64,000 nt of DNA, from positions 2,542,001 through 2,606,000 of the forward strand of contig NZ_JAMSHO010000001.1 of assembly GCF_040147005.1 (NCBI RefSeq). The letters are read 5' to 3'. The DNA is from Halomonas sp. H10-9-1. Its GTDB lineage: Bacteria > Pseudomonadota > Gammaproteobacteria > Pseudomonadales > Halomonadaceae. Below, one piece after another: positions 1 to 64,000 of this stretch. The notes beneath the pieces were generated by a model. It ran no database searches, was not told the origin of the DNA, and saw only the letters and a program-made list of their open reading frames with translations. A program made the translations under genes and the position numbers. The first letter of the stretch is position 1. Each line of letters begins with the position of its first letter.

Positions 1-424
1 CAACCGGAGCGCGCGGGCGAGCGGCGGATGCCACCTGCCGGGTCTTCTCCAGGCGGGTTTCGATTCCGTTCACGCGCGCCTGCAGCGTCTGCAGGTCGAT
101 GGCCAGGGCCCTCGCCTCATCGTCCTCTTCGAGGCGCGTCATCCGTTCGTCCAGCGCCTGCCGCGCGGTGGCGAACTCGGCCTGGCTGATCGGCGCCGGC
201 CGGCGCTTGTCCGCATCGGCCTGTTGTTCGAGATCGGCCACGCGCAGGCCCAGCGCCTTGACCTGCGCATCCTGCGCGCTGCCCTGGGTCTGTTCGGCGA
301 GCCGCGACAGGCCGACGCTGTTGATGAGTGCCACGGCACTGATGAGCAGCAGCCAGAAGGCCGCGGCGATCTTGAGCCAGCGCGTGCGGGAATTGCGCTC
401 GGATGGCGCCTGGGGAAAGGTCAT
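1..424 (-). CDS. ICE conserved protein with one membrane helix and a coiled coil (3' end outside window)
   Basis: The reading frame starts at an ATG on the minus strand (424-422) and stays open to the left edge, so about 141 residues are visible. Residues about 16-36 form a hydrophobic helix (KIAAAFWLLLISAVALINSV). The rest is rich in Q, A, E and R with heptad-like spacing, as in a coiled coil. The likely topology is a short cytoplasmic N-terminus, one inner-membrane helix and a periplasmic coiled coil. I do not recognise the family. It lies directly downstream of pilL in the ICE, from which it is now separated by an insertion sequence, so it was probably co-transcribed with pilL and belongs to the conjugation machinery by position only. 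Confidence 0.6.
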   Translation of the reverse strand, partial: MTFPQAPSERNSRTRWLKIAAAFWLLLISAVALINSVGLSRLAEQTQGSAQDAQVKALGLRVADLEQQADADKRRPAPISQAEFATARQALDERMTRLEEDDEARALAIDLQTLQARVNGIETRLEKTRQVASAARPRAPV

Positions 425-437
425 GGCTGCATCTTGT

Positions 438-450
438 ATGGATGCCTCCC
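438..450 (+). repeat. Left sub-terminal inverted repeat of the IS1111-type element
   Basis: The sequence ATGGATGCCTCCC matches base for base the minus strand at 1978-1990. It lies 13 bases from the start codon of the neighbouring ICE gene. Confidence 0.75.
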
Positions 451-734
451 GGCAATGAGTAGTAACCCGCATCATTTCGTGAAGAAGTCGGCTGCTGCCT
501 TGTATCCGGCCTGTTGTGTGGACTCTGGGTTGCCCCATGTGCCCACTGGCCCCGATGTAATCCGCTGACGAACGCCTCATCTCCTTGGCGGACTGTTCAA
601 GTCCTTCCAGCCATTCAGGCTTGGCTCGTCCCGGTCTGACCTGTTTCACATCACGCTGCTTCGTTGCTGCCTCAATTGCCTTCAAAGGCTCTCACATACC
701 CTTTCTTTGGTTGGGTTGATGTTTGGCTGCCTGC
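451..734 (-). ncRNA. Non-coding end of the IS, probable guide (bridge/seek) RNA region
   Basis: These 284 bases follow the transposase stop and carry no plausible gene. In the IS1111 group the target-specifying RNA is encoded downstream of the transposase, whereas in IS110 proper it is upstream. The length and position fit this. No structure was modelled, so the ends of the RNA are not known and the call rests on family knowledge and position. Confidence 0.35.
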
Positions 735-1811
735 TCAAGCCGCTTGCGGCCTGGTGCTCTGGTGGCCCCGTTGGTAATCCTGCTGGCGGGCCGTCACGGC
801 CCAGATCGTTCGGGCCATCTTGGCCGCCTGCGCCACGATTACGACGTTGTCCGGGCGCCTGGCCTTGAGCTGCTCCAGCCACGGCCCTGGCTCCTTGGCG
901 TGGCAGAGCACGCTCCTGGCTCCGTGGATAAGCAAGGTGCGCAGGTAAGTGTCACCCCGCTTAGAGATGCCCAGCAGCAAGACCCGCCCGCCCGTGCCGC
1001 GCTGCTTGGGCACCAGGCCCAGCCAGGCGCAGAACTCACGCGCCGACTTGAAGGCACTGGCCTGGCCCATCGTGGCAATCGCTGCCGTGGCCGTCAGCAA
1101 TCCCACGCCGGGTATCTGGGCCACGCGCTTCATGTCCTTGTCGCCGCGCAGGACTGCGGCAAGGCGCACTTCAATGGCCTTGATGTCGGCCGCCAGTTGC
1201 TTGATGCGCTGCACCTGCTCGCGCAGGCTCTCAAGCACGTACTGCGGGATGTCACCGGCCAGCCGCTCCAAGGTGGCTTCGATCTCGCTGAACAAGGCGT
1301 TCTTTCCCTTGGCGAGAGCCGCTCCAAATTCGTAGAGCAGTCCCCGCAGCGCGTTGATCTGCATGACCTTCATGCGCATGAGCAATTCACGCTGGCGGTG
1401 CAATGTGAGTGTGGCCTGCTGCGCCAGCGTCTTCATGCCCACGAACTTGGTGCCCGGCTGCTGAATGGCCAGCCAGATGGCCCGCGCGTCCGTGGCGTCG
1501 GTCTTGTTGCCGCTCACGAAGGGGCGCACGGCCTTGGCATGGATCAGCCGCACGCTGTGGCCCAACGCCGTCAGCTCGCGTGCCCAGTGGTGCGCGCCGC
1601 CGCACGCTTCGATGCCGATCAGGTTCGGTGCACGGTTGGCGAAGTGCTCCAGCACCTTGGCCCGCTTGAGCTGCATGTTCACGATCTCCCCCGTTCTCAT
1701 GTCCACGCTGTGAAGTTGGAACACGTTCTTGGCGATATCCAGACCGACGACCTGACGGCCATCGATCAGGCCGATGATTTGCCCTGCACCCTGCACTGCA
1801 TTACGATTCAT
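735..1811 (-). CDS. IS1111-group transposase (DEDD recombinase)
   Basis: The 358-residue protein catalyses cut-out and RNA-guided insertion of the element. The N-terminal RuvC-like DEDD domain shows D25 (GLDIAK), E68 (IEACGGAHHW), D105 and D108 (KTDATDA). The C-terminal Tnp20 part has the helix-hairpin-helix-like PGVGLLTATA and the WLGLVPKQRGTGG segment that holds the catalytic serine region in this family. The start is placed at 1811 because of a GAGG-type ribosome site just upstream and because 86 residues of upstream open frame look non-coding. Length and motifs are complete, so the element may be active. Confidence 0.9.
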   Translation of the reverse strand: MNRNAVQGAGQIIGLIDGRQVVGLDIAKNVFQLHSVDMRTGEIVNMQLKRAKVLEHFANRAPNLIGIEACGGAHHWARELTALGHSVRLIHAKAVRPFVSGNKTDATDARAIWLAIQQPGTKFVGMKTLAQQATLTLHRQRELLMRMKVMQINALRGLLYEFGAALAKGKNALFSEIEATLERLAGDIPQYVLESLREQVQRIKQLAADIKAIEVRLAAVLRGDKDMKRVAQIPGVGLLTATAAIATMGQASAFKSAREFCAWLGLVPKQRGTGGRVLLLGISKRGDTYLRTLLIHGARSVLCHAKEPGPWLEQLKARRPDNVVIVAQAAKMARTIWAVTARQQDYQRGHQSTRPQAA

Positions 1812-1977
1812 GACGGAGCCTCGCTGGTGTTTGTGAAGACCTCGGTCTATCACGCCTTGGGCACTTTGATGCCGTATCCAGTCGAGGCTCCTCCTTGTCC
1901 AGCGGACAAGCCAGCTTCCCGCAACCGATACGTTGCTCATCTGCGTGCTCCTGCTGTGATCGACTTCCCCGTAGGGA

Positions 1978-1990
1978 GGGAGGCATCCAT
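1978..1990 (-). repeat. Right sub-terminal inverted repeat of the IS1111-type element
   Basis: Read on the minus strand this is ATGGATGCCTCCC, identical to 438-450. Its first A (1990) is also the last base of the pilL stop codon. Confidence 0.75.
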
Positions 1991-2556
1991 TACATCTCCT
2001 CGGGCCGGTCGGCGTCCGGCACGGGCGTGGCGGCGCCGGGCGGGTTGGCGGAAAGGAAGGCGGGAGCACTGTGCCGGCTGAAGCAGACCTGGCGGGTCAA
2101 GTCATCGACCGACAGCTCCCAGGCGGGGCCGGCAAGGGTCAGCAAGGCATCGCGCAGCATCAGCGGACCCAGGCGCAGGTGTGCGGCGGGCAGCGGCAGC
2201 GCGTAGAGCGCGGCGGCCTCGGCCGCATCGCAGAGCCGGTAGCCGGAGCGCAGCAACACGTGGCGCATGGCATCGCCCACGCTGGCATCGAGCATGGGCG
2301 GAATCGAGACCTCCACCGCCTGCTGCAAGAGATCGCGCTGCGCAGGTTCCGGCACCAGCTCGACCAGGGTGTAGCGTCCGTAGCGGGCCACGGGGATCAG
2401 CGTGGGTGCTATGGCATCGGGCGGTACCCTGACCGCCTCTTCCACGAGTGGCGGGCTCGGCGGCGCCGCGGTGGTGGCACATCCGGAGGCCAGGACGCAG
2501 ACCGCCAGCAAGCCGGGCGCGACCGGGCGGCGAAGGAAACGGTTGGACAGTCGCAT
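1990..2556 (-). CDS. pilL: PilL-like lipoprotein of the ICE conjugation region (TIGR03748 type)
   Basis: The 188-residue protein has an N-terminal lipoprotein signal (LLAVCVLASGC, lipobox LASGC) and a PilL N-terminal-like domain: the 'RYGRYTLVELVPEPAQRDLLQQ' type segment followed by a repeat unit around 'VGDAMRHVLLRSGYRLCD'. In ICEs of this family PilL is the first gene of the block that builds the mating pilus, and the protein is expected to be anchored in the envelope. The start is the ATG at 2556, in front of a basic, signal-like N-terminus. The C-terminal end coincides with the insertion sequence: the TAA is completed or supplied by the IS end, so the native last residues may have been changed. 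Confidence 0.8.
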   Translation of the reverse strand: MRLSNRFLRRPVAPGLLAVCVLASGCATTAAPPSPPLVEEAVRVPPDAIAPTLIPVARYGRYTLVELVPEPAQRDLLQQAVEVSIPPMLDASVGDAMRHVLLRSGYRLCDAAEAAALYALPLPAAHLRLGPLMLRDALLTLAGPAWELSVDDLTRQVCFSRHSAPAFLSANPPGAATPVPDADRPEEM

Positions 2557-2606
2557 GTGACGGCTCCCTGGAACGTGGAACCGTCACCATCGCCGCGGCA
2601 GGTATT

Positions 2607-2627
2607 CGCATCAGCAAACAAAGGGAA
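2607..2627 (+). repeat. 21-base direct repeat, copy 1 (left of abiE)
   Basis: The segment starting CGCATCAGCAAACAA and ending GGGAA matches 4609-4629 at 20 of 21 positions. The two copies bracket the abiEi/abiEii pair, about 2.0 kb apart. Confidence 0.6.
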
Positions 2628-2775
2628 CCGCGATTCAACCGACTTCCTGGATGGCGGATGGTCAGGCGCGGCCTCCCTGGGGATTCAGGGAAGCGGCTGG
2701 CGAAGCCGGGTGAGCAATTTGTTCGCGTTAAATCACGAATAATGATATGTTGCGCGAAACGCTTGAGGAAACTCC

Positions 2776-3591
2776 ATGGCCGCCCCCAGCCCCTTGTCTG
2801 CCGTACTCGACGCGGCCGAACGTTCCGGCAAGCTGAACCTGCGCACAGAGGACATTCGCGCAGAGCTGCCTGGCGTCAGCCCAGCAGCACTGCACCAGGC
2901 ACTGCATCGGCAGCAGCGGCGTGGCCGGCTCGTCCGCCTGTCCCGCGGCTCGGATCACTGGCTCATCGTGCCCCTGCAGCACGCCGCCTCCGGTGCCCCA
3001 CCCCCGGAAGCCTGGCTGGACCGCTACATGAGCAAGACGCTGGGTGTTCCCTATTACGTCACGCTGCTGAGTGCCGCCGAAACCTATGGAGCGTCGCCTT
3101 ACGCGGTGATGGTGACGCAGGTGATGGTGCCCGAACGTCGGCGTCCCATCACGGTCGGTCGCCACGAGGTGGTGTTTCACACCCGCGCACGGATCGAAGA
3201 CATGCCGACCCGCTGGCACGAGACGCCGGACGGGCGCTTCAAGGTCGGTACACCGGAACTGACTGCGCTGGAACTGGTAGAGCGCGTGGCCCTGGTCGGC
3301 GGCATGGCCCGAGTTCGAGAGGTACTGCGGGAGTTGTGGGTGTCCTGCACGCCGCAGGGGTTGATCGAGGCGCTGAATGCCCTGCAGGAAGTCCCGACCG
3401 CACAACGTCTCGGGGCCTTGCTTGCCCTGGAGGACCAGGGCGCCCTCGGGTCGCGGGTCGCCGAATGGTTACGCGACAAGGCGCTGCGTCTCATCCCCCT
3501 GGAGCGAGGACAAGCGCCGGATACATCGTCTGAAGTCGATACCACTTTCAAGGTGCGACTGACCTTTGATGCCAGGAGCGCCAATACATGA
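2776..3591 (+). CDS. abiEi: AbiEi antitoxin of a type IV toxin-antitoxin (abortive infection) system
   Basis: The 271-residue protein fits AbiEi antitoxins: an N-terminal winged-helix domain (about 1-75, with 'LHRQQRRGRLVRLSRGSDHWLI') that in this family binds the operon's own promoter, followed by an antitoxin domain with 'YYVTLLSAAETYGASPYAVMVTQVM' and 'ELTALELVERVALVGGMARVREVL'. It neutralises AbiEii without direct contact in studied systems and represses the operon. The ATG has a GAGG site 7 bases upstream. The DNA just upstream (2719-2750) is clearly AT-richer than its surroundings and is the likely promoter and AbiEi target. It overlaps abiEii by 4 bases (ATGA), so the two are translationally coupled. 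It is cargo on the opposite strand to the ICE core. Confidence 0.85.
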   Translation: MAAPSPLSAVLDAAERSGKLNLRTEDIRAELPGVSPAALHQALHRQQRRGRLVRLSRGSDHWLIVPLQHAASGAPPPEAWLDRYMSKTLGVPYYVTLLSAAETYGASPYAVMVTQVMVPERRRPITVGRHEVVFHTRARIEDMPTRWHETPDGRFKVGTPELTALELVERVALVGGMARVREVLRELWVSCTPQGLIEALNALQEVPTAQRLGALLALEDQGALGSRVAEWLRDKALRLIPLERGQAPDTSSEVDTTFKVRLTFDARSANT

Positions 3592-4445
3592 TCCAGCATG
3601 CCCACCTGACGGCCTGGCAGAGCCATGCGCCGTGGCCCAAGCGCAGTCAGATCGAGCAGGATCTGCGGCTATCCCGTGGTGTGGCGGCCATCTTCGCCGA
3701 TCCTGTCCTGGGCGAACATTTGGCGATGCGCGGTGGCACGGTCCTACACAAGGCGCACCTGGCACCGGCCGCACGCTATTCGGAAGACATCGATCTGGTG
3801 CTCGTCAAGGCGATGGATACGGAAACGCTGGATCAACATCTGCGCCGCGTGCTGACGCCGGTGCTGGGACAGCCGGCCGACTCGCTGATCGCCGACGCCT
3901 GGCTGGCGATTCGCAACGTACTGCGGCCGTCGAAGATTCTGCGCACCGCCTATCGATTCGTGCCAGTGGGCCTGCGGCGCGAGGAAACCATCAAGGTCGA
4001 GGTCAACCTCAACGAAAGCGCGTCGCTGTACCCGCTGGTTGGCGTCGAACTGGACACGCTGGACGAAGAAGGCGAGCGCATTCGTGCCGTCGTGCGCTCC
4101 TACGACATCAATGAAATGTTGGGCACCAAGACGCGGGCGTTGATGCAGCGCGAGCAGGGACGCGATCTCTTCGATCTTTTTCATGCCTGGCAACTCAGTG
4201 AGGCGGGTACCACCCCCTATCCGGTGGACGGCGCCATGGCGATGGAAGCCTTCGCCTGGTATCTGGACAAGGAAGGAACTCGAATGGACTGCGACGAAGC
4301 CAATGCACTGCTTGATGCCAGGCTGCGTAAGGCGGCCTTTCGTCGCGACATGGACACGCTGTTGCGGCCGGGATTGCCCAAATTCGATGTTGATCAAGGT
4401 GCCGTAATTGTGCGGGCGGCTTATTTCAAGCACTTGAAGCCATAG
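3588..4445 (+). CDS. abiEii: AbiEii toxin, nucleotidyltransferase
   Basis: The 285-residue protein is an AbiEii/AbiGii-type nucleotidyltransferase toxin, which in studied members blocks growth by modifying cellular RNA during phage attack. The active-site motifs are visible: GGT at residues 49-51 (MRGGTVLHKAH) and SEDIDL at 65-70 with the metal-binding aspartates D67 and D69. Further conserved stretches are KVEVNLNES and 'LGTKTRALMQREQGRDLFDLFHAW'. Length and motifs are complete, so the toxin should be functional. It begins inside the antitoxin stop codon. A fragment of a second copy follows about 190 bases downstream. Confidence 0.85.
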   Translation: MIQHAHLTAWQSHAPWPKRSQIEQDLRLSRGVAAIFADPVLGEHLAMRGGTVLHKAHLAPAARYSEDIDLVLVKAMDTETLDQHLRRVLTPVLGQPADSLIADAWLAIRNVLRPSKILRTAYRFVPVGLRREETIKVEVNLNESASLYPLVGVELDTLDEEGERIRAVVRSYDINEMLGTKTRALMQREQGRDLFDLFHAWQLSEAGTTPYPVDGAMAMEAFAWYLDKEGTRMDCDEANALLDARLRKAAFRRDMDTLLRPGLPKFDVDQGAVIVRAAYFKHLKP

Positions 4446-4608
4446 TGTTATGGCACGGGAGATTAGGTTCTCTACCGAGTTGCACGAAGCATTGAACGAC
4501 CTTTCACGGCGACCGGAGGCCGAAATAACCGGGGACATCAGCATGCCATGGCTGCCTTGGAATGCTTGCGACGCGATGTCACTGGCAGCAAAGATATGCT
4601 CGGGCAAA

Positions 4609-4629
4609 CGCATCAGCAAACAAGGGGAA
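4609..4629 (+). repeat. 21-base direct repeat, copy 2 (right of abiE)
   Basis: It matches 2607-2627 at 20 of 21 positions. It is followed at once by DNA resembling the start of abiEii. Confidence 0.6.
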
Positions 4630-4631
4630 GC

Positions 4632-4743
4632 CTATGCGCCTTGGCCAACGCGCAGTCAGATCAAGCAGAACCTGCGCCCGCCCCGAGGTGTCGCCGCCGT
4701 CTTCGGCGACGAAGTACTGCGCGAGCAGACGCTTACAGTGGTT
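4632..4743 (+). pseudogene. Remnant of a second abiEii 5' end
   Basis: The translation YAPWPTRSQIKQNLRPPRGVAAVFGDEVLREQ lines up with residues 13-44 of the intact AbiEii (HAPWPKRSQIEQDLRLSRGVAAIFADPVLGEH), roughly two thirds identical. The nucleotide match is also plain. It sits inside an open frame of 107 codons starting at 4450, but the GGT and SEDID active-site motifs are missing and no homology continues after 4743, so it cannot be a working toxin. It is followed 33 bases later by the NTPase gene, which suggests that the large NTPase replaced or interrupted an older abiE locus. Confidence 0.6.
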
Positions 4744-4775
4744 GCACCAATTTGGCCAAATGAATCGAACTGATT

Positions 4776-7700
4776 ATGAGTGATGATGACGCTGGCGCAG
4801 CACCAATAACCATCGACAAAGTTCGAGCATCAAAGGCGGGCCATGCCTTTCATGAAGCTTGGGCCGCGCGCTCCGCTCTTGAACTCCTGCCGCCGTCGAC
4901 CGACCTTACCGCTATCACGCTCGAGGGTTTCGATGAGCGAGACGAACAGAGCTTGGGAACTGGTGCGGTCGAGATTGCCGATCTCGTCCGGTACCACGGC
5001 GCCACCGATGTTGCCCGGGCGCATCGAGTCACGGTCGTTCAGTTCAAATACTCGATCGCAAGCGCCGACACGGCAGTGCGAGCTGCTGACTTGGCATCAA
5101 CTCTTGCCAAGTTTGCCGCGACCGATGCCGAGCTTCGGGCGATGCATGGGGATGATCATGTTCTCGCCGTGGTCCGGTATGAATTTGCTACGAACAGGCC
5201 CATCCACGAGAACTTGGGGAAGGCGATCGCAGCGGTTGTCGCAGGCACGCAAGAAGCCGGTGATGTAGCCCGCCAAGCAGGCCAGATCAGTGAAGCTCTG
5301 AAAGAGTATCCCCATCCCTTTGCAGACCTACTGCGGCGAATGGAAATGGTCGGTAGCAAGGGAAGCTTGATAGAGGCTGAGCGTGCGATTTCAACAACGC
5401 TCGCCGCATGGAGCGAGCCAGGGGATCCGGATGCGGAGAAACGCCTGCTGAAGTTGCGGAATCTCATCAGGATCAAGGCCGGTCCCGGTAGCGAGACGGA
5501 CAAACGCGTTGACCGGGTAGCGGTTTTGGCTGAGTTGGAAGTGGAGCACGAGGATCGGCTGTATCCCACGCCCGACGCGTTCCCCGAGGTTGAGGTAGTC
5601 ATTCAGCGCGATGTTCTTGGCGACATTGCGACCCTCGCCCGTGAAGCTGGTCTTCCTCTCGTTGTCCATGCTGCGGGCGGGATGGGCAAGACTGTCTTGA
5701 TGCAAGGCCTCGCCGACCGATTGCGAGCCGATGGCCCCGTGGTGCTCTTCGATGGCTTCGGCGCCGGTCGCTGGCGGGATCCTGCTGACGGTCGGCACCT
5801 CCCGGAAAGGACGCTTGTCCACCTTGCCAATCTCATGGCCGGACAAGGCCTGTGCGACATTCTGTTGCCAGTGGCGGACGTTACGGGCTTGCTCAGGGCA
5901 TTCCGCCGACGGCTCGCTCAATCGGTGGAGACGGCTCGGCGAACTCGCAGCGATGCATGTGTATCACTAGTGCTCGATGCGATCGACCACGCCGGGCTTG
6001 CCGCGCGGGAAACCGCGACATCATCCTTCGCACACCTTCTCATGCGCAGCATCAGCGTAGAGCCAATCGACGGCGTTCGCATCGTCGTATCGTGCCGGAC
6101 TGAACGGCTCGCGCTGGCAACCGGCGATACCTCGCATCGTCCTTTCACAATTCCACTGTTCACTGACGCGGAAGTACGAGCCCTCGTCGAGCGGCGTGTG
6201 CCGGATGCTTCGGCCGACGAGATCGCCGCTTTGCTGACACGGTCAGGTCGCAACCCACGCTGTCTCGACAACCTGATCGCGGCCGGACGGCCGTTTGATC
6301 CCGTGTCTTTCCCTGACGCCCCGGGAGAGCCGCAAGATCTGCTCGACGTGCTGCTTCGCAAGCGTCTCACCGAAGCGCGCGAAACCGCACGCGCTCGTGG
6401 TGCAAGCGATGCGGACATTGACCTCCTGCTCACAGGCATCGCCTTGCTGGCGCCCCCAGTTCCTATTGAAGAGCTTGCTGCGGCTCACGGCTTGATCGCG
6501 GAGCAGGTTGAGAGCTTCGCGGCCGACCTCGCCCCCTTGCTTGAGCGAACGCCACACGGCCTGATGTTCCGCGACGAGCCGACCGAAACCCTGATCCGAT
6601 CGAGCTACGGCGCGAGCCAGGCCGGTCGAGATCGCGTTATCGCCGCTCTCCAAGAACGCCAACTCACTTCAAACTATGCAGCCCGGGCACTGCCCGCGTT
6701 GCTCACCTCGCTACGCGATGCCGATCAGCTCATCCAACTCGCCTACGACTTGCGTGTTCCCCGAGGCGCTTCACAGGTAAGCGCACGCGACATCCGTCTG
6801 TCGCGGATCACTGCCGCGATAGCGCTGGTGGGAGAGCTGAAGCGGCGCGATGATCTTCTCCGTCTGCTGCTGGAAGCATCGCTCGTTGCCGCGGGCCATG
6901 AGCGATCCGACCGCTTCCTATACCAGTATCCTGATCTCACCGCGGTAGCGGGTGACCCAGAAGCCTTGCGACGGCTTTTCGCGACCAATGTTGGCTGGCC
7001 TGGAGGGAAACACGCCGCGCTTGCACTTGTGAACGCCTTCGCCGGTGACCGAGACGAAGCCCGTCGCCATGCTCGGCGATCAATCGATTGGCACAATTGG
7101 GCCGCGCATAGCAAACGTAGCGCGCGCTTTAGCGAATCGAGCACCACAAGGCAATGGGACGACATTGGCTTCGCCTATGTCGAGATGCTGGCGGGCAATG
7201 ACGTGCGCGTTGCAGAGTTCTTCGCCCGTCGAGAGGACGGTGTGGCCTTCGCCAAGTTTAGCGACTTGTTCGATCTTCTGGATCGACACCAGTGTTCGGC
7301 GCATCCGCCCAAGACGCGCGTCGCAACGCGGCTGTTGCGTTGTCGACTGCCATCTCGCGCACTCTACGCCGCCGCGCTTCCATTCGTCGGCCGTGAACCA
7401 TCCCACGCCAGAAGGCTTGTCACGGCACTTGCAGCCGCATCTTCTGGGACTGGCAAAAGCGAAGCCTTGGCGATGGCCAGCGTACTGGCATCGGCCCTGG
7501 CGATAGTGCTCGGCATGGAGAAAGAGGCAGCAAGCATCCTCGCTGGAGCTGCACTTACACCACCAAGCGTTTATGACTATTCCAGTCACTATCCGAGCGA
7601 CCGTGCGATCCACGTGACCGTACTGGCCGCCGGTGTTCGAGCCGCCTTGAGCCGGAAGCGCGCCGCCTTGGCTGACATAGCGCCAGCGGAATTCATCGGG

Positions 7701-10700
7701 TTGGTGCCTGCAAGTGCTCGATCGCGGGGCGCAGCAACCTTCAGTCGGGTGCTTAACCAGAAGCTAGCGGCTCCCAAGTTCGATGGAACTCGGCACCGAC
7801 GGAAGAGGCGCAATGAACTCGACGAGGAAAAACGATCAAATTACTCGCGTGCGCTTGGCAGCCGAATCCTGCCGATGCTGAACTATGCGCAGGATGTCGC
7901 CGACATCATTCGACCGCCAAATGGAAAGGCGCGGGACGAGATGGTGGCCGCGGCCTTTGACCGACTTGTCCATGAAGTCGCGCAGTCATCCGACTATCCG
8001 TATCGGGACGGGAAGGCATATCTCGCGCGAAACGGCTTCCGAGTGATTTTCGACCTTGCTGACTCGTTAGGTGCGCTCAATGCCGCGATGGCGAAGCGCA
8101 TGGTCGAGTGGGCAGCGAGCGCGCCGGGCCTATTCACGCCGGAACTTACCCAGGCGGTTGCTCGACTATCGCGCCTCCCACAGTGCCATGATGCAGCGCT
8201 CCTCCTTGCTGGCCATGTCGAGCGCAAGATCCAACTCGATACCGATGTCGGATCCCGCATCTCATCCTACGGTGACCTCGCTCGCGCAGCCTGGCGAGTG
8301 AGCACCGAAGAGGCTGCGGCCTATTTTCGCCGTGCGCTCGATCTTGCCGAGGCCATTGGATCGGATGACTTCGATCGTACCAATCACTTGCTGGAGCTGA
8401 CCGGCCACTATTCGGGTCCCGAACTTTCGCCGGCGGCGGTGCACACCCTGGCGCGTATCCTCGAACTGAATCAGAACGAGGATGGCAAATTCCCCTGGAC
8501 GGAGTACGCGAAAACGATGGTGCCGATTGCTGGTCGGGCGATGTTGGCTACGTTGGCACGGCTGGATGATCGTGACGCTGCTCGGCTCGGACTGTCGCTC
8601 GGCCCAGCGTTAACTGTCCTCGTTCGTGATTCGAAGCTTTCAGTTGAAGCCGCCGTCGCGCTATTTGGTTTGGCTGCTCCAGTCGAAACGTGGACGTGGC
8701 ACATCTCGGGCTTCGCGTCAGAGGTCATTGGTCGCCTACCTCAAGAGCGGCGGGAATGGTTCTTCGACCTCCTTCTGGTCGAGATCGATCGTGAGGATCA
8801 ACTGTCTCCCGCACGGGAGACGATCGAAGGGCTACATGACCTCGCTGAGCGCAGTCTTCCTGCCACTTCTCATGCTCGAACACGAATTGAGGGCCTGCTC
8901 ACTCGCCTTGGACCCCAATCCGAATCGCGAACGGTCATCTCCCCGTCAACCGCGATGGAGCCGCCGGTCGTCTTCCCGGTGGACCTCACGGACTCGGACG
9001 ACATTGACCGCCAGATTCTCAGCGAGGAGATTGATCAGTCGGGACGGCGCTGGCCGGTTCGGACACTGATTGATCTGGCCAAGCGAGCAAACTCTCCCGC
9101 CGAACGCCTCGGGTTTGTCCGCGCGGTCGTTGAAGCAACCGCTGCCACGCTTGCCGACAAAATCCACGCGCTGGACGACTACTTGGAGGAATGGGGTAGG
9201 TCGTCGGCGGCTATGCGCGATGCTCTGCCTGACTTGGGACTGCGCCTTGCCACCAAGCACGCCGCCGAACTTGCCAGTTCAAGCACCGACGCGTGGGGCA
9301 ACTGGCGGGGGCTGGAGCAGCATTTTCATGCCGACCGTGCAGTTCTTGTCGAGCACGTAGTTGCAGCGCTCCGGAGCACCGCGGACAGTCTTGGTGGTAA
9401 TGCCTGGCTCGCACTCGCCGCGAGACTGGCGTCTGACGTCAGTGCCAGCGCCATTGCGGAAGGCCTCGAACGGTTTCTGGCGAACACAGATGAAAAGCTG
9501 CCGTCCGAAGTGGGGGACGGGCCGTGGGACGCGCGTTTTACGGTTCCGTCTGACGAGGCGACATTCGTGGCGGGACTCGTGTGGGCGAGGCTCGGCCATC
9601 CCATCGCAGCAATGCGCTGGCGCGCAGCCCATGCGGTGCGGCGCCTGGTGGTGGCCGGACGGTTCGATGTCATTGAACGACTGATCGAGCGATTCGGGTC
9701 TGCTTCGAGCTTGCCGTTCGGCGATGTGAAGCTGCCTTTCTACTTAATGCATGCGCAGCTCTGGCTGTTGATCGCACTCGCTCGCGTAGCGAAAGACGCT
9801 GCTTCCGCGTTTGCCTCCCATCGCGCGTTCTTCGAGCGAATCGCCTTTTCCGCTGAGTTCCCGCACGTTGTCATGCGTGCGTTCGCGATAGACGTACTTC
9901 GCGAGCTTGCGCCTGCACTCGCACCCCAAGAGCGCGAAGCTCTGATCGCCAAGCTTGGCCTCGCAAACCGGTCGCCCTTCCCATCGGCTCCTCGAACCGA
10001 CTACCGCGAGTTCCGGTATGCGCCTAGGCCAGACGCCTCGCCGCGCCCAGAGGATGGCTTCCACCTCGACTACGACTTCAACAAATATCAGGTCGAGCGT
10101 TTGTGCCACGTCTTCGCTTGTCCAGGCTGGGAGGTGGAGGACCGCATCAGCGCGTGGGTGCGGCGTTGGGACACAACCGTGCGAGGAATGCATGATTACC
10201 CGCGTGGCAGAAGCGATGACGCATCTTGGTCTTCGGGGTATGTTCCGGATCGAGATCCGTACGGGGGATATCTCGGATGGCACGCACTCATGCTTGTCGC
10301 CGGTGAGTTGCTGGCGACACGGGCGGTTGTCGGCGAAGACTGGGGCGGTGATGCTTGGGCCGCGTTCCTGGGGGAGTACACGCTGTCAAGAAGCGATGGT
10401 CTCTGGCTTGCCGATCTCACCGATCCGTTTCCGCTCGACCTTACCAAGGAGGCGGACATGCCTATGCCGGAGAGCGGTGAGAGAGGCACCGTTCGCGAAG
10501 ACAGCAATCTGCTGGCACCGTTGCTCGGCTTACTGGACGGCAAGGCGGCGACGGATTGGCTTCCGGTCGCAGGACGTTGGTCGATCGGGCGAGACACAAC
10601 TGTCACGCTTCAAAGCGTACTGGCGAATGCCGGCGATGCGCGAGCGGTGGTCTTGACCGTGCTGTCAGCTGAAGCATTCTTTAGATGGTTGCCGGACGAT

Positions 10701-11354
10701 GAAGATGAGATTGCCCGTCACTTCGGCGGCGACGGTCACACGGTTCAGCCATGGGTCGCAAAGACACCGAACACCGAGCGCCAGCTCGATCGGCATGATC
10801 CTTATGGTGCCGCCACCGCACTCGACAGGCCTTTCCCATCGGATTGGACGCGAGAGCTGTTGGGGACAGTCGCGGATGATGAGGTAGTCCGCAGTTGGTC
10901 AATCGGCGGGAGAACAGCGTATCGCGCAGAAGCTTGGGGTGCTGAGGGCGGACGGGGTGAATACGCCTGGAGCGAGACTGGGTACCGCTTGTTCGTCGGT
11001 CGTGACGCATTGCTTTCCCTGCTCAAGGTGTCCGAGCGTAGTCTTGTCGTCGCACTCACGCTCCAGAAATACCATAAAGGGAAATCGAGCGGACGTGCCG
11101 GAGACTCCAGCGGCTTTACCCATCGGTCGCTGGTGGTTGTCATCGATGAACGTGGCCAGATTTGGTCGCCGCGAGGCCTCTCTCGACAAGCCAAGGGAGC
11201 TCTTGCGACGCTCGACCCCGATCAGCGACGCGATTTCTATCCGCGGTTCCGCGCAATCGCGGGCCTGCCCGATGAGCGGCGCCGTCGGCGCGACAACCTA
11301 CTGGATCTCGACGGCATTGACTTGGCGTTCATCAAGAATCCGAATGGAAGTTAA
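4776..11354 (+). CDS. Giant STAND NTPase with N-terminal predicted nuclease, Avs-like antiphage sensor
   Basis: The 2192-residue protein has three visible parts. Residues about 15-110 look like a PD-(D/E)XK or DUF4297/Cap4-type nuclease: E50, E66, D69 and the Q89-F-K91 signature after a predicted helix 'AGHAFHEAWAARSALELL'. Residues about 270-560 form a P-loop STAND NTPase with Walker A GGMGKT (301-306, K305) and Walker B LVLDAID (D401, D404). The remaining 1600 residues are helical and repeat-like, as in the sensor arm of Avs proteins, and end in a distinct domain with 'YLGWHALMLVAGELL'. By analogy, ligand binding by the C-terminal arm would oligomerise the NTPase and switch on DNA cleavage. 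No close family was identified. It stands alone, on the plus strand, next to abiE. The ATG at 4776 has only a weak ribosome site. Confidence 0.7.
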   Translation: MSDDDAGAAPITIDKVRASKAGHAFHEAWAARSALELLPPSTDLTAITLEGFDERDEQSLGTGAVEIADLVRYHGATDVARAHRVTVVQFKYSIASADTAVRAADLASTLAKFAATDAELRAMHGDDHVLAVVRYEFATNRPIHENLGKAIAAVVAGTQEAGDVARQAGQISEALKEYPHPFADLLRRMEMVGSKGSLIEAERAISTTLAAWSEPGDPDAEKRLLKLRNLIRIKAGPGSETDKRVDRVAVLAELEVEHEDRLYPTPDAFPEVEVVIQRDVLGDIATLAREAGLPLVVHAAGGMGKTVLMQGLADRLRADGPVVLFDGFGAGRWRDPADGRHLPERTLVHLANLMAGQGLCDILLPVADVTGLLRAFRRRLAQSVETARRTRSDACVSLVLDAIDHAGLAARETATSSFAHLLMRSISVEPIDGVRIVVSCRTERLALATGDTSHRPFTIPLFTDAEVRALVERRVPDASADEIAALLTRSGRNPRCLDNLIAAGRPFDPVSFPDAPGEPQDLLDVLLRKRLTEARETARARGASDADIDLLLTGIALLAPPVPIEELAAAHGLIAEQVESFAADLAPLLERTPHGLMFRDEPTETLIRSSYGASQAGRDRVIAALQERQLTSNYAARALPALLTSLRDADQLIQLAYDLRVPRGASQVSARDIRLSRITAAIALVGELKRRDDLLRLLLEASLVAAGHERSDRFLYQYPDLTAVAGDPEALRRLFATNVGWPGGKHAALALVNAFAGDRDEARRHARRSIDWHNWAAHSKRSARFSESSTTRQWDDIGFAYVEMLAGNDVRVAEFFARREDGVAFAKFSDLFDLLDRHQCSAHPPKTRVATRLLRCRLPSRALYAAALPFVGREPSHARRLVTALAAASSGTGKSEALAMASVLASALAIVLGMEKEAASILAGAALTPPSVYDYSSHYPSDRAIHVTVLAAGVRAALSRKRAALADIAPAEFIGLVPASARSRGAATFSRVLNQKLAAPKFDGTRHRRKRRNELDEEKRSNYSRALGSRILPMLNYAQDVADIIRPPNGKARDEMVAAAFDRLVHEVAQSSDYPYRDGKAYLARNGFRVIFDLADSLGALNAAMAKRMVEWAASAPGLFTPELTQAVARLSRLPQCHDAALLLAGHVERKIQLDTDVGSRISSYGDLARAAWRVSTEEAAAYFRRALDLAEAIGSDDFDRTNHLLELTGHYSGPELSPAAVHTLARILELNQNEDGKFPWTEYAKTMVPIAGRAMLATLARLDDRDAARLGLSLGPALTVLVRDSKLSVEAAVALFGLAAPVETWTWHISGFASEVIGRLPQERREWFFDLLLVEIDREDQLSPARETIEGLHDLAERSLPATSHARTRIEGLLTRLGPQSESRTVISPSTAMEPPVVFPVDLTDSDDIDRQILSEEIDQSGRRWPVRTLIDLAKRANSPAERLGFVRAVVEATAATLADKIHALDDYLEEWGRSSAAMRDALPDLGLRLATKHAAELASSSTDAWGNWRGLEQHFHADRAVLVEHVVAALRSTADSLGGNAWLALAARLASDVSASAIAEGLERFLANTDEKLPSEVGDGPWDARFTVPSDEATFVAGLVWARLGHPIAAMRWRAAHAVRRLVVAGRFDVIERLIERFGSASSLPFGDVKLPFYLMHAQLWLLIALARVAKDAASAFASHRAFFERIAFSAEFPHVVMRAFAIDVLRELAPALAPQEREALIAKLGLANRSPFPSAPRTDYREFRYAPRPDASPRPEDGFHLDYDFNKYQVERLCHVFACPGWEVEDRISAWVRRWDTTVRGMHDYPRGRSDDASWSSGYVPDRDPYGGYLGWHALMLVAGELLATRAVVGEDWGGDAWAAFLGEYTLSRSDGLWLADLTDPFPLDLTKEADMPMPESGERGTVREDSNLLAPLLGLLDGKAATDWLPVAGRWSIGRDTTVTLQSVLANAGDARAVVLTVLSAEAFFRWLPDDEDEIARHFGGDGHTVQPWVAKTPNTERQLDRHDPYGAATALDRPFPSDWTRELLGTVADDEVVRSWSIGGRTAYRAEAWGAEGGRGEYAWSETGYRLFVGRDALLSLLKVSERSLVVALTLQKYHKGKSSGRAGDSSGFTHRSLVVVIDERGQIWSPRGLSRQAKGALATLDPDQRRDFYPRFRAIAGLPDERRRRRDNLLDLDGIDLAFIKNPNGS

Positions 11355-11497
11355 CCGGCTCACTGCCGACCGATACTGAAATCCGGTCGTATGACCGCTG
11401 TGGCCGAGCAAGAGACGCCCTCGTGGCATCAGCCTGAACGACCGCGGTGGGTCGATTGGAGTCCCTCATTCCCGGCTCCAATCGCAAGTTGAACGAG

Positions 11498-11526
11498 TAA
11501 AAAACAGCGGCCCCCGAAGGGGCCGC
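11498..11526 (-). terminator. Rho-independent terminator of the helicase-end operon
   Basis: On the minus strand the sequence GCGGCCCC-TTCG-GGGGCCGC forms an 8-bp stem with a TTCG loop, followed by TG and six T. It lies 16 bases after the helicase stop codon and ends the long minus-strand ICE gene run. Confidence 0.9.
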
Positions 11527-11541
11527 GAAAGCTCGTCGAAC

Positions 11542-13812
11542 TCAATGCACCAACTGCCGAGCCAGTGCCACCTCCACCGAGTCGCCATCCTGGTTCAGGA
11601 CATCGAGCCCGGATTCAGGAACGTCGCCCGAGGTGGATTGCGACACCATGATCTTCCGGGCCATCAGCCCCAGGCAGGTCATCTGCGAGGAGTTGGCGTA
11701 GCCGAGGTAGATCACGCGCACCGGCTGCTTCTGGCCGATGCGCCAGGAGCGCCGGGCAGCCTGCTGCAACGAATACACGTTGTAGCCGGACTGGAGGAAC
11801 ACGATGGTCGGGAACTCCAGCAGATCCAGGCCGGTTTTCACCAGCTCGGGATTGGTGATGAGCACGTCGATGCCACGGTCCAACTGCTCGGCGATCCAGT
11901 CCTCACGGCGGGAGGCATCCACGCTCGCGCGCAGCACCGCCACCTTGAAGCCTTCCTGCTCCAGCAGCACCTTCAAACGCGACGTGGTGTCGCGCGTGCC
12001 GGTGTAGACCGAATAGACCAGGGTCTTGCGACCTTCTGCCTTCTCTTGCTTGCAGATCTCGATCAGCTCGCGCTCCTTGGGCATCACCTCCAGCTCGTTG
12101 AACTGAGCCGGAACGAACGCCAAGGTGTTGCGCGTGCGCGGATGCACCACTGTCTCCGACCGGAAGCAGCAGTCCGGCCAGGCCAGCAGCACGTTGAGGA
12201 CTACACCGAGCAGCGTCGTGTCGCGCTTCGCCAGGGCCTGCTTCAGCTCCTGGGTCAGCCGACCCGCCAGATCGCGGTAGGCCGCGGCTTGCGCCGTGTC
12301 CATCGCGACTTCGCGGAACTCCTCGTCGTAGGGCGGCAGCACGTTGCCACCGATGTCCTTCAGCTTGAGGAAGACTGTGAACGGCAGGACGCAACGCAGC
12401 ACGCCCTTGGGACCGAACCCCGGCGCCTTGACCGTTCGCACCGATACCTTGGTGCCCTTGGCCGTCTTGTGCGCCGTGCCGGTGCTCTCGGAATAGATGT
12501 CCTTGAGCACGCCGTGATCGCGCATGAACGCCATCGCGGCCGAGGTCATGCTGCCGCTCTTCGTCGGCCGGTAGCCGTCTTCTATCATCCGCCCCGGCAG
12601 GGCTCGGAACAGCAGGTGGAACAGGTCGTCGCCGTAGCCGCCCATCAGTGTGCCGGTGAGCAATAGCGTCTTGCGCGCCTTGGCCGCCAACACCCCCATG
12701 GCCTGGCCCTGAGCGGAGCCGCCGTTCTTGTACTCGTGCGCCTCGTCGGCGATGAGCAGGTCGAACGTGCCTTGGGGAAGCTGCCTCTTGATGAACTCGG
12801 AAGGCTGGTAGCCGCCCTCGCCGAAGCCGAACTCCATGTTGGCCATCGCGCGTTCCATGCGATGGGCTTGCCGGTCCGAGAAGACCAGCTCGCCGTTGCC
12901 ATCCATCAGGTTGATGAACTCGTGGATGTTGTCCCCGAGCATCGACGCAAGGAAAGCGTCGCCGAACTTCTGCATCAGCTTCTGCGCGGTGACTTCCCCG
13001 ATGGTTGGAATACGCTTCAGCGCCTTGAGCACGGTCGAGGACTGGTCGCTGGCGGACAGGCCTCTGGGACGGATCAAGGACCACAGCGGTGCATGGCAGT
13101 GGCTGCACTTGCGGCGGGACTCTTCGGCTTCGAGTTCGACCGGGTTGATCGGCTCGCCGTCGAGGTCGGTGATGACATGCCCGCAATCCGGGCAGCCCCC
13201 CACGTCGCCGTGAGGAGTGCGCCGTCGAACGAAGACAGGTTTCCAGTGGAACCCCATCCGCATCCGCACGCGGCCCAGGACGAAGAACTCCTGGCCCTGG
13301 GCCGGCACGCCCAACTGCTCGCGCAGTTTCAGCAGCTTGACCAGCGTGTCCGGGCCATTGAGCACCCAGACCTTGGCACCGGCCACCGTCTCCTGGATTT
13401 CGCGCCGCCACTTGTAGACCAGGTGGGGTGGCGAGAGCACCAGGGTGCGGCGGTAGCCTTCGGCGTTGAGCACGGCGGCGGTGGCAATACCCACCGTCGT
13501 CTTGCCGCAGCCCATCTCGCCGTTGACGATCGCGGCGCGTTCGCCGCGGTCGACCAGCAGCTCGGTGACGGCATGGACCACATCGGCTTGCGCGGGGAAC
13601 AGCTTGCGCTTAAGCGCGGCGAGGATAAGTTGCCGATGCACCCGCACCTGGCCGGTGTAGACCGGCGGATTGGCACGGTTGAGCGAATCGAGCAACTCGT
13701 CGCCGAACTCCGTTACGAAGTCCTGCAGGCTGAGCGTGAGGGGTGAAGCGGCCGCTTCGAGCAGGTCGCCCTGCACAGCGGTTTCGGGAACGGTTTCGAG
13801 ATCGAGGGACAT
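11542..13812 (-). CDS. SF2 (SNF2-like) DEAH helicase of the ICE
   Basis: The 756-residue protein is a superfamily 2 DNA helicase or translocase. Motif I is GEMGCGKTT (about residues 97-105) and motif II is ADEAHEYKN. The helicase C domain ends with the motif VI segment 'QQAARRSWRIGQKQPVRVIYLGY', typical of SNF2-like proteins. Between the two halves lies a zinc-binding insertion with CPDCGH and CSHCHA pairs. The substrate is unknown; a role in ICE DNA processing during transfer or replication is inferred from its conserved place in the element. The start is taken at 13812 (MSLDLET) with GGAG upstream, rather than the in-frame ATG six codons earlier. It is the last gene of the minus-strand run. 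Confidence 0.85.
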   Translation of the reverse strand: MSLDLETVPETAVQGDLLEAAASPLTLSLQDFVTEFGDELLDSLNRANPPVYTGQVRVHRQLILAALKRKLFPAQADVVHAVTELLVDRGERAAIVNGEMGCGKTTVGIATAAVLNAEGYRRTLVLSPPHLVYKWRREIQETVAGAKVWVLNGPDTLVKLLKLREQLGVPAQGQEFFVLGRVRMRMGFHWKPVFVRRRTPHGDVGGCPDCGHVITDLDGEPINPVELEAEESRRKCSHCHAPLWSLIRPRGLSASDQSSTVLKALKRIPTIGEVTAQKLMQKFGDAFLASMLGDNIHEFINLMDGNGELVFSDRQAHRMERAMANMEFGFGEGGYQPSEFIKRQLPQGTFDLLIADEAHEYKNGGSAQGQAMGVLAAKARKTLLLTGTLMGGYGDDLFHLLFRALPGRMIEDGYRPTKSGSMTSAAMAFMRDHGVLKDIYSESTGTAHKTAKGTKVSVRTVKAPGFGPKGVLRCVLPFTVFLKLKDIGGNVLPPYDEEFREVAMDTAQAAAYRDLAGRLTQELKQALAKRDTTLLGVVLNVLLAWPDCCFRSETVVHPRTRNTLAFVPAQFNELEVMPKERELIEICKQEKAEGRKTLVYSVYTGTRDTTSRLKVLLEQEGFKVAVLRASVDASRREDWIAEQLDRGIDVLITNPELVKTGLDLLEFPTIVFLQSGYNVYSLQQAARRSWRIGQKQPVRVIYLGYANSSQMTCLGLMARKIMVSQSTSGDVPESGLDVLNQDGDSVEVALARQLVH

Positions 13813-13831
13813 GGTGATGCTCCAAGGCAAT

Positions 13832-13870
13832 GGGGCATGTCACCTCCCTCACGGGGCGGTGACATGCCCC
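13832..13870 (-). promoter_or_regulatory. Hairpin upstream of the helicase start
   Basis: A perfect 13-bp stem (GGGGCATGTCACC and its complement) encloses a 13-base loop, 20 bases before the start codon. It is one of a series of such hairpins in this operon. Confidence 0.5.
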
Positions 13871-13912
13871 TGGGTGGGAAGAATGAAGCGGCGCGAGACC
13901 GCGGGATGCGGA

Positions 13913-14218
13913 TCAGTATTCGCTGGGCAGCAGCAGCGTGGTGACGCTGCGATCCCATTCAGTGATGATCCAGAGCTTCAGGTCGCGCGTGACCTGGTAG
14001 GACGAGAACAGACGATCCTCACCGGACTTCAGCGCGGCGTCGTTCTGCCGTCGATCGCTGTCGTCCAGGTCGCCCCAATCGCCATGAAGATGGCGGCGCA
14101 GGTACGGCGAGGGGTTGAGCCGGCCCTGTCGGACCAGCTCGTCGACGCCGGCGGTCATGACCACCTGCCCTGGCGAAAAGCGTGCTTGTGACGCGAGGTT
14201 GAGGACTGCGAGTGCCAT
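13913..14218 (-). CDS. Conserved ICE/plasmid protein of unknown function
   Basis: The 101-residue protein MALAVLNLASQARFSPGQ... belongs to a family seen on ICEs and plasmids and sometimes misnamed a type I restriction subunit. Visible features are a central 'LRRHLHGDWGDLDDSDRRQND' segment and the C-terminal 'LKLWIITEWDRSVTTLLLPSEY', which look like a small folded domain without a membrane segment. The start at 14218 has AGAAGGAG at the right distance; an upstream ATG 12 codons earlier is less likely. It lies between the helicase and a methyltransferase-like gene in one run. The function is unknown. Confidence 0.7.
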   Translation of the reverse strand: MALAVLNLASQARFSPGQVVMTAGVDELVRQGRLNPSPYLRRHLHGDWGDLDDSDRRQNDAALKSGEDRLFSSYQVTRDLKLWIITEWDRSVTTLLLPSEY

Positions 14219-14241
14219 GGTGGTTTCTCCTTCTGGAAGAA

Positions 14242-14276
14242 GGGGCCACGGCACCCCATCGGGGCAACGTGACCCC
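14242..14276 (-). promoter_or_regulatory. Hairpin upstream of the 14218 start
   Basis: GGGG and CACG pair with CGTG and CCCC across one mismatch, around an inner CCCC/GGGG stem with a 3-base loop. It lies 24 bases before the start codon. Confidence 0.4.
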
Positions 14277-14319
14277 GGTGGGTGGATGAAAGCGACGGCG
14301 AACCGTCAGGGAACAGCGA

Positions 14320-15429
14320 TCAGCGGATGGTCAGCACTTCGCCCCACGTAGGCGAGCCCAGCGTCAAGTCCCATGCACGAATGACCGGCACGAACTTGTC
14401 GGTGAGGATGCGCGTCTCGGCCACGGAGCCGTCGTCGCGTTCGGTGTATTCCGTCTGGAGGGTCTTCTCCTTGTGGGTATCACCTTTGACGACGAGCACG
14501 CGCCCGCTCTTGGACTTCACTACGCCAGAGATCGCGCCTGCGGCCAAGGCCAAGGCGAGATGCCAGTGCGACAAGGCCCGCGCGGGCGGACGCAGCGATT
14601 GCTGCGCGGCGCCCAGGTGCGTATCGAGCGCCGGCCAGAGACCTTGCAGCCGGCCGACTTCATCGGCGAACTGCTCGGGCTCCATCGTCACGCGATAGAA
14701 GTGCTCCGGCTCGGCCGGGCTGGCAGGGACGGTGTACGGCAGGAACGGCCATTCGAGCGGCAGCTCCTCGGCTTCGGCGTCGCCCTGTCCGATCTGCAGC
14801 AGCAGACCACGCACGGCCTTGACCGACTCCGACGCCTGGTCGCGCTGACGAATCCTGCGGCCGAAGATCACCACCTGCTTGAACTGCGTTTCCACCGCAC
14901 GGTAGATGCGTAGGTCGGCGAAGTGGCGCGTCAGCCATCCGACCAGCTCGGGGTCGAGCACGTAGGACGGCACGATGAAGATCAGCACGCCGTCGTACTG
15001 CAGCAGCGGCAGCGCGCGCTGATAGAAGAGCTTTTCCAGCCGCGCACGGCCCTGGCCCTGATAGCCGATGTTGCCGTTCACGTCCTTGCTCAGGTCGCCA
15101 TACGGCGGGTTCAGCCACAGCAGCCCGAAGGACTGGCGCGAGATCAGTGTGTCCATCAGGTCACCGTGGATGCAGCGATCGACCAGTTGCCGTGCGTGGC
15201 GGGCACGCTCAGCGTCGTACTCGACGGCGAAGGCCTGGACCTGCTCGCGCCCGAGGGCGTGGGCGGCTTCGGCAATCGCCACGCCTTCGCCGGCGCAGGG
15301 ATCGAGGATGGACATGGAGCCGGGAGACGGCGCCAGTGCGGACAAGGCCCGCTCCAGCGTCGGCTCGTCGGTGGGGAAGTAGCCGTTACGGATGAAATTG
15401 CGCGCCAGGCGCGGAAACATGAGTGCCAT
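14320..15429 (-). CDS. DUF6094-type SAM-dependent methyltransferase (N6-adenine type motifs)
   Basis: The 369-residue protein has a class I methyltransferase fold: motif I DPCAGEG (residues 43-49), which holds S-adenosylmethionine, an acidic loop 'AVEYDAERA', and the catalytic NPPY at 107-110 (LLWLNPPYGD) typical of DNA adenine and related amino methyltransferases. There is no clear DNA-recognition domain. In ICEs such proteins are thought to modify element DNA and help it evade host restriction; that role is inferred. The start at 15429 follows a GGAG; the 137-codon open frame upstream of it is Arg/Ala-rich shadow sequence. It belongs to the same minus-strand run as the helicase. Confidence 0.75.
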   Translation of the reverse strand: MALMFPRLARNFIRNGYFPTDEPTLERALSALAPSPGSMSILDPCAGEGVAIAEAAHALGREQVQAFAVEYDAERARHARQLVDRCIHGDLMDTLISRQSFGLLWLNPPYGDLSKDVNGNIGYQGQGRARLEKLFYQRALPLLQYDGVLIFIVPSYVLDPELVGWLTRHFADLRIYRAVETQFKQVVIFGRRIRQRDQASESVKAVRGLLLQIGQGDAEAEELPLEWPFLPYTVPASPAEPEHFYRVTMEPEQFADEVGRLQGLWPALDTHLGAAQQSLRPPARALSHWHLALALAAGAISGVVKSKSGRVLVVKGDTHKEKTLQTEYTERDDGSVAETRILTDKFVPVIRAWDLTLGSPTWGEVLTIR

Positions 15430-15460
15430 GGATTTCTCCTGATGATGGATGAGGGAAGGC

Positions 15461-15483
15461 GGGCACGCGCGGCGCGCATGCCC
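15461..15483 (-). promoter_or_regulatory. Hairpin upstream of the methyltransferase start
   Basis: GGGCA and TGCCC close a GC-rich stem of about 10 bp with a 3-base loop, 32 bases before the start codon. Confidence 0.45.
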
Positions 15484-15494
15484 GTGGGGATGGC

Positions 15495-16145
15495 TCACGC
15501 CACACGCCGAAGCGGTGCGTTCGCGGCCAGTTCGTACTGCGTGGCGCCAAGGGTGCCGTTGCGGATCAGCTCGCCCAACGCCTTCGTCAGCGCCGGGACA
15601 TCGAGGGCCAGCCGATGGCCTTCCAGCGGCCCGAGGGCCAAGGGAAGACCGGTCAGCATCCGCCGTGTCTGCAACAGCTCCAGCACGGTGTCGCGCCAGT
15701 GGTCGAGCAGTGGCAGCGGGCAGGTGTCCTGCACCAGCGTCCACAGCCGGTCGAGCCGGTGAGCGGAATCCCTGGGCAGAAGCGCCAGCGCGCTGGCGTT
15801 GGCCTTGTCTGGCTTCACGCAGCGACGATCGAACAGCCACACGTTCGTCAGCGAACCGAACAGCGTTCGCCGATAGGCGCGGGTGATGCGCTTTTCCAGG
15901 TTCTCGACGTTGCCGACGAAGACCGAGATGGATGCGCCCTGCTCGGTGATGACGTGGAACTGATCCAGTCCCTGTTCATCCCGGCCGAGGGTCAGGCGGG
16001 CGAGGAACTCCTGAACGGCGGTGTCGCGCGCCCAGATCGAGAGAAAGACGAGATTGCCCTGCTCGTCACCGACGCAACCGTCGGCCATGAGGTCGGGGCA
16101 TTCGTCGATGCGGTACAGCGGTTTCGCGGAAGAAGGTGCAGGCAT
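15495..16145 (-). CDS. Conserved ICE protein of unknown function
   Basis: The 216-residue protein (MPAPSSAKPLYRIDECPDLMADGCV...) is soluble, with no signal or membrane segment. The N-terminal half 'VGDEQGNLVFLSIWARDTAVQEFLARLTLG' looks like an alpha/beta domain; the C-terminal part is mostly helical (HWRDTVLELLQTRRMLTG). I do not recognise a catalytic motif. The start at 16145 has AGAGGA at a good distance, while the earlier in-frame ATG at 16175 has none. It sits in the ICE core operon between a methyltransferase-like gene and another small unknown gene, which suggests a maintenance or transfer role without saying what it does. Confidence 0.65.
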   Translation of the reverse strand: MPAPSSAKPLYRIDECPDLMADGCVGDEQGNLVFLSIWARDTAVQEFLARLTLGRDEQGLDQFHVITEQGASISVFVGNVENLEKRITRAYRRTLFGSLTNVWLFDRRCVKPDKANASALALLPRDSAHRLDRLWTLVQDTCPLPLLDHWRDTVLELLQTRRMLTGLPLALGPLEGHRLALDVPALTKALGELIRNGTLGATQYELAANAPLRRVA

Positions 16146-16172
16146 GGTGATGTCCTCTTGGAAATGAAGGAG

Positions 16173-16208
16173 CAACCACAGCCCGCGGGGCCGTGCTCGC
16201 CCCGGTTG
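16173..16208 (-). promoter_or_regulatory. Hairpin upstream of the 16145 start
   Basis: An outer CAACC/GGTTG pair encloses a GGGGC/GCCCC stem. It lies 28 bases before the start codon. Confidence 0.4.
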
Positions 16209-16229
16209 GGTGAAGGAAGATGCGTGCCG

Positions 16230-16595
16230 CTAGACAGCGCGCCCCGCGTGGAAGCGGTGAACCCGCTCGCGCCACTCGGGGCTTTGCACCGGCGCCATGT
16301 CGAGATAGCGCAGCGGGCACGAGTAGTAGTACGGATGCACGGACTCATCGAGGGACTTGTAGCCCCAATCGCCGCCCGAGCTTTCCAGCAGATGGCAGCC
16401 GATGTAGCAGACGGACTCACCGGCCACGAGGCCCATGACGCCCGCCTGCCTGGCGGTGACGCGAACCACGGTCCACAGAACGTCGCCGTCCAGCGTGTGG
16501 TCGATGACTTCGCAGCAAGCGTGTTCGGACGCCTGCGGAGCGATCAGCTCGCGGATCAACTGATCGCGCGTCTGACGAACGAAGGTCCAGCCCAT
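16230..16595 (-). CDS. Conserved ICE protein of unknown function
   Basis: The 121-residue protein begins MGWTFVRQTRDQLIREL and contains 'GDVLWTVVRVTARQAGVMGLVAGESVCYIGCHLLESSGG', then 'WGYKSLDESVHPYYYSCPLRYLDMAP' and 'WRERVHRFH'. Several aromatic residues and two cysteines are conserved-looking, but no known motif was recognised. The start at 16595 is preceded by AAGGAG. The long frame upstream of it is out of keeping with the protein and is treated as shadow. The neighbours are DUF3275 upstream and an unknown ICE gene downstream. Confidence 0.65.
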   Translation of the reverse strand: MGWTFVRQTRDQLIRELIAPQASEHACCEVIDHTLDGDVLWTVVRVTARQAGVMGLVAGESVCYIGCHLLESSGGDWGYKSLDESVHPYYYSCPLRYLDMAPVQSPEWRERVHRFHAGRAV

Positions 16596-16616
16596 GAGGG
16601 TCTCCTTGAAGCAAAG

Positions 16617-16650
16617 GCCGGAGCCCTCCCCGTCGGGGGAGAACCCCGGC
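16617..16650 (-). promoter_or_regulatory. Hairpin upstream of the 16595 start
   Basis: The outer stem GCCGG/CCGGC and inner stem CTCCCC/GGGGAG with a 4-base loop end 22 bases before the start codon. Confidence 0.45.
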
Positions 16651-16684
16651 GGGTGGCGGAATGCCGCGTAAGGCGGCGGATGGA

Positions 16685-17296
16685 TCAGGCAGCTTTGAGG
16701 TGCCAGTCCTGGGACAACGGAGCGAACTCGTAGCCCAGCTTGTCGAGACGGTCGCGCTGCTGACGCAGCACACGACGATCCACGGTCGCATCGAGCTTCA
16801 CGGTCTCGCCCAGGGGCCACAAGGCACCGAACAGCGCCGCGTCGTCTGCCTCGGCCGAGGCCGCAGCGGACACGGGAGCCGGTTCGCTGCCGAACGGCGT
16901 GGTATCGACCAGGGGATCACGCGGACTGCGCGGCTTCGCCTTCGGCTTGGCCGGGGGCGTTGCCGGCACGGGCGCCTGCGCCTCCTCGTCGACCGGATCG
17001 ACTTCCTGCGGACTCAGCCGGCGGGCTTCGTCGCGGCTCAGGGCGTCGATGTTGGACAGTGTCATCCCGCCCAGATGGGCGCGGATCTCGATGACCATGC
17101 GGCCGTTGGCGTTGTACGTGGAGGGGCGAATCTCGACGATGACGAAATCACCGTCGTACTTGCCCTCGCGGTACTGATCGAGTTCGGCGTTCTTCACGAC
17201 GAACTCGCCGATCGAGGTCGCCAGGCGGCCGACGTTGAAGTCGCCGTTCCTGCCGTGGATGGTCTTGATGGCCAGTTGGCCGGGGATGGTGATCAT
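16685..17296 (-). CDS. DUF3275 family ICE protein
   Basis: The 203-residue protein starts MITIPGQLAIKTIHGRNGDFNVG and continues 'GEFVVKNAELDQYREGKYDGDFVIVEIRP', the N-terminal pattern of DUF3275. This domain (about 1-90) is followed by a proline- and alanine-rich linker (about 105-150) and a C-terminal helical piece 'LDATVDRRVLRQQRDRLDKLGYEFAPLSQDWHLKAA'. The family is tied to ICEs; its biochemical role is unknown, though the N-terminal part looks like a small beta-rich binding domain. The start follows CAGGAG. It is adjacent to the DUF3577 protein, which has the same layout (compact N-terminal domain plus low-complexity tail), so the two may act together. Confidence 0.75.
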   Translation of the reverse strand: MITIPGQLAIKTIHGRNGDFNVGRLATSIGEFVVKNAELDQYREGKYDGDFVIVEIRPSTYNANGRMVIEIRAHLGGMTLSNIDALSRDEARRLSPQEVDPVDEEAQAPVPATPPAKPKAKPRSPRDPLVDTTPFGSEPAPVSAAASAEADDAALFGALWPLGETVKLDATVDRRVLRQQRDRLDKLGYEFAPLSQDWHLKAA

Positions 17297-17323
17297 GAAG
17301 GTCTCCTGCTGACGAAGAGAAGA

Positions 17324-17347
17324 CAAGGCCCCGGGGATGGGGCCTTG
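17324..17347 (-). promoter_or_regulatory. Hairpin upstream of the DUF3275 start
   Basis: A perfect 9-bp stem CAAGGCCCC/GGGGCCTTG with a 6-base loop lies 28 bases before the start. It could also end some transcripts of the gene upstream, but no T run follows. Confidence 0.5.
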
Positions 17348-17351
17348 CGGA

Positions 17352-17903
17352 TCAGAACGACTCGGCAACGGCCAATGCGGGGGCATCGGCAGCGTCGTCG
17401 GCAGCATCGGCGTCGGGCTTGGAAGGCTCCGGTGCCGAGGCTTGCTGCGCGGCGGGCGCGTCGGACGTCACAGGGACTTCCGGGTCGCGCTCGTCGGTCT
17501 CGGTCGGCTTGGGTTCGGCCTTGTAGACGAGCTTGCCGTCGACCTTGATCCAACTGACGAACAGCAGGCGGGCCTTGAGGCTCACCCCCTGCTCGCCGGC
17601 ACGCTTGCCCTTGGAGTAGGTGAAGGTGTCGGCCCACAGGTCGCCCAGGCGGAAGCCGATCATCACCTTCTTCTCGGCGTCGACCGCCTGAATGCAGCGG
17701 CGCACCAGGTGCTGCGCTTCCGAACCCGATACGCGCGTGTCGAAACGCACATACGAGACGTCATCGCTGGGACCGTTCAGAGCCGCGATGTCGCAGGCCA
17801 GGAACGCATCGCCTTTCTTGGGCTTCACTTCGCGGATGCGATTGAGATACCCGAGGCCGGTGATGTGCAGATCGAAGTAGGACTTTTCGGTGGAAGTGGT
17901 CAT
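17352..17903 (-). CDS. DUF3577 / STY4534-family ICE replication protein
   Basis: The 183-residue protein (MTTSTEKSYFDLHITGLGYLNRIREV...) matches the family named STY4534 ICE replication protein (DUF3577). The first 125 residues form one domain with 'KKGDAFLACDIAALNGPSDDVSYVRFDTRVSG' and 'FRLGDLWADTFTYSKGKRAGEQGVSLKARLLFVSWIKVDG', reminiscent of an OB-like single-strand binding fold. The last 55 residues are an Ala/Asp/Pro-rich acidic tail ending in ESF, as in SSB-like proteins that recruit partners through their tails; that parallel is inferred. The start is at 17903 with CAGGAG. Its leader contains copy A of the three-hairpin RNA element. Confidence 0.75.
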   Translation of the reverse strand: MTTSTEKSYFDLHITGLGYLNRIREVKPKKGDAFLACDIAALNGPSDDVSYVRFDTRVSGSEAQHLVRRCIQAVDAEKKVMIGFRLGDLWADTFTYSKGKRAGEQGVSLKARLLFVSWIKVDGKLVYKAEPKPTETDERDPEVPVTSDAPAAQQASAPEPSKPDADAADDAADAPALAVAESF

Positions 17904-17942
17904 GGTGAATCTCCTGGGAACAATGAGGCGGAGACACACCCG

Positions 17943-17979
17943 ACCCAAGGCGGGGAAGGTGTGGAACCCCCGCGTGGGT
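17943..17979 (-). promoter_or_regulatory. Hairpin upstream of the DUF3577 start
   Basis: ACCCA/TGGGT and inner CGGGG/CCCCG segments pair, 40 bases before the start codon. It is weaker than its relatives in the same operon. Confidence 0.3.
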
Positions 17980-18059
17980 TGATGGAACAGCTTGGTGGCA
18001 TCGCCATCGAGAACCGATGGCCGTTCGCGCATGGATGCCGGTGCGAACTGGTGTGATCA

Positions 18060-18137
18060 ACGCGGTCGGAACCGCGTCGCAGCCTTGAAGATCGTGGCTG
18101 CCTGGGCATGTCGCTGACGGACGTCAGCGGAACATGG
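18060..18137 (-). ncRNA. Three-hairpin repeated RNA element, copy A
   Basis: Read on the minus strand there are: hairpin 1, GCTGAC/GTCAGC (18113-18128) flanked by CATG on both sides; hairpin 2, GCAGCC/GGCTGC (18079-18101) with an 11-base loop ending CTTCAA; hairpin 3, ACGCGGT/ACCGCGT (18060-18077) with loop TCCG. It fills part of a 344-base gene-free stretch, 157 bases upstream of the DUF3577 start. Copies B and C share the layout with paired changes. It resembles the published description of STAXI RNAs (UNCG loops, near ssb and topoisomerase genes), but identity was not tested. Confidence 0.6.
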
Positions 18138-18247
18138 CCGGAAGCGTGGCGCCGGGATGGCGCGCGGGCGAGCGGCAATCGGCACTCGCGGCTGTCCACA
18201 TTGCCGGGAAGAAAGAGGCTCCCGGAGCGGGGGCCAGGGATGGGCGG

Positions 18248-18613
18248 TCAGTTACCGCTGGGCGTGGGAAGAACCGCCTGCAGCGACAGGTGTGTCGTGG
18301 TAGCGGACACGTCGAGGTCGTCCTCGCTGCGCAGGATGCGCGCAAACACGCCCTCCTGCGGATCGAAGAACTCGCCAAAGTCATCGCCGCCGAACTCGGC
18401 ACGCGCCAGTTCCCACCAGTCGTCGAAGCCATCGACATCCGGGTTGCAGCCGGCGGCATAGGCGATGGTCTTCTGGCGACCATCGGGTCGGCGCTCGCCG
18501 CGCTCGGCCAGGAAGTACACGCCCTGATCCTTGACCAGGATGACGCGGCATTGATTCGCCACCGCTTCGGCGAGCACGGGCCGCAGCTCCGTGCCTTTGA
18601 ATCGAACAGTCAT
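18248..18613 (-). CDS. DUF3085 family protein
   Basis: The 121-residue protein begins MTVRFKGTELRPVLAEAVANQCRVILVKDQGVYFLAERGER and continues with 'GFDDWWELARAEFGGDDFGEFFDP', the pattern of DUF3085, found on plasmids and ICEs. It is small, acidic and soluble. No enzymatic motif is evident and the function is unknown. The start at 18613 is preceded by TGGAG at 8 bases; earlier in-frame ATGs lie in DNA with hairpins and are rejected. It is co-oriented with the neighbours and separated from DUF3577 by the 344-base stretch with RNA copy A. Confidence 0.7.
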   Translation of the reverse strand: MTVRFKGTELRPVLAEAVANQCRVILVKDQGVYFLAERGERRPDGRQKTIAYAAGCNPDVDGFDDWWELARAEFGGDDFGEFFDPQEGVFARILRSEDDLDVSATTTHLSLQAVLPTPSGN

Positions 18614-18643
18614 GGGTGTGATCTCCAGGGGGCAGGAAGAGAG

Positions 18644-18668
18644 GCTTCCCGCCGCGAGGGCGGGAAGC
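18644..18668 (-). promoter_or_regulatory. Hairpin upstream of the DUF3085 start
   Basis: A perfect 10-bp stem GCTTCCCGCC/GGCGGGAAGC with a 5-base loop, 31 bases before the start codon. Confidence 0.5.
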
Positions 18669-18678
18669 TGCTGAGAGG

Positions 18679-19476
18679 TCAGTGCCGGACAGCCTTGCGA
18701 CTCGACAGGCACTGCACGCGGATGCGCCTCCAGCTCCCGTCGTCGATCAGCCGTTCCAGCGTCTCGCCGAGGATGTCGAAGAACACCTCATCGACCCGTT
18801 CAATCAGCTCGCCGTCGCGGTGCAGCTCCACCGCGTAGAGGTCGAGGCCACGCTCATACAGCACGGTGACGCGACCCTGGAACTTCATCGTGGCGACGGT
18901 GAAGCCGATGGCCGGTGGCGTGCGGATGATGTCGGCGGGCAGCGGATCGACCCAGGTGATGTCCCGCGCACTGGCATCCACCAACAGGTGGGTGATGCGC
19001 CGGAAACCATCGGGAGCGGGCAACTGCTCCAGTTGGACGATCAGTTCCTGCAGCTCGGGGCAGCGCGGCTCGGGGATCGGCAGCTTCGCCGGTGCGGAAC
19101 CGAGCACGAACCGCTTCACCGTGTAGGGCTGGCCGTCGGCGGTGAACTCGGTCTGCTCCTCGGGCGTGTCCGCCCGCTGACCGTCGAAGCGGCGTCTGAC
19201 ATAGGGTTCGACCTGCACCTTGGCGCCCTCGTCGGGCACTTCGGTCACGAGGGTGCGATCGAGCACCGCGAACTCGGCCCGTGCCGTCTTGACGATGATG
19301 GCCTCGTCGGTGGTGGCGATGACCTTGCCCTCGAAAGGCTTCGGGTCGATGTGAAAGCCCAGCGTCGAAACCTTGGGCTGGCCGTCGAAGATGTTGAACT
19401 TGAACGAACGGACGTTGGAAGGCACATGACCGACGACGAGCGTCGGCATCTGTGCGCGGATGGCTTGGGTATCCAT
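18679..19476 (-). CDS. Conserved ICE protein of unknown function (265 aa)
   Basis: The protein starts MDTQAIRAQMPTLVVGHVPSNVRSFKFNIFDGQPKVSTLGFHIDPKPFEGKV. It is rich in beta-strand-like segments, has no membrane helix and no recognised catalytic motif. The middle part (KRFVLGSAPAKLPIPEPRCPELQELIVQLEQLPAPDGFRRITHLLVDASARD) and the C-terminal part (DGELIERVDEVFFDILGETLERLIDDGSW) look like two small domains. The start at 19476 follows AAGGAG. In-frame sequence upstream overlaps RNA copy B and is not coding. Its place among ICE maintenance genes is the only clue to its role. Confidence 0.6.
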   Translation of the reverse strand: MDTQAIRAQMPTLVVGHVPSNVRSFKFNIFDGQPKVSTLGFHIDPKPFEGKVIATTDEAIIVKTARAEFAVLDRTLVTEVPDEGAKVQVEPYVRRRFDGQRADTPEEQTEFTADGQPYTVKRFVLGSAPAKLPIPEPRCPELQELIVQLEQLPAPDGFRRITHLLVDASARDITWVDPLPADIIRTPPAIGFTVATMKFQGRVTVLYERGLDLYAVELHRDGELIERVDEVFFDILGETLERLIDDGSWRRIRVQCLSSRKAVRH

Positions 19477-19497
19477 GGGGAGACTCCTTGTGGCAAC

Positions 19498-19534
19498 CAA
19501 GGGACTCCCGCCCGCAAGGGAGGTCGATCCCTTG
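19498..19534 (-). promoter_or_regulatory. Hairpin upstream of the 19476 start
   Basis: CAAGGGA/TCCCTTG (7 bp) encloses CTCCC/GGGAG. It ends 22 bases before the start codon. Confidence 0.5.
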
Positions 19535-19582
19535 AGGGTGAGGTGGATGGACGCGGCATGCGTCCGGCGAAAGAAACGACCA

Positions 19583-19654
19583 GCGCGGCGGACCGCACCG
19601 CAGTCTCGAAGGTCTCGACTGCCTGGGCATGCTGCCGGCAACGCCAGCGAACAT
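19583..19654 (-). ncRNA. Three-hairpin repeated RNA element, copy B
   Basis: On the minus strand: hairpin 1 is GCTG/CAGC with one internal mismatch (19631-19648) and flanking CATG; hairpin 2 is GCAGTC/GACTGC (19600-19622); hairpin 3 is GTGCGG/CCGCGC with loop TCCG (19583-19598). Hairpin 3 has a T-G pair on the minus strand that would be an A-C mismatch on the plus strand, so the minus strand is the likely RNA. It lies 107 bases upstream of the 19476 start. Confidence 0.6.
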
Positions 19655-19767
19655 GCGGCCAGCGTGCGGCACATGGCGGCGGCCGTCCGCCGGGAATCGG
19701 CAATGCGCCGGCACCGCGTTCCGCGAAAAAGAAGAGCCCCGACGTGGGGGCTCGAATGGGTTGCGGG

Positions 19768-20484
19768 TTACTCGTCGTCGTAGAGCGTCAGTCCGTCCAG
19801 CACGGGCGCGTCGGCATCGAAGATCAGCAGCCGCACGTCGGCGAGCGCAGCCAGGTGCAACACTTCCACGAGGGACTCCGGCATGCCCTTGGCCCGGTGC
19901 TCCTGCCGCAGCTCTTCGGCGGTGATGCTCTCGACATGCTGCAGGTTCGCATCCGTCCAGGGCGTGGCGATCAGCTTCATGCCGACCGCCGGGCTGTAGG
20001 GAATGCGGAAGGCCACGAACAGAAAACCGCTCGGCGTGGCGATGTCCGCCAGTTCGGCGAGGAAGCGACCGGCCTCCTCGGTGATGTGCGCCGAACTGAT
20101 TTCCCAGGCACGGCTGTAGAACCCGGTCTCGAAGCGCAGGCGGCGTACCACCTCGCGCGCGGCTTCCTCGGAGTAGGTATCGCCGACGTGCAGCGGCTGG
20201 CCGGCTTCTTCGGCCATGACGGCGTAGACGAGGTTTCGGGCGATGCCGTGGCTGGGGCACTGCGCGTCCAGCTCGGGCGGCACGTTCTGGCCCTCGGTGA
20301 TCAGCGCGAAGTCGTCGCAGAAGACGCAGGCATGGCGCTCGACCTGGCTGTCCGGCAGGTGCGACTGCGAGATGTGCAGCGGCAGATAGCTCAGCGGGCA
20401 GTCGTCGTCGTAGGAAATCGCCAGCAGCCGTTGCACGGACAGGCCATCGTAGCCGCGGACGAAGGGGTTTTTGAAATGGGACAT
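19768..20484 (-). CDS. DUF5983-like ICE protein
   Basis: The 238-residue protein begins MSHFKNPFVRGYDGLSVQRLLAISYDDDCPLSYLPLHISQSHL and ends 'VEVLHLAALADVRLLIFDADAPVLDGLTLYDDE'. The C-terminal 'LADVRLLIFDADAPVLDGLPLY'-like block is the part I associate with DUF5983, so that label is tentative. One pair of cysteines (ACVFCDD) and an isolated C in CPSHG could bind metal. There is no membrane segment. The start follows a GGAGGA just upstream. The gene lies in the ICE core run, with RNA copy B after it and a hairpin before it. The function is unknown. Confidence 0.6.
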   Translation of the reverse strand: MSHFKNPFVRGYDGLSVQRLLAISYDDDCPLSYLPLHISQSHLPDSQVERHACVFCDDFALITEGQNVPPELDAQCPSHGIARNLVYAVMAEEAGQPLHVGDTYSEEAAREVVRRLRFETGFYSRAWEISSAHITEEAGRFLAELADIATPSGFLFVAFRIPYSPAVGMKLIATPWTDANLQHVESITAEELRQEHRAKGMPESLVEVLHLAALADVRLLIFDADAPVLDGLTLYDDE

Positions 20485-20513
20485 AGGATTCCTCCAGCAG
20501 AGGATGGCCGAGG

Positions 20514-20533
20514 CAATCCCCTGCCGGGGATTG
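20514..20533 (-). promoter_or_regulatory. Hairpin upstream of the 20484 start
   Basis: A perfect 8-bp stem CAATCCCC/GGGGATTG with loop of four bases, 30 bases before the start codon. Confidence 0.5.
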
Positions 20534-20610
20534 AACCCCAGCGAGTGGATGAAGTGGCAGCCAGTCAGCAGGCCGCGGCGTCGGGCCGCCCTGGTGGCGG
20601 GCGGTGCAGG

Positions 20611-20637
20611 TCAGTGGAAGATGGTGATTCGGGACAT
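20611..20637 (-). CDS. Very short ORF with ribosome site and leader hairpin (8 codons)
   Basis: The sequence encodes MSRITIFH and then TGA. An AGGAG site stands 5 bases before its ATG and the operon's typical hairpin (20659-20694) lies 22 bases upstream, exactly as for the full-size genes around it. After the stop, the next frame runs TDLHRPPPGRPDAAAC to a TGA at 20565, so this may be a peptide of about 24 residues broken by a one-base change, or a leader peptide for the 20484 gene. It is too short for any statistical support. Confidence 0.3.
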   Translation of the reverse strand: MSRITIFH

Positions 20638-20658
20638 GGCCGCTCCTGCGAAAAGAAG

Positions 20659-20694
20659 GAGGGACATGGCCCCGAACGGGGACGCATGTCCCTC
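20659..20694 (-). promoter_or_regulatory. Hairpin upstream of the 8-codon ORF
   Basis: The 10-bp outer stem GAGGGACATG/CATGTCCCTC and inner CCCC/GGGG with a 4-base loop make this one of the strongest hairpins of the series. Confidence 0.5.
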
Positions 20695-20734
20695 GTGGGG
20701 TGGGATGAAAGAACGGTGGGTTGCCAGGCGCGGC

Positions 20735-21127
20735 TCACCAGCCGTTGTAGTGCAGCGTGAGGTCGGCGATGACCTGGCGCCGTTCCAGATCGAGGCCGCC
20801 GAAGTCGGACAACCCCTCGAAGCCGCAACGCTTGAGCATCGCGCCGCCCTCGCGGGAGTTGTAGAAGCTCACCATCGCGGACAGGAACATGCGTTGACCG
20901 CTGCTCAGCACACCCAGGGCGTCGTTGAGCATCAGCATGTTGGGCCGCAGGTCCCACTTGGTCGTGGCACGCTGCAGACCTTCGCGTGTGCCGTCGCCGA
21001 ACCACTCGTGGCCGGCGATCTGCGCGCCGCGCTTCCAGGCCTCGAAGAAGGCTTGCGGTGCAGCGTCGAAGTGCGCCTGTTCCAGCGCCATCTGATCGAG
21101 CACGTCTTCGGGTAAAGACAGATTCAT
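20735..21127 (-). CDS. Conserved ICE protein of unknown function (130 aa)
   Basis: The protein starts MNLSLPEDVLDQMALEQAHFDAAPQAFFEAWKRGAQIAGHEWFGDGTREGLQRATTKWDLRP and ends 'GGLDLERRQVIADLTLHYNGW'. It is predicted to be mostly helical and soluble, with several conserved-looking Trp residues. No domain was recognised. The start at 21127 has AAGGAG seven bases upstream and is only 25 bases from the preceding gene, so the two are probably translated from one message. Unlike its neighbours it has no leader hairpin, simply because the spacer is too short. Confidence 0.65.
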   Translation of the reverse strand: MNLSLPEDVLDQMALEQAHFDAAPQAFFEAWKRGAQIAGHEWFGDGTREGLQRATTKWDLRPNMLMLNDALGVLSSGQRMFLSAMVSFYNSREGGAMLKRCGFEGLSDFGGLDLERRQVIADLTLHYNGW

Positions 21128-21152
21128 GAGAGAACTCCTTGAAGGGTGGGAA

Positions 21153-21389
21153 TCAGGGGTGAGCGCGCTGTGTCCAGGCATGGGTATCCAGGGCACGCTG
21201 TGCTGCGAGGTGGGTCGGGAAATACTCGACGGACTCCCGCGATACCGGGCCTTCGTCGTCTTGCGTGCCGATGTAGTGGCCGGCCGCGCTGCGCAGCACC
21301 TGTAGCGGCAGACGCTTGCCGGTCCAGGCCAGCGCCAGCGCACCACTGCGTACTGCGGTTGCAGAGGAAGATGCGGAAGGTTCAGACAT
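21153..21389 (-). CDS. Small conserved ICE protein (78 aa)
   Basis: The product MSEPSASSSATAVRSGALALAWTGKRLPLQVLRSAAGHYIGTQDDEGPVSRESVEYFPTHLAAQRALDTHAWTQRAHP begins with a serine/alanine-rich tail and then a compact region with 'LPLQVLRSAAGHYIGT' and 'SRESVEYFPTHLAAQRAL'. That pattern is common in small ICE proteins of unknown role. The start at 21389 follows AAGGAG; the upstream 26 codons in frame are judged non-coding. RNA copy C lies 135 bases before the start. Confidence 0.6.
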   Translation of the reverse strand: MSEPSASSSATAVRSGALALAWTGKRLPLQVLRSAAGHYIGTQDDEGPVSRESVEYFPTHLAAQRALDTHAWTQRAHP

Positions 21390-21523
21390 GCCGTGCTCCT
21401 TGGTGGGTCGAGGAGCACGCATCCCGTAGAGGATGGAGTTCCCCTCGGGTGGTTGAGAAAAGTGCATCGTCGCCAGGCCGGCGAGCGTCCGCGGTGGGCG
21501 ATGCGAAGCGGACTGGATCGGTC

Positions 21524-21600
21524 AACGCGGCGAACCGCGTTGCAGTCTTGAAGACCGGGACTGCCAGGGCATGCCGCTGACGACTGTCAGCAACGCATGG
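21524..21600 (-). ncRNA. Three-hairpin repeated RNA element, copy C
   Basis: On the minus strand: hairpin 1 GCTGAC/GTCAGC (21576-21591) with flanking CATG; hairpin 2 GCAGTC/GACTGC (21542-21564), 11-base loop; hairpin 3 AACGCGG/CCGCGTT (21524-21541) with a TTCG loop. It lies within a 779-base gene-free stretch between topB and the 78-aa gene. Confidence 0.6.
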
Positions 21601-22168
21601 CGTGAGGATGGGCGCGAAGCATGGCTGCCGTCGCAGGGAAAACCGAATCGCGGACGGTCCGCTTTAGGGCAGGCCCGCGTCACGGGACAAGGCAAGGACC
21701 AGGGCGCCGAAGGCCACGCGGGCCTTCGGCTGGAGAGGAAGGAAAACCACCTGTGGGCTGCGTCAGCGCGGGCCGTCGTCAAAGCCGTTCGCTGCGTCAG
21801 CAATCGCACCCGGCCCGTTTCGTGGCTGGGGCCGGAAACCTCTGGCGTGCATCCACACACAAAGGGAGCCCGATGTTTCGCCGGCGGGCACCGGCACGGA
21901 ATACCCTCGGCCCAAGGGGCCTCCTCACGGCTCGCGCGGCGGCAAGGCGTCAGGAAGCCCCTCATGACCGAGGCAAGGCACACCGATCAAGGGAATGGCG
22001 GCGGGCGCGATTCGTGGAGCAATGACCTTCTCGCCCCGTCGCCCGATGGCGGGCAGACGGGGCGCGCACACCGTTGCAGAAGGAGACGCGCGCTTTGGAG
22101 TCCCGCGCGGTGCGGGACGTTTGCCTCGCCGCCAGTGAAGTGGCCGGCGCGGCAGGGGGAAGCGAGGA
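21601..22168 (-). other. Gene-free stretch after topB with three strong hairpins
   Basis: No credible gene was found. Three hairpins follow the topB stop on the minus strand: GTCCCGC/GCGGGAC (22100-22118), a 9-bp CGCCCCGTC/GACGGGGCG with an inner GCCC/GGGC stem (22032-22064), and a perfect 10-bp GCCGAAGGCC/GGCCTTCGGC (21706-21730). None is followed by a T run, so they look like RNA structure rather than simple terminators. Copy C of the repeated RNA lies just to the left. Confidence 0.4.
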
Positions 22169-24184
22169 TCAGGACGCCTTGGAGGTAGCGCGCCGCTTGC
22201 GCGGTGCGCTGCGCCGGCCCGTCGGGGACTCGATCGGCAACGTGCCCTTGCAGTCCGGGTAGCGCGAGCAGGACCAGAACGCGCCGCTCTTGCCCGTGCG
22301 CTGCTGCATCGGTGCGCCGCACTGTGGGCAGGCCGGCGTCGGCGGCAGCTTGAGCGAGAGCGTCGCGCCGCGGTACTGCTGCACGAGCTGACCGACCCAC
22401 ACGGACTGCTTCTCGATGAAGGTGTCCAACGCCATCTGGCCGGCCTCGATCATGTCGAGCGCCTGCTCCCACACCGCCGTGGTGCCGGGGTCGGCGATGG
22501 CCGAGGGCACCGCGTCGATGAGCGTGAATGCCGCGTCGGAAGCGCGGACGGCGCGGCCTTTCTTGACCAGGTAGCCGCGACCGATCAGACCGTTGATGAT
22601 GTTGGCGCGTGTCGCCTCGGTGCCGATGCCGGTGGTATCTCGCAGCTTCTGTTTCAGCCGCGGGTCGGTCACGAACTTGGCGACGGTCTTCATGGCCTTG
22701 ATCAGCTCGCCCTGCGTGTAGGGCTTGGGCGGCAGCGTCTTCAGCGCCTTGAGATCCACCTTCCCGACCGGGCAGGACAGGCCCGCATGCAGCGCCGGCA
22801 GCACCTGGCTGCGCTGCGCATCCTCGCCATCGGCATCGTCCGGCCCCGGCGTCGCCAGCACCTCGCGCCAGCCGGTGACGGCGATCTGCTTGCCCACGGC
22901 CGCCAGCGACTGACTGCCGCACGAGAACTGCGCCACCGTCCGGTCGAACTCATGGTGCGGGAGGAACTGCGCGAGGTAATGGGCGCGGATCAGCCGGTAG
23001 ACGGCCAGTTCCTTCTCGTTCATGGCCGACAGGTTGGCGGGCTCCAGCGTCGGGATGATGCCGTGGTGAGCCGTCACCTTGCCGTCGTTCCAGGCGCGCG
23101 AACGCTGGTTGCGGTCGAGCTGGCCGATCAAGGGCCGCAGGCTGGGATCGGTGGCGAGCAGTGCATCGAGCACCGCCGGCACTTCCGCGAGCATGCTTTC
23201 GGGCAGGTATCCCGAGTCGCTGCGCGGATAGGTCGTCGCCTTGTGCGTCTCGTACAGCGCCTGCGCGATGTCCAGCGTCTCCTGCACGTCGAGGCCCAAC
23301 TGCTTGGAGCACACCTCCTGCAGCGTGCCCAGGTCGAACGGCAGCGGCGGTGCCTCGCGCACGCGCTCGGTGTCCACCGACACGACCTGCGCATCGCGTG
23401 CGGCGCGAATGCAATCCGCAGCCTGCTGCGCCACCGGCTGCTGAAGGCAGCGACCCGCTGCATCGGTGCTGCCTTCGGGCGGTATCCAGCTCGCGGTGAA
23501 GGACCGGCCGGCATGGGATAGCAGCACGTCCACGGCCCAATACGGCACAGAGACGAAGCGCGCGATCTCGCGATCACGATCCACCACCAACTTCAGCGTC
23601 GGCGTCTGCACGCGCCCCACCGACAGCACGCCGGTGTAGCCGGCCTGCCGACCTAGAAGCGTAAACAGCCGGCTCAGGTTCATGCCGATCAGCCAGTCGG
23701 CACGCGAGCGGGCCAGGGCCGAGTAGTACAGCGGCAGCGTCTCGGCGGACGGCTTGAGCGCACCCAGCGCCTTGCGGATCGACGCATCGTTGAGCGCCGA
23801 CAGCCACAGGCGCTGAATCGGCCCGTGGTAGCCGCACAGGTCGATGATCTCGCGGGCGATCATCTCGCCCTCGCGGTCGGCGTCGGTCGCTATCACCAGC
23901 TCGCCCGCCTTGGCGACGAGCTGCTGCACGACCTTGAATTGCGCCGCGGTCGCCGCCTTGGGCTCGACACGCCAACGCTCAGGAAGAATGGGCAGTTGCT
24001 CGATGGCCCAGCGCTTGTATTGTTCGCCGTAGCCTTCGGGCGGAACCGCCTCCACCAGATGACCGATGCACCAGGTCACGACGACACCCGCGCCGCTGTA
24101 GCAGCCGTTGCCGCGTTGACCGGCACCCAGCACACGGGCGATGTCCTTGCCCTGGGACGGCTTCTCGCACAGGAACACGCGCAT
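22169..24184 (-). CDS. topB: DNA topoisomerase III (type IA)
   Basis: The 671-residue protein relaxes or decatenates DNA through a transient tyrosine-DNA bond. The Toprim domain starts MRVFLCEKPSQGKDIARVLGA and contains the metal-binding DADREGE. The catalytic tyrosine is Y319 in TTYPRSDSGYLP. The SVGRVQTPTL motif lies near residue 190. The C-terminus has a four-cysteine zinc ribbon (CPQCGAPM...CSRYPDCKG). ICE-borne TopB of this family probably resolves replicating or transferring element DNA. The start has AAGGAGG. A palindrome of the operator series lies 208 bases upstream, between ssb and topB. The sequence is complete. Confidence 0.95.
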   Translation of the reverse strand: MRVFLCEKPSQGKDIARVLGAGQRGNGCYSGAGVVVTWCIGHLVEAVPPEGYGEQYKRWAIEQLPILPERWRVEPKAATAAQFKVVQQLVAKAGELVIATDADREGEMIAREIIDLCGYHGPIQRLWLSALNDASIRKALGALKPSAETLPLYYSALARSRADWLIGMNLSRLFTLLGRQAGYTGVLSVGRVQTPTLKLVVDRDREIARFVSVPYWAVDVLLSHAGRSFTASWIPPEGSTDAAGRCLQQPVAQQAADCIRAARDAQVVSVDTERVREAPPLPFDLGTLQEVCSKQLGLDVQETLDIAQALYETHKATTYPRSDSGYLPESMLAEVPAVLDALLATDPSLRPLIGQLDRNQRSRAWNDGKVTAHHGIIPTLEPANLSAMNEKELAVYRLIRAHYLAQFLPHHEFDRTVAQFSCGSQSLAAVGKQIAVTGWREVLATPGPDDADGEDAQRSQVLPALHAGLSCPVGKVDLKALKTLPPKPYTQGELIKAMKTVAKFVTDPRLKQKLRDTTGIGTEATRANIINGLIGRGYLVKKGRAVRASDAAFTLIDAVPSAIADPGTTAVWEQALDMIEAGQMALDTFIEKQSVWVGQLVQQYRGATLSLKLPPTPACPQCGAPMQQRTGKSGAFWSCSRYPDCKGTLPIESPTGRRSAPRKRRATSKAS

Positions 24185-24391
24185 GAAGCCTCCTTGGAAA
24201 TGTGCGGTTCATCGGATGGGCGTCAGCTTGGCGGGGCCAGGAGATGCCGGCAGCAAGGAAGCCGATTGGCGCAGACACCGCTTTGTGATCGGCAGGCGGT
24301 CCGTTGCCGCAGCGGTGCGCATAGACCGCAGGAGCTGGCACAGCAAAAGCGTCGTTACGGGAGGGCGGCTGGAACTCTGTGGACGACCTTG

Positions 24392-24414
24392 GAGCTATCC
24401 CCTGGGGATAGCTC
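24392..24414. promoter_or_regulatory. Palindromic operator candidate P1 (11-bp arms)
   Basis: GAGCTATCCCC, a central T, and GGGGATAGCTC form a perfect 23-base palindrome in the spacer between ssb and topB. Shorter versions with the same 17-base core occur at 26313 and 27349. Confidence 0.6.
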
Positions 24415-24478
24415 GCTGGTGCATCGCGGGCGTATGACGGTTGCTACAGCCGCCCTCGGGGGAGCGGCGATGGGCGAA

Positions 24479-24862
24479 CTACTGTCCGCCGGCCGGCTTG
24501 GCGCTGAGCGCCACCGACTCGATGCGGTACGGCAGGATGCCCACGCGCCGGGCCTCGACCTTGAACGTGACGCGCTCGTTCTCGTCGGCGTCCTCCCATT
24601 CGTCGCGCACGGTGCGGCCCTCGACCAGCACCCGCATACCCTTCTGATACAGCGTCTTCCAGTGATCGGCGTCGCGGTGCCACAGCTCCACCGGCGCCCA
24701 GAAGCCGCCGCGATCTTCGTACTCGCCGTCCTTCTTCGGGATCGGGTTGTCGAAATAGACGTTCAGGCGAAGCAGCCGGCGCGGCTCGTCGTTGCCGTTC
24801 GGGAATTCGCGGTAGTCCGGCGCAGAACCGATGTTGCCCTCGCCGACGAAGTGCGTGCTCAT
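24479..24862 (-). CDS. ssb: Single-stranded DNA-binding protein of the ICE
   Basis: The 127-residue protein starts MSTHFVGEGNIGSAPDYREF and has an OB-fold pattern: 'EPRRLLRLNVYFDNPIP', 'FWAPVELWHRDADHWKTLYQKGMRVLVEGRTVRDEWED' and 'VTFKVEARRVGILPYRIESVAL'. It lacks the long acidic DDDIPF tail of housekeeping SSB, as is usual for this ICE family. It would coat the single-stranded DNA formed during conjugation or replication. It overlaps the DUF3158 gene by 4 bases (ATGA) and is translated from the same message. topB follows after 294 bases. Confidence 0.85.
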   Translation of the reverse strand: MSTHFVGEGNIGSAPDYREFPNGNDEPRRLLRLNVYFDNPIPKKDGEYEDRGGFWAPVELWHRDADHWKTLYQKGMRVLVEGRTVRDEWEDADENERVTFKVEARRVGILPYRIESVALSAKPAGGQ

Positions 24863-25407
24863 GGTGACTCCTTGGTGGTGGGTGGAACGGCCGCGGTATG
24901 CCCGTGGACACGTCGCAGGTAAGCCGCTTCGGCCTGGGCGGCCTTGCTGGCGCATTCCAGGGCTTGGCGAGCGATGCTGTGGGTCAGGCTGATCTGCATG
25001 TTCAGCACGATGCGCTGCAGTTCCATCGCGTACAGCTCGTCGATCAGCGAGGCCGGCGTCGCGGGGTTGGCCAGCAGGGCCTCCCACAACGCCACGCCCA
25101 TGGAGGAACGGTCGAGGTTGCGCCAGCGCAGGAAGGTCGTCCCTGCGCCAGTGGCCTGCTGGGCCAGTTGCACGTGGAGCAGGCTGAAGGGGTAGGCGCG
25201 CGCCTGGGGCAGCACGCGCCGCTGCGCCAGGCCAATCACGTCGTCGCGCAGCGCCGCGCACTGGCTGGCCCAGGTCTCCAGACTCCCCTTACCCTTAAAA
25301 GGCTGTAAAAGGCCTTTTAGGTAGCCTGCGTGTTCCAGCCGCTGGAAGTCCGCCTGTTCCAGCGCCACGAAGCGCGTGGAGTGGCTGATGGGGGGCGATG
25401 CCGTCAT
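24859..25407 (-). CDS. DUF3158 family ICE protein
   Basis: The 182-residue protein starts MTASPPISHSTRFVALEQADFQRLEHAGYLKGLLQPFKGKGSLETWASQCAALRDDVIGLAQRRVLPQARAYPFSLLHVQLAQQATGAGTTFLRWRN. This fits DUF3158, found next to ssb in ICEs. It is mostly helical and soluble. The function is unknown; its constant place between PFL_4669 and ssb suggests a part in single-stranded DNA handling. It overlaps both neighbours by 4 bases, so the three genes are translationally coupled. Confidence 0.75.
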   Translation of the reverse strand: MTASPPISHSTRFVALEQADFQRLEHAGYLKGLLQPFKGKGSLETWASQCAALRDDVIGLAQRRVLPQARAYPFSLLHVQLAQQATGAGTTFLRWRNLDRSSMGVALWEALLANPATPASLIDELYAMELQRIVLNMQISLTHSIARQALECASKAAQAEAAYLRRVHGHTAAVPPTTKESP

Positions 25408-26192
25408 GCGTCAGTACCCTCATCGCCCGCCGCACCATCGGCTGCGCCATCCGTGTGAGCCGGCGCATCGGGCTCGATGGCGGGCGCAGCAGGCGGCGTG
25501 CCGGGCTTGGTCGTCCGCCGCGCGATCGGTGGCGCGAAGCGCGAGCGGCGCGTGCCTTCCAGCACGTCCTGCGGCAGCTCGCCGAACTTCTCCAGCGCCG
25601 CTCGCGCCGCGGCGTTCTTCGCCGCGAAGTCGTCGCGCGTCGTGCCCGAGTAGCGGTACTGCTGGGCCAGCGAGAACAGGCTGCGCAGCGCGTGCGCGCC
25701 ATCATTGAGCCAGCGCTCCAAGGTGCTGCGGTCGATCAGCGCCGTGTGGTGCGCCAGGATGAGTTTGCGTGCCAGGTCGTCGTAGTCGGCCAGCAGGTAC
25801 ACCGCCATGAAACCGAGCTGAGCATTGACGAACAGCGGCAGCTTCACCGGCTGCACGTTCATGTTCTCGCCCAGCGACAGCGCCGCTGGCACGTCGGCCA
25901 AGGCCTGATCCACCTGTTCGCGCAGGGTCTGCAGACGGGTCCTGGTGTCGGCGAGCTTGTCCTCGATCCGCAACATCCACCAGTCCGAGTACGGGTCGTC
26001 CTGCTCGGCGCCGCGCTTCATCTTGTTCATGGCGCCGATATAGCCGTTGAGTCCGATGATGCCGGGGCGCCCCTCGGTCGGCGCGCGGCCGTGCCAGATG
26101 CGCGAAGCGTGGTGCGTGTGCAGCGTCAGCGACATCGCGCTGCGCAGCGATCCGAGATTCAGTTGCAGGGGTTCTGTGCGTTCGTTGGCCAT
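25404..26192 (-). CDS. Integrating conjugative element protein, PFL_4669 family (TIGR03761)
   Basis: The 262-residue protein begins MANERTEPLQLNLGSLRSAMSLTLHTHHASRIWHGRAPTEGRPGIIGLNGYIGAMNKMKRGAEQDDPYSDWWMLRIEDKL, the pattern I associate with TIGR03761. The central part is helical with a coiled-coil stretch (IEDKLADTRTRLQTLREQVDQAL). The last 50 residues are Pro/Ala-rich. The function is not known. It starts the tightly coupled PFL_4669-DUF3158-ssb trio. Palindrome P2 lies 121 bases upstream of its start, which points to separate control of the trio. Confidence 0.75.
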   Translation of the reverse strand: MANERTEPLQLNLGSLRSAMSLTLHTHHASRIWHGRAPTEGRPGIIGLNGYIGAMNKMKRGAEQDDPYSDWWMLRIEDKLADTRTRLQTLREQVDQALADVPAALSLGENMNVQPVKLPLFVNAQLGFMAVYLLADYDDLARKLILAHHTALIDRSTLERWLNDGAHALRSLFSLAQQYRYSGTTRDDFAAKNAAARAALEKFGELPQDVLEGTRRSRFAPPIARRTTKPGTPPAAPAIEPDAPAHTDGAADGAAGDEGTDA

Positions 26193-26255
26193 GGGAGCGA
26201 CTCGCGGTGAAGGGGCGAGTCGCCAGCATCGGCATCGGCCGGAAGGCTGTCAGTC

Positions 26256-26288
26256 AACAAACCGCAGCCCATGTGCGCCCGGTTTGTT
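26256..26288. repeat. Inverted repeat AACAAACCG / CGGTTTGTT
   Basis: A 9-bp perfect stem with a 15-base loop lies 64 bases upstream of the PFL_4669 start and 24 bases from palindrome P2. It could be a second operator or an RNA hairpin in the same leader. Confidence 0.4.
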
Positions 26289-26312
26289 CTGCACGGAAGG
26301 CTGTGTGTGCCG

Positions 26313-26331
26313 GCTATCCCCTGGGGATAGC
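26313..26331. promoter_or_regulatory. Palindromic operator candidate P2 (9-bp arms)
   Basis: GCTATCCCC, T, GGGGATAGC in the spacer upstream of the PFL_4669 gene. It has the same core as P1 and P3. Confidence 0.6.
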
Positions 26332-26380
26332 TCGGCGGACTTGTTCGCGGCTCGCGCGGAGGTGAGACCGCGTTGCGGGG

Positions 26381-27241
26381 CTACGCCTCGCGAGGTCTGT
26401 ACCAAGCGGCCCGTTGCCCCTCCACCTCACGGTAGCGAAGCTCGAACAGGCGGCACTCGTGCACCACCTGCCGCCAACTGCTGCAGCCGTACTTGGCTGG
26501 AAGTTGCTCGGGATGCCGGTCCGCGATCCAGCGGCCAGCGGCGGCGATGGGTGTCCAGCCCTCGACGGCCAACTGCGCGGCGGCCTCGCGCAGCGCGCGG
26601 ACGATGCCGGCGGCCGGCCAGTCCACCGTGCCGTCCGGCGCGATGCCATTGACCACCAGGTCGTGGAACACATCCGACTGGACGAACTCCGCTGCCAGGC
26701 GCCGCGCCTGATCCATGTGCTCGGCCCAGCCGCGCAGCTGCTCGAAGTGTTGATCGATGCGCGTGTAGGCGGAACCGAGTTCGTCCTGTGCAACGCGGCA
26801 CCCGTCCACGGTCCATAGATCGTGCTGATCGATGAAGTGGTGCACCAGGGTGTTGCGCAGCGATACCAGGTCTTTGAGGTCGGCCTGGGTGTTGGCGTAG
26901 TCCTGCGCAGACAGGCTCAGTTGCACGCGCGTGCGAAAGGAAATCACGTCGCCGGGAAGATCGTCGTCGCGTTCCTCGCCGCCATTTCCATCGGTGACGA
27001 CATACGAACCAAACAGTTGTCCGACCAACGTGCCCAGGGTCTTGGTCGCGGCATCTTCAATCCGCGCTGCGCGAATGGCCTCCAGCGAATGCGCCGGGCC
27101 TGAAATCTCGTGGTGGGCCACGATGGCTTTCATGAGGCGCTCGTATTGTTGAAGGCGCAACAGGCATCTGCCCAGCAAGCGCTGAACGTCTTGCTGTAGT
27201 GGTTGCAGTGCGTTTGTGGCGGGGGAAGTCGTCGTGTCCAT
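26381..27241 (-). CDS. OST-HTH/LOTUS domain ICE protein
   Basis: The 286-residue protein (MDTTTSPATNALQPLQQDVQRLL...) has a helical N-terminal half that looks like a HEPN-type or coiled bundle ('LLRLQQYERLMKAIVAHHEI', 'DLVSLRNTLVHHFIDQHDLW') and a C-terminal LOTUS/OST-HTH domain at about 222-286: 'GWTPIAAAGRWIADRHPEQLPAKYGCSSWRQVVHECRLFELRYREVEGQRAAWYRPRE'. LOTUS domains bind RNA or partner proteins. The 'RNTLVHH' stretch is close to the RxxxxH signature of HEPN ribonucleases, so an RNA-directed activity is possible but not shown. The start at 27241 is the best ATG. Palindrome P3 lies 108 bases upstream. Confidence 0.65.
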   Translation of the reverse strand: MDTTTSPATNALQPLQQDVQRLLGRCLLRLQQYERLMKAIVAHHEISGPAHSLEAIRAARIEDAATKTLGTLVGQLFGSYVVTDGNGGEERDDDLPGDVISFRTRVQLSLSAQDYANTQADLKDLVSLRNTLVHHFIDQHDLWTVDGCRVAQDELGSAYTRIDQHFEQLRGWAEHMDQARRLAAEFVQSDVFHDLVVNGIAPDGTVDWPAAGIVRALREAAAQLAVEGWTPIAAAGRWIADRHPEQLPAKYGCSSWRQVVHECRLFELRYREVEGQRAAWYRPREA

Positions 27242-27348
27242 CGTCGGCCGGGCTCGTGCGTGGCTGTCCTCGTCTGATTCACAGGCGACAGTTTCGCCTG
27301 TCATTCGGCGGGCGACAATCGAGCGCGGCGGAAAGATGTCTGTTCCAG

Positions 27349-27365
27349 CTATCCCCTGGGGATAG
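27349..27365. promoter_or_regulatory. Palindromic operator candidate P3 (8-bp arms)
   Basis: CTATCCCC, T, GGGGATAG lies just after the STY4528 stop codon and upstream of the LOTUS gene. Confidence 0.6.
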
Positions 27366-27371
27366 TCAACA

Positions 27372-28565
27372 TCAGCGATCACGCAAGGCTTCTCGGAGCT
27401 GAGCCAGGTAGGCACGTGCGACCTCGGGGTCAGCCGCACGGGATGCCGGCGGTGACGAGGGCGCAGGTGACGGGGGCGCTGGCGGTGCCGATGCACTTTC
27501 TCCGGCCCAGGCCTTGAACTCCCCGCGGATCGCCTTCTGGATGATGCCAAACAGGTAGCCGGCCGGGTTGCGTACCGCGCTGTTGTGGCAGCGTGCCGCC
27601 CACTCGTCGAGAACGGCCTGCCTCAGCGCCTCGTCCACCTGCTGCAGCGCCACCAGCGCGCCGGCCTGCTGCTCGTCCTTCAAACGCAGGAAACGGTCCG
27701 GCAGCCGCAGGTTCTGCAAGGCCCTCGCGCGCGGTACTGTACGTACTTCATTTATACGATCATTACGTACTGTACGGTCCTCCTTCGGAATCCGAAGAGA
27801 GCCGTCCGGCGCGGGTTTCGGCCCTGCTTCGGATTCCGAAGACGGGCGCGCAGCATTCCGAAGAAGGGCTTCCTGGCCTTCTTCGGATTCGTGGTCCGCA
27901 CCCTCCTGTGGATAACCTGGCGTCGTCCAGCCATGCAGCGCCATGCGCTGCGCCAGCACCTGCAGGCGGGTCGGCAGCGTGCGGCCGCTGAGCAGCGGGT
28001 CTTCGGCAATCTCCTTGAGCGTGTTCATGCCCACGATCTGCACCGCCTTGGCGGCATGGGTCAGCGCCTGGCTGACCAGACCGAGGTAGTCGGCATCGAG
28101 CTGCATCGCCTCGAAGGGCGACAGCGGTTCGTCGTGCAGCACGTAGAGGTTGCCTTGGATACGGCCGGTCTTCGGGTCGCGCCGTCGTCGCACCAGGCTC
28201 AGCCAGCGCGTCAGCCGCAGCAGCGTCAGGGCGCGCGCCACGGTCTCGTGCGATGCCTGCGCCGCGCAGGGCATCGAGGCCAGGTAGGGGCGCAATTGGT
28301 CGTAGGTGGGAAAGGCGGTCACGCCGTCGTCGTTGAGCTGCAGGCGGAACACCTGCCAGGCGTTGCGCTCCAGCGGCGTCAGGCGTCGGTCGAGGAACAG
28401 TCGGCGCGGCACGCTCTCATGGCGGTTGCCGCTGTAGAGGAAACCGTCGGCGGCCGGCGCCGTGCCCTGCGCCGGTTCCTTCGGCTCAAGGTGCCGCAGC
28501 GCCTCGTCGAACAACGCCGACAGCGCAACGGGGCCTTCGCGCCGTGGTGCGCCGCCCGTGGTCAT
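27372..28565 (-). CDS. STY4528-family ICE replication protein
   Basis: The 397-residue protein begins MTTGGAPRREGPVALSALFDEALRHLEPKEPA and contains 'DRRLTPLERNAWQVFRLQLNDDGVTAFPTYDQLRPYL' and 'SHETVARALTLLRLTRWLSLVRRRRDPKTGRIQGNLYVLHDEPLSPFEAM', a winged-helix region like those of plasmid replication initiators. The C-terminal third (from about 330) has 'DEWAARCHNSAVRNPAGYLFGIIQKAIRGEFKAWAG', a pattern seen in DnaT/primosomal-type helper proteins. The family name STY4528 is used for pathogenicity-island replication proteins. The codons for about residues 215-280 carry an unusual cluster of DNA repeats and a DnaA box. The start at 28565 is 2 bases from the DUF2857 stop. Confidence 0.75.
   Translation of the reverse strand: MTTGGAPRREGPVALSALFDEALRHLEPKEPAQGTAPAADGFLYSGNRHESVPRRLFLDRRLTPLERNAWQVFRLQLNDDGVTAFPTYDQLRPYLASMPCAAQASHETVARALTLLRLTRWLSLVRRRRDPKTGRIQGNLYVLHDEPLSPFEAMQLDADYLGLVSQALTHAAKAVQIVGMNTLKEIAEDPLLSGRTLPTRLQVLAQRMALHGWTTPGYPQEGADHESEEGQEALLRNAARPSSESEAGPKPAPDGSLRIPKEDRTVRNDRINEVRTVPRARALQNLRLPDRFLRLKDEQQAGALVALQQVDEALRQAVLDEWAARCHNSAVRNPAGYLFGIIQKAIRGEFKAWAGESASAPPAPPSPAPSSPPASRAADPEVARAYLAQLREALRDR
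27733..27915. other. Candidate replication origin inside the STY4528 gene
   Basis: The stretch contains the 10-base direct repeat GTACTGTACG (27734-27743 and 27767-27776), an AT-rich patch between the copies, four occurrences of CTTCGGATT or its complement (27783-27797 and 27827-27841 as full palindromes, then 27855-27863 and 27881-27889), and a perfect DnaA box TTATCCACA on the minus strand at 27907-27915. Such crowding in otherwise GC-rich coding DNA fits an origin within its own initiator gene. Confidence 0.45.
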
Positions 28566-28567
28566 GG

Positions 28568-29128
28568 CTACACCAGCCCCTGGTCGATCCAGTTGCGTAT
28601 CGCCGACCAGATCACCGACATGGGCAGGGTCATGGCCTCGGCCAGGTCCATGGTCAGCGCCAGCATCGCCATGTCGTCGGTCAGGGCGACATGGCGCTCG
28701 GCGACGCCGGCCTTCCAGCGCTCCCACAAGGCCACGTCCTGCGCCTCGTCGAGTACCGGATGCCGGCCCTTGCGCTTGGGCAGCCCGAGGATGTCGCGGC
28801 GCAGCGCCACTTCCTGATGCGTGAGGCCGTAGAACTTGCTGACCATCTCCGTGCTCGCCCCCAAGCGCAGCATGCGGTCCACCGTGGCGATCTCCCGCTC
28901 CACGTCGTGCACCTGGCTCAGCAGCCGCTTCAACACTTCCCGGTTCACCGATACCGAACACCACGACACCGTGGCATTCACCAGCATGCTCACGAGCTCG
29001 GGGTGTTTCAGCGCATCCAGCTCCTCCTCGCCGAAGCCCATGGCCTTGCAGCGGCGCAACTGGCCGTTGCGCAGGTCATGCAGGGCCTGGGCGATCACGG
29101 CCTGGTTGAGCGGGTGCGGTGCCGACAT
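28568..29128 (-). CDS. DUF2857 family ICE protein, possible FlhC-like activator
   Basis: The 186-residue protein (MSAPHPLNQAVIAQALHDLRNGQLRRCKAMGFGEEELDALKHPELVSMLVNATVSWCSVSVNREVLKRLLSQVHDVEREIATVDRMLRLGASTEMVSKFYGLTHQEVALRRDILGLP...) fits DUF2857. The part 'DRMLRLGASTEMVSKFYGLTHQEVALRRDI' looks like a helix-turn-helix of the kind found in FlhC-type regulators. In ICEclc a FlhDC-like pair (BisD/BisC) from this same operon drives transfer competence, so this is a candidate BisC; I am not certain of the one-to-one match. It is 17 bases after parB and 2 bases before STY4528. Confidence 0.65.
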   Translation of the reverse strand: MSAPHPLNQAVIAQALHDLRNGQLRRCKAMGFGEEELDALKHPELVSMLVNATVSWCSVSVNREVLKRLLSQVHDVEREIATVDRMLRLGASTEMVSKFYGLTHQEVALRRDILGLPKRKGRHPVLDEAQDVALWERWKAGVAERHVALTDDMAMLALTMDLAEAMTLPMSVIWSAIRNWIDQGLV

Positions 29129-29145
29129 ACGGGAGCCTCCTGCGC

Positions 29146-30804
29146 TCAGGAATCCTGGCTCGCTACGCCGGCTTCCAGATCCAGCAGCCGGCGCGCCAGG
29201 CGCAGCAGACGGAACAGCTTCACCAGCGCAGCATCGCTCAGGCGTGTGGCCGAGCCGCCATGGCCATGGAGCAGCGCCGCCAGCTCATCGGCCAGCCGCG
29301 CGCGGTCCAATCCGTTCGCGGCGGGCGGCGCTGCACTCAGCGCATGCAGCAGGGTCAGCACCGCCCGCGCGAACACCGGCAGCGCCTTCGCCTGGCCCAC
29401 GGCCGGCGCCACGCAGACGAAGCCGATGCCGCCGTCGCTGGCCTCGATGTGGTCGGCTACCGCTGCGTCCCCGGCGATCTCGCGCGCGAATTGCGCGATG
29501 TGCACGCGCAGGCGATCCGGCACGTCCAAGCTCGGCTCGATGTACCAGACGTCCGAGATGGGATAGAGTCCGCCCGCCTGCACGGGGATCGCACGCAGCG
29601 CATCGGCCTCGAAGTCGGGCAGCTTGTCGCCGAGCTGGTCCGCGACCATCCGTTGGATGGACTGCAGGCGCTCGGTGGTCGGCGCCGGCGTCACGATGTG
29701 CCCTTGCAGGCGCTCGTCGCGCTGCCCGTGCTGCTCCTCCGGCGCCTCGAGCGGTGCAGGCGGTGTTGCTGCTGGCGCCGGAGGCGCGGCTGGCGTGGTG
29801 TCGCGCGGCACAGACGAGGCGGGTGGCTGCTGAGGCGCGGAGACCGGCGGGGGAGGTGCAGCAGGCACGACAGGCGCTGCCGCTGGCGTCGGCGCCGCCG
29901 GTTCGCTGGTCAGCGCACGCTGGCGGCTTTCGCTGTCGTTGATCTCCAGCGCCAGCGTGTCGTAGTCCGCCTCCAGCAGCTCGGCCATCTGGCCCACCAG
30001 CTCGTCCTGTACTCGCTGCGGCGAGAAGTCGTCCGGCTGTGTGTCGAACTGCGTCAGCACGTCCTGAAACAAGGTGGCGAAGTCCACGGCCACAGTGCGG
30101 CCCAGCGCCCGCCGCTCCCAGGTGCGCTCGCACGCCTTGCGCAGCACTGCGAGCCGGTCCACCTGATGCCGGCCCAATCCGCCGTACAGCAGCGTCGGGA
30201 TCGCCGGCAGCAGATAGCGCACCGCATCGTTCATGCGGCTGATGTGTGACTGCGGCACCGGATAGCCGTCGGCCGTCAGCCGCCGCGCGAGTTCGCTCTG
30301 TGACAGCGCCTGGCCGCTTTCCTGCTCGTAGAACTCGCGCGCCTTCTCGATGCCCAATGCCCGCTCGATGAAGGTCAGCCCGCCGCGCAGCTCGTTCTCG
30401 GCCAGATGTCCGGTCAGCGCCACGATTTCGCCGCGCGCCGGCCACGGGCGGAACAGGCACGCAATGCGGAAGAAGCGTTCCTCCTTGGTCTCGCTCCACA
30501 ACTCGCGCAGGATCGCCAGCCGCGTGTTGCCGCCGTTGCGAATGATGTAGTGCGCCTCGCCCGGCCTGCGCGTGATCGCGGGGGGCGCGTCCAGCCCGCG
30601 TTCGCGGATGGACGCCTTGATCTCCGCATAGGCCGGGTTGCGCGTCACGCGCGGGTCGTGGTCGTAGGGCCGCAACTGGTCCAGCGTCACCACCATCGGC
30701 GTGTCGGCGATGGGGTCGCTCAAGGTCGCGGCCGAAGGGCCGCTGCGCTCGAAGCCGGTGGCCAGAAGCTTGGCAGCCATGTCCTGCGGCGTCAGCTCAG
30801 CCAC
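29146..30804 (-). CDS. parB: ParB-family protein of PFGI-1-class ICEs (TIGR03764)
   Basis: The 552-residue protein has an N-terminal ParB/Srx-like domain: 'MVVTLDQLRPYDHDPRVTRNPAYAEIKASIRERGLDAPPAITRRPGEAHYIIRNGGNTRLAILRELW' (about 37-105), including the GGNTRL motif. A helix-turn-helix follows (SQSELARRLTADGYPVPQSHISRM). A long Pro/Ala linker (about 325-385) leads to a C-terminal alpha/beta domain. ParB would bind centromere-like sites and work with ParA. In this family it may also act as transcription factor. The GTG start at 30804 is chosen for its GGAG site and because it overlaps the stop of the small gene before it. Stable inheritance of the excised element is the likely role. Confidence 0.85.
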   Translation of the reverse strand: MAELTPQDMAAKLLATGFERSGPSAATLSDPIADTPMVVTLDQLRPYDHDPRVTRNPAYAEIKASIRERGLDAPPAITRRPGEAHYIIRNGGNTRLAILRELWSETKEERFFRIACLFRPWPARGEIVALTGHLAENELRGGLTFIERALGIEKAREFYEQESGQALSQSELARRLTADGYPVPQSHISRMNDAVRYLLPAIPTLLYGGLGRHQVDRLAVLRKACERTWERRALGRTVAVDFATLFQDVLTQFDTQPDDFSPQRVQDELVGQMAELLEADYDTLALEINDSESRQRALTSEPAAPTPAAAPVVPAAPPPPVSAPQQPPASSVPRDTTPAAPPAPAATPPAPLEAPEEQHGQRDERLQGHIVTPAPTTERLQSIQRMVADQLGDKLPDFEADALRAIPVQAGGLYPISDVWYIEPSLDVPDRLRVHIAQFAREIAGDAAVADHIEASDGGIGFVCVAPAVGQAKALPVFARAVLTLLHALSAAPPAANGLDRARLADELAALLHGHGGSATRLSDAALVKLFRLLRLARRLLDLEAGVASQDS

Positions 30805-31033
30805 GGCCGTTCTCCTGCGCCTGCCGGTCGGCGCGGCGAAGTTGCGCGCGGGCATTGCGGTCGGCACGGTGGTCGCTCGCCGTCGAACTGGTGTAGATCG
30901 ACGCGCAGCCTTGCTTCGTGAATTTCAGGTGCCCGCCGGACGTGCGCACCACGCGCCAGCCTTCGCCCAGCGCGAACTCGATCAGCGCGCGCAGCCGTTC
31001 ACGGCCGCGCGCCAGTTCATGTGCGCTCGCCAT
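30797..31033 (-). CDS. Small HicA-like protein between parA and parB (position of ICEclc shi)
   Basis: The 78-residue protein MASAHELARGRERLRALIEFALGEGWRVVRTSGGHLKFTKQGCASIYTSSTASDHRADRNARAQLRRADRQAQENGRG has the 'GW.V.RT.GGHLKF' core of the HicA double-strand RNA-binding-like fold, with the histidine that is catalytic in HicA toxins. No HicB partner is present. In ICEclc a gene named shi occupies this place and is linked to host growth inhibition in transferring cells; equivalence is inferred from position and size. It overlaps parA by 17 bases and parB by 8, a very tight arrangement. Confidence 0.65.
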   Translation of the reverse strand: MASAHELARGRERLRALIEFALGEGWRVVRTSGGHLKFTKQGCASIYTSSTASDHRADRNARAQLRRADRQAQENGRG

Positions 31034-31883
31034 GGCTGGCCCCTCCCGCATCGGCCCGGCCGGTGACCAGCGCGAAGCACTCCCGCCACGCGGGGAACAG
31101 CTCGCCGGCCAGCGTGCGCATGGTCTCCAGCGCCGCGGGCGCCGTGCGCCCAGCCGGCTGCCGGTACTCCACCCGGTGCACTGGCAATCCTCGTGTCGCA
31201 GCGCGCGGATAGGCTTCGATGGCCGGCACGTCGGTGCCCAGCACCTGCACGCCGGCCTGTTCCTGGAACACCTGTCGCAGCGCCTGCTGGACCAGCCGCG
31301 CGTTCGACGACACCGGATGCACACGGTTGATGAGCAGGCGCAGCGGCGGCGGCTCGATGCCCAGGTGCCGATACGGCGCGATGTCCTCGATCAGTTGCAG
31401 CGTGCCGCGCCGCAGCTCGCGCGCCGCGAGGATTTCCGGCGTCACCGGCGACAGCGCCAGGTCGGACGCCAGCACAGCCATCTCCAGCAGCACGCTGCGC
31501 GCGCCCTGGGTGTCGATCAACAGCAGGTCATAGTGCGTGCGGAAGACGGGCAGCAAATGGCGCAGTCGCAGGCGCCCATCCGGAGCGTGCAGCAGCAGCG
31601 TGTTCAGTTCACCGCGGTCGTCGTTGGAGAGCACCAGGTCCAGGCCCGCGATCGCGGTGCGTGACACCAGTTGCTCGATGCGCCGCTCGTTGAAGGCCAG
31701 CATCTCGTAGATGCCGCCGGGCGCGCGCGCGTCCAGCGTGAAGTAGCTCGACAGCGTGGGCTGCACGTCCAGGTCCAGCAGCAGCACGCGCAGCCCGGCA
31801 TCGGCGATAAAGCCGCCCAGGTTGGCCGCCGTCGTGGTCTTGCCCACGCCGCCCTTGGTCGAAATGATGGACACCACCTGCAT
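31017..31883 (-). CDS. parA: ParA-family partition ATPase
   Basis: The 288-residue protein starts MQVVSIISTKGGVGKTTTAANLGGFIADAGLRVLLLDLDVQPTLSSYF, with the deviant Walker A KGGVGKTT at residues 10-17. The 'YDLLLIDTQGA' segment is Walker B, and 'PPPLRLLINRVHP' follows. It moves ParB-bound element DNA or positions it on the nucleoid. It is known as Soj in related islands. The start at 31883 has GAGGAG and drops eight earlier in-frame codons. It is the second gene of the alpA operon. Confidence 0.9.
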   Translation of the reverse strand: MQVVSIISTKGGVGKTTTAANLGGFIADAGLRVLLLDLDVQPTLSSYFTLDARAPGGIYEMLAFNERRIEQLVSRTAIAGLDLVLSNDDRGELNTLLLHAPDGRLRLRHLLPVFRTHYDLLLIDTQGARSVLLEMAVLASDLALSPVTPEILAARELRRGTLQLIEDIAPYRHLGIEPPPLRLLINRVHPVSSNARLVQQALRQVFQEQAGVQVLGTDVPAIEAYPRAATRGLPVHRVEYRQPAGRTAPAALETMRTLAGELFPAWRECFALVTGRADAGGASHGERT

Positions 31884-31923
31884 GGGCTTCTCCTCGTCGA
31901 ATGGCATGAACCGAGAAGAAGCG

Positions 31924-32142
31924 TCAGGCGCGTTCTTTGAGGCGATCGGCGATCCACTGTTCGATCTCCACCGAGTCCCAGCCCACCGCGCGCACGCCCA
32001 GGCGCAGCGCCTTGGGGAACTTGCCTTCCTTCATCAGGCTGTAGATGTGCGCGCGCTTGAAGCCGGTCTTGGCTTCGACCTCGGCGCGGCGCAGGATGCG
32101 GTGCTCGGTCGGTGCCGCCGTGGCGGTGGTCTGCGAAGACAT
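31924..32142 (-). CDS. alpA: AlpA-family transcriptional regulator
   Basis: The 72-residue protein MSSQTTATAAPTEHRILRRAEVEAKTGFKRAHIYSLMKEGKFPKALRLGVRAVGWDSVEIEQWIADRLKERA is a classical AlpA/MerR-like winged helix, with the recognition segment 'RRAEVEAKTGFKRAHIYSLMKEGKFPK'. It heads the alpA-parA-parB operon in this ICE family. The start at 32142 has GGAG eight bases upstream; an in-frame GTG three codons earlier lies inside the ribosome site. In ICEclc the alpA promoter is the switch point of the transfer-competence circuit. Confidence 0.85.
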   Translation of the reverse strand: MSSQTTATAAPTEHRILRRAEVEAKTGFKRAHIYSLMKEGKFPKALRLGVRAVGWDSVEIEQWIADRLKERA

Positions 32143-32260
32143 GAGGGTCACTCCTTAACGCTCAGTGGCGCTGATTGGCGTGACTCGCATTAAGAACGCC
32201 GCGCTGAGGAAAGACACCGCAAATGCGGCATCCGCGACCGCAGATACGGTCTGGCATCGC

Positions 32261-33022
32261 TCAGGAATTTGTGCTCTGCAGATTGCGCCGAGCCAGTGCG
32301 AACTTGGCCTGCAGCGTGCGCTCGGTGATGCCCATCGCGTTGCCGTGGTGCGCCACCATCGCGCTGATGATGGCTTCCTGCGTCAGGAAGCTGGAATACG
32401 GCATGCCGCTGGGCGACTTGCCCAGCAGTAGCGTCAGTAACCCGCCAACGATGTTCAGGTAGGTCGATTCGCTGCGCGGCCCAGGCGTGCTCGCACGCTC
32501 CGCGTCGGCCGTGTAGGCGGCGTGCGTCTTCAGCAGCGCCTCGTGCTCGGCGCGCAGCGTCTCGTGCACGCCCAAGTGTTCCGCCAGCCGCGCCTTGATC
32601 GCTTCCCGCTCGGCCATCAATGCGCCCACTGTGTCCAGGCTGATCGCCGGGTGAAGCGCACGCTCGATCTCATCGAACAGAAACGCCGGTTTCTCGCCGG
32701 GGTAGTAGTGCGCCATCCAGGCTTTCAGATCGACGTGCCGCACGGTCAGCGACGGGTCGTCCATCGTCAGGCCCTGCGTGTCCCGCGCCAAGCCGTCCTT
32801 GCCATACGGCAGCTCGCCGTGAGCCAGCGCATCGAAGATTCTTTCGGCGTTCAACCGCAGCATCGGCCAGCGCGGAAACTCCGTTGCCTCCGGCAGAGGC
32901 CGCTGTCCCAAGGTCGCCAGGATGCGCTGCTCGAAGCGCAGCAATCCGCTCCAGCGGATTGCCGCCTCGATCGGGCGGTAGTAGGTCTTGGCGCCATCGG
33001 CCAGGCTGCTCGACTTCGGCAT
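32261..33022 (-). CDS. BisR-like ICE regulatory protein (tentative)
   Basis: The 253-residue protein (MPKSSSLADGAKTYYRPIEAAIRWSGLLRFEQRILATLGQRPLPEATEFPRWPMLRLNAERIFDALAHGELPYG...) has no obvious domain by eye. The last part 'SGMPYSSFLTQEAIISAMVAHHGNAMGITERTLQAKFALARRNL' reads like a helix-turn-helix. Its size and place directly upstream of alpA match BisR of ICEclc (about 251 residues), which activates the alpA promoter. The start at 33022 is set by GGAGG eight bases before it; the earlier ATG at 33037 is part of that ribosome site. The gap to alpA is 118 bases. Confidence 0.55.
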   Translation of the reverse strand: MPKSSSLADGAKTYYRPIEAAIRWSGLLRFEQRILATLGQRPLPEATEFPRWPMLRLNAERIFDALAHGELPYGKDGLARDTQGLTMDDPSLTVRHVDLKAWMAHYYPGEKPAFLFDEIERALHPAISLDTVGALMAEREAIKARLAEHLGVHETLRAEHEALLKTHAAYTADAERASTPGPRSESTYLNIVGGLLTLLLGKSPSGMPYSSFLTQEAIISAMVAHHGNAMGITERTLQAKFALARRNLQSTNS

Positions 33023-33553
33023 ATCACGCGCCTCCATTCGTCATCGCACCGAGTCCACACACACGCACCCGCCGTACAGGCGACGTGCGTGGCTGTCCAG
33101 AAATCTCCGGGCGAAACGAGCAAGTGGCGAAGCGGCGAAGACCGTGGCATCGACGATGCCGCCGGTTTCGTTGCGAGATGTGCGTCTTGCCGCGCATGGC
33201 GCCATCACTCACAATTCGCAAGCCGCGAAACATGCTGTCACCAGCATCATTCGCGGGCACCATGCCTGACCCGGATAACCAGGCCAAAGTCTTTGCAGGG
33301 GAAAAGGCCCAGTAAAGCGCGATCAGCTCAACACGCCAGAGCCGATGCGCATACGGCAAGCACTGTTGCGCCGCGCGTCTTCGCTGTGACGCGCCACGAT
33401 GGGCATGCGAGTTTCATCGCAGGATGCCAACCGCAAGCGCGAGCAACGCCTGGATGCAGCGCGCCCGTGCACAACGTCAATGGAAACCCGCTATGACAAA
33501 ACAGGTCTGGCGGTTTGACCAAAATGGAATCGGCCAACCCGCCTGAAACAGCC
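33023..33553. other. Gene-free stretch between the BisR-like gene and lysR1
   Basis: No frame in these 531 bases looks like a real gene, and no strong hairpin or repeat is evident. It should hold the promoter of the BisR-like gene near 33030-33100, which could not be pinpointed. The DNA near 33480-33540 is slightly AT-richer and has a short plus-strand frame starting MTKQVWRF that stops quickly. Confidence 0.4.
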
Positions 33554-34378
33554 TCATGCGAGCCGTTGCGTATCCAACGGCATATGGCCGACACGCTGCG
33601 CACGGTCGATGAAGTGGTGCAGTGGCTCCGACATCGCGCCCTCGGGATGTAGCAGGTAGGTCGTCAGCGCCGCCGAGTCTTCATCCAGCGGCCGGACGAT
33701 CACGTCCGCCTGCCGGCATGCCACCACGTGCGCCTCGGTGGAAAATCCCACGCCATAGCCGGCCGCCACCAGGGCCAGCATCAGCGAGTGGGTCGTCACG
33801 TACTCGGCCACGACCGACGGTGTCTCCACCAGGCGTAGCAGGCGCTCGCATTGCCGGCTGCACTCCGCACACACCTGCGGGTGGCACAGCACCAGCGGGT
33901 CTTGCCACACCGGCATGGCGACCACCCCGGCCTCCATCTCGCCGGCCATCGCAAAGGCCGCGTCGTACAGGTCGTTGCCCAGCCCGCCCACCACCTGCGA
34001 CAGCGGCGCCTCGAACAGCCGGATGCCCACTTCCGGCGCCTCCTCCCGGCACAGCGCGAGCAGCGCCGACAGCCGGGTCCGCCCGACGCCGCCGGCCAAG
34101 GCGATGCGCAGGGTGCCCCGGTGTCCCGCCGCCACCGCCCGCGCCTTGGTCTGGGCTTGCTCAAGGGTCAGCAGCACGCGCCGGGCCTCCTCCAGGAACA
34201 CCTGCCCGGCCGGGGTCAGGCGCACCCCGCGCTCCAGCAGCGTCACGCCCAAGTCCGCCTCCAGTTGGCGGATCGTTCGCGACAGGGGTGACTGCTCCAC
34301 ATGCAGCCTTCGCGCCGCCCGGCCGAAGTGCAACTCCTCGGCCACGGCGATGAAACAGCGAAGATGGCGTAAGTTCAT
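33554..34378 (-). CDS. LysR-family transcriptional regulator (candidate TciR-like)
   Basis: The 274-residue protein begins MNLRHLRCFIAVAEELHFGRAARRLHVEQSPLSRTIRQLEADLGVTLLERGVRLTPAGQVFLEEARRVL, a complete LysR DNA-binding domain (1-65), followed by the effector domain with 'GYGVGFSTEAHVV'. It lies upstream of the BisR-like gene on the same strand. In ICEclc the LysR regulator TciR switches on bisR, so a TciR role is possible. The effector domain contains a CxxC-like run (CHPQVCAECSRQCERLL), which is unusual and could bind metal or respond to redox. The start is the ATG at 34378. Confidence 0.8.
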   Translation of the reverse strand: MNLRHLRCFIAVAEELHFGRAARRLHVEQSPLSRTIRQLEADLGVTLLERGVRLTPAGQVFLEEARRVLLTLEQAQTKARAVAAGHRGTLRIALAGGVGRTRLSALLALCREEAPEVGIRLFEAPLSQVVGGLGNDLYDAAFAMAGEMEAGVVAMPVWQDPLVLCHPQVCAECSRQCERLLRLVETPSVVAEYVTTHSLMLALVAAGYGVGFSTEAHVVACRQADVIVRPLDEDSAALTTYLLHPEGAMSEPLHHFIDRAQRVGHMPLDTQRLA

Positions 34379-34575
34379 GTACTTCCCCCCCAGAAAGTGG
34401 AGTCCATTCCTCTGGCCGTAGGGAACCGCATGAGTGCTTCCCGGTGGCGATGCCGGTCACAGAGGCTTTCCAGTTGCCGCCATCCGGCCTTCAGTCGCTG
34501 GCGAGGCTGCGAGTGTCCAGGCAAGGCCGGGTTATTCCATCGGTGTTGCCATATCACACAAAACCACGGACAATC

Positions 34576-34592
34576 AATAATAGTTCTTATTA
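34576..34592. promoter_or_regulatory. Fur-box-like AT-rich palindrome before the exbD remnant
   Basis: AATAATAGTTCTTATTA resembles a Fur box (runs of A/T around a TTCTTATT core). It stands 42 bases upstream of the exbD-like remains, as expected for an iron-regulated TonB/ExbBD operon. Confidence 0.35.
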
Positions 34593-34617
34593 GCATCTGT
34601 GTCTGAATGGAGTGAAG

Positions 34618-34875
34618 CCGATCAAGCCCGACGTGGCGAACCTGTCCGTCACTACCCACGGCAGCGTGTTCTGGAACGACGAACGCATGGGCGACGAGCA
34701 GCTCGCGCAGCGGCTGCAGGCCTCCGCGCCGCGTCAACCGCAGCCCGAGGACTTCATCCGCGGCGACCGCCTGGTGGATCTACGAGCGCGTCGCCCAGGG
34801 GATGGCGGCTACGCAGAAGTCCGGGGTGTTGGAGCTGGGTTCGTGACCGACCAGGCCACGACCGGGGTGAGCCGA
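34618..34875 (+). pseudogene. exbD: Decayed exbD (biopolymer transport) fragment
   Basis: The translation 'IKPDVANLSVTTHGSVFWNDERMGDEQLAQRLQASAPRQPQPEDFIRGDR' matches the periplasmic part of ExbD (the 'G.VFWND......L..RL......PQPE..IR.D' pattern). After that the homology jumps to the next frame: 'YERVAQGMAATQKSGVLELG', then returns to the first as 'GFVTDQA', so there are two frameshifts, one of them a lost T near 34846. The N-terminal membrane helix is missing, so the gene is both truncated and frameshifted. It is a relic of a TonB-dependent uptake cluster in the ICE cargo. Confidence 0.65.
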
Positions 34876-35287
34876 AAGACACCCCCATGAAACTGCATCG
34901 GCACGCCCGCCCTGACGCCGGCGTGTCGTCGTCGGCTGCACCGATCGCGAACTCCGACACGCGTGAGCGCCTGCGCGCGGTGCTCGACACACCGGCTGAT
35001 TTACCAGCCTTGCGGACGCAGCATCGTCTTCGCGGCCCTGGTTCGCAGGAACGCCTGCGTCATATTGCTTGGCCGCCCGCCCTGGCATGGCAGCAGCAAA
35101 CACTGGCCATCAGCATTCAGTGTCCGGCTGTGTGCGCCGGCCAGCTCCGCGCGTGTCGGCGACGGGCCTGGTCCCGACAGGCATGAGTGCTTCGACGCGA
35201 TGCAATCGAAGGAGGTACTGACGGGATGCGGATGTAGATGCTGGCGCCCGAGATGCCGAACCAGAAGAAGACAAACAGGAGGTGGCC
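34876..35287 (+). other. Stretch without a recognisable gene, downstream of the exbD relic
   Basis: An ATG at 34887 (MKLHRHARPDAGVSSSAAP...) opens a frame of about 100 codons to 35186, but its composition shifts and no family is recognised. It may be the next, also decayed, gene of the lost operon. The last 40 bases are the leader of lysR2. Confidence 0.3.
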
Positions 35288-36196
35288 TTGGATTTCAGAT
35301 TGCTGCGTTACTTCGTCGCAGTTGCGGAAGAACTGCATCTGGCCCGTGCAGCCGAGCGTCTGGGCATCGAGCAGTCGCCTGTGTCGCGTGCGATGCGCGA
35401 CCTGGAAAGCCAGCTTGGCGTGCAGTTGTTCGACCGCAGCACACGCCTGACGCGGCTGACCTGGGCCGGCCAGGTGTTCCTCGGCGAATGCCGGCGCGTG
35501 ATGGCCACCGTGGAGCAGGCAGTCAAGAGCGCCAAGGCGGCGGCACAGGGCTACCAGGGCCATCTGCGCATCGCCATCTGCGACAGCCTGGCGCAGCCCC
35601 GCATCGCCACCCTGCTGGCACGCAGCCGTGAGGAGGAGCCCGAGCTGGAGATTCGCGTCTTCGAGCTGCCGTTCGCGCAGCAGCTCAAGATGCTGCACGA
35701 CGATCTGCTGGACATCGGCTTTGCGTTGTCAAACGCGGTGCATGATGGCCTCGTCGCCGAGCCGGTGTGGACCGACCCGCTGTCGGTGATCGTGCCCGCA
35801 CGCCATCCCTTGCTGGCACACGTGCAGGTGCCGCTGCCCGAAGCCTTGAAGTTTCCGCTGGTTCTGTGCCACCCCGAGGCGGGCTCCGGTTGCCGCCACC
35901 AGATTCAGGCGGTGCTGCAGGACACGAACATGCCGCTCAAGCTGGTGGACGAAGTGACCAGCCTGGGCGTGATGCTGACCCTGGTCGGCGCCGGCTACGG
36001 CATCGGCTTCGCCATCGCCTCGCAGGTGCAGACGCTACAGCGCCCGGACATCTCCATTCGTCCCCTGGCCGGCATCCCACCGATGCTCTCCACCTACCTG
36101 CTGCGCCGCCGGGGCGAACCCTCGGAGCCCATGAGGCGATTCATCGAGCGGGTGAAAGACGGGGCCGCGCCGGTCGATGATGAGCCGGTCCTTTGA
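35288..36196 (+). CDS. LysR-family transcriptional regulator, last gene before the ICE end
   Basis: The 302-residue protein MDFRLLRYFVAVAEELHLARAAERLGIEQSPVSRAMRDLESQLGVQLFDRSTRLTRLTWAGQVFLGECRRVM is a full LysR regulator (helix-turn-helix at about 18-40, effector domain from 90). It resembles lysR1 in both halves, so the two are probably distant paralogues. The TTG at 35288 is taken as start because AGGAGG lies five bases upstream and MDFRxLRYFV is the usual LysR start; the GTG at 35282 overlaps that site. It lies 230 bases from the attachment site. Its targets are unknown. Confidence 0.8.
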   Translation: MDFRLLRYFVAVAEELHLARAAERLGIEQSPVSRAMRDLESQLGVQLFDRSTRLTRLTWAGQVFLGECRRVMATVEQAVKSAKAAAQGYQGHLRIAICDSLAQPRIATLLARSREEEPELEIRVFELPFAQQLKMLHDDLLDIGFALSNAVHDGLVAEPVWTDPLSVIVPARHPLLAHVQVPLPEALKFPLVLCHPEAGSGCRHQIQAVLQDTNMPLKLVDEVTSLGVMLTLVGAGYGIGFAIASQVQTLQRPDISIRPLAGIPPMLSTYLLRRRGEPSEPMRRFIERVKDGAAPVDDEPVL

Positions 36197-36428
36197 GGAC
36201 GCAGCTCGCCTGTCCGTTGCGGCCTGTGGCGTTATGTGCCGGTGGACAGATAGACTTCGGAATGAAATCCGATGCTCTGGCTGTTGATGGATGTGCTTGG
36301 CTCGCTTTGGATCACCCGCAACGGCCTGCGTTGACCAGGCCGAAGACTTGAGTCCACAATCGAGTCCATTCCGTGACGCCTGGATCGGAAAAAACGTTCG
36401 TAATAAACGAGTTAGCGACCGGGTGCTG

Positions 36429-36446
36429 TTCCCTTCACCCGCTCCA
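36429..36446 (+). other. ICE attachment site attR (3' end of tRNA-Gly)
   Basis: TTCCCTTCACCCGCTCCA is the T-arm and acceptor end, with CCA, of a gammaproteobacterial tRNA-Gly (probably the CCC isoacceptor). The rest of a tRNA is absent upstream: there is no T-loop TTCGATT (here gtgctgtt) and no anticodon arm. This is the pattern left at the distal end when an ICE integrates into the 3' end of a tRNA gene. Gene content changes from ICE to chromosome exactly here. Confidence 0.8.
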
Positions 36447-36495
36447 TCTTATTGACCTTCCGTGGCCGTTCCCCCGGGTCACCCTGGTGCGTCCC

Positions 36496-36870
36496 ATGGC
36501 CCTGTTCCTGCTGGTCTTCGCCGTCTGCCTACTGATCTTCGGTGGCATGATCGGCATCCTGCTGCTCTCCGGCACGCCGCGCTTTCGCACCGATCCCGTG
36601 CAACTGCTCAGGCTCTTCGAACAGGCCCTGGAGGGCCGCGTGAACGAGAGCGAATGGAACGCCATCATGGGCTACCCGATCCGCCACGACGACTATCTGG
36701 ACGGCGTGCGCCGCCGCGCCCAACGCCTGATGGATGAGCACGGCAACCACGGCCGCGCTGCTCGCGGCAAGCCGCTGCTGGACGCGACGGGACATGGTGA
36801 GCTCGAGGCGCTGCGCGCCCACCTGGCACGCCGTCAGGCCCTCCAGGAGCGCTCAGGCAGCGAGCAATGA
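36496..36870 (+). CDS. Small single-pass membrane protein of unknown function
   Basis: The 124-residue protein MALFLLVFAVCLLIFGGMIGILLLSGTPRFRTDPVQLLRLFEQALEGRVNESEWNAIMGYPIRHDDYLDGVRRRAQRLMDEHG... has one N-terminal helix (2-26) and a cytoplasmic helical region. It is the first chromosomal gene right of the ICE, 50 bases after attR, so in an ICE-free strain it would follow tRNA-Gly directly. Its promoter may now be supplied by ICE DNA. No clear ribosome site was seen and the family is not recognised. Confidence 0.65.
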   Translation: MALFLLVFAVCLLIFGGMIGILLLSGTPRFRTDPVQLLRLFEQALEGRVNESEWNAIMGYPIRHDDYLDGVRRRAQRLMDEHGNHGRAARGKPLLDATGHGELEALRAHLARRQALQERSGSEQ

Positions 36871-36928
36871 ATCAACCTGCCGCACGGAGTAGGATGCGCT
36901 TTCGCCCGCCCGCCGGAGGGAAGCCACC

Positions 36929-37744
36929 ATGCCTAGCGTGATCCACCAGACGCCCCTCGATACCGCCACCCGCCACCATGCCCACGACTTCCACCAGGTG
37001 GTGATCGGCCTGCGCGGCCGCGCGGAGTTCGAGATCGCGGGGTTGGGCGGCGCCATCTCGGCGCTCTCCGGCTGCATCGTGCCGGCCAACCATGTGCACT
37101 ACTACGCCGGCACCGGCGACAACCGCCAACTGATCCTCGACCTGCCGACCCGATCCGCCGCCCTTACCGGGCCCCAGCACCGGCTCGCCCGCCTGTTCGA
37201 CGCGCCCCGTTTCTTCACCCTGGACGACCCGCTCAAGCGCTACCTGGAGTTCCTGCTGCTGGAACTCGAACACTCGGCCCACGACGACGAGCAGGGCGAG
37301 CGCCTCGCCGCCACCCTGCTAGGCTGCCTGTACGGTCGCCTGGCCCGCAATGAGCCGCCGCCCGCCTCGCGGCTCAACCTGGAGCGGCTCGAGCGCTTCA
37401 TCGAGGCGCATCTTGCCCGCCGGCTGAGCGTCGCCGACCTGGCCCGGGAGGCGTGCCTCAGCGAATCACACTTCCGCGACTGCTTCCGTCGACAGACCGG
37501 CCTCACGCCCTGGCAGTTCGTGCGCCGGCGGCGCCTGGAGGCCGCCCGGCGCCTGCTCGAGGAGAGCCGGCTGCCGTTGGCGGAGATCGCCGCCCTCACC
37601 GGCTTCAGCACCCAAAGCGCTCTTTCCCACGCCTGTCGCGAGGCCTATGGCCAGCCACCGAGCCACCTGCGCGGGCGCCTGGCCGCCACAACCCGATCCA
37701 CCGCCGGCACGCTGCGCCGGGCCGCCTCCCCCGCCACAAATTAA
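36929..37744 (+). CDS. AraC-family transcriptional regulator, probably of the put genes
   Basis: The 271-residue protein has an N-terminal cupin sensor (HHAHDFHQVVIGLRGRAEFEIAG) and a C-terminal AraC double helix-turn-helix ('IEAHLARRLSVADLAREACLSESHFRDCFRRQTGLTPWQFVRRRRLEAARRLLEESRLPLAEIAALTGFSTQSALSHACREAYGQPPSHLR'). It stands just upstream of putP and putA in the same direction, and PutA here lacks its own DNA-binding domain, so this protein is the best candidate for proline-responsive control. A GGAGGGA ribosome site precedes the ATG. Confidence 0.85.
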   Translation: MPSVIHQTPLDTATRHHAHDFHQVVIGLRGRAEFEIAGLGGAISALSGCIVPANHVHYYAGTGDNRQLILDLPTRSAALTGPQHRLARLFDAPRFFTLDDPLKRYLEFLLLELEHSAHDDEQGERLAATLLGCLYGRLARNEPPPASRLNLERLERFIEAHLARRLSVADLAREACLSESHFRDCFRRQTGLTPWQFVRRRRLEAARRLLEESRLPLAEIAALTGFSTQSALSHACREAYGQPPSHLRGRLAATTRSTAGTLRRAASPATN

Positions 37745-38108
37745 GACAAAAGTCTAACAACCTGATGCCGATGCCCGGCAATTACCGTGATTTTCGCAAT
37801 AACTCCCGCGGAATCCATAAGCATCATCGACGCCAAGCACCTACAGTCAGGAGAAGGCCAGGCTGCGACAGCTTCGCCCTCATGGCGCCGGTACAACCGG
37901 ATAGGGGTTCTGGTCCCGAACGCCACACAACCGATTGACATCACAGGAGGCCTCCTCCGGAAAACACCGCCACCAAGCCTCGGGGCATTCGGGCGTGGCG
38001 AGATATCCACACAACAAGGTCAATAAAGCGGTGCCTGGCTGCCGACCCCTCGGCACTGGCACCAATCATTCGGAGCCAAGCTCCACCCTGATGAACTGGA
38101 GAGTTTTC
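37745..38108 (+). promoter_or_regulatory. Leader and promoter region of putP
   Basis: 364 bases without a gene. They hold a short palindrome AGACAAAAGTCT just after the araC-type stop codon, a TTGACA at 37934-37939, and a GGAGGCCTCC palindrome at 37947-37956. Together these are plausible control sites for putP, but no complete promoter could be assigned. Confidence 0.3.
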
Positions 38109-39599
38109 ATGGAAACTGGTGTATGGATCAGCCTGCTGGGCTACTTCGCGCTCATGATCGCCATCGGCGTTTATGCGATGCAGAGAGCCACCTCGTCCTC
38201 CGAGGACTACATGCTCGGGGGACGCGGCCTGAGCCCCAAGGTAGCCGCGTTGTCGGCCGGGGCCTCGGACATGAGCGGTTGGCTGCTGCTGGGGCTGCCC
38301 GGAGCACTGTTCGCCTCGGGCCTCGGCTCGGCCTGGATCGGCATCGGCCTGCTGGTGGGCGCTTTCTTCAACTGGACCCTGGTCGCTCCCCGCCTGCGTG
38401 AGCAGACCGTCCACTACGGCAATGCGATCACCATCCCCGAGTTCCTGGCCAACCGGTTTCCGACCCGGGCCCTGTCATTGCGGACGGTGTCGGCCATCGT
38501 CATCGTCGTATTCTTCGCGGTCTACACCGCCTCTGGCCTGGTGGCGGGAGGCAAGCTGTTCGAAAGCGCCTTCGCCGGGGTATTCGACTTCGGCGGCATG
38601 AGCAACTACACCGCGGGGGTGATCATCACCCTGGGCATCGTGCTGGCCTACACCGTCATCGGCGGCTTCCTGGCCGTCAGCCTGACCGACTTCGTGCAGG
38701 GCTGCATCATGATGCTGGCGCTGGTGATCATGCCAGCGGTGGTGCTCTTCGGCGAGGGCGGTGGCGGCTTCTCCCAGGCTTCCCAGACGCTCAACGAGGT
38801 GGATCCTACCCTGCTGACCTGGACCGAAGGGCTGACCATCGTCGGCTGGCTGTCGGCGGTGACCTGGGGGCTGGGCTACTTCGGCCAGCCGCACATCATC
38901 GTGCGTTTCATGGCCATCCGCAGCCTCAAGGAGGTCCCGGTGGCACGCAACATCGGCATGTCCTGGATGGCTATTTCGCTGATCGGTGCCGTGTCGCTGG
39001 GCATCTTCGGCCGGGCCTATGCCGTGCGCAACGGCATAGACGTCGAGGACCCGGAGACCATCTTCATCATCCTGGCCAACCTGCTGTTCCACCCGCTGAT
39101 CACCGGCTTCCTCTATGCCGCGCTGCTGGCGGCGATCATGAGCACCATCTCCAGCCAGCTGCTGGTTTCCTCATCGTCACTGACCGAGGACTTCTACCGG
39201 CTCTTCCTGCGCAAGCAGGCATCGGACAAGGAGACGGTAGCGATCGGCCGCCTGTGTGTGGTGCTGGTGGGTATCGTCGCCGTGATCATCGCCTCCAACC
39301 CCGATTCCCAGGTGTTGGGCCTGGTCAGCAACGCCTGGGCAGGCTTCGGCTCGGCCTTCGGTCCGCTGATCATCCTCTCGCTGATGTGGCCGCGCACCAA
39401 TGGCGCCGGTGCCATCGCCGGCATGGTGGCAGGTGCCCTCACCGTGATGATCTGGATCTCGCTCGGCTGGAACGGCTCCTTCATGGGCGGGCCCGGCGTT
39501 TACGAGATCATCCCCGGCTTTATCGCGGCCTGGGTGGCCATCATGGTGGTGAGCCTCGCCACCCCCGATGCCGGTGAGTATCAGCATATCGAGCGCTAG
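38109..39599 (+). CDS. putP: Sodium/proline symporter PutP
   Basis: The 496-residue protein belongs to the sodium:solute symporter family, with about 13 membrane helices. It begins METGVWISLLGYFALMIAIGVYAMQRATSSSEDYMLGGRGLSPKVAALSAGASDMSGWLLLGLPGALFASGLG, the region that in PutP carries the Na+ and proline sites. Length is normal for PutP. It imports proline for use as nutrient or osmoprotectant. The ATG at 38109 has GGAGAG seven bases upstream; the in-frame ATG at 38091 does not. putA follows after 79 bases in the same direction. Confidence 0.95.
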   Translation: METGVWISLLGYFALMIAIGVYAMQRATSSSEDYMLGGRGLSPKVAALSAGASDMSGWLLLGLPGALFASGLGSAWIGIGLLVGAFFNWTLVAPRLREQTVHYGNAITIPEFLANRFPTRALSLRTVSAIVIVVFFAVYTASGLVAGGKLFESAFAGVFDFGGMSNYTAGVIITLGIVLAYTVIGGFLAVSLTDFVQGCIMMLALVIMPAVVLFGEGGGGFSQASQTLNEVDPTLLTWTEGLTIVGWLSAVTWGLGYFGQPHIIVRFMAIRSLKEVPVARNIGMSWMAISLIGAVSLGIFGRAYAVRNGIDVEDPETIFIILANLLFHPLITGFLYAALLAAIMSTISSQLLVSSSSLTEDFYRLFLRKQASDKETVAIGRLCVVLVGIVAVIIASNPDSQVLGLVSNAWAGFGSAFGPLIILSLMWPRTNGAGAIAGMVAGALTVMIWISLGWNGSFMGGPGVYEIIPGFIAAWVAIMVVSLATPDAGEYQHIER

Positions 39600-39635
39600 G
39601 TCTGGCCCCAGATGTCGCGCTGAGTCAAACAATGC

Positions 39636-39663
39636 CATGTGGCCCCGCTCGCGGGGCCACATG
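39636..39663 (+). promoter_or_regulatory. Hairpin at the putA ribosome-binding site
   Basis: A perfect 13-bp inverted repeat CATGTGGCCCCGC with a 2-base gap ends one base before the putA AGGAG site. It could end putP transcripts, protect the message, or modulate putA translation. No T run follows. Confidence 0.5.
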
Positions 39664-39678
39664 CAGGAGAGAGCAACC

Positions 39679-42600
39679 ATGAACCACGCCAACCCGGCTT
39701 CTCAGCAGGTCGAAAGCGCCCTCCGTGCGCGTATCCGCGATCACTATTCAATCGATGAGGCCAGTGTGCTGAAGGGGCTGCTGGAGCAGCTCCGGCTCTC
39801 CGCGGAGGAGCGCCACCGGATCGCCGAGGCCGGCGCTGGCTACGTGGCCCGCGTGCGCAAGGAGACCTCCCCCTCGATGATGGAGGCGTTCCTGGCCGAG
39901 TACGGGCTCTCCACCGCCGAGGGCGTCGGCCTGATGTGCCTGGCCGAGGCCCTGCTGCGGGTGCCCGATGCCGAGACCATCGACGACCTGATCCACGACA
40001 AGATCGAGCCGTCGGACTGGGGCGCCCACCTGGGCAAGTCTGCGTCATCGATGGTCAACGCCTCGACCTGGGCGCTGATGCTGACCGGCAAGGTGCTCGA
40101 CGACGATCCCAAGGGGCCGGTGCGCGCGCTGCGCGGCCTGGTGCGCCGCATGGGTGAGCCCGTGGTGCGTACCGCGGTGGCCCAGTCGATGCGCATCCTC
40201 GGCCGCCAGTTCGTACTCGGCCAGACCATCGAGGAGGGCCTGAAGAACGCCCGCGACCTCGAGAAACAGGGCTACACCTACTCCTATGACATGCTCGGCG
40301 AGGCGGCGCGCACCGACGAGGATGCGCTGCGTTACCACCAGGCCTACGCCGCGGCGATCGAGGCGATCGCCAAGCAGGCCAAGGGCGACGTGCGCGGTAG
40401 CCCCGGCATCTCGGTAAAGCTCTCCGCGCTGCATCCGCGCTACGAGACCACCCACCGCGAGACCGTGATGGAGGTCCTGGTGCCTCGCACCAGGGCGCTG
40501 GTGCAACAGGCCGCGAAGGCCAACATCGGCTTCAACATCGATGCCGAGGAGCAGGACCGCCTGGACCTCTCGCTGGACGTGATCGAGGCGCTGATGGCCG
40601 ATCCCGGCCTCGACGGCTGGGACGGCTTCGGGATCGTGGTACAGGCCTACGGCCGCCGCGCCGCCCCGGTGATCGAGGCGCTCTACGACCTCGCCGAGCG
40701 CTACGACCGCAAGATCATGGTGCGCCTGGTCAAGGGCGCCTACTGGGACTCCGAGATCAAGCTGGCCCAGGAGATGGGCGTCGAGACCTTCCCGGTCTTC
40801 ACCCGCAAGGTCAACACCGACGTCAGCTACATGGCCTGTGCGCGGCTGCTGCTCGAGCGGCGCGACCGCATCTACCCGCAGTTCGCCACCCACAACGCCC
40901 ACACCTGCGCCGCCATCGTGGCCATGGCGGGTAACGACAAGGACAGCTACGAGTTCCAGCGACTGCACGGCATGGGCGAGTCGCTGCACCACATCGTCAA
41001 GGAGACCGAGGGCACCCACTGCCGCATCTACGCCCCGGTGGGGGCCCACCGCGACCTGCTCGCCTACCTGGTGCGCCGCCTGCTGGAGAACGGGGCGAAC
41101 TCCTCGTTCGTCAACCAGGTGGTGGACGACTCGATCCCCCCGAGCGAGGTGGCCAGGGACCCGGTGGCTGGCCTGCTCGAGCTGGGCGACACCATCTCAA
41201 GCCCCATGATCCGCCAGCCCGGCGAGCTGTTTGCCCCCGACCGGAAGAACTCCCTCGGCTACCGGGTCAACGAGCCCGCCTCCATCCTGCCGCTGCTCAA
41301 GGCCCGCGAGGCGTTCGCCGACGCTACCTGGAGCGCCGGTCCCATGCTGGCTGGCAGCCCCGCGCCCAAGGGCAAGGCGCGTGACGCCCTCTCCCCCGCC
41401 GACAGCGGCCGGATCGTCGGCCAGGTGCATGAGGCCACGCCGGAGGAGGTGACGGCCGCCCTCGACGCTGCCGAGGCAGGCTTCAAGGAGTGGTCGGCCA
41501 CGCCCGTGGCCGACCGCGCCCAGGTGCTGCGCCGCACCGCCGACCTCTACGAGGCGCATATTGCCGAGCTAACGGTGATCTGCACCCGCGAGGCGGGCAA
41601 GATGCTCTTCGATGGCATCGCCGAGGTGCGCGAGGCGGTCGACTTCCTGCGCTACTACGCCAACGAGGCCGAGCGGCTCGAGGAGGAGGAGCCCGGCAAC
41701 GCCCGCGGCATCTTCGTCTGTATCAGCCCCTGGAACTTCCCGCTGGCCATCTTCACCGGGCAGGTCGCCGCGGCCCTGGCGGCCGGCAATGCGGTGCTCG
41801 CCAAGCCCGCCGAGCAGACACCGCTGATCGCCGCGCGCGCCGTCGAGCTGATGCGCGAGGCGGGCCTGCCCGAGGCGGCGCTGCAGCTGCTGCCCGGCGA
41901 CGGACCGAACGTGGGCGCGCCCCTGACCGGCGACCCGCGCCTCGCCGGGGTCTGTTTCACCGGCTCCACCGAGGTGGCACAGATCATTCACAAGACCCTG
42001 GCCCGGAACGCCGGGCCGGATGCCATCCTGATCGCCGAGACCGGCGGCCTGAACGCCATGATCGTGGACTCCACGGCACTCACCGAGCAGGCGGTGCGCG
42101 ACATCCTGATCTCCTCCTTCCAGTCGGCCGGCCAGCGCTGCTCGGCGCTGCGCATGCTCTACGTCCAGGAGGAGGCGCGCGAGCGCTTGCTGCACATGCT
42201 CGACGGCGCCATGGACGTGCTGACCATCGGGGATCCCTGGAACACCGACACCGACGTCTCACCGGTGATCGACGCCGAGGCCCAGGCCGACATCACCGCC
42301 TATGTGGCAGAGAAGGAAAAGGCCGGCAAGGTGTTGAAGAAACTGCCCGCACCAGATGTCGGCACCTTCGTCACCCCGGCCGTGGTCGAGGTCGGCGGGA
42401 TCGAGGAGCTCGAGCGCGAGATCTTCGGCCCGGTGCTGCACGTGGCCACCTTCAAGGCGCGCGACATCGACAGGGTGGTCGATGCCATCAACGATCGCGG
42501 CTACGGCCTCACCTTCGGCCTGCACACCCGCATCGACGACCGGGTGCAGCAGATCGTCGCACGCATCCATGTCGGTAACATCTACGTCAACCGCAACCAG

Positions 42601-43344
42601 ATCGGTGCCATCGTCGGCTCCCAGCCCTTCGGCGGCGAAGGGCTCTCGGGCACCGGGCCCAAGGCGGGCGGGCCGCTCTACGTCAACCGCTTCCGGCGCA
42701 CCGCCCGGGAGGAGCGCCTGGCGCCCCCCGAGGGCGACGCCGTGGGCCGCGAGGCGCTGCAGGCGGCGCTGGATGGGCTGGATGCACGCAACTGGGCGGC
42801 GCGCCCCGATCGCGTCGAGGTGCTGCGCCGGGCGCTCTCCGGCAAGGGTGGGGTGATTCGCAAGGCGCTGGCCGAGACCGCGGCGCTGGACATGACGCCC
42901 CAGACGCTGCCCGGACCCACCGGGGAGAGCAACCGCCTGTCGATGTACCCCAAGGGCATGGTGCTGTGCCTCGGGCCGACGCTGGAGATCGCCATCGCCC
43001 AGGCGGTGCAGGCACTGGGCTGCGGTTCCCCGGCGCTGGTGGTCGCCCCGGGGGCGAGCCAGGCCGTGCGGCCGCTGGTCGAGGCGGGGACGCCGGTGGC
43101 CGGCCTCGACGGCAGCGTGGCCGCCGAGACGCTGACCGAGCTTGAGGGCATCGCCAGCGTCGCCGCGGCCGGCACCAGCGACTGGTCCCGCGCACTGCGC
43201 ATGGCGCTGGCCGAACGCGCGGGGGCCATCGTGCCCCTGGAGACCCAGGTCATCGCCCCGGCGCGCTACGTGGTGGAGCGCCACCTGTGCATCGACACCA
43301 CCGCCGCCGGCGGCAACGCCAGCCTGCTGGCGACGGCCGAGTAG
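39679..43344 (+). CDS. putA: Bifunctional proline dehydrogenase / pyrroline-5-carboxylate dehydrogenase PutA
   Basis: The 1221-residue enzyme oxidises proline to glutamate. The proline dehydrogenase barrel covers about 130-460 ('GSPGISVKLSALHPRYE', 'MVRLVKGAYWDSEIKLAQ', 'YPQFATHNAHTC'). The aldehyde dehydrogenase domain covers about 540-1010 ('ISPWNFPLAIFTGQVAAALAAGNAVLAKPAEQTPL', 'CFTGSTEV', catalytic cysteine in SAGQRCSALR). A C-terminal domain follows. Unlike E. coli PutA (1320 residues) there is no N-terminal ribbon-helix-helix, so it is not a repressor. It is likely peripheral on the membrane and passes electrons to quinones. The start at 39679 has AGGAG nine bases upstream. Confidence 0.95.
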   Translation: MNHANPASQQVESALRARIRDHYSIDEASVLKGLLEQLRLSAEERHRIAEAGAGYVARVRKETSPSMMEAFLAEYGLSTAEGVGLMCLAEALLRVPDAETIDDLIHDKIEPSDWGAHLGKSASSMVNASTWALMLTGKVLDDDPKGPVRALRGLVRRMGEPVVRTAVAQSMRILGRQFVLGQTIEEGLKNARDLEKQGYTYSYDMLGEAARTDEDALRYHQAYAAAIEAIAKQAKGDVRGSPGISVKLSALHPRYETTHRETVMEVLVPRTRALVQQAAKANIGFNIDAEEQDRLDLSLDVIEALMADPGLDGWDGFGIVVQAYGRRAAPVIEALYDLAERYDRKIMVRLVKGAYWDSEIKLAQEMGVETFPVFTRKVNTDVSYMACARLLLERRDRIYPQFATHNAHTCAAIVAMAGNDKDSYEFQRLHGMGESLHHIVKETEGTHCRIYAPVGAHRDLLAYLVRRLLENGANSSFVNQVVDDSIPPSEVARDPVAGLLELGDTISSPMIRQPGELFAPDRKNSLGYRVNEPASILPLLKAREAFADATWSAGPMLAGSPAPKGKARDALSPADSGRIVGQVHEATPEEVTAALDAAEAGFKEWSATPVADRAQVLRRTADLYEAHIAELTVICTREAGKMLFDGIAEVREAVDFLRYYANEAERLEEEEPGNARGIFVCISPWNFPLAIFTGQVAAALAAGNAVLAKPAEQTPLIAARAVELMREAGLPEAALQLLPGDGPNVGAPLTGDPRLAGVCFTGSTEVAQIIHKTLARNAGPDAILIAETGGLNAMIVDSTALTEQAVRDILISSFQSAGQRCSALRMLYVQEEARERLLHMLDGAMDVLTIGDPWNTDTDVSPVIDAEAQADITAYVAEKEKAGKVLKKLPAPDVGTFVTPAVVEVGGIEELEREIFGPVLHVATFKARDIDRVVDAINDRGYGLTFGLHTRIDDRVQQIVARIHVGNIYVNRNQIGAIVGSQPFGGEGLSGTGPKAGGPLYVNRFRRTAREERLAPPEGDAVGREALQAALDGLDARNWAARPDRVEVLRRALSGKGGVIRKALAETAALDMTPQTLPGPTGESNRLSMYPKGMVLCLGPTLEIAIAQAVQALGCGSPALVVAPGASQAVRPLVEAGTPVAGLDGSVAAETLTELEGIASVAAAGTSDWSRALRMALAERAGAIVPLETQVIAPARYVVERHLCIDTTAAGGNASLLATAE

Positions 43345-43390
43345 CGGGGGGCACACCGACAGGGCAGGCCCTCGCCTGCCCCTCACCCAC

Positions 43391-43418
43391 CAGCGGGCCG
43401 CCCTCGGGCGGCCCGCTG
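43391..43418. terminator. Terminator hairpin after putA
   Basis: A 12-bp stem CAGCGGGCCGCC with a CTCG loop, followed by CGTTT on the plus strand. It separates convergent putA and the 43719 gene and could work on both strands. Confidence 0.6.
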
Positions 43419-43437
43419 CGTTTCTCGGCGTGCCGGA

Positions 43438-43719
43438 CTACCCCGAGAGCGACCGCCCCGCGAGCAGCAGGGTGAAGGCGACCAGGGCCCCTAGCCGCCA
43501 GGCGGGCGACGGCACTCGCCGAACCCTTTCCATCGCCAGCGGCGCGGCGAAGGCCGCCCCCAGGGTGGCGACCCCCAACAGGATCAGCGGCAGCCGCAGC
43601 GACATGGGCAGGGTGGCGATCAGTTGCGGCTCGAGCAGCAGCCACACCGCCAGGCCGGCGGCCAGCAGCAGCCCCAGCAGGGTCAGTCGGCTCTCGTCCC
43701 GCGGGCTCGCGTCTCCCAT
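43438..43719 (-). CDS. Small integral membrane protein (93 aa)
   Basis: MGDASPRDESRLTLLGLLLAAGLAVWLLLEPQLIATLPMSLRLPLILLGVATLGAAFAAPLAMERVRRVPSPAWRLGALVAFTLLLAGRSLSG has three hydrophobic segments (about 12-30, 43-62, 74-88), giving a small inner-membrane protein. GGAGGAG precedes the start. It is convergent with putA. The family is not recognised. Confidence 0.65.
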   Translation of the reverse strand: MGDASPRDESRLTLLGLLLAAGLAVWLLLEPQLIATLPMSLRLPLILLGVATLGAAFAAPLAMERVRRVPSPAWRLGALVAFTLLLAGRSLSG

Positions 43720-43869
43720 TCCGACTCCTCCAGTGGTTCGTCCCTCCGTAAGTGAAGCCGATAGTGACGAGTTCGGCGACCTGTCGCCAGGCGACGACGC
43801 ATCACGAAGGGCGAGCCTCACGCCAAGGGCAACACCGGGGTGGCAGTTCGCCGCACCGCATTATTCCCT

Positions 43870-43883
43870 TGCGCTGGATCAAT
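43870..43883. promoter_or_regulatory. FNR/Anr-like box upstream of ompW
   Basis: TTGCGCTGGATCAA matches the TTGATNNNNATCAA consensus in 8 of 10 defined positions. It is centred about 90 bases before the ompW ATG. OmpW genes are oxygen-regulated in other gammaproteobacteria. Confidence 0.35.
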
Positions 43884-43966
43884 TTCACCACCGAATACTG
43901 CGGTTAAACTGAACTTATCTTTCCTTGCGGCGTTGTGCCGCAGCCGATCCAGCAGGAGCCGAAACC

Positions 43967-44605
43967 ATGCGCAAGAGTGCCCTCTCCCCCCTGATCGCCG
44001 CCGGCGTGGCCGCCGCCGCCCTCACCGCCAGCACCCAGGCCTTCGCCTACGGTGCCGGCGACTTCTTCACCCGGGTCGGCGTGGCCAAGGTCGCGCCCAA
44101 GAGCGATAACGGGAAGCTGGATACGGGTCTTGGCGTTCTGGAAACGGACGTTCAGGACGATAGCGCCTTCGCCTTTACCCTGGGCTACCGCTTCACCGAC
44201 AAGGTGGGCGTGGAGCTGCTGGCCGCCGAACCCTTCGACCACGACATCGAGCTGAACGGCGCCAACCTCGCCTCCACCGAGCACCTGCCGCCGACCCTGA
44301 CCCTACAGTACTACCCGCTGGGCGGCACCGACGCCTATGTGCAGCCCTATGTCGGTGTGGGCGTCAACTACACCCGCTTCTCCGACGAAGAAACCAAGAT
44401 CCCTGGGGTCAGCCTCGAGCTGGATGACTCCTGGGGCGCCGCCGGCCAGCTCGGTGTCGACCTGCTGATCGACGACCACTGGGCCCTCAACGGCGCGGTC
44501 TGGTATATGGATATCGACACCGACGCCAAGGTCGGCGGCGCCGATGCCGGCAAGGTCGAGATCGACCCGGTGGTGGTGATGGGTGGCATCAGCTACCGGT
44601 TCTGA
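43967..44605 (+). CDS. ompW: OmpW-family outer membrane protein
   Basis: The 212-residue protein has a signal peptide (MRKSALSPLIAAGVAAAALTASTQAFA, cut before YGAGDF) and the OmpW beta-barrel pattern: 'GDFFTRVGVAKVAPKSDNG', 'FAFTLGYRFTDKVGVELLAAEPFDHDIEL', 'LPPTLTLQYYP', 'PYVGVGVNYTRF' and a terminal 'VVMGGISYRF' ending in aromatic F, as required for barrel assembly. It forms a small 8-strand pore for hydrophobic compounds. It stands alone, with a strong hairpin 19 bases after the stop. The AGGAG site fits the ATG at 43967. Confidence 0.95.
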   Translation: MRKSALSPLIAAGVAAAALTASTQAFAYGAGDFFTRVGVAKVAPKSDNGKLDTGLGVLETDVQDDSAFAFTLGYRFTDKVGVELLAAEPFDHDIELNGANLASTEHLPPTLTLQYYPLGGTDAYVQPYVGVGVNYTRFSDEETKIPGVSLELDDSWGAAGQLGVDLLIDDHWALNGAVWYMDIDTDAKVGGADAGKVEIDPVVVMGGISYRF

Positions 44606-44623
44606 TCCACGCCTGACACCGAA

Positions 44624-44658
44624 CGCAGCGGGGCCCGCCATTGGCGGGCCCCGCTGCG
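44624..44658. terminator. Strong hairpin after ompW
   Basis: A perfect 16-bp stem CGCAGCGGGGCCCGCC with a 3-base loop. No T run follows, so it may work as a bidirectional stop between ompW and the convergent yqcC. Confidence 0.6.
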
Positions 44659-44700
44659 TCATGGCCCGGCGACCCGCCGAGCCCACCACCGCGTCGCGGT

Positions 44701-45033
44701 TCAGTTCTCGGTGACCAGGCGGTCGATCTCTTCCACCGCCTGACGCAACAGCAGGCGGTCGCTGGCACGCACTCCTTGCTGGGCCAGGAAAGCCTCCAGG
44801 GCCGGCGCCACATCACAGCGAGCCGGCAGCGCGGCGCGCTGCTCCACCAGGGCATCGAGGCGCGCGATGAACACGAAGCGCAGCCACTGGGGCAGTACCA
44901 TGGTATCGAGGCAGAACGGCTGCTGACTGTCGAACGCCGCGGGATCGGGCGTCTCCATGCGCCACAGGTTGGCGGCCTTCATGGTCGCCTCGAGCCGGCG
45001 CAGGGCCTGGTCGAGCTCGTCGTGAACCGTCAT
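44701..45033 (-). CDS. yqcC: YqcC family protein (DUF446)
   Basis: The 110-residue protein MTVHDELDQALRRLEATMKAANLWRMETPDPAAFDSQQPFCLDTMVLPQWLRFVFIARLDALVEQRAALPARCDVAPALEAFLAQQG... has the DUF446 pattern 'PF..DT....QWLQFVFIPRM..L......LP'. It is a small helical cytoplasmic protein of unknown function, often near pseudouridine synthase TruC and DUF3549 in gammaproteobacteria. It is divergent from the DUF3549 gene, with 257 bases between them. Confidence 0.85.
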   Translation of the reverse strand: MTVHDELDQALRRLEATMKAANLWRMETPDPAAFDSQQPFCLDTMVLPQWLRFVFIARLDALVEQRAALPARCDVAPALEAFLAQQGVRASDRLLLRQAVEEIDRLVTEN

Positions 45034-45290
45034 CGGGCAAACTCCATTGGCGTGTGGCGCCATTATCACGCTCTCGGCGGCGAGTGACCACCCATCACCC
45101 GGCCCTGCCCCATTCACAGTTTCCGTGAACGGGGCTGTGGATAACCGCTGGAAAGAGTCCGCCAGCACCGATGCCATGGGCAATCGCGACTCCCGATCAA
45201 GATTTGACCATTGCCCCGGGAACCTCGGCGAACCTACTGACAGCCCACCGGAGCCGCGGTAGAGTGCACGCTCTGACAAGCGGAGATGCC

Positions 45291-46310
45291 ATGCAACCCA
45301 TCCACACCCTTCACGACTTCTTCGTGCACAGCGGTGCCGAGGTGCAGCTCTACCACCTGGGCCGGCGCGTCGAGCCCTGCGAGATGGCGACCCTGGCGGC
45401 CCTGGAGGCCGATGAGTCGCCCTGGCCGGCCCCCTGGCAGGGCCAGGCGCGGCTGGGCCTGGTCTTTCGCCTGGGCGACATGCCCGACCCGCTGATCTGG
45501 TTCCTGGCCCTGCCCCTGGACGAACAGGGCCGCCTCGACCCGGCATCCCGCGATGCCTTCGTGCAGCGGCTGCTCGAGACCCTGGGCCACAGCGTGGCCA
45601 ACGTCGGTCGCGAGGACGGCGCGGTGGTGGATAACCTGATGAAGGACAACCCCCTGGCGTTCACCCCCTCGCTGCCCTTCCAGGCCATGCTCCATGCCCG
45701 CGCCAGTCGTGACCTGGGCCGCTCGGCCAGCCAGCACCTGGAGCCGGTGGAGGCCTACCTGAGCGGCCAGCAGGCCCTGGACTGGCAGGCGCTGGGGCTC
45801 CAGGGCCTGGCCGACTTTGCGGTACGCATGGGCGGCGAGGAGCGCCATCAGCTGGCCGTGATCCTGCCCGAGCTCCCCCACGAGGTGCTCACCTCACTAT
45901 GCTACTGCCTGGAGCATGTGGCCATCGACGCCGAACTGGCCGCGGCGCTGCGCGCCCGGGGCGAGGCGGCAGCGGCCGCGGGCGACGTGGAAGGACTGTG
46001 TGCCTGCGTGCGCGCCGCGTCGGGTAGCGAGGCCGCCGGCGCCTGGTTCGACAGCCTGCTGGACGATACCCACGCCTGTGGCCCCGACCTGCTGGCGGCC
46101 ATCGCCGCGCGCGGCTGGTCCCTCCTCGAGGATGGCCAGCGGCTGCCGCGCTATCTGGAACGCCTGGCCTGCTGCGAGCAGGCAGACTTCATGAGAGTGG
46201 CCCGCGACCTGGCCCTGATTCCCAGGCTGCGACTGCCGGTGCTGATGATCCTGCGCGAGGCGCCCGCCGACTCGCCCATCGGCCGGCGGCTCGCGGCCTT
46301 GACGCGCTGA
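45291..46310 (+). CDS. DUF3549 family protein
   Basis: The 339-residue protein starts MQPIHTLHDFFVHSGAEVQLYHLGRRVEPCEMATLAALEADESPWPAPWQGQARLGLVFRLG and contains 'PLIWFLALPLDEQG' and 'DNPLAFTPSLPFQAMLHARASRDLG', matching DUF3549. The first 150 residues look alpha/beta, the rest helical repeats. The function is unknown. Its neighbours (yqcC, rimB, rimK) suggest a housekeeping context. The ATG has GGAG seven bases upstream. rimB follows 15 bases after the stop, so these may be one operon. Confidence 0.8.
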   Translation: MQPIHTLHDFFVHSGAEVQLYHLGRRVEPCEMATLAALEADESPWPAPWQGQARLGLVFRLGDMPDPLIWFLALPLDEQGRLDPASRDAFVQRLLETLGHSVANVGREDGAVVDNLMKDNPLAFTPSLPFQAMLHARASRDLGRSASQHLEPVEAYLSGQQALDWQALGLQGLADFAVRMGGEERHQLAVILPELPHEVLTSLCYCLEHVAIDAELAAALRARGEAAAAAGDVEGLCACVRAASGSEAAGAWFDSLLDDTHACGPDLLAAIAARGWSLLEDGQRLPRYLERLACCEQADFMRVARDLALIPRLRLPVLMILREAPADSPIGRRLAALTR

Positions 46311-46325
46311 AGGCGAGAACCAACC

Positions 46326-46772
46326 ATGACGATGATGAAGGAACTGCCCTATACCCCCAAGGCGGTGATCGGCCGCCGCGAGATGGTCTCGCTGCCAGAG
46401 ATGCACCTCGTGCTGTGCGCCAAGGCGGATACCGGGGCACGCACCTCGGCGCTACACGCCGAGGACATCGAGTCCTTCGAGGAGGACGGCCACCTGTGGG
46501 TCAGCTTCACCACGCGCAGCGGTGGCCCGGAGACGCCCCCCCATGTGTTCCGCATGCATCTCCACGATCGCCGCAAGGTGCGCAGCTCCAACGGACTGGC
46601 GGAGTGGCGCTACGTGATCCGCACGCCCATGCGCCTCGGCTCGCTTTCGTACCAGGTGGAGCTGTCCCTGACCGACCGGCGCGAGATGCGCCACCCCATG
46701 CTGCTGGGCCGCCGCGCCCTGCGCCGCCTGCTGGTGGCACCCGGCGCCGCCTTCCTGCACGGCGAACCTTGA
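46326..46772 (+). CDS. rimB: RimB-type retropepsin-like protease
   Basis: The 148-residue protein, once called ATP-dependent zinc protease (DUF785), has the retropepsin-like active-site motif AKADTGARTSALHA at about 32-45, with D35 the catalytic aspartate. Other family marks are 'RSSNGLAEWRYVIRTPMRLG' and 'MRHPMLLGRRAL'. In Pseudomonas RimB removes glutamate chains that RimK adds to ribosomal protein S6. It directly precedes rimK (30 bases), as expected for a rim operon. No rimA is seen here. Confidence 0.85.
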   Translation: MTMMKELPYTPKAVIGRREMVSLPEMHLVLCAKADTGARTSALHAEDIESFEEDGHLWVSFTTRSGGPETPPHVFRMHLHDRRKVRSSNGLAEWRYVIRTPMRLGSLSYQVELSLTDRREMRHPMLLGRRALRRLLVAPGAAFLHGEP

Positions 46773-46802
46773 ACCGACCGGCTATCGACCCGGAGCTACT
46801 CG

Positions 46803-47711
46803 ATGCATATCGCGCTGCTGTCACGCAATCGCAACCTCTACTCCACGCGGCGCCTGGTGGAGGCTGCTGAGGCACGCGGCCACACCGCCCGGGTGGTCGA
46901 CACCCTGCGCTGCTACATGAGCATCGCCGCCCACAACCCCTCGATCCACTACAAGGGGGAGGAGCTGGAACCTTTCGACGCGGTGGTCCCGCGCATCGGC
47001 GCCTCGGTAACCTTCTACGGCTGCGCGGTGCTGCGCCAGTTCGAGATGATGGGCACCTATGTGCTCAATGACTCGGTGGCCATCAGCCGCTCGCGGGACA
47101 AGCTGCGCTCGCTGCAGCTGCTGTCGCGCAAGGGCCTGGGACTGCCAATCACCGGCTTCGCCCACTCGCCGGACGATATCCCCGACCTGATCACCATGGT
47201 CCGCGGCGCGCCGCTGGTGATCAAGCTGCTCGAGGGTACTCAGGGCATCGGCGTGGTGCTGGCCGAGACCAACCAGGCAGCGGAGAGCGTGATCCAGGCC
47301 TTCATGGGCATGAAGGCCAATATCATGGTCCAGGAGTACATCAAGGAGGCCCGCGGCGCCGATATCCGCTGCCTCGTGATCGGTGACAAGGTGGTGGCGG
47401 CGATGAAGCGTCAGGCCGCCGAGGGCGAGTTTCGCTCCAACCTCCATCGCGGCGGCACCGCCAGCGTGATCCGCATCACTCCCGAGGAGCGCTCCACGGC
47501 GATCCGTGCCGCCAAGGCCATGGGCCTGCGTGTGGCCGGGGTCGACCTATTGCGCTCCAACCACGGCCCGGTGATCATGGAGGTCAACTCCTCGCCCGGC
47601 CTGCAAGGCATCGAAAGCGCCACCGGCAAGGATATCGCCGGGCTGATCATCGAGCATCTGGAGAAGAACGCTGCGCCGGCCCGCAAGGCACCGCCTAGGC
47701 CCAAGGGGTAA
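46803..47711 (+). CDS. rimK: RimK, ribosomal protein S6 glutamate ligase
   Basis: The 302-residue ATP-grasp ligase begins [39 protein letters not shown]. It contains '[52 protein letters not shown]', the ATP-grasp core '[19 protein letters not shown]' and the metal-binding end '[17 protein letters not shown]'. It adds glutamates to the S6 C-terminus and so tunes translation. It is complete and of normal length. It is the second gene of the rimB-rimK pair. Confidence 0.95.
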
Positions 47712-47823
47712 TTGCAGTATCGGCAACACCCTGGCCCAATAGGCATCAGTGGATCCATTCACGGGGGTAGCAAAACAGTGTTTTCCCCGTCACAATCTGC
47801 GTCACCAAAGGGGGTGACCGCTC

Positions 47824-48273
47824 ATGTTTCTCGACAATCGCCAGGTGGCGATGGACAACGTGCTGGAAGCGCTGGCCGACAGCATCGACTACTTCCAGGA
47901 CAACCTGGAGCGTCTGCGACCCTCGCTGCGCGACTCGCTGAAGCCGCACTATGAGGCGCGACGCCAATCCATCAGCGAGCTACAGGGGCTGGTCCGCGAC
48001 CATTTGAGCATGCTGCCCCGGGACGCCGACGTCGAACGTGACGACTATATGTGGCTGTGGAGCCGGCTGAAGAGCTTCGTCGGCAACGAGAGCCAGGTGG
48101 TGATCGGCGAGCTGCTGGAACAGGAGCGGGTGCTGATGCAGGCCCTCTCCAACCTGATGACCCACCCGCTGCCCGATGCCCTGGAGCCCAAGGTAGAGGA
48201 GTGCTGGAAGAGCTGCCGGGTGCTGATCCGCGAGCTCTATGCCCTGCAGAAGAGCCATACCAGGCGGCGCTGA
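47824..48273 (+). CDS. Helical-bundle protein of unknown function (149 aa)
   Basis: The protein MFLDNRQVAMDNVLEALADSIDYFQDNLERLRPSLRDSLKPHYEARRQSISELQGLVRDHLSMLPRDADVERDDYMWLWSRLKSFVGNESQVVIGELLEQERVLMQAL... reads as four amphipathic helices, similar in size and layout to the four-helix-bundle stress proteins of the PA2169/DUF2383 kind, without clear metal-binding residues. A small hairpin GTCACC/GGTGAC (47801-47818) overlaps the region just before the start and could affect translation. It is convergent with the next gene. Confidence 0.65.
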   Translation: MFLDNRQVAMDNVLEALADSIDYFQDNLERLRPSLRDSLKPHYEARRQSISELQGLVRDHLSMLPRDADVERDDYMWLWSRLKSFVGNESQVVIGELLEQERVLMQALSNLMTHPLPDALEPKVEECWKSCRVLIRELYALQKSHTRRR

Positions 48274-48283
48274 GGACTCCCGC

Positions 48284-49009
48284 TCAGCGCCGCTCTGCTA
48301 GCGGCCCCGGCGTGTCGATGGCCCAGCCCCGCTGCATGGCCTGCGGCACGATCTCCAGCGGCTCCCGGGGCCCCAGGAAGTGGGGCTCGCGCCCCCACAG
48401 GTAGAGATCTCCCAGGGTGGCCAGTCGCGCCACCCACTCCCGCGCCGCCAGACGCCACTGTCCCTTGATCCGGTGTGACGACACCGCGCAGCCATGGGCC
48501 TCGATGCCCAGCGCCTCGGCGATGAACAGCGCCCGTGGCAGGTGCCAGGCCTGGGTAATCAACAGCGCACGCTCCACGCCGAACACCTCCCGCGCCCGGG
48601 CCAGGGTATCGAAGGTACTGAAGCCGGCGTAGTCCAGCGTCATGGCGGCCTCGGGCACCTCGCGGCCGCGCAGGTCTCGCCACATGGTGATGGGTTCGTT
48701 GTAGGAGAGGGTGCGATTGTCGCCGGAGAGCAGCAGGTGGTCGACCCGGCCCAGGCGCAATAACTGCGCCGAGGCGCTCATGCGCGCCTCGAAGTAGGGA
48801 TTGCGGACGCCGCTGCGGGTCCAGTGGGAGGTGCCGAACACGATACCCACCCGCTCGACACGACACAGCGGCAGCTCATGCGCGATGCGTTCACGAGTCT
48901 GGCCCAGCACCCAGAAGTTGGTGGCCAGCAGCAACAGCGCCGCCAGCAACACCGCCGTGCCCAGTGCCACCAGCAGTGCCCGAAGGACCCGCCACGCTGC
49001 CCGCCTCAT
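48284..49009 (-). CDS. sanA: SanA/YdcF-type membrane protein (DUF218)
   Basis: The 241-residue protein has an N-terminal membrane helix (ALLVALGTAVLLAALLLLATNFWV) and a DUF218 domain: 'RVGIVFGTSHWTRSGVRNPYFEARMSASAQLLRLGRVDHLLLSGDNRTLSYNEPITMWRDLRGREVP', 'DYAGFSTFDTLARAREVFGVERALLITQAWHLPRALFIAEALGIEAHGC'. SanA proteins support envelope barrier function and vancomycin resistance at high temperature in enterics. The start at 49009 is preferred because GGGAG is six bases upstream. It is separate from the SUF operon. Confidence 0.85.
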   Translation of the reverse strand: MRRAAWRVLRALLVALGTAVLLAALLLLATNFWVLGQTRERIAHELPLCRVERVGIVFGTSHWTRSGVRNPYFEARMSASAQLLRLGRVDHLLLSGDNRTLSYNEPITMWRDLRGREVPEAAMTLDYAGFSTFDTLARAREVFGVERALLITQAWHLPRALFIAEALGIEAHGCAVSSHRIKGQWRLAAREWVARLATLGDLYLWGREPHFLGPREPLEIVPQAMQRGWAIDTPGPLAERR

Positions 49010-49080
49010 CGGCATCTCCCGTTCCCTGTGCACCCGGCGCGCCCCGGCCGACACCCCGGGGAGGCCTCGAACACGAGTCG

Positions 49081-49653
49081 CTAGAACATGCCGAGCTCGA
49101 GCTTGGCCTCGTCGCTCATCATCTCACGGCTCCAGGGCGGATCGAAGACGATCTCGGTATGCACCTTGCTGACCTGGGGGGCACCGAGGATCTTGTTGCG
49201 TGCATCGGCGGCGATCACGTCGCCCATGCCGCAGCCCGGCGCGGTCAGCGTCATGCGGATGGTGACGATGCGCTCGCCGCTGATCAGCCGCTCGAGGCGA
49301 CAGCCGTAGACCAGCCCCAGGTCGACGATATTGACAGGAATTTCCGGGTCGAAACAGGTGCGCAGCTGGTCCCACACGAACTGCTCGATCTCCTCGTCGG
49401 AGGCATTTTCGGGCAGGGTCGGACGCGGCAGCGCCTCGAGGCCCAGGGCATCGAGGTTCGCCCCCTCGATCAGGTAGAGGCGCCCCTCGTAGCCGACACT
49501 GACCGTACTGCCCTTGGCCTGCATCACGCTGACCACGCTGTCCTCGGCAAGGGTCACGGTCTTGCCGAAGGGAATGGAGATCACCTCCACGTCGCGCTGC
49601 AGGGGCAGCTCCTGCCCCTTGTGGAGGCTCGCTATCTGCTCGATATCGCTCAT
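49081..49653 (-). CDS. sufT: SufT, MIP18-family Fe-S maturation protein
   Basis: The 190-residue protein combines a short N-terminal extension (about 1-80, 'VISIPFGKTVTLAEDSVVSVMQAKGSTVSVGYEGRLYLIEG') with a MIP18/DUF59 domain: 'EQFVWDQLRTCFDPEIPVNIVDLGLVYGCRLE' and the cysteine loop 'LTAPGCGMGDVIAADARNKI', ending 'VVFDPPWSREMMSDEAKLELGMF'-like. SufT helps move Fe-S clusters to target enzymes. It is the last gene of the sufBCDS-T operon, 52 bases after sufS. Confidence 0.9.
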   Translation of the reverse strand: MSDIEQIASLHKGQELPLQRDVEVISIPFGKTVTLAEDSVVSVMQAKGSTVSVGYEGRLYLIEGANLDALGLEALPRPTLPENASDEEIEQFVWDQLRTCFDPEIPVNIVDLGLVYGCRLERLISGERIVTIRMTLTAPGCGMGDVIAADARNKILGAPQVSKVHTEIVFDPPWSREMMSDEAKLELGMF

Positions 49654-49704
49654 GGCGTTCCTTTTCTGGCGGCTCCCTGGCCGGCCGGGGCTTACCCGAC
49701 GTGG

Positions 49705-50961
49705 TTACCTGACCATGCCGATGACGCGCGTGAGGGCCTCGGCGAAGACGTCGACCTCTTCCAGGGTGTTGTAGGCGGCGAACGATGCCCGGCAGGTGGC
49801 GTCCACGCCGAAGTGAGCGAGCAGCGGCTGGGCACAGTGGTGACCGGTGCGGATCGCCACCCCAAGCTGGTCGATCAACAGCCCGATGTCCTGGGCATGG
49901 GCACCGTCGACCGCGAAGGAGAGCACCCCCGCCTTGTCCGGGGCAGTACCCAGGATGCGCAGGCCATCGATGGTAGAGACTCGCTCGGTGGCGTGGGCCA
50001 GCAGCCGCCCCTCCCAGGCGCCAATGGCGTCGAGGCCCACACCGGCTACCCACTTCAGGGCATCGCCCAGGGCGACCACCTCGGCGATGGCCGGGGTGCC
50101 CGCCTCGAACTTATGGGGGAGCTCGGCGAAGGTGGTACCGGCCTCGAAGGAGACCGTGGCGATCATCTCGCCGCCGCCCTGCCAGGGCGGCATCGCCTCG
50201 AGGAGCTCGGCCCTGCCGTAGAGCACCCCGATCCCGGTGGGGCCATAGACCTTGTGACCGGAGAAGGCGTAGAAGTCGGCATCGATGTCGCGCACGTCCA
50301 CCACCTGGTGCGGCACGGCCTGGGCACCGTCGACCAGGATACGCGCCCCGTGGGCGTGGGCGATGGCCGCCATGGCCTTGACCGGGTTGACGGTACCGAA
50401 GGCATTGGAGACGTGGTTGACCGCCACCAGCCGGGTGCGCTCGGTGAAGAGCGCACGGTAGGCGTCGAGGTCCAGCACGCCGCGCTCGTCCACCGGGATC
50501 ACCTTGATGGTGAAGCCCAACTCGCGGGCCAGCAGCTGCCAGGGCACGATATTGGAATGGTGCTCCAGCCGCGAGATCAGCACCTCGTCGCCGGCCTTGA
50601 GGTTGGACCGCCCCCAGCTGTGGGCCACCAGGTTGATCGCCTCGGTGGTGCCGCGGGTAAAGATGATCTCGCGGGTCTCGGCGGCGTTGAGGAAGCCACG
50701 CACCGTCTCCCGGGTACCCTCGAAAGCGGCGGTGGCCTCGTCGGCCAGGGTGTGCAGGCCGCGGTGGATGTTGGCATTGTAGCCGCCGTAGTAGGCGTCG
50801 AACGCCGCGATCACCTGGCGCGGGGTCTGGCTGGTGGCCGCATTGTCGAGATAGACCAGCGGCCTGCCATGCACCTGGCGGGACAGGATCGGGAAGTCGG
50901 CGCGGACCGCCGCGACGTCCAGGGTCGGGGTCGCGGGGGCGCGAGTGGCCAGGTCAGTCAT
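49705..50961 (-). CDS. sufS: SufS cysteine desulfurase
   Basis: The 418-residue PLP enzyme removes sulfur from cysteine for Fe-S assembly. The PLP lysine is K237 in YAFSGHKVYGPTG, and the catalytic cysteine is C376 in RTGHHCAQPLL, both in type II (SufS) context. 'LEHHSNIVPWQLLA' is also typical. The start is set at 50961 by GGAGGAG and by the end of the sufD gene 53 bases upstream; an earlier in-frame ATG at 51024 overlaps sufD. No SufE or SufU partner is visible in the window. Confidence 0.95.
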   Translation of the reverse strand: MTDLATRAPATPTLDVAAVRADFPILSRQVHGRPLVYLDNAATSQTPRQVIAAFDAYYGGYNANIHRGLHTLADEATAAFEGTRETVRGFLNAAETREIIFTRGTTEAINLVAHSWGRSNLKAGDEVLISRLEHHSNIVPWQLLARELGFTIKVIPVDERGVLDLDAYRALFTERTRLVAVNHVSNAFGTVNPVKAMAAIAHAHGARILVDGAQAVPHQVVDVRDIDADFYAFSGHKVYGPTGIGVLYGRAELLEAMPPWQGGGEMIATVSFEAGTTFAELPHKFEAGTPAIAEVVALGDALKWVAGVGLDAIGAWEGRLLAHATERVSTIDGLRILGTAPDKAGVLSFAVDGAHAQDIGLLIDQLGVAIRTGHHCAQPLLAHFGVDATCRASFAAYNTLEEVDVFAEALTRVIGMVR

Positions 50962-51013
50962 GGCAGGCTCCTCCTCAGGATGGCGTGGTCGCTCATCATC
51001 CTTACTCATCACC

Positions 51014-52371
51014 CTATTCATCACCCAAGGCCACGGCGGCTTCCACCAGCCCGGCCAGGTTGAAGCGCTCGGGCAGCTTGCCGGCCACGGCGAGCTCCAC
51101 GCGCTCGGCGATGGCGTCCAGGCCCACCTGCTCCAGCACCTCTCCGGCGAAGGCCAGGGTCAGCAGCCCGCGGGCGGTCTGGCGATCGATGCCGCGGCTG
51201 CGCAGGGTGTAGATCGCCTCCTCGTCGAGCTGGCCTGTGGTGGTGCCATGCGAGCACTTGACGTCGTCGGCGTAGATCTCGAGCTCGGGCTTGGCATCGA
51301 TCTCGGCGCGGTCGGAGAGCAGCAGGTTGGCGTTGCTCTGGAAGCCCTCGATCTTCTGGCTATCGCGCTTGACCACCACCTTGCCGTTGAACACGCCATG
51401 GGCGCGATCGTCGAGGATGCCCTTGTAGTTCTCGTTGGAGAAAGTATGGGGCGCGTTGTGGTTGGCCAGGGTATGGCTGTCGACATGCTGGCGACCCTGG
51501 CCGTAGAACAAGCCGTAGAAGTCGCAGGTGGCGTTCTCGCCATTGAGTTCACTGATCAGGTCGGTGCGCACCAGGGCACCCCCCAGGTTCAGGTTGAACG
51601 AGGTATAGCGACTGTCGCGGGCCTGCTCGACATGGATGGAGGCCACGTGCAGGTCGGACAGCGGCGCCTCCTGCAACTTGTAGTGGGTGAGGATGGCGTT
51701 GCGCTCGAGGATCACCTCCTCCACCAGGTTGGTGAAGTTGGCGGCACCCTCCTCGCCCACATGGTGCTCGACCAGGGTCGTCTGGCTGCGCCCGCCGGCC
51801 TGCACCAGGATGCGCGGATGGCTCATCACCGGCCGCTCCCCGTTCCTGGACAGGAACTGCAGGATGATCGGCTTCTCCACCACCGTGCCCGGCGCCAGGC
51901 GCAGTACGGCCCCCTCTTCCATGAAGGCGGTATTGAGGGCCGAGAAGGGTGAGAACTCGACCCCGGTGAGACGGCCCAGTGGGCCACCCACCGCCTCGTG
52001 ATTCTCGGCCAGGGCCGCCGAGAGCGGCTGCAGGGAGACGCCTTCCGGCAGGTCATCGAAACGCGACAAGGCCGGGGCGAAGACGCCATCGACGAAGGTC
52101 AGGCGATACGCATCGATGGGCAGGGTCAGGGCCGCCGCGCTGGCCTGGGAGAACTCGGCATCGCCGGCCAGGGCAAAGTCGCCCCGGGCGATGGCGCGCA
52201 CGTCGGTGTATTTCCACGCCTCGTCGCGGCGCGTGGGGAACCCCATCGCCTCGAAGCGAGCCTCACCGGCCTGGCGCCGTGCGGCGATCCAGGTCGGCTC
52301 CTGTCCTCTCGTCTCGAGGCGACCGGCGCGGAACTCGGCCAGACGGTCGAGAAAACGCTGTGTCTCTTCAC

Positions 52372-52375
<4 letters not shown>
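51014..52375 (-). CDS. sufD: SufD, Fe-S scaffold component
   Basis: The 453-residue protein begins MSEETQRFLDRLAEFRAGRLETRGQEPTWIAARRQAGEARFEAMGFPTRRDEAWKYTDVRAIARGDF, the usual SufD N-terminus, then a beta-helix core ('EVILERNAILTHYKLQEAP', 'TCDFYGLFYGQGRQHVDSHTLANHNAPHTFSNENYKGILDDRAHGVFNGKVVV') and a C-terminal helical end with 'ADDVKCSHGTTTGQLDEEAIYTLRSRGI'. The conserved histidine and cysteine of the SufBC2D cluster site are in that last motif. It overlaps sufC by 4 bases (ATGA) and partners with it in the complex. Confidence 0.95.
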
Positions 52376-53124
<749 letters not shown>

Positions 53125-53197
53125 CGTGATTACCTTTTCGGTTCGGGCGGGCCGCCACCGCGGCCCGACACGGTGAATTCATTGCCTGGACGGCGAC

Positions 53198-54640
53198 TCA
53201 GCCCACGGAGCCCTCGAGGGTCACCCTGAGCAGCGCCTCGGCCTCGACGGCAAACTCCATGGGCAGCTCCTGGAAGACATCCTTGCAGAAGCCGTTGACG
53301 ATCATGCTCACCGCATCCTCCTCGGAGATGCCGCGGCTCTGGCAGTAGAACAGCTGGTCCTCGCCGATCTTGGAGGTGGTGGCCTCATGCTCCACGGTGG
53401 CGGTGCTGTTGCCGATCTCCTGGTAGGGAAAGGTGTGAGCGCCGCATTTGTCGCCGATCAGCAGCGAGTCGCACTGGGTGAAGTTGCGCGCCCCCTTGGC
53501 CCGCGGGCCGATCTTCACCAGGCCACGGTAGGACTGGTTGCTGCGGCCGGCGGAGATCCCCTTGGAGATGATGCTGGAGCGACTCCCCTCGCCGATATGG
53601 ATCATCTTGGTGCCGGTATCGGCCTGCTGACGGCCGTTGGTCACCGCCACCGAATAGAACTCGCCCTTGCTGTCGCGGCCACGCAGCATGCAGGAGGGGT
53701 ACTTCCAGGTGATGGCGGAGCCGGTCTCGACCTGGGTCCAGCTGATCCGCGAGCGGTCGCCGCGGCAGTCGCCGCGCTTGGTGACGAAGTTGTAGATGCC
53801 GCCCTTGCCATCCTCGTCGCCGGGATACCAGTTCTGCACGGTGGAGTACTTGATGTAGGAGTCGTCCAGCGCCACCAGCTCGACCACCGCGGCATGCAGC
53901 TGGTTCTCGTCACGCATCGGCGCCGTGCAACCCTCCAGGTAGGAGACCTGGGCACCCTCCTCGCAGATGATCAGGGTGCGCTCGAACTGGCCGGTATTCT
54001 CGGCGTTGATGCGGAAATAGGTGGAGAGCTCCATGGGGCAGGTCACGCCCTTGGGCACGAAGACGAACGACCCATCGGTAAACACCGCGGAATTGAGGGC
54101 CGCGAAGTAGTTGTCGGTCTGGGGAACCACGCTGCCCAGGTACTGCTTGACCAGCTCCGGGTGCTCCCTCACCGCCTCGGAGATGGAGCAGAAGATCACA
54201 CCGGCTTCGCCGAGTTTCTCCTTGAAAGTGGTCGCCACCGAGACGGAGTCGAACACCGCGTCCACCGCCACGCCGGCCAGGGCGGCCCGCTCATGCAACG
54301 GGATACCCAGCTTCTCGTAGGTCTCGAGCAGCTTGGGGTCGACCTCGTCGAGGCTCTGGGGGCGATCCTCGGGGCGCTTGGGGGCACTGAAGTAGGAGAT
54401 CGACTGGTAGTCGATGGGAGGATAGTCGAGATGCGCCCAGGAGGGCGGCGTCATCTTCAGCCAGGCACGGTAGGCCTTGAGGCGCCACTCGAGCATCCAC
54501 TCCGGCTCGCCCTTCTTGTTCGAGATGAAGGCGATAGTGTCCTCGTCGAGGCCGGGCGGCAACGTGTCGCTCTCGATGTCGGTCACGAAGCCTTCCTTGT
54601 AGTCGCGACGGACCAGCTGTTCCATTTCCTGACTTGCCAT
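53198..54640 (-). CDS. sufB: SufB, Fe-S scaffold component
   Basis: The 480-residue protein [61 protein letters not shown] is SufB. It carries '[59 protein letters not shown]' and the conserved '[23 protein letters not shown]' with the cluster-site cysteine and '[23 protein letters not shown]'-type end. It builds new clusters together with SufC and SufD. It is the first structural gene of the operon, behind the Rrf2 regulator (72 bases). Confidence 0.95.
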
Positions 54641-54712
54641 GATCTCTCCCCTCCCGGGCGGTTGGGCCGGCGAGACAGGCTCGCCGATTGAATCCGATGA
54701 AACTTGAGTGGC

Positions 54713-55177
54713 TCAGGCCGTGTCGGCGGCCAGGCTCACGCTCTGGATGGGCAGCTGGACCGGCAGCTTGATCGGCACGGTACTGGCCAGATGGGCCAGG
54801 GTCACACTACCGAGCAGGGCGCGCACACCCAGCGAAACACGCTGCCAGTTATCGGCCACCCCACAGGTGGCGGCCAGATCGCAGTCGCCTTCGGCGTGAC
54901 TACATTCGGTCATCGCCACCGGCCCCTCGATGGCGGTGATGATGTCGATGGCGGTGATCTCGAAGGCGGGCCGCGCCAGGGAGTACCCCCCCTGGGCACC
55001 ACGGCGTGACTCCAGCAGCCCCGCCTTGACCAGCATCTTCAACGTCTTGCTGACGGTGGGATGCGGGAGTTGTACGGCCTCGGCGAGCTCGGCTGCCGCC
55101 TGGGGCTGCTCGGGATGACGCGCGATCTGGGCCATCACCACGGCGGCGTAGTCGGTCAGCCGCGAGAGCTTGAGCAT
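54713..55177 (-). CDS. Rrf2-family regulator of the SUF operon
   Basis: The 154-residue protein MLKLSRLTDYAAVVMAQIARHPEQPQAAAELAEAVQLPHPTVSKTLKMLVKAGLLESRRGAQGGYSLARP is an Rrf2/IscR-type winged helix. Three cysteines at 92, 99 and 105 (TECSHAEGDCDLAATC) match the Fe-S ligands of IscR, so it probably senses cluster status and represses the operon when clusters are plentiful. The start follows GGAGG; longer in-frame starts are non-coding. An inverted repeat over the promoter at 55229-55243 is its likely site, i.e. autoregulation. Confidence 0.9.
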   Translation of the reverse strand: MLKLSRLTDYAAVVMAQIARHPEQPQAAAELAEAVQLPHPTVSKTLKMLVKAGLLESRRGAQGGYSLARPAFEITAIDIITAIEGPVAMTECSHAEGDCDLAATCGVADNWQRVSLGVRALLGSVTLAHLASTVPIKLPVQLPIQSVSLAADTA

Positions 55178-55228
55178 GACGAGCCTCCTGAGGACGAGCG
55201 GCCCGGCGAAATGCCGTGCCTCAATTGC

Positions 55229-55262
55229 GGACCATTTTAGTCCTATATGAATTCGATGTGAA
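55229..55262 (-). promoter_or_regulatory. SUF operon promoter with overlapping Rrf2 operator
   Basis: On the minus strand TTCACA (55262-55257), a 17-base spacer and TAAAAT (55239-55234) form a good sigma-70 promoter. The -10 lies inside GGACTAAAATGGTCC (55229-55243), preceded by TATA, close to an IscR/Rrf2 type 1 site. Start codon of the regulator is 51 bases downstream. Confidence 0.6.
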
Positions 55263-55393
55263 GCCCGCGGCATGCTTTCCGTGCCGAAGTGGAGAGTTGG
55301 CGACACGATGGACGCAATTAGCACTAACAACGACTATCATTACCATTTGCATCAACTAGCGGAAGGCCGTATCCCGAGGCTCGCCCTCGTCTC

Positions 55394-55735
55394 TCACGCC
55401 TTCTTTACGAACGCAGACTTCAGCTTCATGGGACCGACACCCTCGACCTTGCAGTCGATATCGTGGTCACCCTCCACCAGGCGGATGCCCTTCACCTTGG
55501 TGCCCACCTTCACCACCAGGGAGGTGCCCTTGACCTTGAGGTCCTTGATCACGGTCACGGTGTCGCCGTCGGCCAGCAGGTTGCCGTTGGCATCGCGTAC
55601 CTGAAGCGTGTCGTCATCGCTCCCGACGCCGGCATCCCCTGACCACTCGTGGCCGCACTCGGGGCAGACATACTGGATACCGTCCTCATAGGTATAGGGG
55701 GAGGCACAGGCGGGACAGACGGGAAGATCGCTCAT
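55394..55735 (-). CDS. Zinc-ribbon protein YjdM (PhnA family)
   Basis: The 113-residue protein has a four-cysteine zinc ribbon ([25 protein letters not shown], residues 7-31) and a C-terminal SH3-like barrel '[68 protein letters not shown]', the standard YjdM/PhnA layout. The name PhnA is historical; phosphonate activity is not implied. It stands alone. The start is the ATG at 55735 with CAGGAG. Confidence 0.9.
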
Positions 55736-55866
55736 GACGGGCTCCTGACGAGATAGCGGAAAGCCGCCAAGCGTACACCGCGCCGCGCCGGGTCTCCAGC
55801 CGACACATGACGGGTGCGGCCCGGCCTGGCAGGATTGACGCTCCCCATCGGTGAAAAGGAAACAGC

Positions 55867-56775
55867 ATGCAGGAGGGCCCGACCACGGTTTTCGGCGGCA
55901 CCGGCTTCCTCGGCCGCGCCATCGTGCGCGAGCTGGTGGAGGCGGGCCGGCCGGTGCGCATCGCCGCGCGCCACCCGAGGCTTCCCGAGTGGCTGGAGCC
56001 CGGCGATCACGTCGAGGCGGTGGCATGCGACCTCCGCGACGAATCCCAGGTGGCCACCGCCCTCGCGGGCAGCGCGGCGGCGATCAATGCGGTGAGCCTC
56101 TATGTGGAGCGCCGGCGTTCGGGCCTGACCTTCGAGGCGATCCATGTGGCGGGGGCCGGGCGGCTGGCGAGGCTCGCCCGTGACGCCGGCCTCGAACGGC
56201 TGGTGCACGTTTCCGGTATCGGGGCCAGCAGCGACTCCCCTTCCGCCTACGTGCGTGCCCGCGCCAGCGGCGAGGAGGCCGTGATCGAGGCCATGCCGAA
56301 GGCGATCCTGCTGCGCCCAGGAGTGCTGTTTGGCCCCGATGACGCCCTGCTGGCCGGCCTGGTCCGGCTGGTGCGCCTCCCGCTGGTGCCGCTGTTCGGC
56401 CGCGGCACGACCCGCCTGCAGCCGGTCCATGTGGACGACGTGGCCCGCGCGGCGGTACGCCTGACGGCCTCGCGGCCCGTCGCGCGCCGACTGTTCGAGC
56501 TGGGAGGTCCCGAGGTGCTCAGCTACCGCCAACTGGTCGAGCGAGTCGCGGCGCAGCTCGAGCGTCGCCCACGACTACTGCCGCTACCCTTTCTCGCCTG
56601 GCACCTCGTCGCCGCCCTGCTCGCCCCGCTGCCGTCGCCGCCGCTCACTCGCGACCAGGTGTGGCTGATGCAGCGCGACAACCTGGCCGATCCGGACGCC
56701 GGCAGCTTCGCCGACCTCGGCATCGTGCCCCGCACCCTGCACGACAGCCTGCCGCGCTGCCTTGGGGGTGGCTAG
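55867..56775 (+). CDS. NAD(P)-binding epimerase-like protein (NDUFA9-type)
   Basis: The 302-residue protein starts [37 protein letters not shown], with the GGTGFLG dinucleotide-binding loop. '[52 protein letters not shown]' is typical of the atypical short-chain dehydrogenase group related to the complex I subunit NDUFA9, where the active-site YxxxK is degenerate (Y-VRAR-here). The C-terminal '[29 protein letters not shown]' also fits. The substrate is unknown. It may help quinone-related metabolism by analogy. Confidence 0.8.
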
Positions 56776-56796
56776 GCCAGGCGCGCCGGAACGGCG

Positions 56797-57330
56797 TCAG
56801 TCGCCCAGTGCCGCCAGGCGATCCGCCTGGACCACCTCGATCCAGTAGCCGTCGACGTCCTTCACGAAGACCACGTTCTTCATCTTACCCTGGTCGGAGC
56901 GCTTGACGAACTCGACATCGTTGGCGTCGAACCACGCCTCGGCGGCCTCGAGGTCCGGGACGCTGAAGCAGATGTGGCCGAAGCCCTGAGGCTCGGCATT
57001 GCCATCGTGATAGATGCGCCCCTCCTGGTTCTCGGTGCCCCAGTTGTGGGTCAACTCCAGCAGGCCACGCTGGCTAAAGGTCCAGACGGTACGCTCGCCG
57101 CTCTCCTCCGGTACCGCCTCGCCGGCCTCCGGACGGGCCAGGAAGTAGAGCGAGAATTGCATCTCCTCGAAGTCGAGGCGACGCATGACGCGCATGCCGA
57201 ACACCCGAGTGTAGAAAGCGAGCGCCTTCTCGGGGTCCTTGACCCTGAGCATGGTGTGGTTGAGGCGGAAGCCATCGGAGTCGGAGGTGGGGGCCTTTAC
57301 TCCGGGGTATTGTTCACCGGTGAAACTCAT
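56797..57330 (-). CDS. gloA: Lactoylglutathione lyase (glyoxalase I)
   Basis: The 177-residue enzyme converts the methylglyoxal-glutathione adduct to lactoylglutathione. It has the long GloA form: 'FRLNHTMLRVKDPEKALAFYTRVFGMRVMRRLDFEEMQFSLYFLA' with H25 as a metal ligand, 'GLLELTHNWGTE' with E ligand, 'GFGHICFSVPDLEAA' with H ligand and 'DVDGYWIEVVQ' with the final E. All four ligands are present. The start at 57330 follows AAGGAG. It is convergent with the epimerase-like gene. Confidence 0.95.
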   Translation of the reverse strand: MSFTGEQYPGVKAPTSDSDGFRLNHTMLRVKDPEKALAFYTRVFGMRVMRRLDFEEMQFSLYFLARPEAGEAVPEESGERTVWTFSQRGLLELTHNWGTENQEGRIYHDGNAEPQGFGHICFSVPDLEAAEAWFDANDVEFVKRSDQGKMKNVVFVKDVDGYWIEVVQADRLAALGD

Positions 57331-57421
57331 GGGATCTCCTTGCCGTGTAGCTCGAAATCGTGCTGCCAATAGGAAGCATTCTGCGAAAAGGCGCCTCCGG
57401 CCTCGGCCGGGGGCGAAGGGG

Positions 57422-59005
57422 TCAGACAGCGCCGCGCTGCATCAGTTCCCCGATATACTCCGCCTGACGGATCGCCAGGGAGACAATAGTCAGGGTGGGG
57501 TTCTCCGCCGCCGAGGTGGTGAACTGACTGCCGTCCGATATGAACAGATTGGGGATCTCGTGAGCCTGTCCGAACCCGTTGCAGACGCCGTCCTCGGGGC
57601 GCTCGCTCATCCGGCAGGTGCCCAGGTTATGGGTCGAGGGGTAAGGTGGCACCTCGTAGATGTCCCGAGCCCCCACCGAGCGGTATAGCTCGGCCCCCTG
57701 GCGGTAGCCGTGCTCGCGCATGGCGATATCGTTGGGATGATCGTCGTAGTGGACATTGGCCACGGGCAACCCGTAGCGGTCGGTGACGTCAGGGTTTAGG
57801 GTCACGCGGTTGCTCTCCTGAGGCAGGTCTTCACCCACCAGCCACATGCCGGCCATGTTCTCGTACTGGTCGAGCGCGCCGGTGAAGCGCGGTCCCCAGG
57901 CACCGGGGTCGAAGAAGGCCGCCATAAACGGAAGACCCAGCGACAGTGTTTCCATTTCGTAGCCGCCCACGAATCCCCGCTCAGGATCGTGTCGTGACTC
58001 ATCGGCGATGATGCCGGCCATGGTGGTACCGCGATACATGTGCACGGGCTCGTCGAAGGTGGCGTATACCGAGCCAGTCATGTGGCGCATGTAGTTGCGT
58101 CCCACCTGGCCGGAGCCGTTGGCAAGTCCCTCGGGGAACATCGTGCTCGCCGAGTTGAGCAGCAGGCGCGGCGTTTCGATGGAGTTGCCGGCCACTGCCA
58201 CCAACCGCGCCTTCTGCCGCTGCTCGTTGCCGTCGGCATCGAAGTAGACCACCGCCGTGACCTTGCCACTATCATCGTGCTCGATGCGTGCCACATGGGA
58301 CTCGGGACGAAGCTCCAGGTGGCCGGTCGCAATCCCTTCTGGCAGTTCGGTATAGAGAGTCGACCACTTGGCGCCGGTTTTGCAGCCCTGGAAACAGAAG
58401 CCCCGCTGTTGGCAGGCAGCACGTCCATCGCGGGGCGCGCTGTTGATGGCCATGTGCCCGGTGTTGCATGAGTAGCCTAGGTTCTTCGCTCCGTTGTACA
58501 TCACCTTGAAGTTGTTGTTGCCAGGCAGCCCCTTGTTGTCGTTAGTGCGGGTCACCCCCATGCGCTGTTCAGCACGGTCATAATAGGATGCCAGGTCGTC
58601 ATAGGTGAGTGGCCAGTCGAGCAGGTTGGCCCCCGCGACGTCCCCATAGGTCGAGAGAGCCGCAAATTCATGAGGCTGGAAGCGAAGGCTCGCTCCTGCC
58701 CAGTGAACCGTGGTCCCACCTACTGCCTTGACAATCCAGGCCGGCAGGTTCGGAAAGTCCTTGGCGAGTCGCCAACTGCCGGAAGTGGTGCGGGTGTCGA
58801 GCCAAGCAAGCTGCGCAAAAGAGGCCCACTCATCGGCAAGGAAGTCCGCGGTGGTGTGCAGCGCACCGGCTTCCAGCACCACCACATCGATACCCTGCTG
58901 AGCAAGTTCGTTGGCCAGGGTACCGCCCCCGGCCCCAGACCCGATCACGACAACGACGCTGTCATCGTCATGGGCAAAAGTCTTCTGGTTATCGGTCATT
59001 GCCAT
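57422..59005 (-). CDS. GMC-family oxidoreductase (gluconate 2-dehydrogenase-type large subunit)
   Basis: The 527-residue flavoprotein has the FAD-binding motif VVVIGSGAGGGTLANELAQQGIDVVVLEAG (about 18-48), 'VGGTTVHWAGASLRFQP' and the C-terminal 'TCRMSERPEDGVCNGFGQAHEIPNLFISDGSQFTTSAAENPTLTIVSLAIRQAEYI' of GMC dehydrogenases. It has no signal peptide of its own. It follows the small subunit gene (59048) by 42 bases and so probably travels with it through the Tat system. A cytochrome c subunit, usual third partner, is not next to it. Confidence 0.85.
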   Translation of the reverse strand: MAMTDNQKTFAHDDDSVVVVIGSGAGGGTLANELAQQGIDVVVLEAGALHTTADFLADEWASFAQLAWLDTRTTSGSWRLAKDFPNLPAWIVKAVGGTTVHWAGASLRFQPHEFAALSTYGDVAGANLLDWPLTYDDLASYYDRAEQRMGVTRTNDNKGLPGNNNFKVMYNGAKNLGYSCNTGHMAINSAPRDGRAACQQRGFCFQGCKTGAKWSTLYTELPEGIATGHLELRPESHVARIEHDDSGKVTAVVYFDADGNEQRQKARLVAVAGNSIETPRLLLNSASTMFPEGLANGSGQVGRNYMRHMTGSVYATFDEPVHMYRGTTMAGIIADESRHDPERGFVGGYEMETLSLGLPFMAAFFDPGAWGPRFTGALDQYENMAGMWLVGEDLPQESNRVTLNPDVTDRYGLPVANVHYDDHPNDIAMREHGYRQGAELYRSVGARDIYEVPPYPSTHNLGTCRMSERPEDGVCNGFGQAHEIPNLFISDGSQFTTSAAENPTLTIVSLAIRQAEYIGELMQRGAV

Positions 59006-59047
59006 CTTGGCGCCTCCACATACGATATGTTGTTGTTCTGGTCCGCG

Positions 59048-59617
59048 TCAGGCCGTCGGTTCCTCGAATGGCAGATAGCCACCCTGGGGCTGGGGAGGAT
59101 CGGGCAGCCAGTTGAGGTCATTGAACCCCTTGGTCAGATAACCGCCGTCGCCCTCGGCCCCTTGATAACCGAAGTGGGCGAAAGCCAGGGGGTTGTCGTA
59201 AAGTGAAACAACGGCATCGCCACGGATGGTTTCGAAGAAGGGCGTGCCGGCCAAGGGAGCCAAATGCTCGAGTCGTGCGGCATCATTCAGCGCGAGCCAG
59301 TCTCCGCCGGCAGACCGGTCGAGCTCGACGATGCCATCGTGGAGGATGCCAAGCATGGCACCCTTGGCCGACTTGCGATCGAGACTCTTCACCACGTGGG
59401 CGTAGACAGCATCTTCAAGACCCGGATGGGGGAACATCTGCTTGGCGACCCCCAGCAGCACATCACCCTGGCGAGTGCTGAGGGTGTCGAGAGGCATGGC
59501 CCAGCTCCGCGAAGGGGCGAGCAGCGCAATTGGTCCTGCGGTAAAGGCCAGGGTGCCGGCTAGGACTCCTCCGCTTCCCTTGAGGAAGACGCGGCGTGAC
59601 AGGGTGGGTGAACGCAT
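59048..59617 (-). CDS. Gluconate 2-dehydrogenase subunit 3 family protein, Tat-exported
   Basis: The 189-residue protein has a twin-arginine signal (SRRVFLKGSGGVLAGTLAFTAGPIALLAPSRSWA) and then the subunit 3 domain: 'TRQGDVLLGVAKQMFPHPGLEDAVYAHVVKSLDRKSA', 'LAHFGYQGAEGDGGYLTKGFNDLNWLPDPPQP'. It acts as the small, export-guiding partner of the GMC oxidoreductase encoded next. The pair would oxidise a sugar or alcohol in the periplasm. The substrate is unknown. Confidence 0.85.
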   Translation of the reverse strand: MRSPTLSRRVFLKGSGGVLAGTLAFTAGPIALLAPSRSWAMPLDTLSTRQGDVLLGVAKQMFPHPGLEDAVYAHVVKSLDRKSAKGAMLGILHDGIVELDRSAGGDWLALNDAARLEHLAPLAGTPFFETIRGDAVVSLYDNPLAFAHFGYQGAEGDGGYLTKGFNDLNWLPDPPQPQGGYLPFEEPTA

Positions 59618-59878
59618 GGCTGACCTCTCCAGGTTGGGATGCGACGATCACAGGAATCGCGCACCACGCTTTTATTGTCATCGGGTGACCGGCGGAAGCG
59701 GACACCTGAAGTGAGAATAGAGTCAGCAGCACCTCACCAGGTAACAATGGGGTACTACATCGACGATGGTCTAATGCTAAAGGACTACCACAGGCCTCAA
59801 TGTCAGAGTGGGGCCATCTCGGCAGGGTGCCGCTGCGCGGCCCATGCCAGTGAGCGAAATGAATTAAAGAGAAAAATC

Positions 59879-60214
59879 ATGTGCCACGTCTACGCATCTA
59901 CCGAGCCGGAACGCTACGAGTGCACCACCCGCTCGGTGCGCCTTCAGGGAAGCGTGACCAGCGTCCGACTTGAAAACGAGTTCTGGGAGATCCTCGACCA
60001 GCTGGCCCACGACCAGCAACTGTCTACCGGACGGTTCATCAGCGAGCTCTATGGCGAGGTCATGGCAACCAAGGGAGCGGTACCCAATCTCGCTTCCATG
60101 CTGCGGGTGGCCTGCGCGGTGCATCTGCACATTCGTGCCGAACCAGTGGCCCACTGCGCCCGAGCCTTGCCGCTCTCCGACCGGCGACCTGCGACCGGGG
60201 TGTCATTCACTTGA
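59879..60214 (+). CDS. Ribbon-helix-helix domain protein (RHH_4)
   Basis: The 111-residue protein MCHVYASTEPERYECTTRSVRLQGSVTSVRLENEFWEILDQLAHDQQLSTGRFISELYGEVMATKGAVPNLASMLRVACAVHL has the RHH_4 pattern 'TRS(V/I)RL.G..TS.RLE..FW..L...A....+++..I..L' used for DNA binding in small regulators of the arylsulfate/RHH_4 type. The start is the ATG at 59879. The upstream 80 codons in frame include intergenic AT-rich DNA and are not taken. It is divergent from the GMC pair, which it might regulate. Confidence 0.8.
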   Translation: MCHVYASTEPERYECTTRSVRLQGSVTSVRLENEFWEILDQLAHDQQLSTGRFISELYGEVMATKGAVPNLASMLRVACAVHLHIRAEPVAHCARALPLSDRRPATGVSFT

Positions 60215-60398
60215 GCTCGACCCGGCAGCGGTTATCGTTGTTGAGCTTGGGTATCCCGCCACGCTCGATGCACGCCTAACGCCTGACAACCTACTGGGTA
60301 GGAGGTCGCCTCGCGGTCGGCGAAACGACCTGGCGGACTGGCGGCATCAAGCATGTCTAGCCCAGCGCCGGGGCTTCGCCTCGCTCCGCTTCAAGCCA

Positions 60399-61157
60399 TC
60401 ACACGCTGACGCCGAATAGCGCCTGAGCCAGGTGCCCGGTCAGGAAGGCCAGCCCCGCCGCGGCCCCACCCATCAGCAAGGTGCGCACCCCGGAGGCCAG
60501 CACCGGCTGGTGGTAGACCAGGCTCTTGCCCATGCCGATCAGGAAGAACATCAGTCCGGCGAGCGCAAGGCTGGTCAGGAACTGGGCATCGGTGGTCAGG
60601 CCCGGCACCGTATAGGGCAGCAGCGGCACCGCGCCCACCACCAGGAAGGCAACGAAGGTCGTAAGCCCGGAGCGCAGGGGGCTCAATCCCTCGGTCTGCA
60701 GGCCGTGCTCCTCGCGCAGCATGGTCTCCACCCACAGCTCGCGGTCGCTGCAGATGGTCTCCACCACCCGCTCCAGGGTCTCCCCCGCGAAGCCCTTGGC
60801 GATAAATATCTGGCGGACCTCCTCGCGCTCGCCGTCGGGGATCACGTCGATATGCAAGTGCTCGTCGCGGCGCACCCCGTCGATATGCTCGCGCTGGGCG
60901 TTGATCGCCTCATAGTTGCTGATCGCCATGCTGAAGCCGTCGGCCAGCAGGTTGGCGAAACCCAGCACCAGCGCCACCGTGGCCGAGAAGCCGGCACCGA
61001 AGGCTCCGGAGACCACCGCGAAGGTAGTCACGCAGCCATCGATGCCACCAAGGATGGCGTCGGGGAGACTCTGCCCGGTATTGCCACCCTGCAGTCGTCG
61101 GCGAATCGCCTCCGGGTGATGCTCCGCCTCCAGGTCGCCACGCTTGTGCCCTTGCAT
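60399..61157 (-). CDS. VIT1/CCC1-family transporter
   Basis: The 252-residue membrane protein starts MQGHKRGDLEAEHHPEAIRRRLQGGNTGQSLPDAILGGIDGCVTTFAVVSGAFGAGFSATVALVLGFANLLADGFSMAISNYEAINAQ. It has five membrane helices and the family signature 'DG.VTTFA(V/I)V.GA'. The cytoplasmic loop has several E and D/H residues ('HLHIDVIPDGEREEVRQIFIAKGF') that bind metal in VIT1. It probably exports or stores Fe2+/Mn2+. It stands alone. Confidence 0.85.
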   Translation of the reverse strand: MQGHKRGDLEAEHHPEAIRRRLQGGNTGQSLPDAILGGIDGCVTTFAVVSGAFGAGFSATVALVLGFANLLADGFSMAISNYEAINAQREHIDGVRRDEHLHIDVIPDGEREEVRQIFIAKGFAGETLERVVETICSDRELWVETMLREEHGLQTEGLSPLRSGLTTFVAFLVVGAVPLLPYTVPGLTTDAQFLTSLALAGLMFFLIGMGKSLVYHQPVLASGVRTLLMGGAAAGLAFLTGHLAQALFGVSV

Positions 61158-61354
61158 GCTGATTCCCTCCCTCTGATTGATGACATCGCCATCCAGCTGA
61201 CAGGACCGCTAACGCCGCGCGGCCCTGCAGAGCAGGGTCTGCTCCATGGTAAGCTGAGGCGATACCGTTCCGGTAGCCAGCCTGATCACGCCTCGATAGC
61301 CACCACGACGCCGGGCGCCGGTCATGACGCCCGGCATGCAAGGAGAAGCAACGA

Positions 61355-62599
61355 ATGAGCGATACCCCCTGGACTTCCGCCATGCCCCAGGAGCAGTTCG
61401 AGCTGATGCGCGAGATCCTCGCCGCACCGAGCCCTGTGGGACTCGAAGGGGCCATGACCTATGGCGTGCTCAAGCCCTATTTCGAGCGCTTTGCCCTCGC
61501 GGGCTGGCAACTGCACCAGTTCAAGGGCCACGCCGGCGTGGTGCTGGACACCCACCCGGGCCGCGATGACCTCTTCAAGGTGATGGTCATCGGCCACGCC
61601 GACAAGATCCGCATGCAGGTTCGCTCCATCGGCGAGGATGGCAAGATCTGGATCAACAGCGACTCCTTCCTGCCCAACGTCCTGATCGGCCACGAGGTCA
61701 CCCTGTTCAGCGAGGACCCGGAGGTACCAGGCAGCTACCGCCGCATCCAGGGTGGTACCGTGGAGGCGCTGGGCGCTATCCACTTTTCCGATCCCGCCCA
61801 GCGCGATGGAAGCAAGGGCATCAAGAAGGAGCAGCTCTATCTCGACCTGCAGATCCACGGCGACAACAAAAAGCAGCAGGTGATGAACCTGGGCGTGCGT
61901 CCCGGCGACGCCATCCTGCTGGAGCGCCCCATCCGCCACGGCTTCAGCCCGGACACCTTCTACGGCGCCTACCTCGACAACGGCCTGGGCTGCTTCGTCA
62001 CCGCCGAGGTGGCACGCCTGATCGCCGAGGCGGGCGGCACCGAGAAGGTCAGGGTGATGTTCGCCATCGCCAGCTATGAGGAGATCGGTCGCTTCGGCAG
62101 CCGAGTGCTGGCCGGCGAACTCGAGCCCGATGCCATCATCGCCGTGGACGTCAACCACGACTATGTCGCCGCACCCGGCATCGGTGACCGCCGCATGCAG
62201 CCGCTGGAGATGGGCAAGGGGTTCACCATGTCGGTAGGCTCCATCGCCAGCGAGCAGCTCAACCGCATCATCGAGGGCACCGCCCGCAAGCACGCCATTC
62301 CCATGCAGCGCGACGTCGTCGGCGTCGACACCGGTACCGACGGCATGGCCGGCGTGCTCGCCGCGGTGGACTGCGTGGCCACCTCCATCGGTTTCCCGAT
62401 TCGCAACATGCATACCATCTCGGAGACCGGCAACACCCGGGATGTGGTGGCGGCGATCCACGCCATCACGCGCAGCCTCCAGGCGCTCGACGCCCTGCCC
62501 AATCCGCAGCGCGAGTTCCTCGACCACCATCCGCGCCTCGATCAGGCCGGTCCACTGACCCATCGTGGCGGCGAGAAACCGGCCGATCCGCAAGACTGA
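61355..62599 (+). CDS. M42-family aminopeptidase, osmoprotectant NAGGN system type
   Basis: The 414-residue protein is an M42 metallopeptidase: 'VMVIGHADKIRMQV' (first metal H and D), 'GAYLDNGLGCF' (bridging D), 'FAIASYEEIGRFGSRVL' (EE catalytic and metal), 'DVNHDYVAAPGI' and a final metal H in 'NMHTISETGNTRDVV'. This longer form belongs to the group linked to N-acetylglutaminylglutamine amide (NAGGN) osmoprotectant genes, though those genes are not in the window, so the link is by sequence type. AAGGAG precedes the start. Confidence 0.85.
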   Translation: MSDTPWTSAMPQEQFELMREILAAPSPVGLEGAMTYGVLKPYFERFALAGWQLHQFKGHAGVVLDTHPGRDDLFKVMVIGHADKIRMQVRSIGEDGKIWINSDSFLPNVLIGHEVTLFSEDPEVPGSYRRIQGGTVEALGAIHFSDPAQRDGSKGIKKEQLYLDLQIHGDNKKQQVMNLGVRPGDAILLERPIRHGFSPDTFYGAYLDNGLGCFVTAEVARLIAEAGGTEKVRVMFAIASYEEIGRFGSRVLAGELEPDAIIAVDVNHDYVAAPGIGDRRMQPLEMGKGFTMSVGSIASEQLNRIIEGTARKHAIPMQRDVVGVDTGTDGMAGVLAAVDCVATSIGFPIRNMHTISETGNTRDVVAAIHAITRSLQALDALPNPQREFLDHHPRLDQAGPLTHRGGEKPADPQD

Positions 62600-62633
62600 A
62601 GGCTCCCCGCCGGCTGCCATGACACCGCCCACG

Positions 62634-62660
62634 GGCCCCACACGCCAGGCGTGCGGGGCC
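62634..62660. terminator. Hairpin after the M42 peptidase gene
   Basis: GGCCCC/GGGGCC plus an inner CACGC/GCGTG around a 3-base loop, one mismatch. It lies 34 bases after the stop and lacks a T run. Confidence 0.45.
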
Positions 62661-62802
62661 TCTCACTTGGGGCATCCATCATGCCGGCGAGGAATGATGC
62701 AGCGCCGTCATGGGGGGTAACACAACGGAATCGGGATTCGCTCTCCATTCGCCTTCGCCGGGGCTATGATGGCATCCACAGTTACCTATCAGTGAGAGCG
62801 TC

Positions 62803-63051
62803 ATGCAAGCCTTCCTCGTCGATGTCTTTGCCATCCATCCCCGCGGTCAGGAGCAGCACCTCGGCGGCGGCATCTTCCACGCGGCCAACGCCGACGAGGC
62901 CGAGACCCTGGCGACCCGGGAATTCTGGCAGGAGCGCCTGGACGACCAGGGCTACGACATCGGTTTTCAGACCGACCAGCCCGATACCGGCTGGAAGGTG
63001 ATGAGCCTGGAAAGCCTGCGGGCCTTCATGCCGCACCCCGCCTTCGCCTGA
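62803..63051 (+). CDS. Small conserved protein of unknown function (82 aa)
   Basis: MQAFLVDVFAIHPRGQEQHLGGGIFHAANADEAETLATREFWQERLDDQGYDIGFQTDQPDTGWKVMSLESLRAFMPHPAFA is a small soluble acidic protein with several conserved-looking aromatic residues. No family is recognised. A promoter-like AT-richer zone lies at 62760-62790 and a strong terminator follows 19 bases after the stop. Confidence 0.6.
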   Translation: MQAFLVDVFAIHPRGQEQHLGGGIFHAANADEAETLATREFWQERLDDQGYDIGFQTDQPDTGWKVMSLESLRAFMPHPAFA

Positions 63052-63069
63052 TCTGCACCAGACCCGCAC

Positions 63070-63099
63070 GACAGCGCCGCCCTGTGGGGCGGCGCTGTC
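63070..63099. terminator. Bidirectional terminator between convergent genes
   Basis: A perfect 13-bp stem GACAGCGCCGCCC with a TGTG loop and a following GTTT on the plus strand, between the 82-aa gene and the PRPP-synthetase-like gene. Confidence 0.7.
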
Positions 63100-63113
63100 G
63101 TTTCAGCGATTCA

Positions 63114-64000
63114 TTACCCCTTGCCGGCCGGGGATTGCCACTGCCCGGCCAGGACCTCGACAAGCGCGGCGGCAAGTGGCGACGCCATGCCAATGGCGTT
63201 GCTCTCGTGAGCGATGCAATCGGTACTCCACACCTCGCCGACCCCGGCCGCGCGAATCACCGCCAGGGCATCGCCGGCAAACAGCGCGTGGGTGAGCGCC
63301 AGGTCCACCGAGGCCGCCCCTGCGGCCAACAGCGCCTCGGCGGCACGCGCCACGGTGCGGCCAGAGCTCGCCACGTCGTCCATCAGTACCACCGCCCGCC
63401 CGGCCACCGCCACGCCTTCGGGCAGGCGAATGCTGACATCGCGGTCGCCGCGGCGCTCCTTACGACACACCCCGACGTCGCCACCGGTGACCGCCGCGGC
63501 CTGGGCCACCCACTGGCGAGCCTCCTCATCCGGACCCAGCAGCAACGCACCGGGGCGCTTCTCGGCCACCAGCTCGGCCAGGCGCGGCGCACCGGAGAGC
63601 GCGATGGCGTGTTCGAGGGGGATCGCCTGGTCGAGACGCTCGATGCGGTGCAGGTGGGGATCCACCGTGATCACGGCGTCGAACAGCTCGGCCAGGAAGC
63701 CGCCGACGATACCCTGGCTGACGATCTCGCCGGGCTGGAAGGCGATATCCTGGCGCATGTAGGCGAGGTAGGGCGCCACCAGCACCAGGCGCCTCACGCC
63801 CTGACGGCGAACGTGGCGCGCCAGCAGCAGCAGTTCCACCAGCTTGTCGTTGGGCCGGTCCAGGCTGCGATAGACCACCAGGGTCTCGGGCATGCTATTC
63901 CCCTCGCCGACGGCCAGGGTCAGCTTGAGCTCGGCATCGGGGAAACGGTGGCGCTCGACGACCAGCGCCGATAGCCCGGCGGCGGCGGCCAGGCGTCCGG
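63114..64000 (-). CDS. Ribose-phosphate pyrophosphokinase-like protein (5' end outside window)
   Basis: At least 295 residues are visible; the frame is open past the first ATG (63893) to the right edge, with coding-like sequence ('LSALVVERHRFPDAELKLTLAVGEGNSMPETLVVYRSLDRPNDKLVELLLLARHVRRQGVRRLVLVAPYLAYMRQD'). This and 'VVLMDDVASSGRTVARAAEAL' (PRPP-binding loop) mark a PRPP synthetase relative. It is shorter and more diverged than the housekeeping Prs, so it may be the auxiliary type seen in archaea-like phosphoribosyl pathways. The call is by motif only. Confidence 0.8.
   Translation of the reverse strand, partial: GRLAAAAGLSALVVERHRFPDAELKLTLAVGEGNSMPETLVVYRSLDRPNDKLVELLLLARHVRRQGVRRLVLVAPYLAYMRQDIAFQPGEIVSQGIVGGFLAELFDAVITVDPHLHRIERLDQAIPLEHAIALSGAPRLAELVAEKRPGALLLGPDEEARQWVAQAAAVTGGDVGVCRKERRGDRDVSIRLPEGVAVAGRAVVLMDDVASSGRTVARAAEALLAAGAASVDLALTHALFAGDALAVIRAAGVGEVWSTDCIAHESNAIGMASPLAAALVEVLAGQWQSPAGKG

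Follow-up and report, generated by a model that had tools for sequence, protein, structure and literature searches.

Copies of the radC RNA ahead of several genes of a Halomonas ICE as candidate structured leaders

The radC RNA was described by Weinberg et al. (2010, PMC2864571), where the radC entry of Table 1 reads RNA 'Y', cis-regulatory 'y' and switch '?'. The family entered the catalogue in 2010; our literature search found no paper devoted to it. In the part of Rivas (2020, PMC7657543) that concerns the family, radC is listed among those whose covarying pairs outnumber the ones given in Rfam or ZWD. The passages of PMC2864571 on STAXI describe a pseudoknot arranged in tandem, in two or usually three repeats, and there, as for the locus discussed below, the question of RNA or single-stranded DNA is raised.

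The window analysed here is the whole 64-kb stretch of DNA from Halomonas sp. H10-9-1. A sequence-only reading had noticed an element of three hairpins, repeated three times before minus-strand ICE genes near ssb and topB, and had asked whether it is STAXI, a relative or something new. It is neither STAXI nor a new family: in a cmscan search of the window against Rfam, the repeat matches the already catalogued, uncharacterised radC RNA (RF01754). All three matches lie on the minus strand, cover model positions 1-149 of 149, exceed the gathering threshold of 40 bits and, by their E-values for the whole window, are well beyond chance. The copies and the genes that follow them are:

17998..18146, minus strand: radC RNA copy A (RF01754, 131.4 bits, E 5.8e-25)
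17352-17903, minus strand: gene of copy A, DUF3577 / STY4534-family ICE replication gene (Pfam and NCBIfam); its ATG ends at 17903
19508..19665, minus strand: radC RNA copy B (RF01754, 96.4 bits, E 5.3e-17), a variant class without the P4/P5 pseudoknot
18679-19476, minus strand: gene of copy B, 265 aa, no Pfam or NCBIfam match; its ATG ends at 19476
21464..21609, minus strand: radC RNA copy C (RF01754, 121.3 bits, E 1.1e-22)
21153-21389, minus strand: gene of copy C, 78 aa, no Pfam or NCBIfam match; its ATG ends at 21389

A fourth copy, outside the window, precedes a RadC-type gene. The initial observation holds when the copies are read again with the alignments. Three hairpins occur in the reported order in each copy, the first of them flanked left and right by CATG. 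The arms of hairpin 2 read GCAGCC/GGCTGC in copy A; both are altered in copies B and C, to GCAGTC/GACTGC. Hairpin 3 keeps its stem despite differing sequence and loop, with a U-G pair in copy B. The distances from these hairpins to the minus-strand starts are indeed 157 (A), 107 (B) and 135 nt (C); the full elements reach about 60-75 nt closer to the start codon than the hairpins as earlier drawn. The proposed link to STAXI drew on the neighbouring ssb and topB genes and on loops of the UNCG type. The searched covariance-model library presumably includes the STAXI model, and STAXI is found neither at the gathering threshold in the window nor among the seven matches with E up to 10 in positions 17500-22200. 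The scores for RF01754 reach two to three times the threshold of that family, and the copies stand 1.5-2 kb apart, at odds with the tandem arrangement given for STAXI in PMC2864571. The probability that the repeat is STAXI is therefore close to negligible.

The stems of the element are paired more often than in shuffles. Over all helices 90.5% of alignment cells are paired, compared with 81.4% in shuffles (none of 500 as high) and 26-45% when the pairing is slid. Helices 1, 2, 3 and 5, which form P1-P3, have 94.5-99.6% of cells paired, and both-sided changes are seen in 6/6 pairs of inner P1, 4/6 of P2 and 7/7 of P3. The loop of P2 also pairs with the strand after P3. This 4-bp helix, PK1, is paired in 98.9% of cells and shows both-sided changes in two of its four pairs. 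Downstream of it, copies A and C contain an H-type pseudoknot of helices P4 and P5, found by a per-sequence search, with 12/12 Watson-Crick pairs each. The pseudoknots of the three copies are:

18055..18093, minus strand: PK1 of copy A, GAUC 18090-18093 with GAUC 18055-18058 (read from sequence)
19578..19614, minus strand: PK1 of copy B, GACC 19611-19614 with GGUC 19578-19581 (read from sequence)
21520..21556, minus strand: PK1 of copy C, GGUC 21553-21556 with GACC 21520-21523 (read from sequence)
17997..18048, minus strand: H-type pseudoknot of copy A, P4 18043-18048 with 18023-18028, P5 18034-18039 with 17997-18002
21464..21513, minus strand: H-type pseudoknot of copy C, P4 21508-21513 with 21487-21492, P5 21499-21504 with 21464-21469

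The same search finds the P4/P5 pseudoknot in 97 of 150 distinct copies, at least four of these (three of class 1, plus the one at L210) being non-homologous stems. It is present in 37/38 copies of the STY4534 class, in 24/24 of the RadC class and in 8/10 and 16/30 of the next classes, against 0-10% in shuffles. The class of copy B (class 1) has it at chance level (3/31), and class 5 in none of four. Since register shifts between classes blur an alignment-wide count, P5 was also tested per sequence: a perfect 6-bp P5 is found in 74 of the 85 copies outside the copy-B class, compared with 3.6% when the tails are shuffled. Choosing the register sequence by sequence inflates the tree-inferred event count for P5. 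A covariation test with a tree-based null gives a weak result: three pairs reach E ≤ 0.05, of which one belongs to P1 and one to PK1; the third is an alignment artefact that joins positions which do not pair, and P4 and P5 pairs stay below significance in this test (E 4.8 and above). The unpaired segments CCCA and CUUCAAG are almost invariant in the alignments. In the structure line that cmscan prints for the Rfam radC model, PK1 and P5 are unpaired and the GCG of the 3′ strand of P4 is used in another helix. Printed cmscan structures omit pseudoknots, so that PK1 and P4/P5 may be recorded in Rfam. Judging from the comparison, the catalogue entry as printed would understate both the size of the radC RNA and its degree of knotting.

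Copies in other genomes were gathered with a loose pattern scan of genome contigs, which matched at least 120 stretches, many in unrelated phyla. From 120 listed, 40 loci were picked by organism title; they cover 39 genomes, 30 of which carry the family, in line with the expectation of further copies in relatives. In unselected sets the family is rare (3/97 relatives and 3/370 class members, the source genome counted in both; 2/97 and 2/370 above the family cut-off). Eight stretches of viral contigs matched the pattern, and the three scanned with model R2 (L130, L131 and L136) gave no match. Among phages a single unannotated record has a partial match, and the E. coli genomes searched have none. 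Altogether 188 matches were reduced to 170 copies by dropping 18 that were same-place repeats in overlapping loci or cut off; 152 distinct copies with flanks are among those kept. A start codon on the same strand was found for 166 of the 170, and in 165 cases it lies 38-135 nt downstream. The genes led by these 166 copies are of the STY4534 type (42), the 265-aa (37) and 78-aa (34) families, the RadC type (29), a 185-aa family (10), a 226-aa family (5) and others (9); copies inside one class are related and hence not independent. Two plasmids carry annotated radC genes, and there the element and the end of the transfer gene before it overlap, an arrangement that fits action on a polycistronic mRNA.

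Between the element and the start codon, the ribosome-binding site (RBS) is itself predicted to pair. The three hairpins concerned are:

17904..17941, minus strand: RBS hairpin of copy A, ending next to the AUG (class 0; minimum-free-energy fold of 17901-18146)
19487..19502, minus strand: RBS hairpin of copy B, CCUUG/CAAGG (class 1)
21388..21422, minus strand: RBS hairpin of copy C, extending into the AUG (class 2; read from sequence)

The four main classes comprise 108 distinct leaders, and local folds pair the RBS upstream in 107 of them; its accessibility in these classes is lower than in shuffles (0.05 v 0.24, 0.17 v 0.35, 0.26 v 0.36 and 0.13 v 0.21). Such pairing is not confined to radC-led genes: 14 of 17 control leaders (one with a misplaced start) have it too. 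The segment that pairs with the RBS has, in the four classes, an upstream partner as well. This alternative partner is stronger than in shuffles, with mean z of -2.72, -2.57, -1.24 and -2.48 compared with -0.90 in the control leaders, 6 of whose 14 paired cases have z < -1. The signal is strong in classes 0, 1 and 3, weaker in class 2 and absent in class 4. No RBS signal is seen in the 185-aa class (z 0.03; accessibility 0.44 v 0.40), and one radC-led gene of L228 runs against the trend (z +1.17).

The reading we favour, with a probability of roughly 0.55, is that the copies are radC RNA acting as structured 5′ or intercistronic leaders, a cis-acting regulon that would control the translation of ICE genes. 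The folded domain would serve as sensor or binding site, and the signal might be a small molecule or a protein of the ICE or the host. Its state would pick between the two pairings of the downstream segment, with the RBS covered or freed, and one signal could thereby set jointly how strongly several DNA-handling and transfer genes of the ICE are translated.

Other modes of action can be weighed against this. The leader may instead act on transcription or RNA processing, as a cis-acting antiterminator (PUT and EAR are known types) or by affecting how long ICE transcripts are cleaved or how stable they are. Support for such a role comes from the terminator-like hairpins of positions 13500-33400, ten in gene sense and one opposite, several of them between co-oriented genes; the total of 11, however, does not exceed the 9.3 ± 2.9 of shuffles, and for this reason a terminator-rich, antiterminated operon is kept as a rival only. 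One of the ten gene-sense sites sits in copy B itself, and a single antiterminator would need fewer than three copies in 3.5 kb. ICEclc, a related ICE, may offer a precedent for processing: the sections of PMC2892462 on its transcripts report that the long transcript ORF68241-81655 is rapidly cleaved and read gaps in RT-PCR as possible cleavage sites. We regard this kind of action as rather unlikely. Quite unlikely, in our view, is a switchless binding site through which an ICE or host protein would repress or stabilise the mRNA, RBS hairpins then being general in these GC-rich ICE genes. A domain common to several transcripts of one ICE, the near-invariant unpaired segments and the paired RBS of the control leaders would all fit such a site, but the alternative partner is stronger in the radC-led classes (z -1.24 to -2.72) than in the controls.

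The sequence-only reading had also allowed for action as single-stranded DNA that folds during transfer; a single-strand promoter of the Frpo type would be one example. Leading regions carry genes of the kind led here, and the copies of a locus always share one strand (of 41 loci that have more than one copy, none is mixed). It is the template strand that folds in Frpo, so that an element of this type should show A-C mismatches on the sense strand. What is seen on that strand is G-T instead, with 200 G-T and 22 A-C cells (80 of the 200 from one P3 pair) and, as tree-inferred events, 35 and 15 (p = 0.007). An excess of G-U over A-C points to the mRNA-sense strand and disfavours a template-strand promoter. 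Together with the position of nearly every copy shortly before a start codon, it makes action as RNA more likely than as folded DNA, and the latter appears very improbable. Comparison of the copies shows what would be an RNA-sense element with three nested hairpins, PK1 and, in most classes, P4/P5, at a fixed short distance from a start codon.

A bolder form of the translational leader reading is put forward tentatively. Here the element would be a doubly pseudoknotted sensor, and about four transcripts, for the replication protein, RadC and others, might form an RNA regulon translated together upon an ICE or transfer signal; the copy-B class, in which the second pseudoknot would have been lost, might respond in another way. 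If the leaders do act on translation, ICEs of this family would coordinate DNA-handling and transfer genes through a common RNA domain, which would be a further layer beside the control by transcription that has been described for ICEclc. The exact pairs to mutate can be taken from the fuller structure.

Translational riboswitches and protein-binding mRNA leaders combine a conserved folded domain with mutually exclusive pairings around the RBS, as the radC leaders may do, but here a single mobile element uses the domain in more than one of its operons. Frpo-type promoters resemble it as repeated structured elements ahead of genes of conjugative elements; they differ in that the mismatch bias here favours the sense strand and not the template strand. 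With STAXI, as presented in PMC2864571, the locus shares an ICE-type neighbourhood, ssb and topoisomerase genes, pseudoknots and UUCG loops, yet STAXI is a separate family and the copies here, at 17998, 19508 and 21464, are non-tandem. With the radC RNA, as outlined in the same paper, it shares a full-length family match, the occurrence in Proteobacteria, the position before genes and, in one copy, a RadC-type gene downstream.

Sequence and alignments bear out the three minus-strand, three-hairpin elements (copies A, B and C), both in position and in the features that the sequence-only reading had listed. That reading had left open whether they were STAXI, a relative or something new; with cmscan, all three are radC RNA (RF01754, gathering threshold 40 bits) and none matches STAXI:

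17998-18146, minus strand: copy A, radC RNA RF01754, 131.4 bits
19508-19665, minus strand: copy B, radC RNA RF01754, 96.4 bits
21464-21609, minus strand: copy C, radC RNA RF01754, 121.3 bits

These are the only Rfam matches at gathering level in the whole window. STAXI was also absent from a permissive Rfam scan of 17500-22200, in which all extra matches lay under the thresholds of their own families. The whole genome holds four radC RNAs. The fourth and best-scoring (G000:C1:2505732-2505882, 137.4 bits) is found ~36 kb ahead of the window and precedes a RadC-type gene, whose product clusters with RadC-type proteins; the class representative has a RadC JAB domain.

On the minus strand, the copies are neighboured by topB, ssb, a PFL_4669-family ICE protein gene and genes for an ICE-type ParB and for a ParA; because of these neighbours we take the mobile element to be an ICE of PFGI-1/ICEclc type, a placement by gene names. 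Behind copy A come a DUF3577/STY4534-family ICE replication gene and then DUF3275; copy B stands before a gene for a 265-aa protein (18679-19476), with DUF3085 next, and copy C before a gene for a 78-aa protein (21153-21389). The 265-aa and 78-aa proteins have no Pfam or NCBIfam family matches; both types recur downstream of radC RNA across many ICEs. A 2192-codon open reading frame (4776-11354, plus strand) lies left of the ICE genes, and sufD and sufB (51014-54640), with ordinary chromosomal functions, lie right of the ICE part. Within 13500-33400, terminator-like hairpins number 10 on the gene-sense strand versus 1 on the opposite strand, a total not above shuffles; several stand between co-oriented ICE genes.

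The sequence-only reading had asked for further copies in related ICEs, and these exist in genomes reached by a pattern scan. A loose pattern scan over genome contigs gave at least 120 stretches, and a whole-genome search found the family in 30 of the 39 genomes behind 40 of these loci. In unselected genomes it is rare: 3 of 97 relatives and 3 of 370 class members carry it, each count including the genome studied here. A model built from 11 copies, with P1-P3 (the three nested hairpins) as its only pairs and the 3′ half aligned by sequence alone, yielded 188 matches in 94 sources. We kept 170, of which 152 are distinct with flanks; the other 18 were cut off or repeated one place in overlapping loci. 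Six plasmid records carry a match, four of which were inspected. A Rhizobium (alphaproteobacterial) plasmid, CP021372.1, has a radC RNA of 82.6 bits with the covariance model used for scanning, and MT835540.1, an unannotated record filed as phage ('Bacteriophage sp.'), has a partial DNA match.

The element has the position of a leader. For 166 of the 170 copies a start codon accompanied by a Shine-Dalgarno-like sequence was located on the same strand, 38-135 nt past the model end in 165 and overlapping it in one, and all copies share one strand in each of the 41 loci with at least two. The 166 downstream proteins form 14 groups: STY4534-type (42), the 265-aa kind (37), the 78-aa kind (34), RadC-type (29), and others of 10, 5 and 2 plus seven singles. 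The distance to the start is typical of the group (~90 nt before STY4534-type genes, ~42 before those of the 265-aa kind and ~67 before those of the 78-aa kind). On the Rhizobium plasmid and two plasmids with annotated radC genes (L229, L230), the match and the 3′ end of the gene before it share ~35-40 nt.

The structure was tested on 113 distinct rows from the 150 best matches, with P1, P2, P3, P4, P6 and two pseudoknots. Pairing reaches 90.5% of 4833 cells versus 81.4% (sd 0.3) in shuffles, none of 500 being as high, and falls to 26-45% when partners are slid. In PK1, four P2-loop bases pair with four bases after P3 (GAUC/GAUC, GGUC/GACC, GACC/GGUC); 98.9% of cells are paired, two of the four pairs change on both sides, and the class of copies before 265-aa-type genes (copy-B class) is included. 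Further downstream, P4 (GUUCGC/GCGAAC) crosses P5 (GCAUCC/GGAUGC) in an H-type pseudoknot with several double variants. A per-sequence search found it with 6+6 pairs in 97 of 150 distinct copies, at least four of which (three copy-B class, one at locus L210) have non-homologous stems; dinucleotide shuffles gave 0-10% by class. Most classes possess it (STY4534-type 37/38, RadC-type 24/24, the next 8/10 and 16/30), the copy-B class standing at chance level (3/31). A perfect 6-bp P5 occurs in 74 of 85 copies with P4, versus 3.6% with shuffled tails. Other outcomes weigh against the structure: P5 alignment columns, blurred by register shifts, are 77.0% paired; P5 event counts on the tree are inflated by the register left free per sequence; and our own tree-based covariation test gave E ≤ 0.05 for three pairs only, one in P1, one in PK1 and one that is no base pair, with P4 and P5 pairs above 0.05. 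The predicted fold of the whole copy-A leader, at -103.1 kcal/mol (z -3.96; 200 shuffles), includes P1-P4, P6 and a hairpin at the ribosome-binding site.

Among 3013 cells of P1-P3 and PK1, 2746 are Watson-Crick, 200 G-T (80 from one P3 pair), 22 A-C and 45 other. Changes from Watson-Crick on the tree lead to G-T 35 times and to A-C 15 times (p = 0.007), a bias that is weaker by distinct site types (21 versus 14). The excess of G-T over A-C points to the mRNA-sense strand as the one that folds, and action as single-stranded DNA seems very improbable.

In class-aligned leaders a conserved segment, class-specific in sequence, is complementary to the ribosome-binding site. Local folds of distinct leaders pair this site upstream in 35/35, 24/25, 25/25 and 23/23 of the four main classes, where its predicted accessibility is under shuffles, and in 8/10 of a fifth, where it is not. 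An alternative upstream partner of the segment is predicted to be stronger than in shuffles in the four (mean z -2.72, -2.57, -1.24 and -2.48; negative is stronger), with 0.03 in the fifth. As controls, 17 leaders were taken from genes elsewhere in these elements, the start being misplaced in one; the site is paired in 14, with mean z -0.90 and 6/14 under -1; radC-led plasmid leaders have z under -1.9 in 5/6 and +1.17 in one. By these values the predicted pattern is stronger in radC-led leaders, and not confined to them.

We consider it somewhat probable (roughly 55%) that radC RNA is a translation-controlling leader RNA. It would act at the RNA level, as a platform with two states around the ribosome-binding site, answering a trigger common to the leaders. 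Action on transcription or processing is unlikely, and a plain protein-binding site appears slightly less likely still.

Table 1 of Weinberg 2010 (PMC2864571) enters radC, from Proteobacteria, as RNA 'Y', cis-regulatory 'y' and switch '?'. Papers on ICEclc transcription (PMC2892462, PMC9286271) describe a long transcript, apparently cleaved, and a term search of the portions covered gave no mention of radC. Rivas 2020 (PMC7657543) already places radC among families with additional covarying pairs by CaCoFold, versus both databases; we claim no priority for PK1, P4 or P5.
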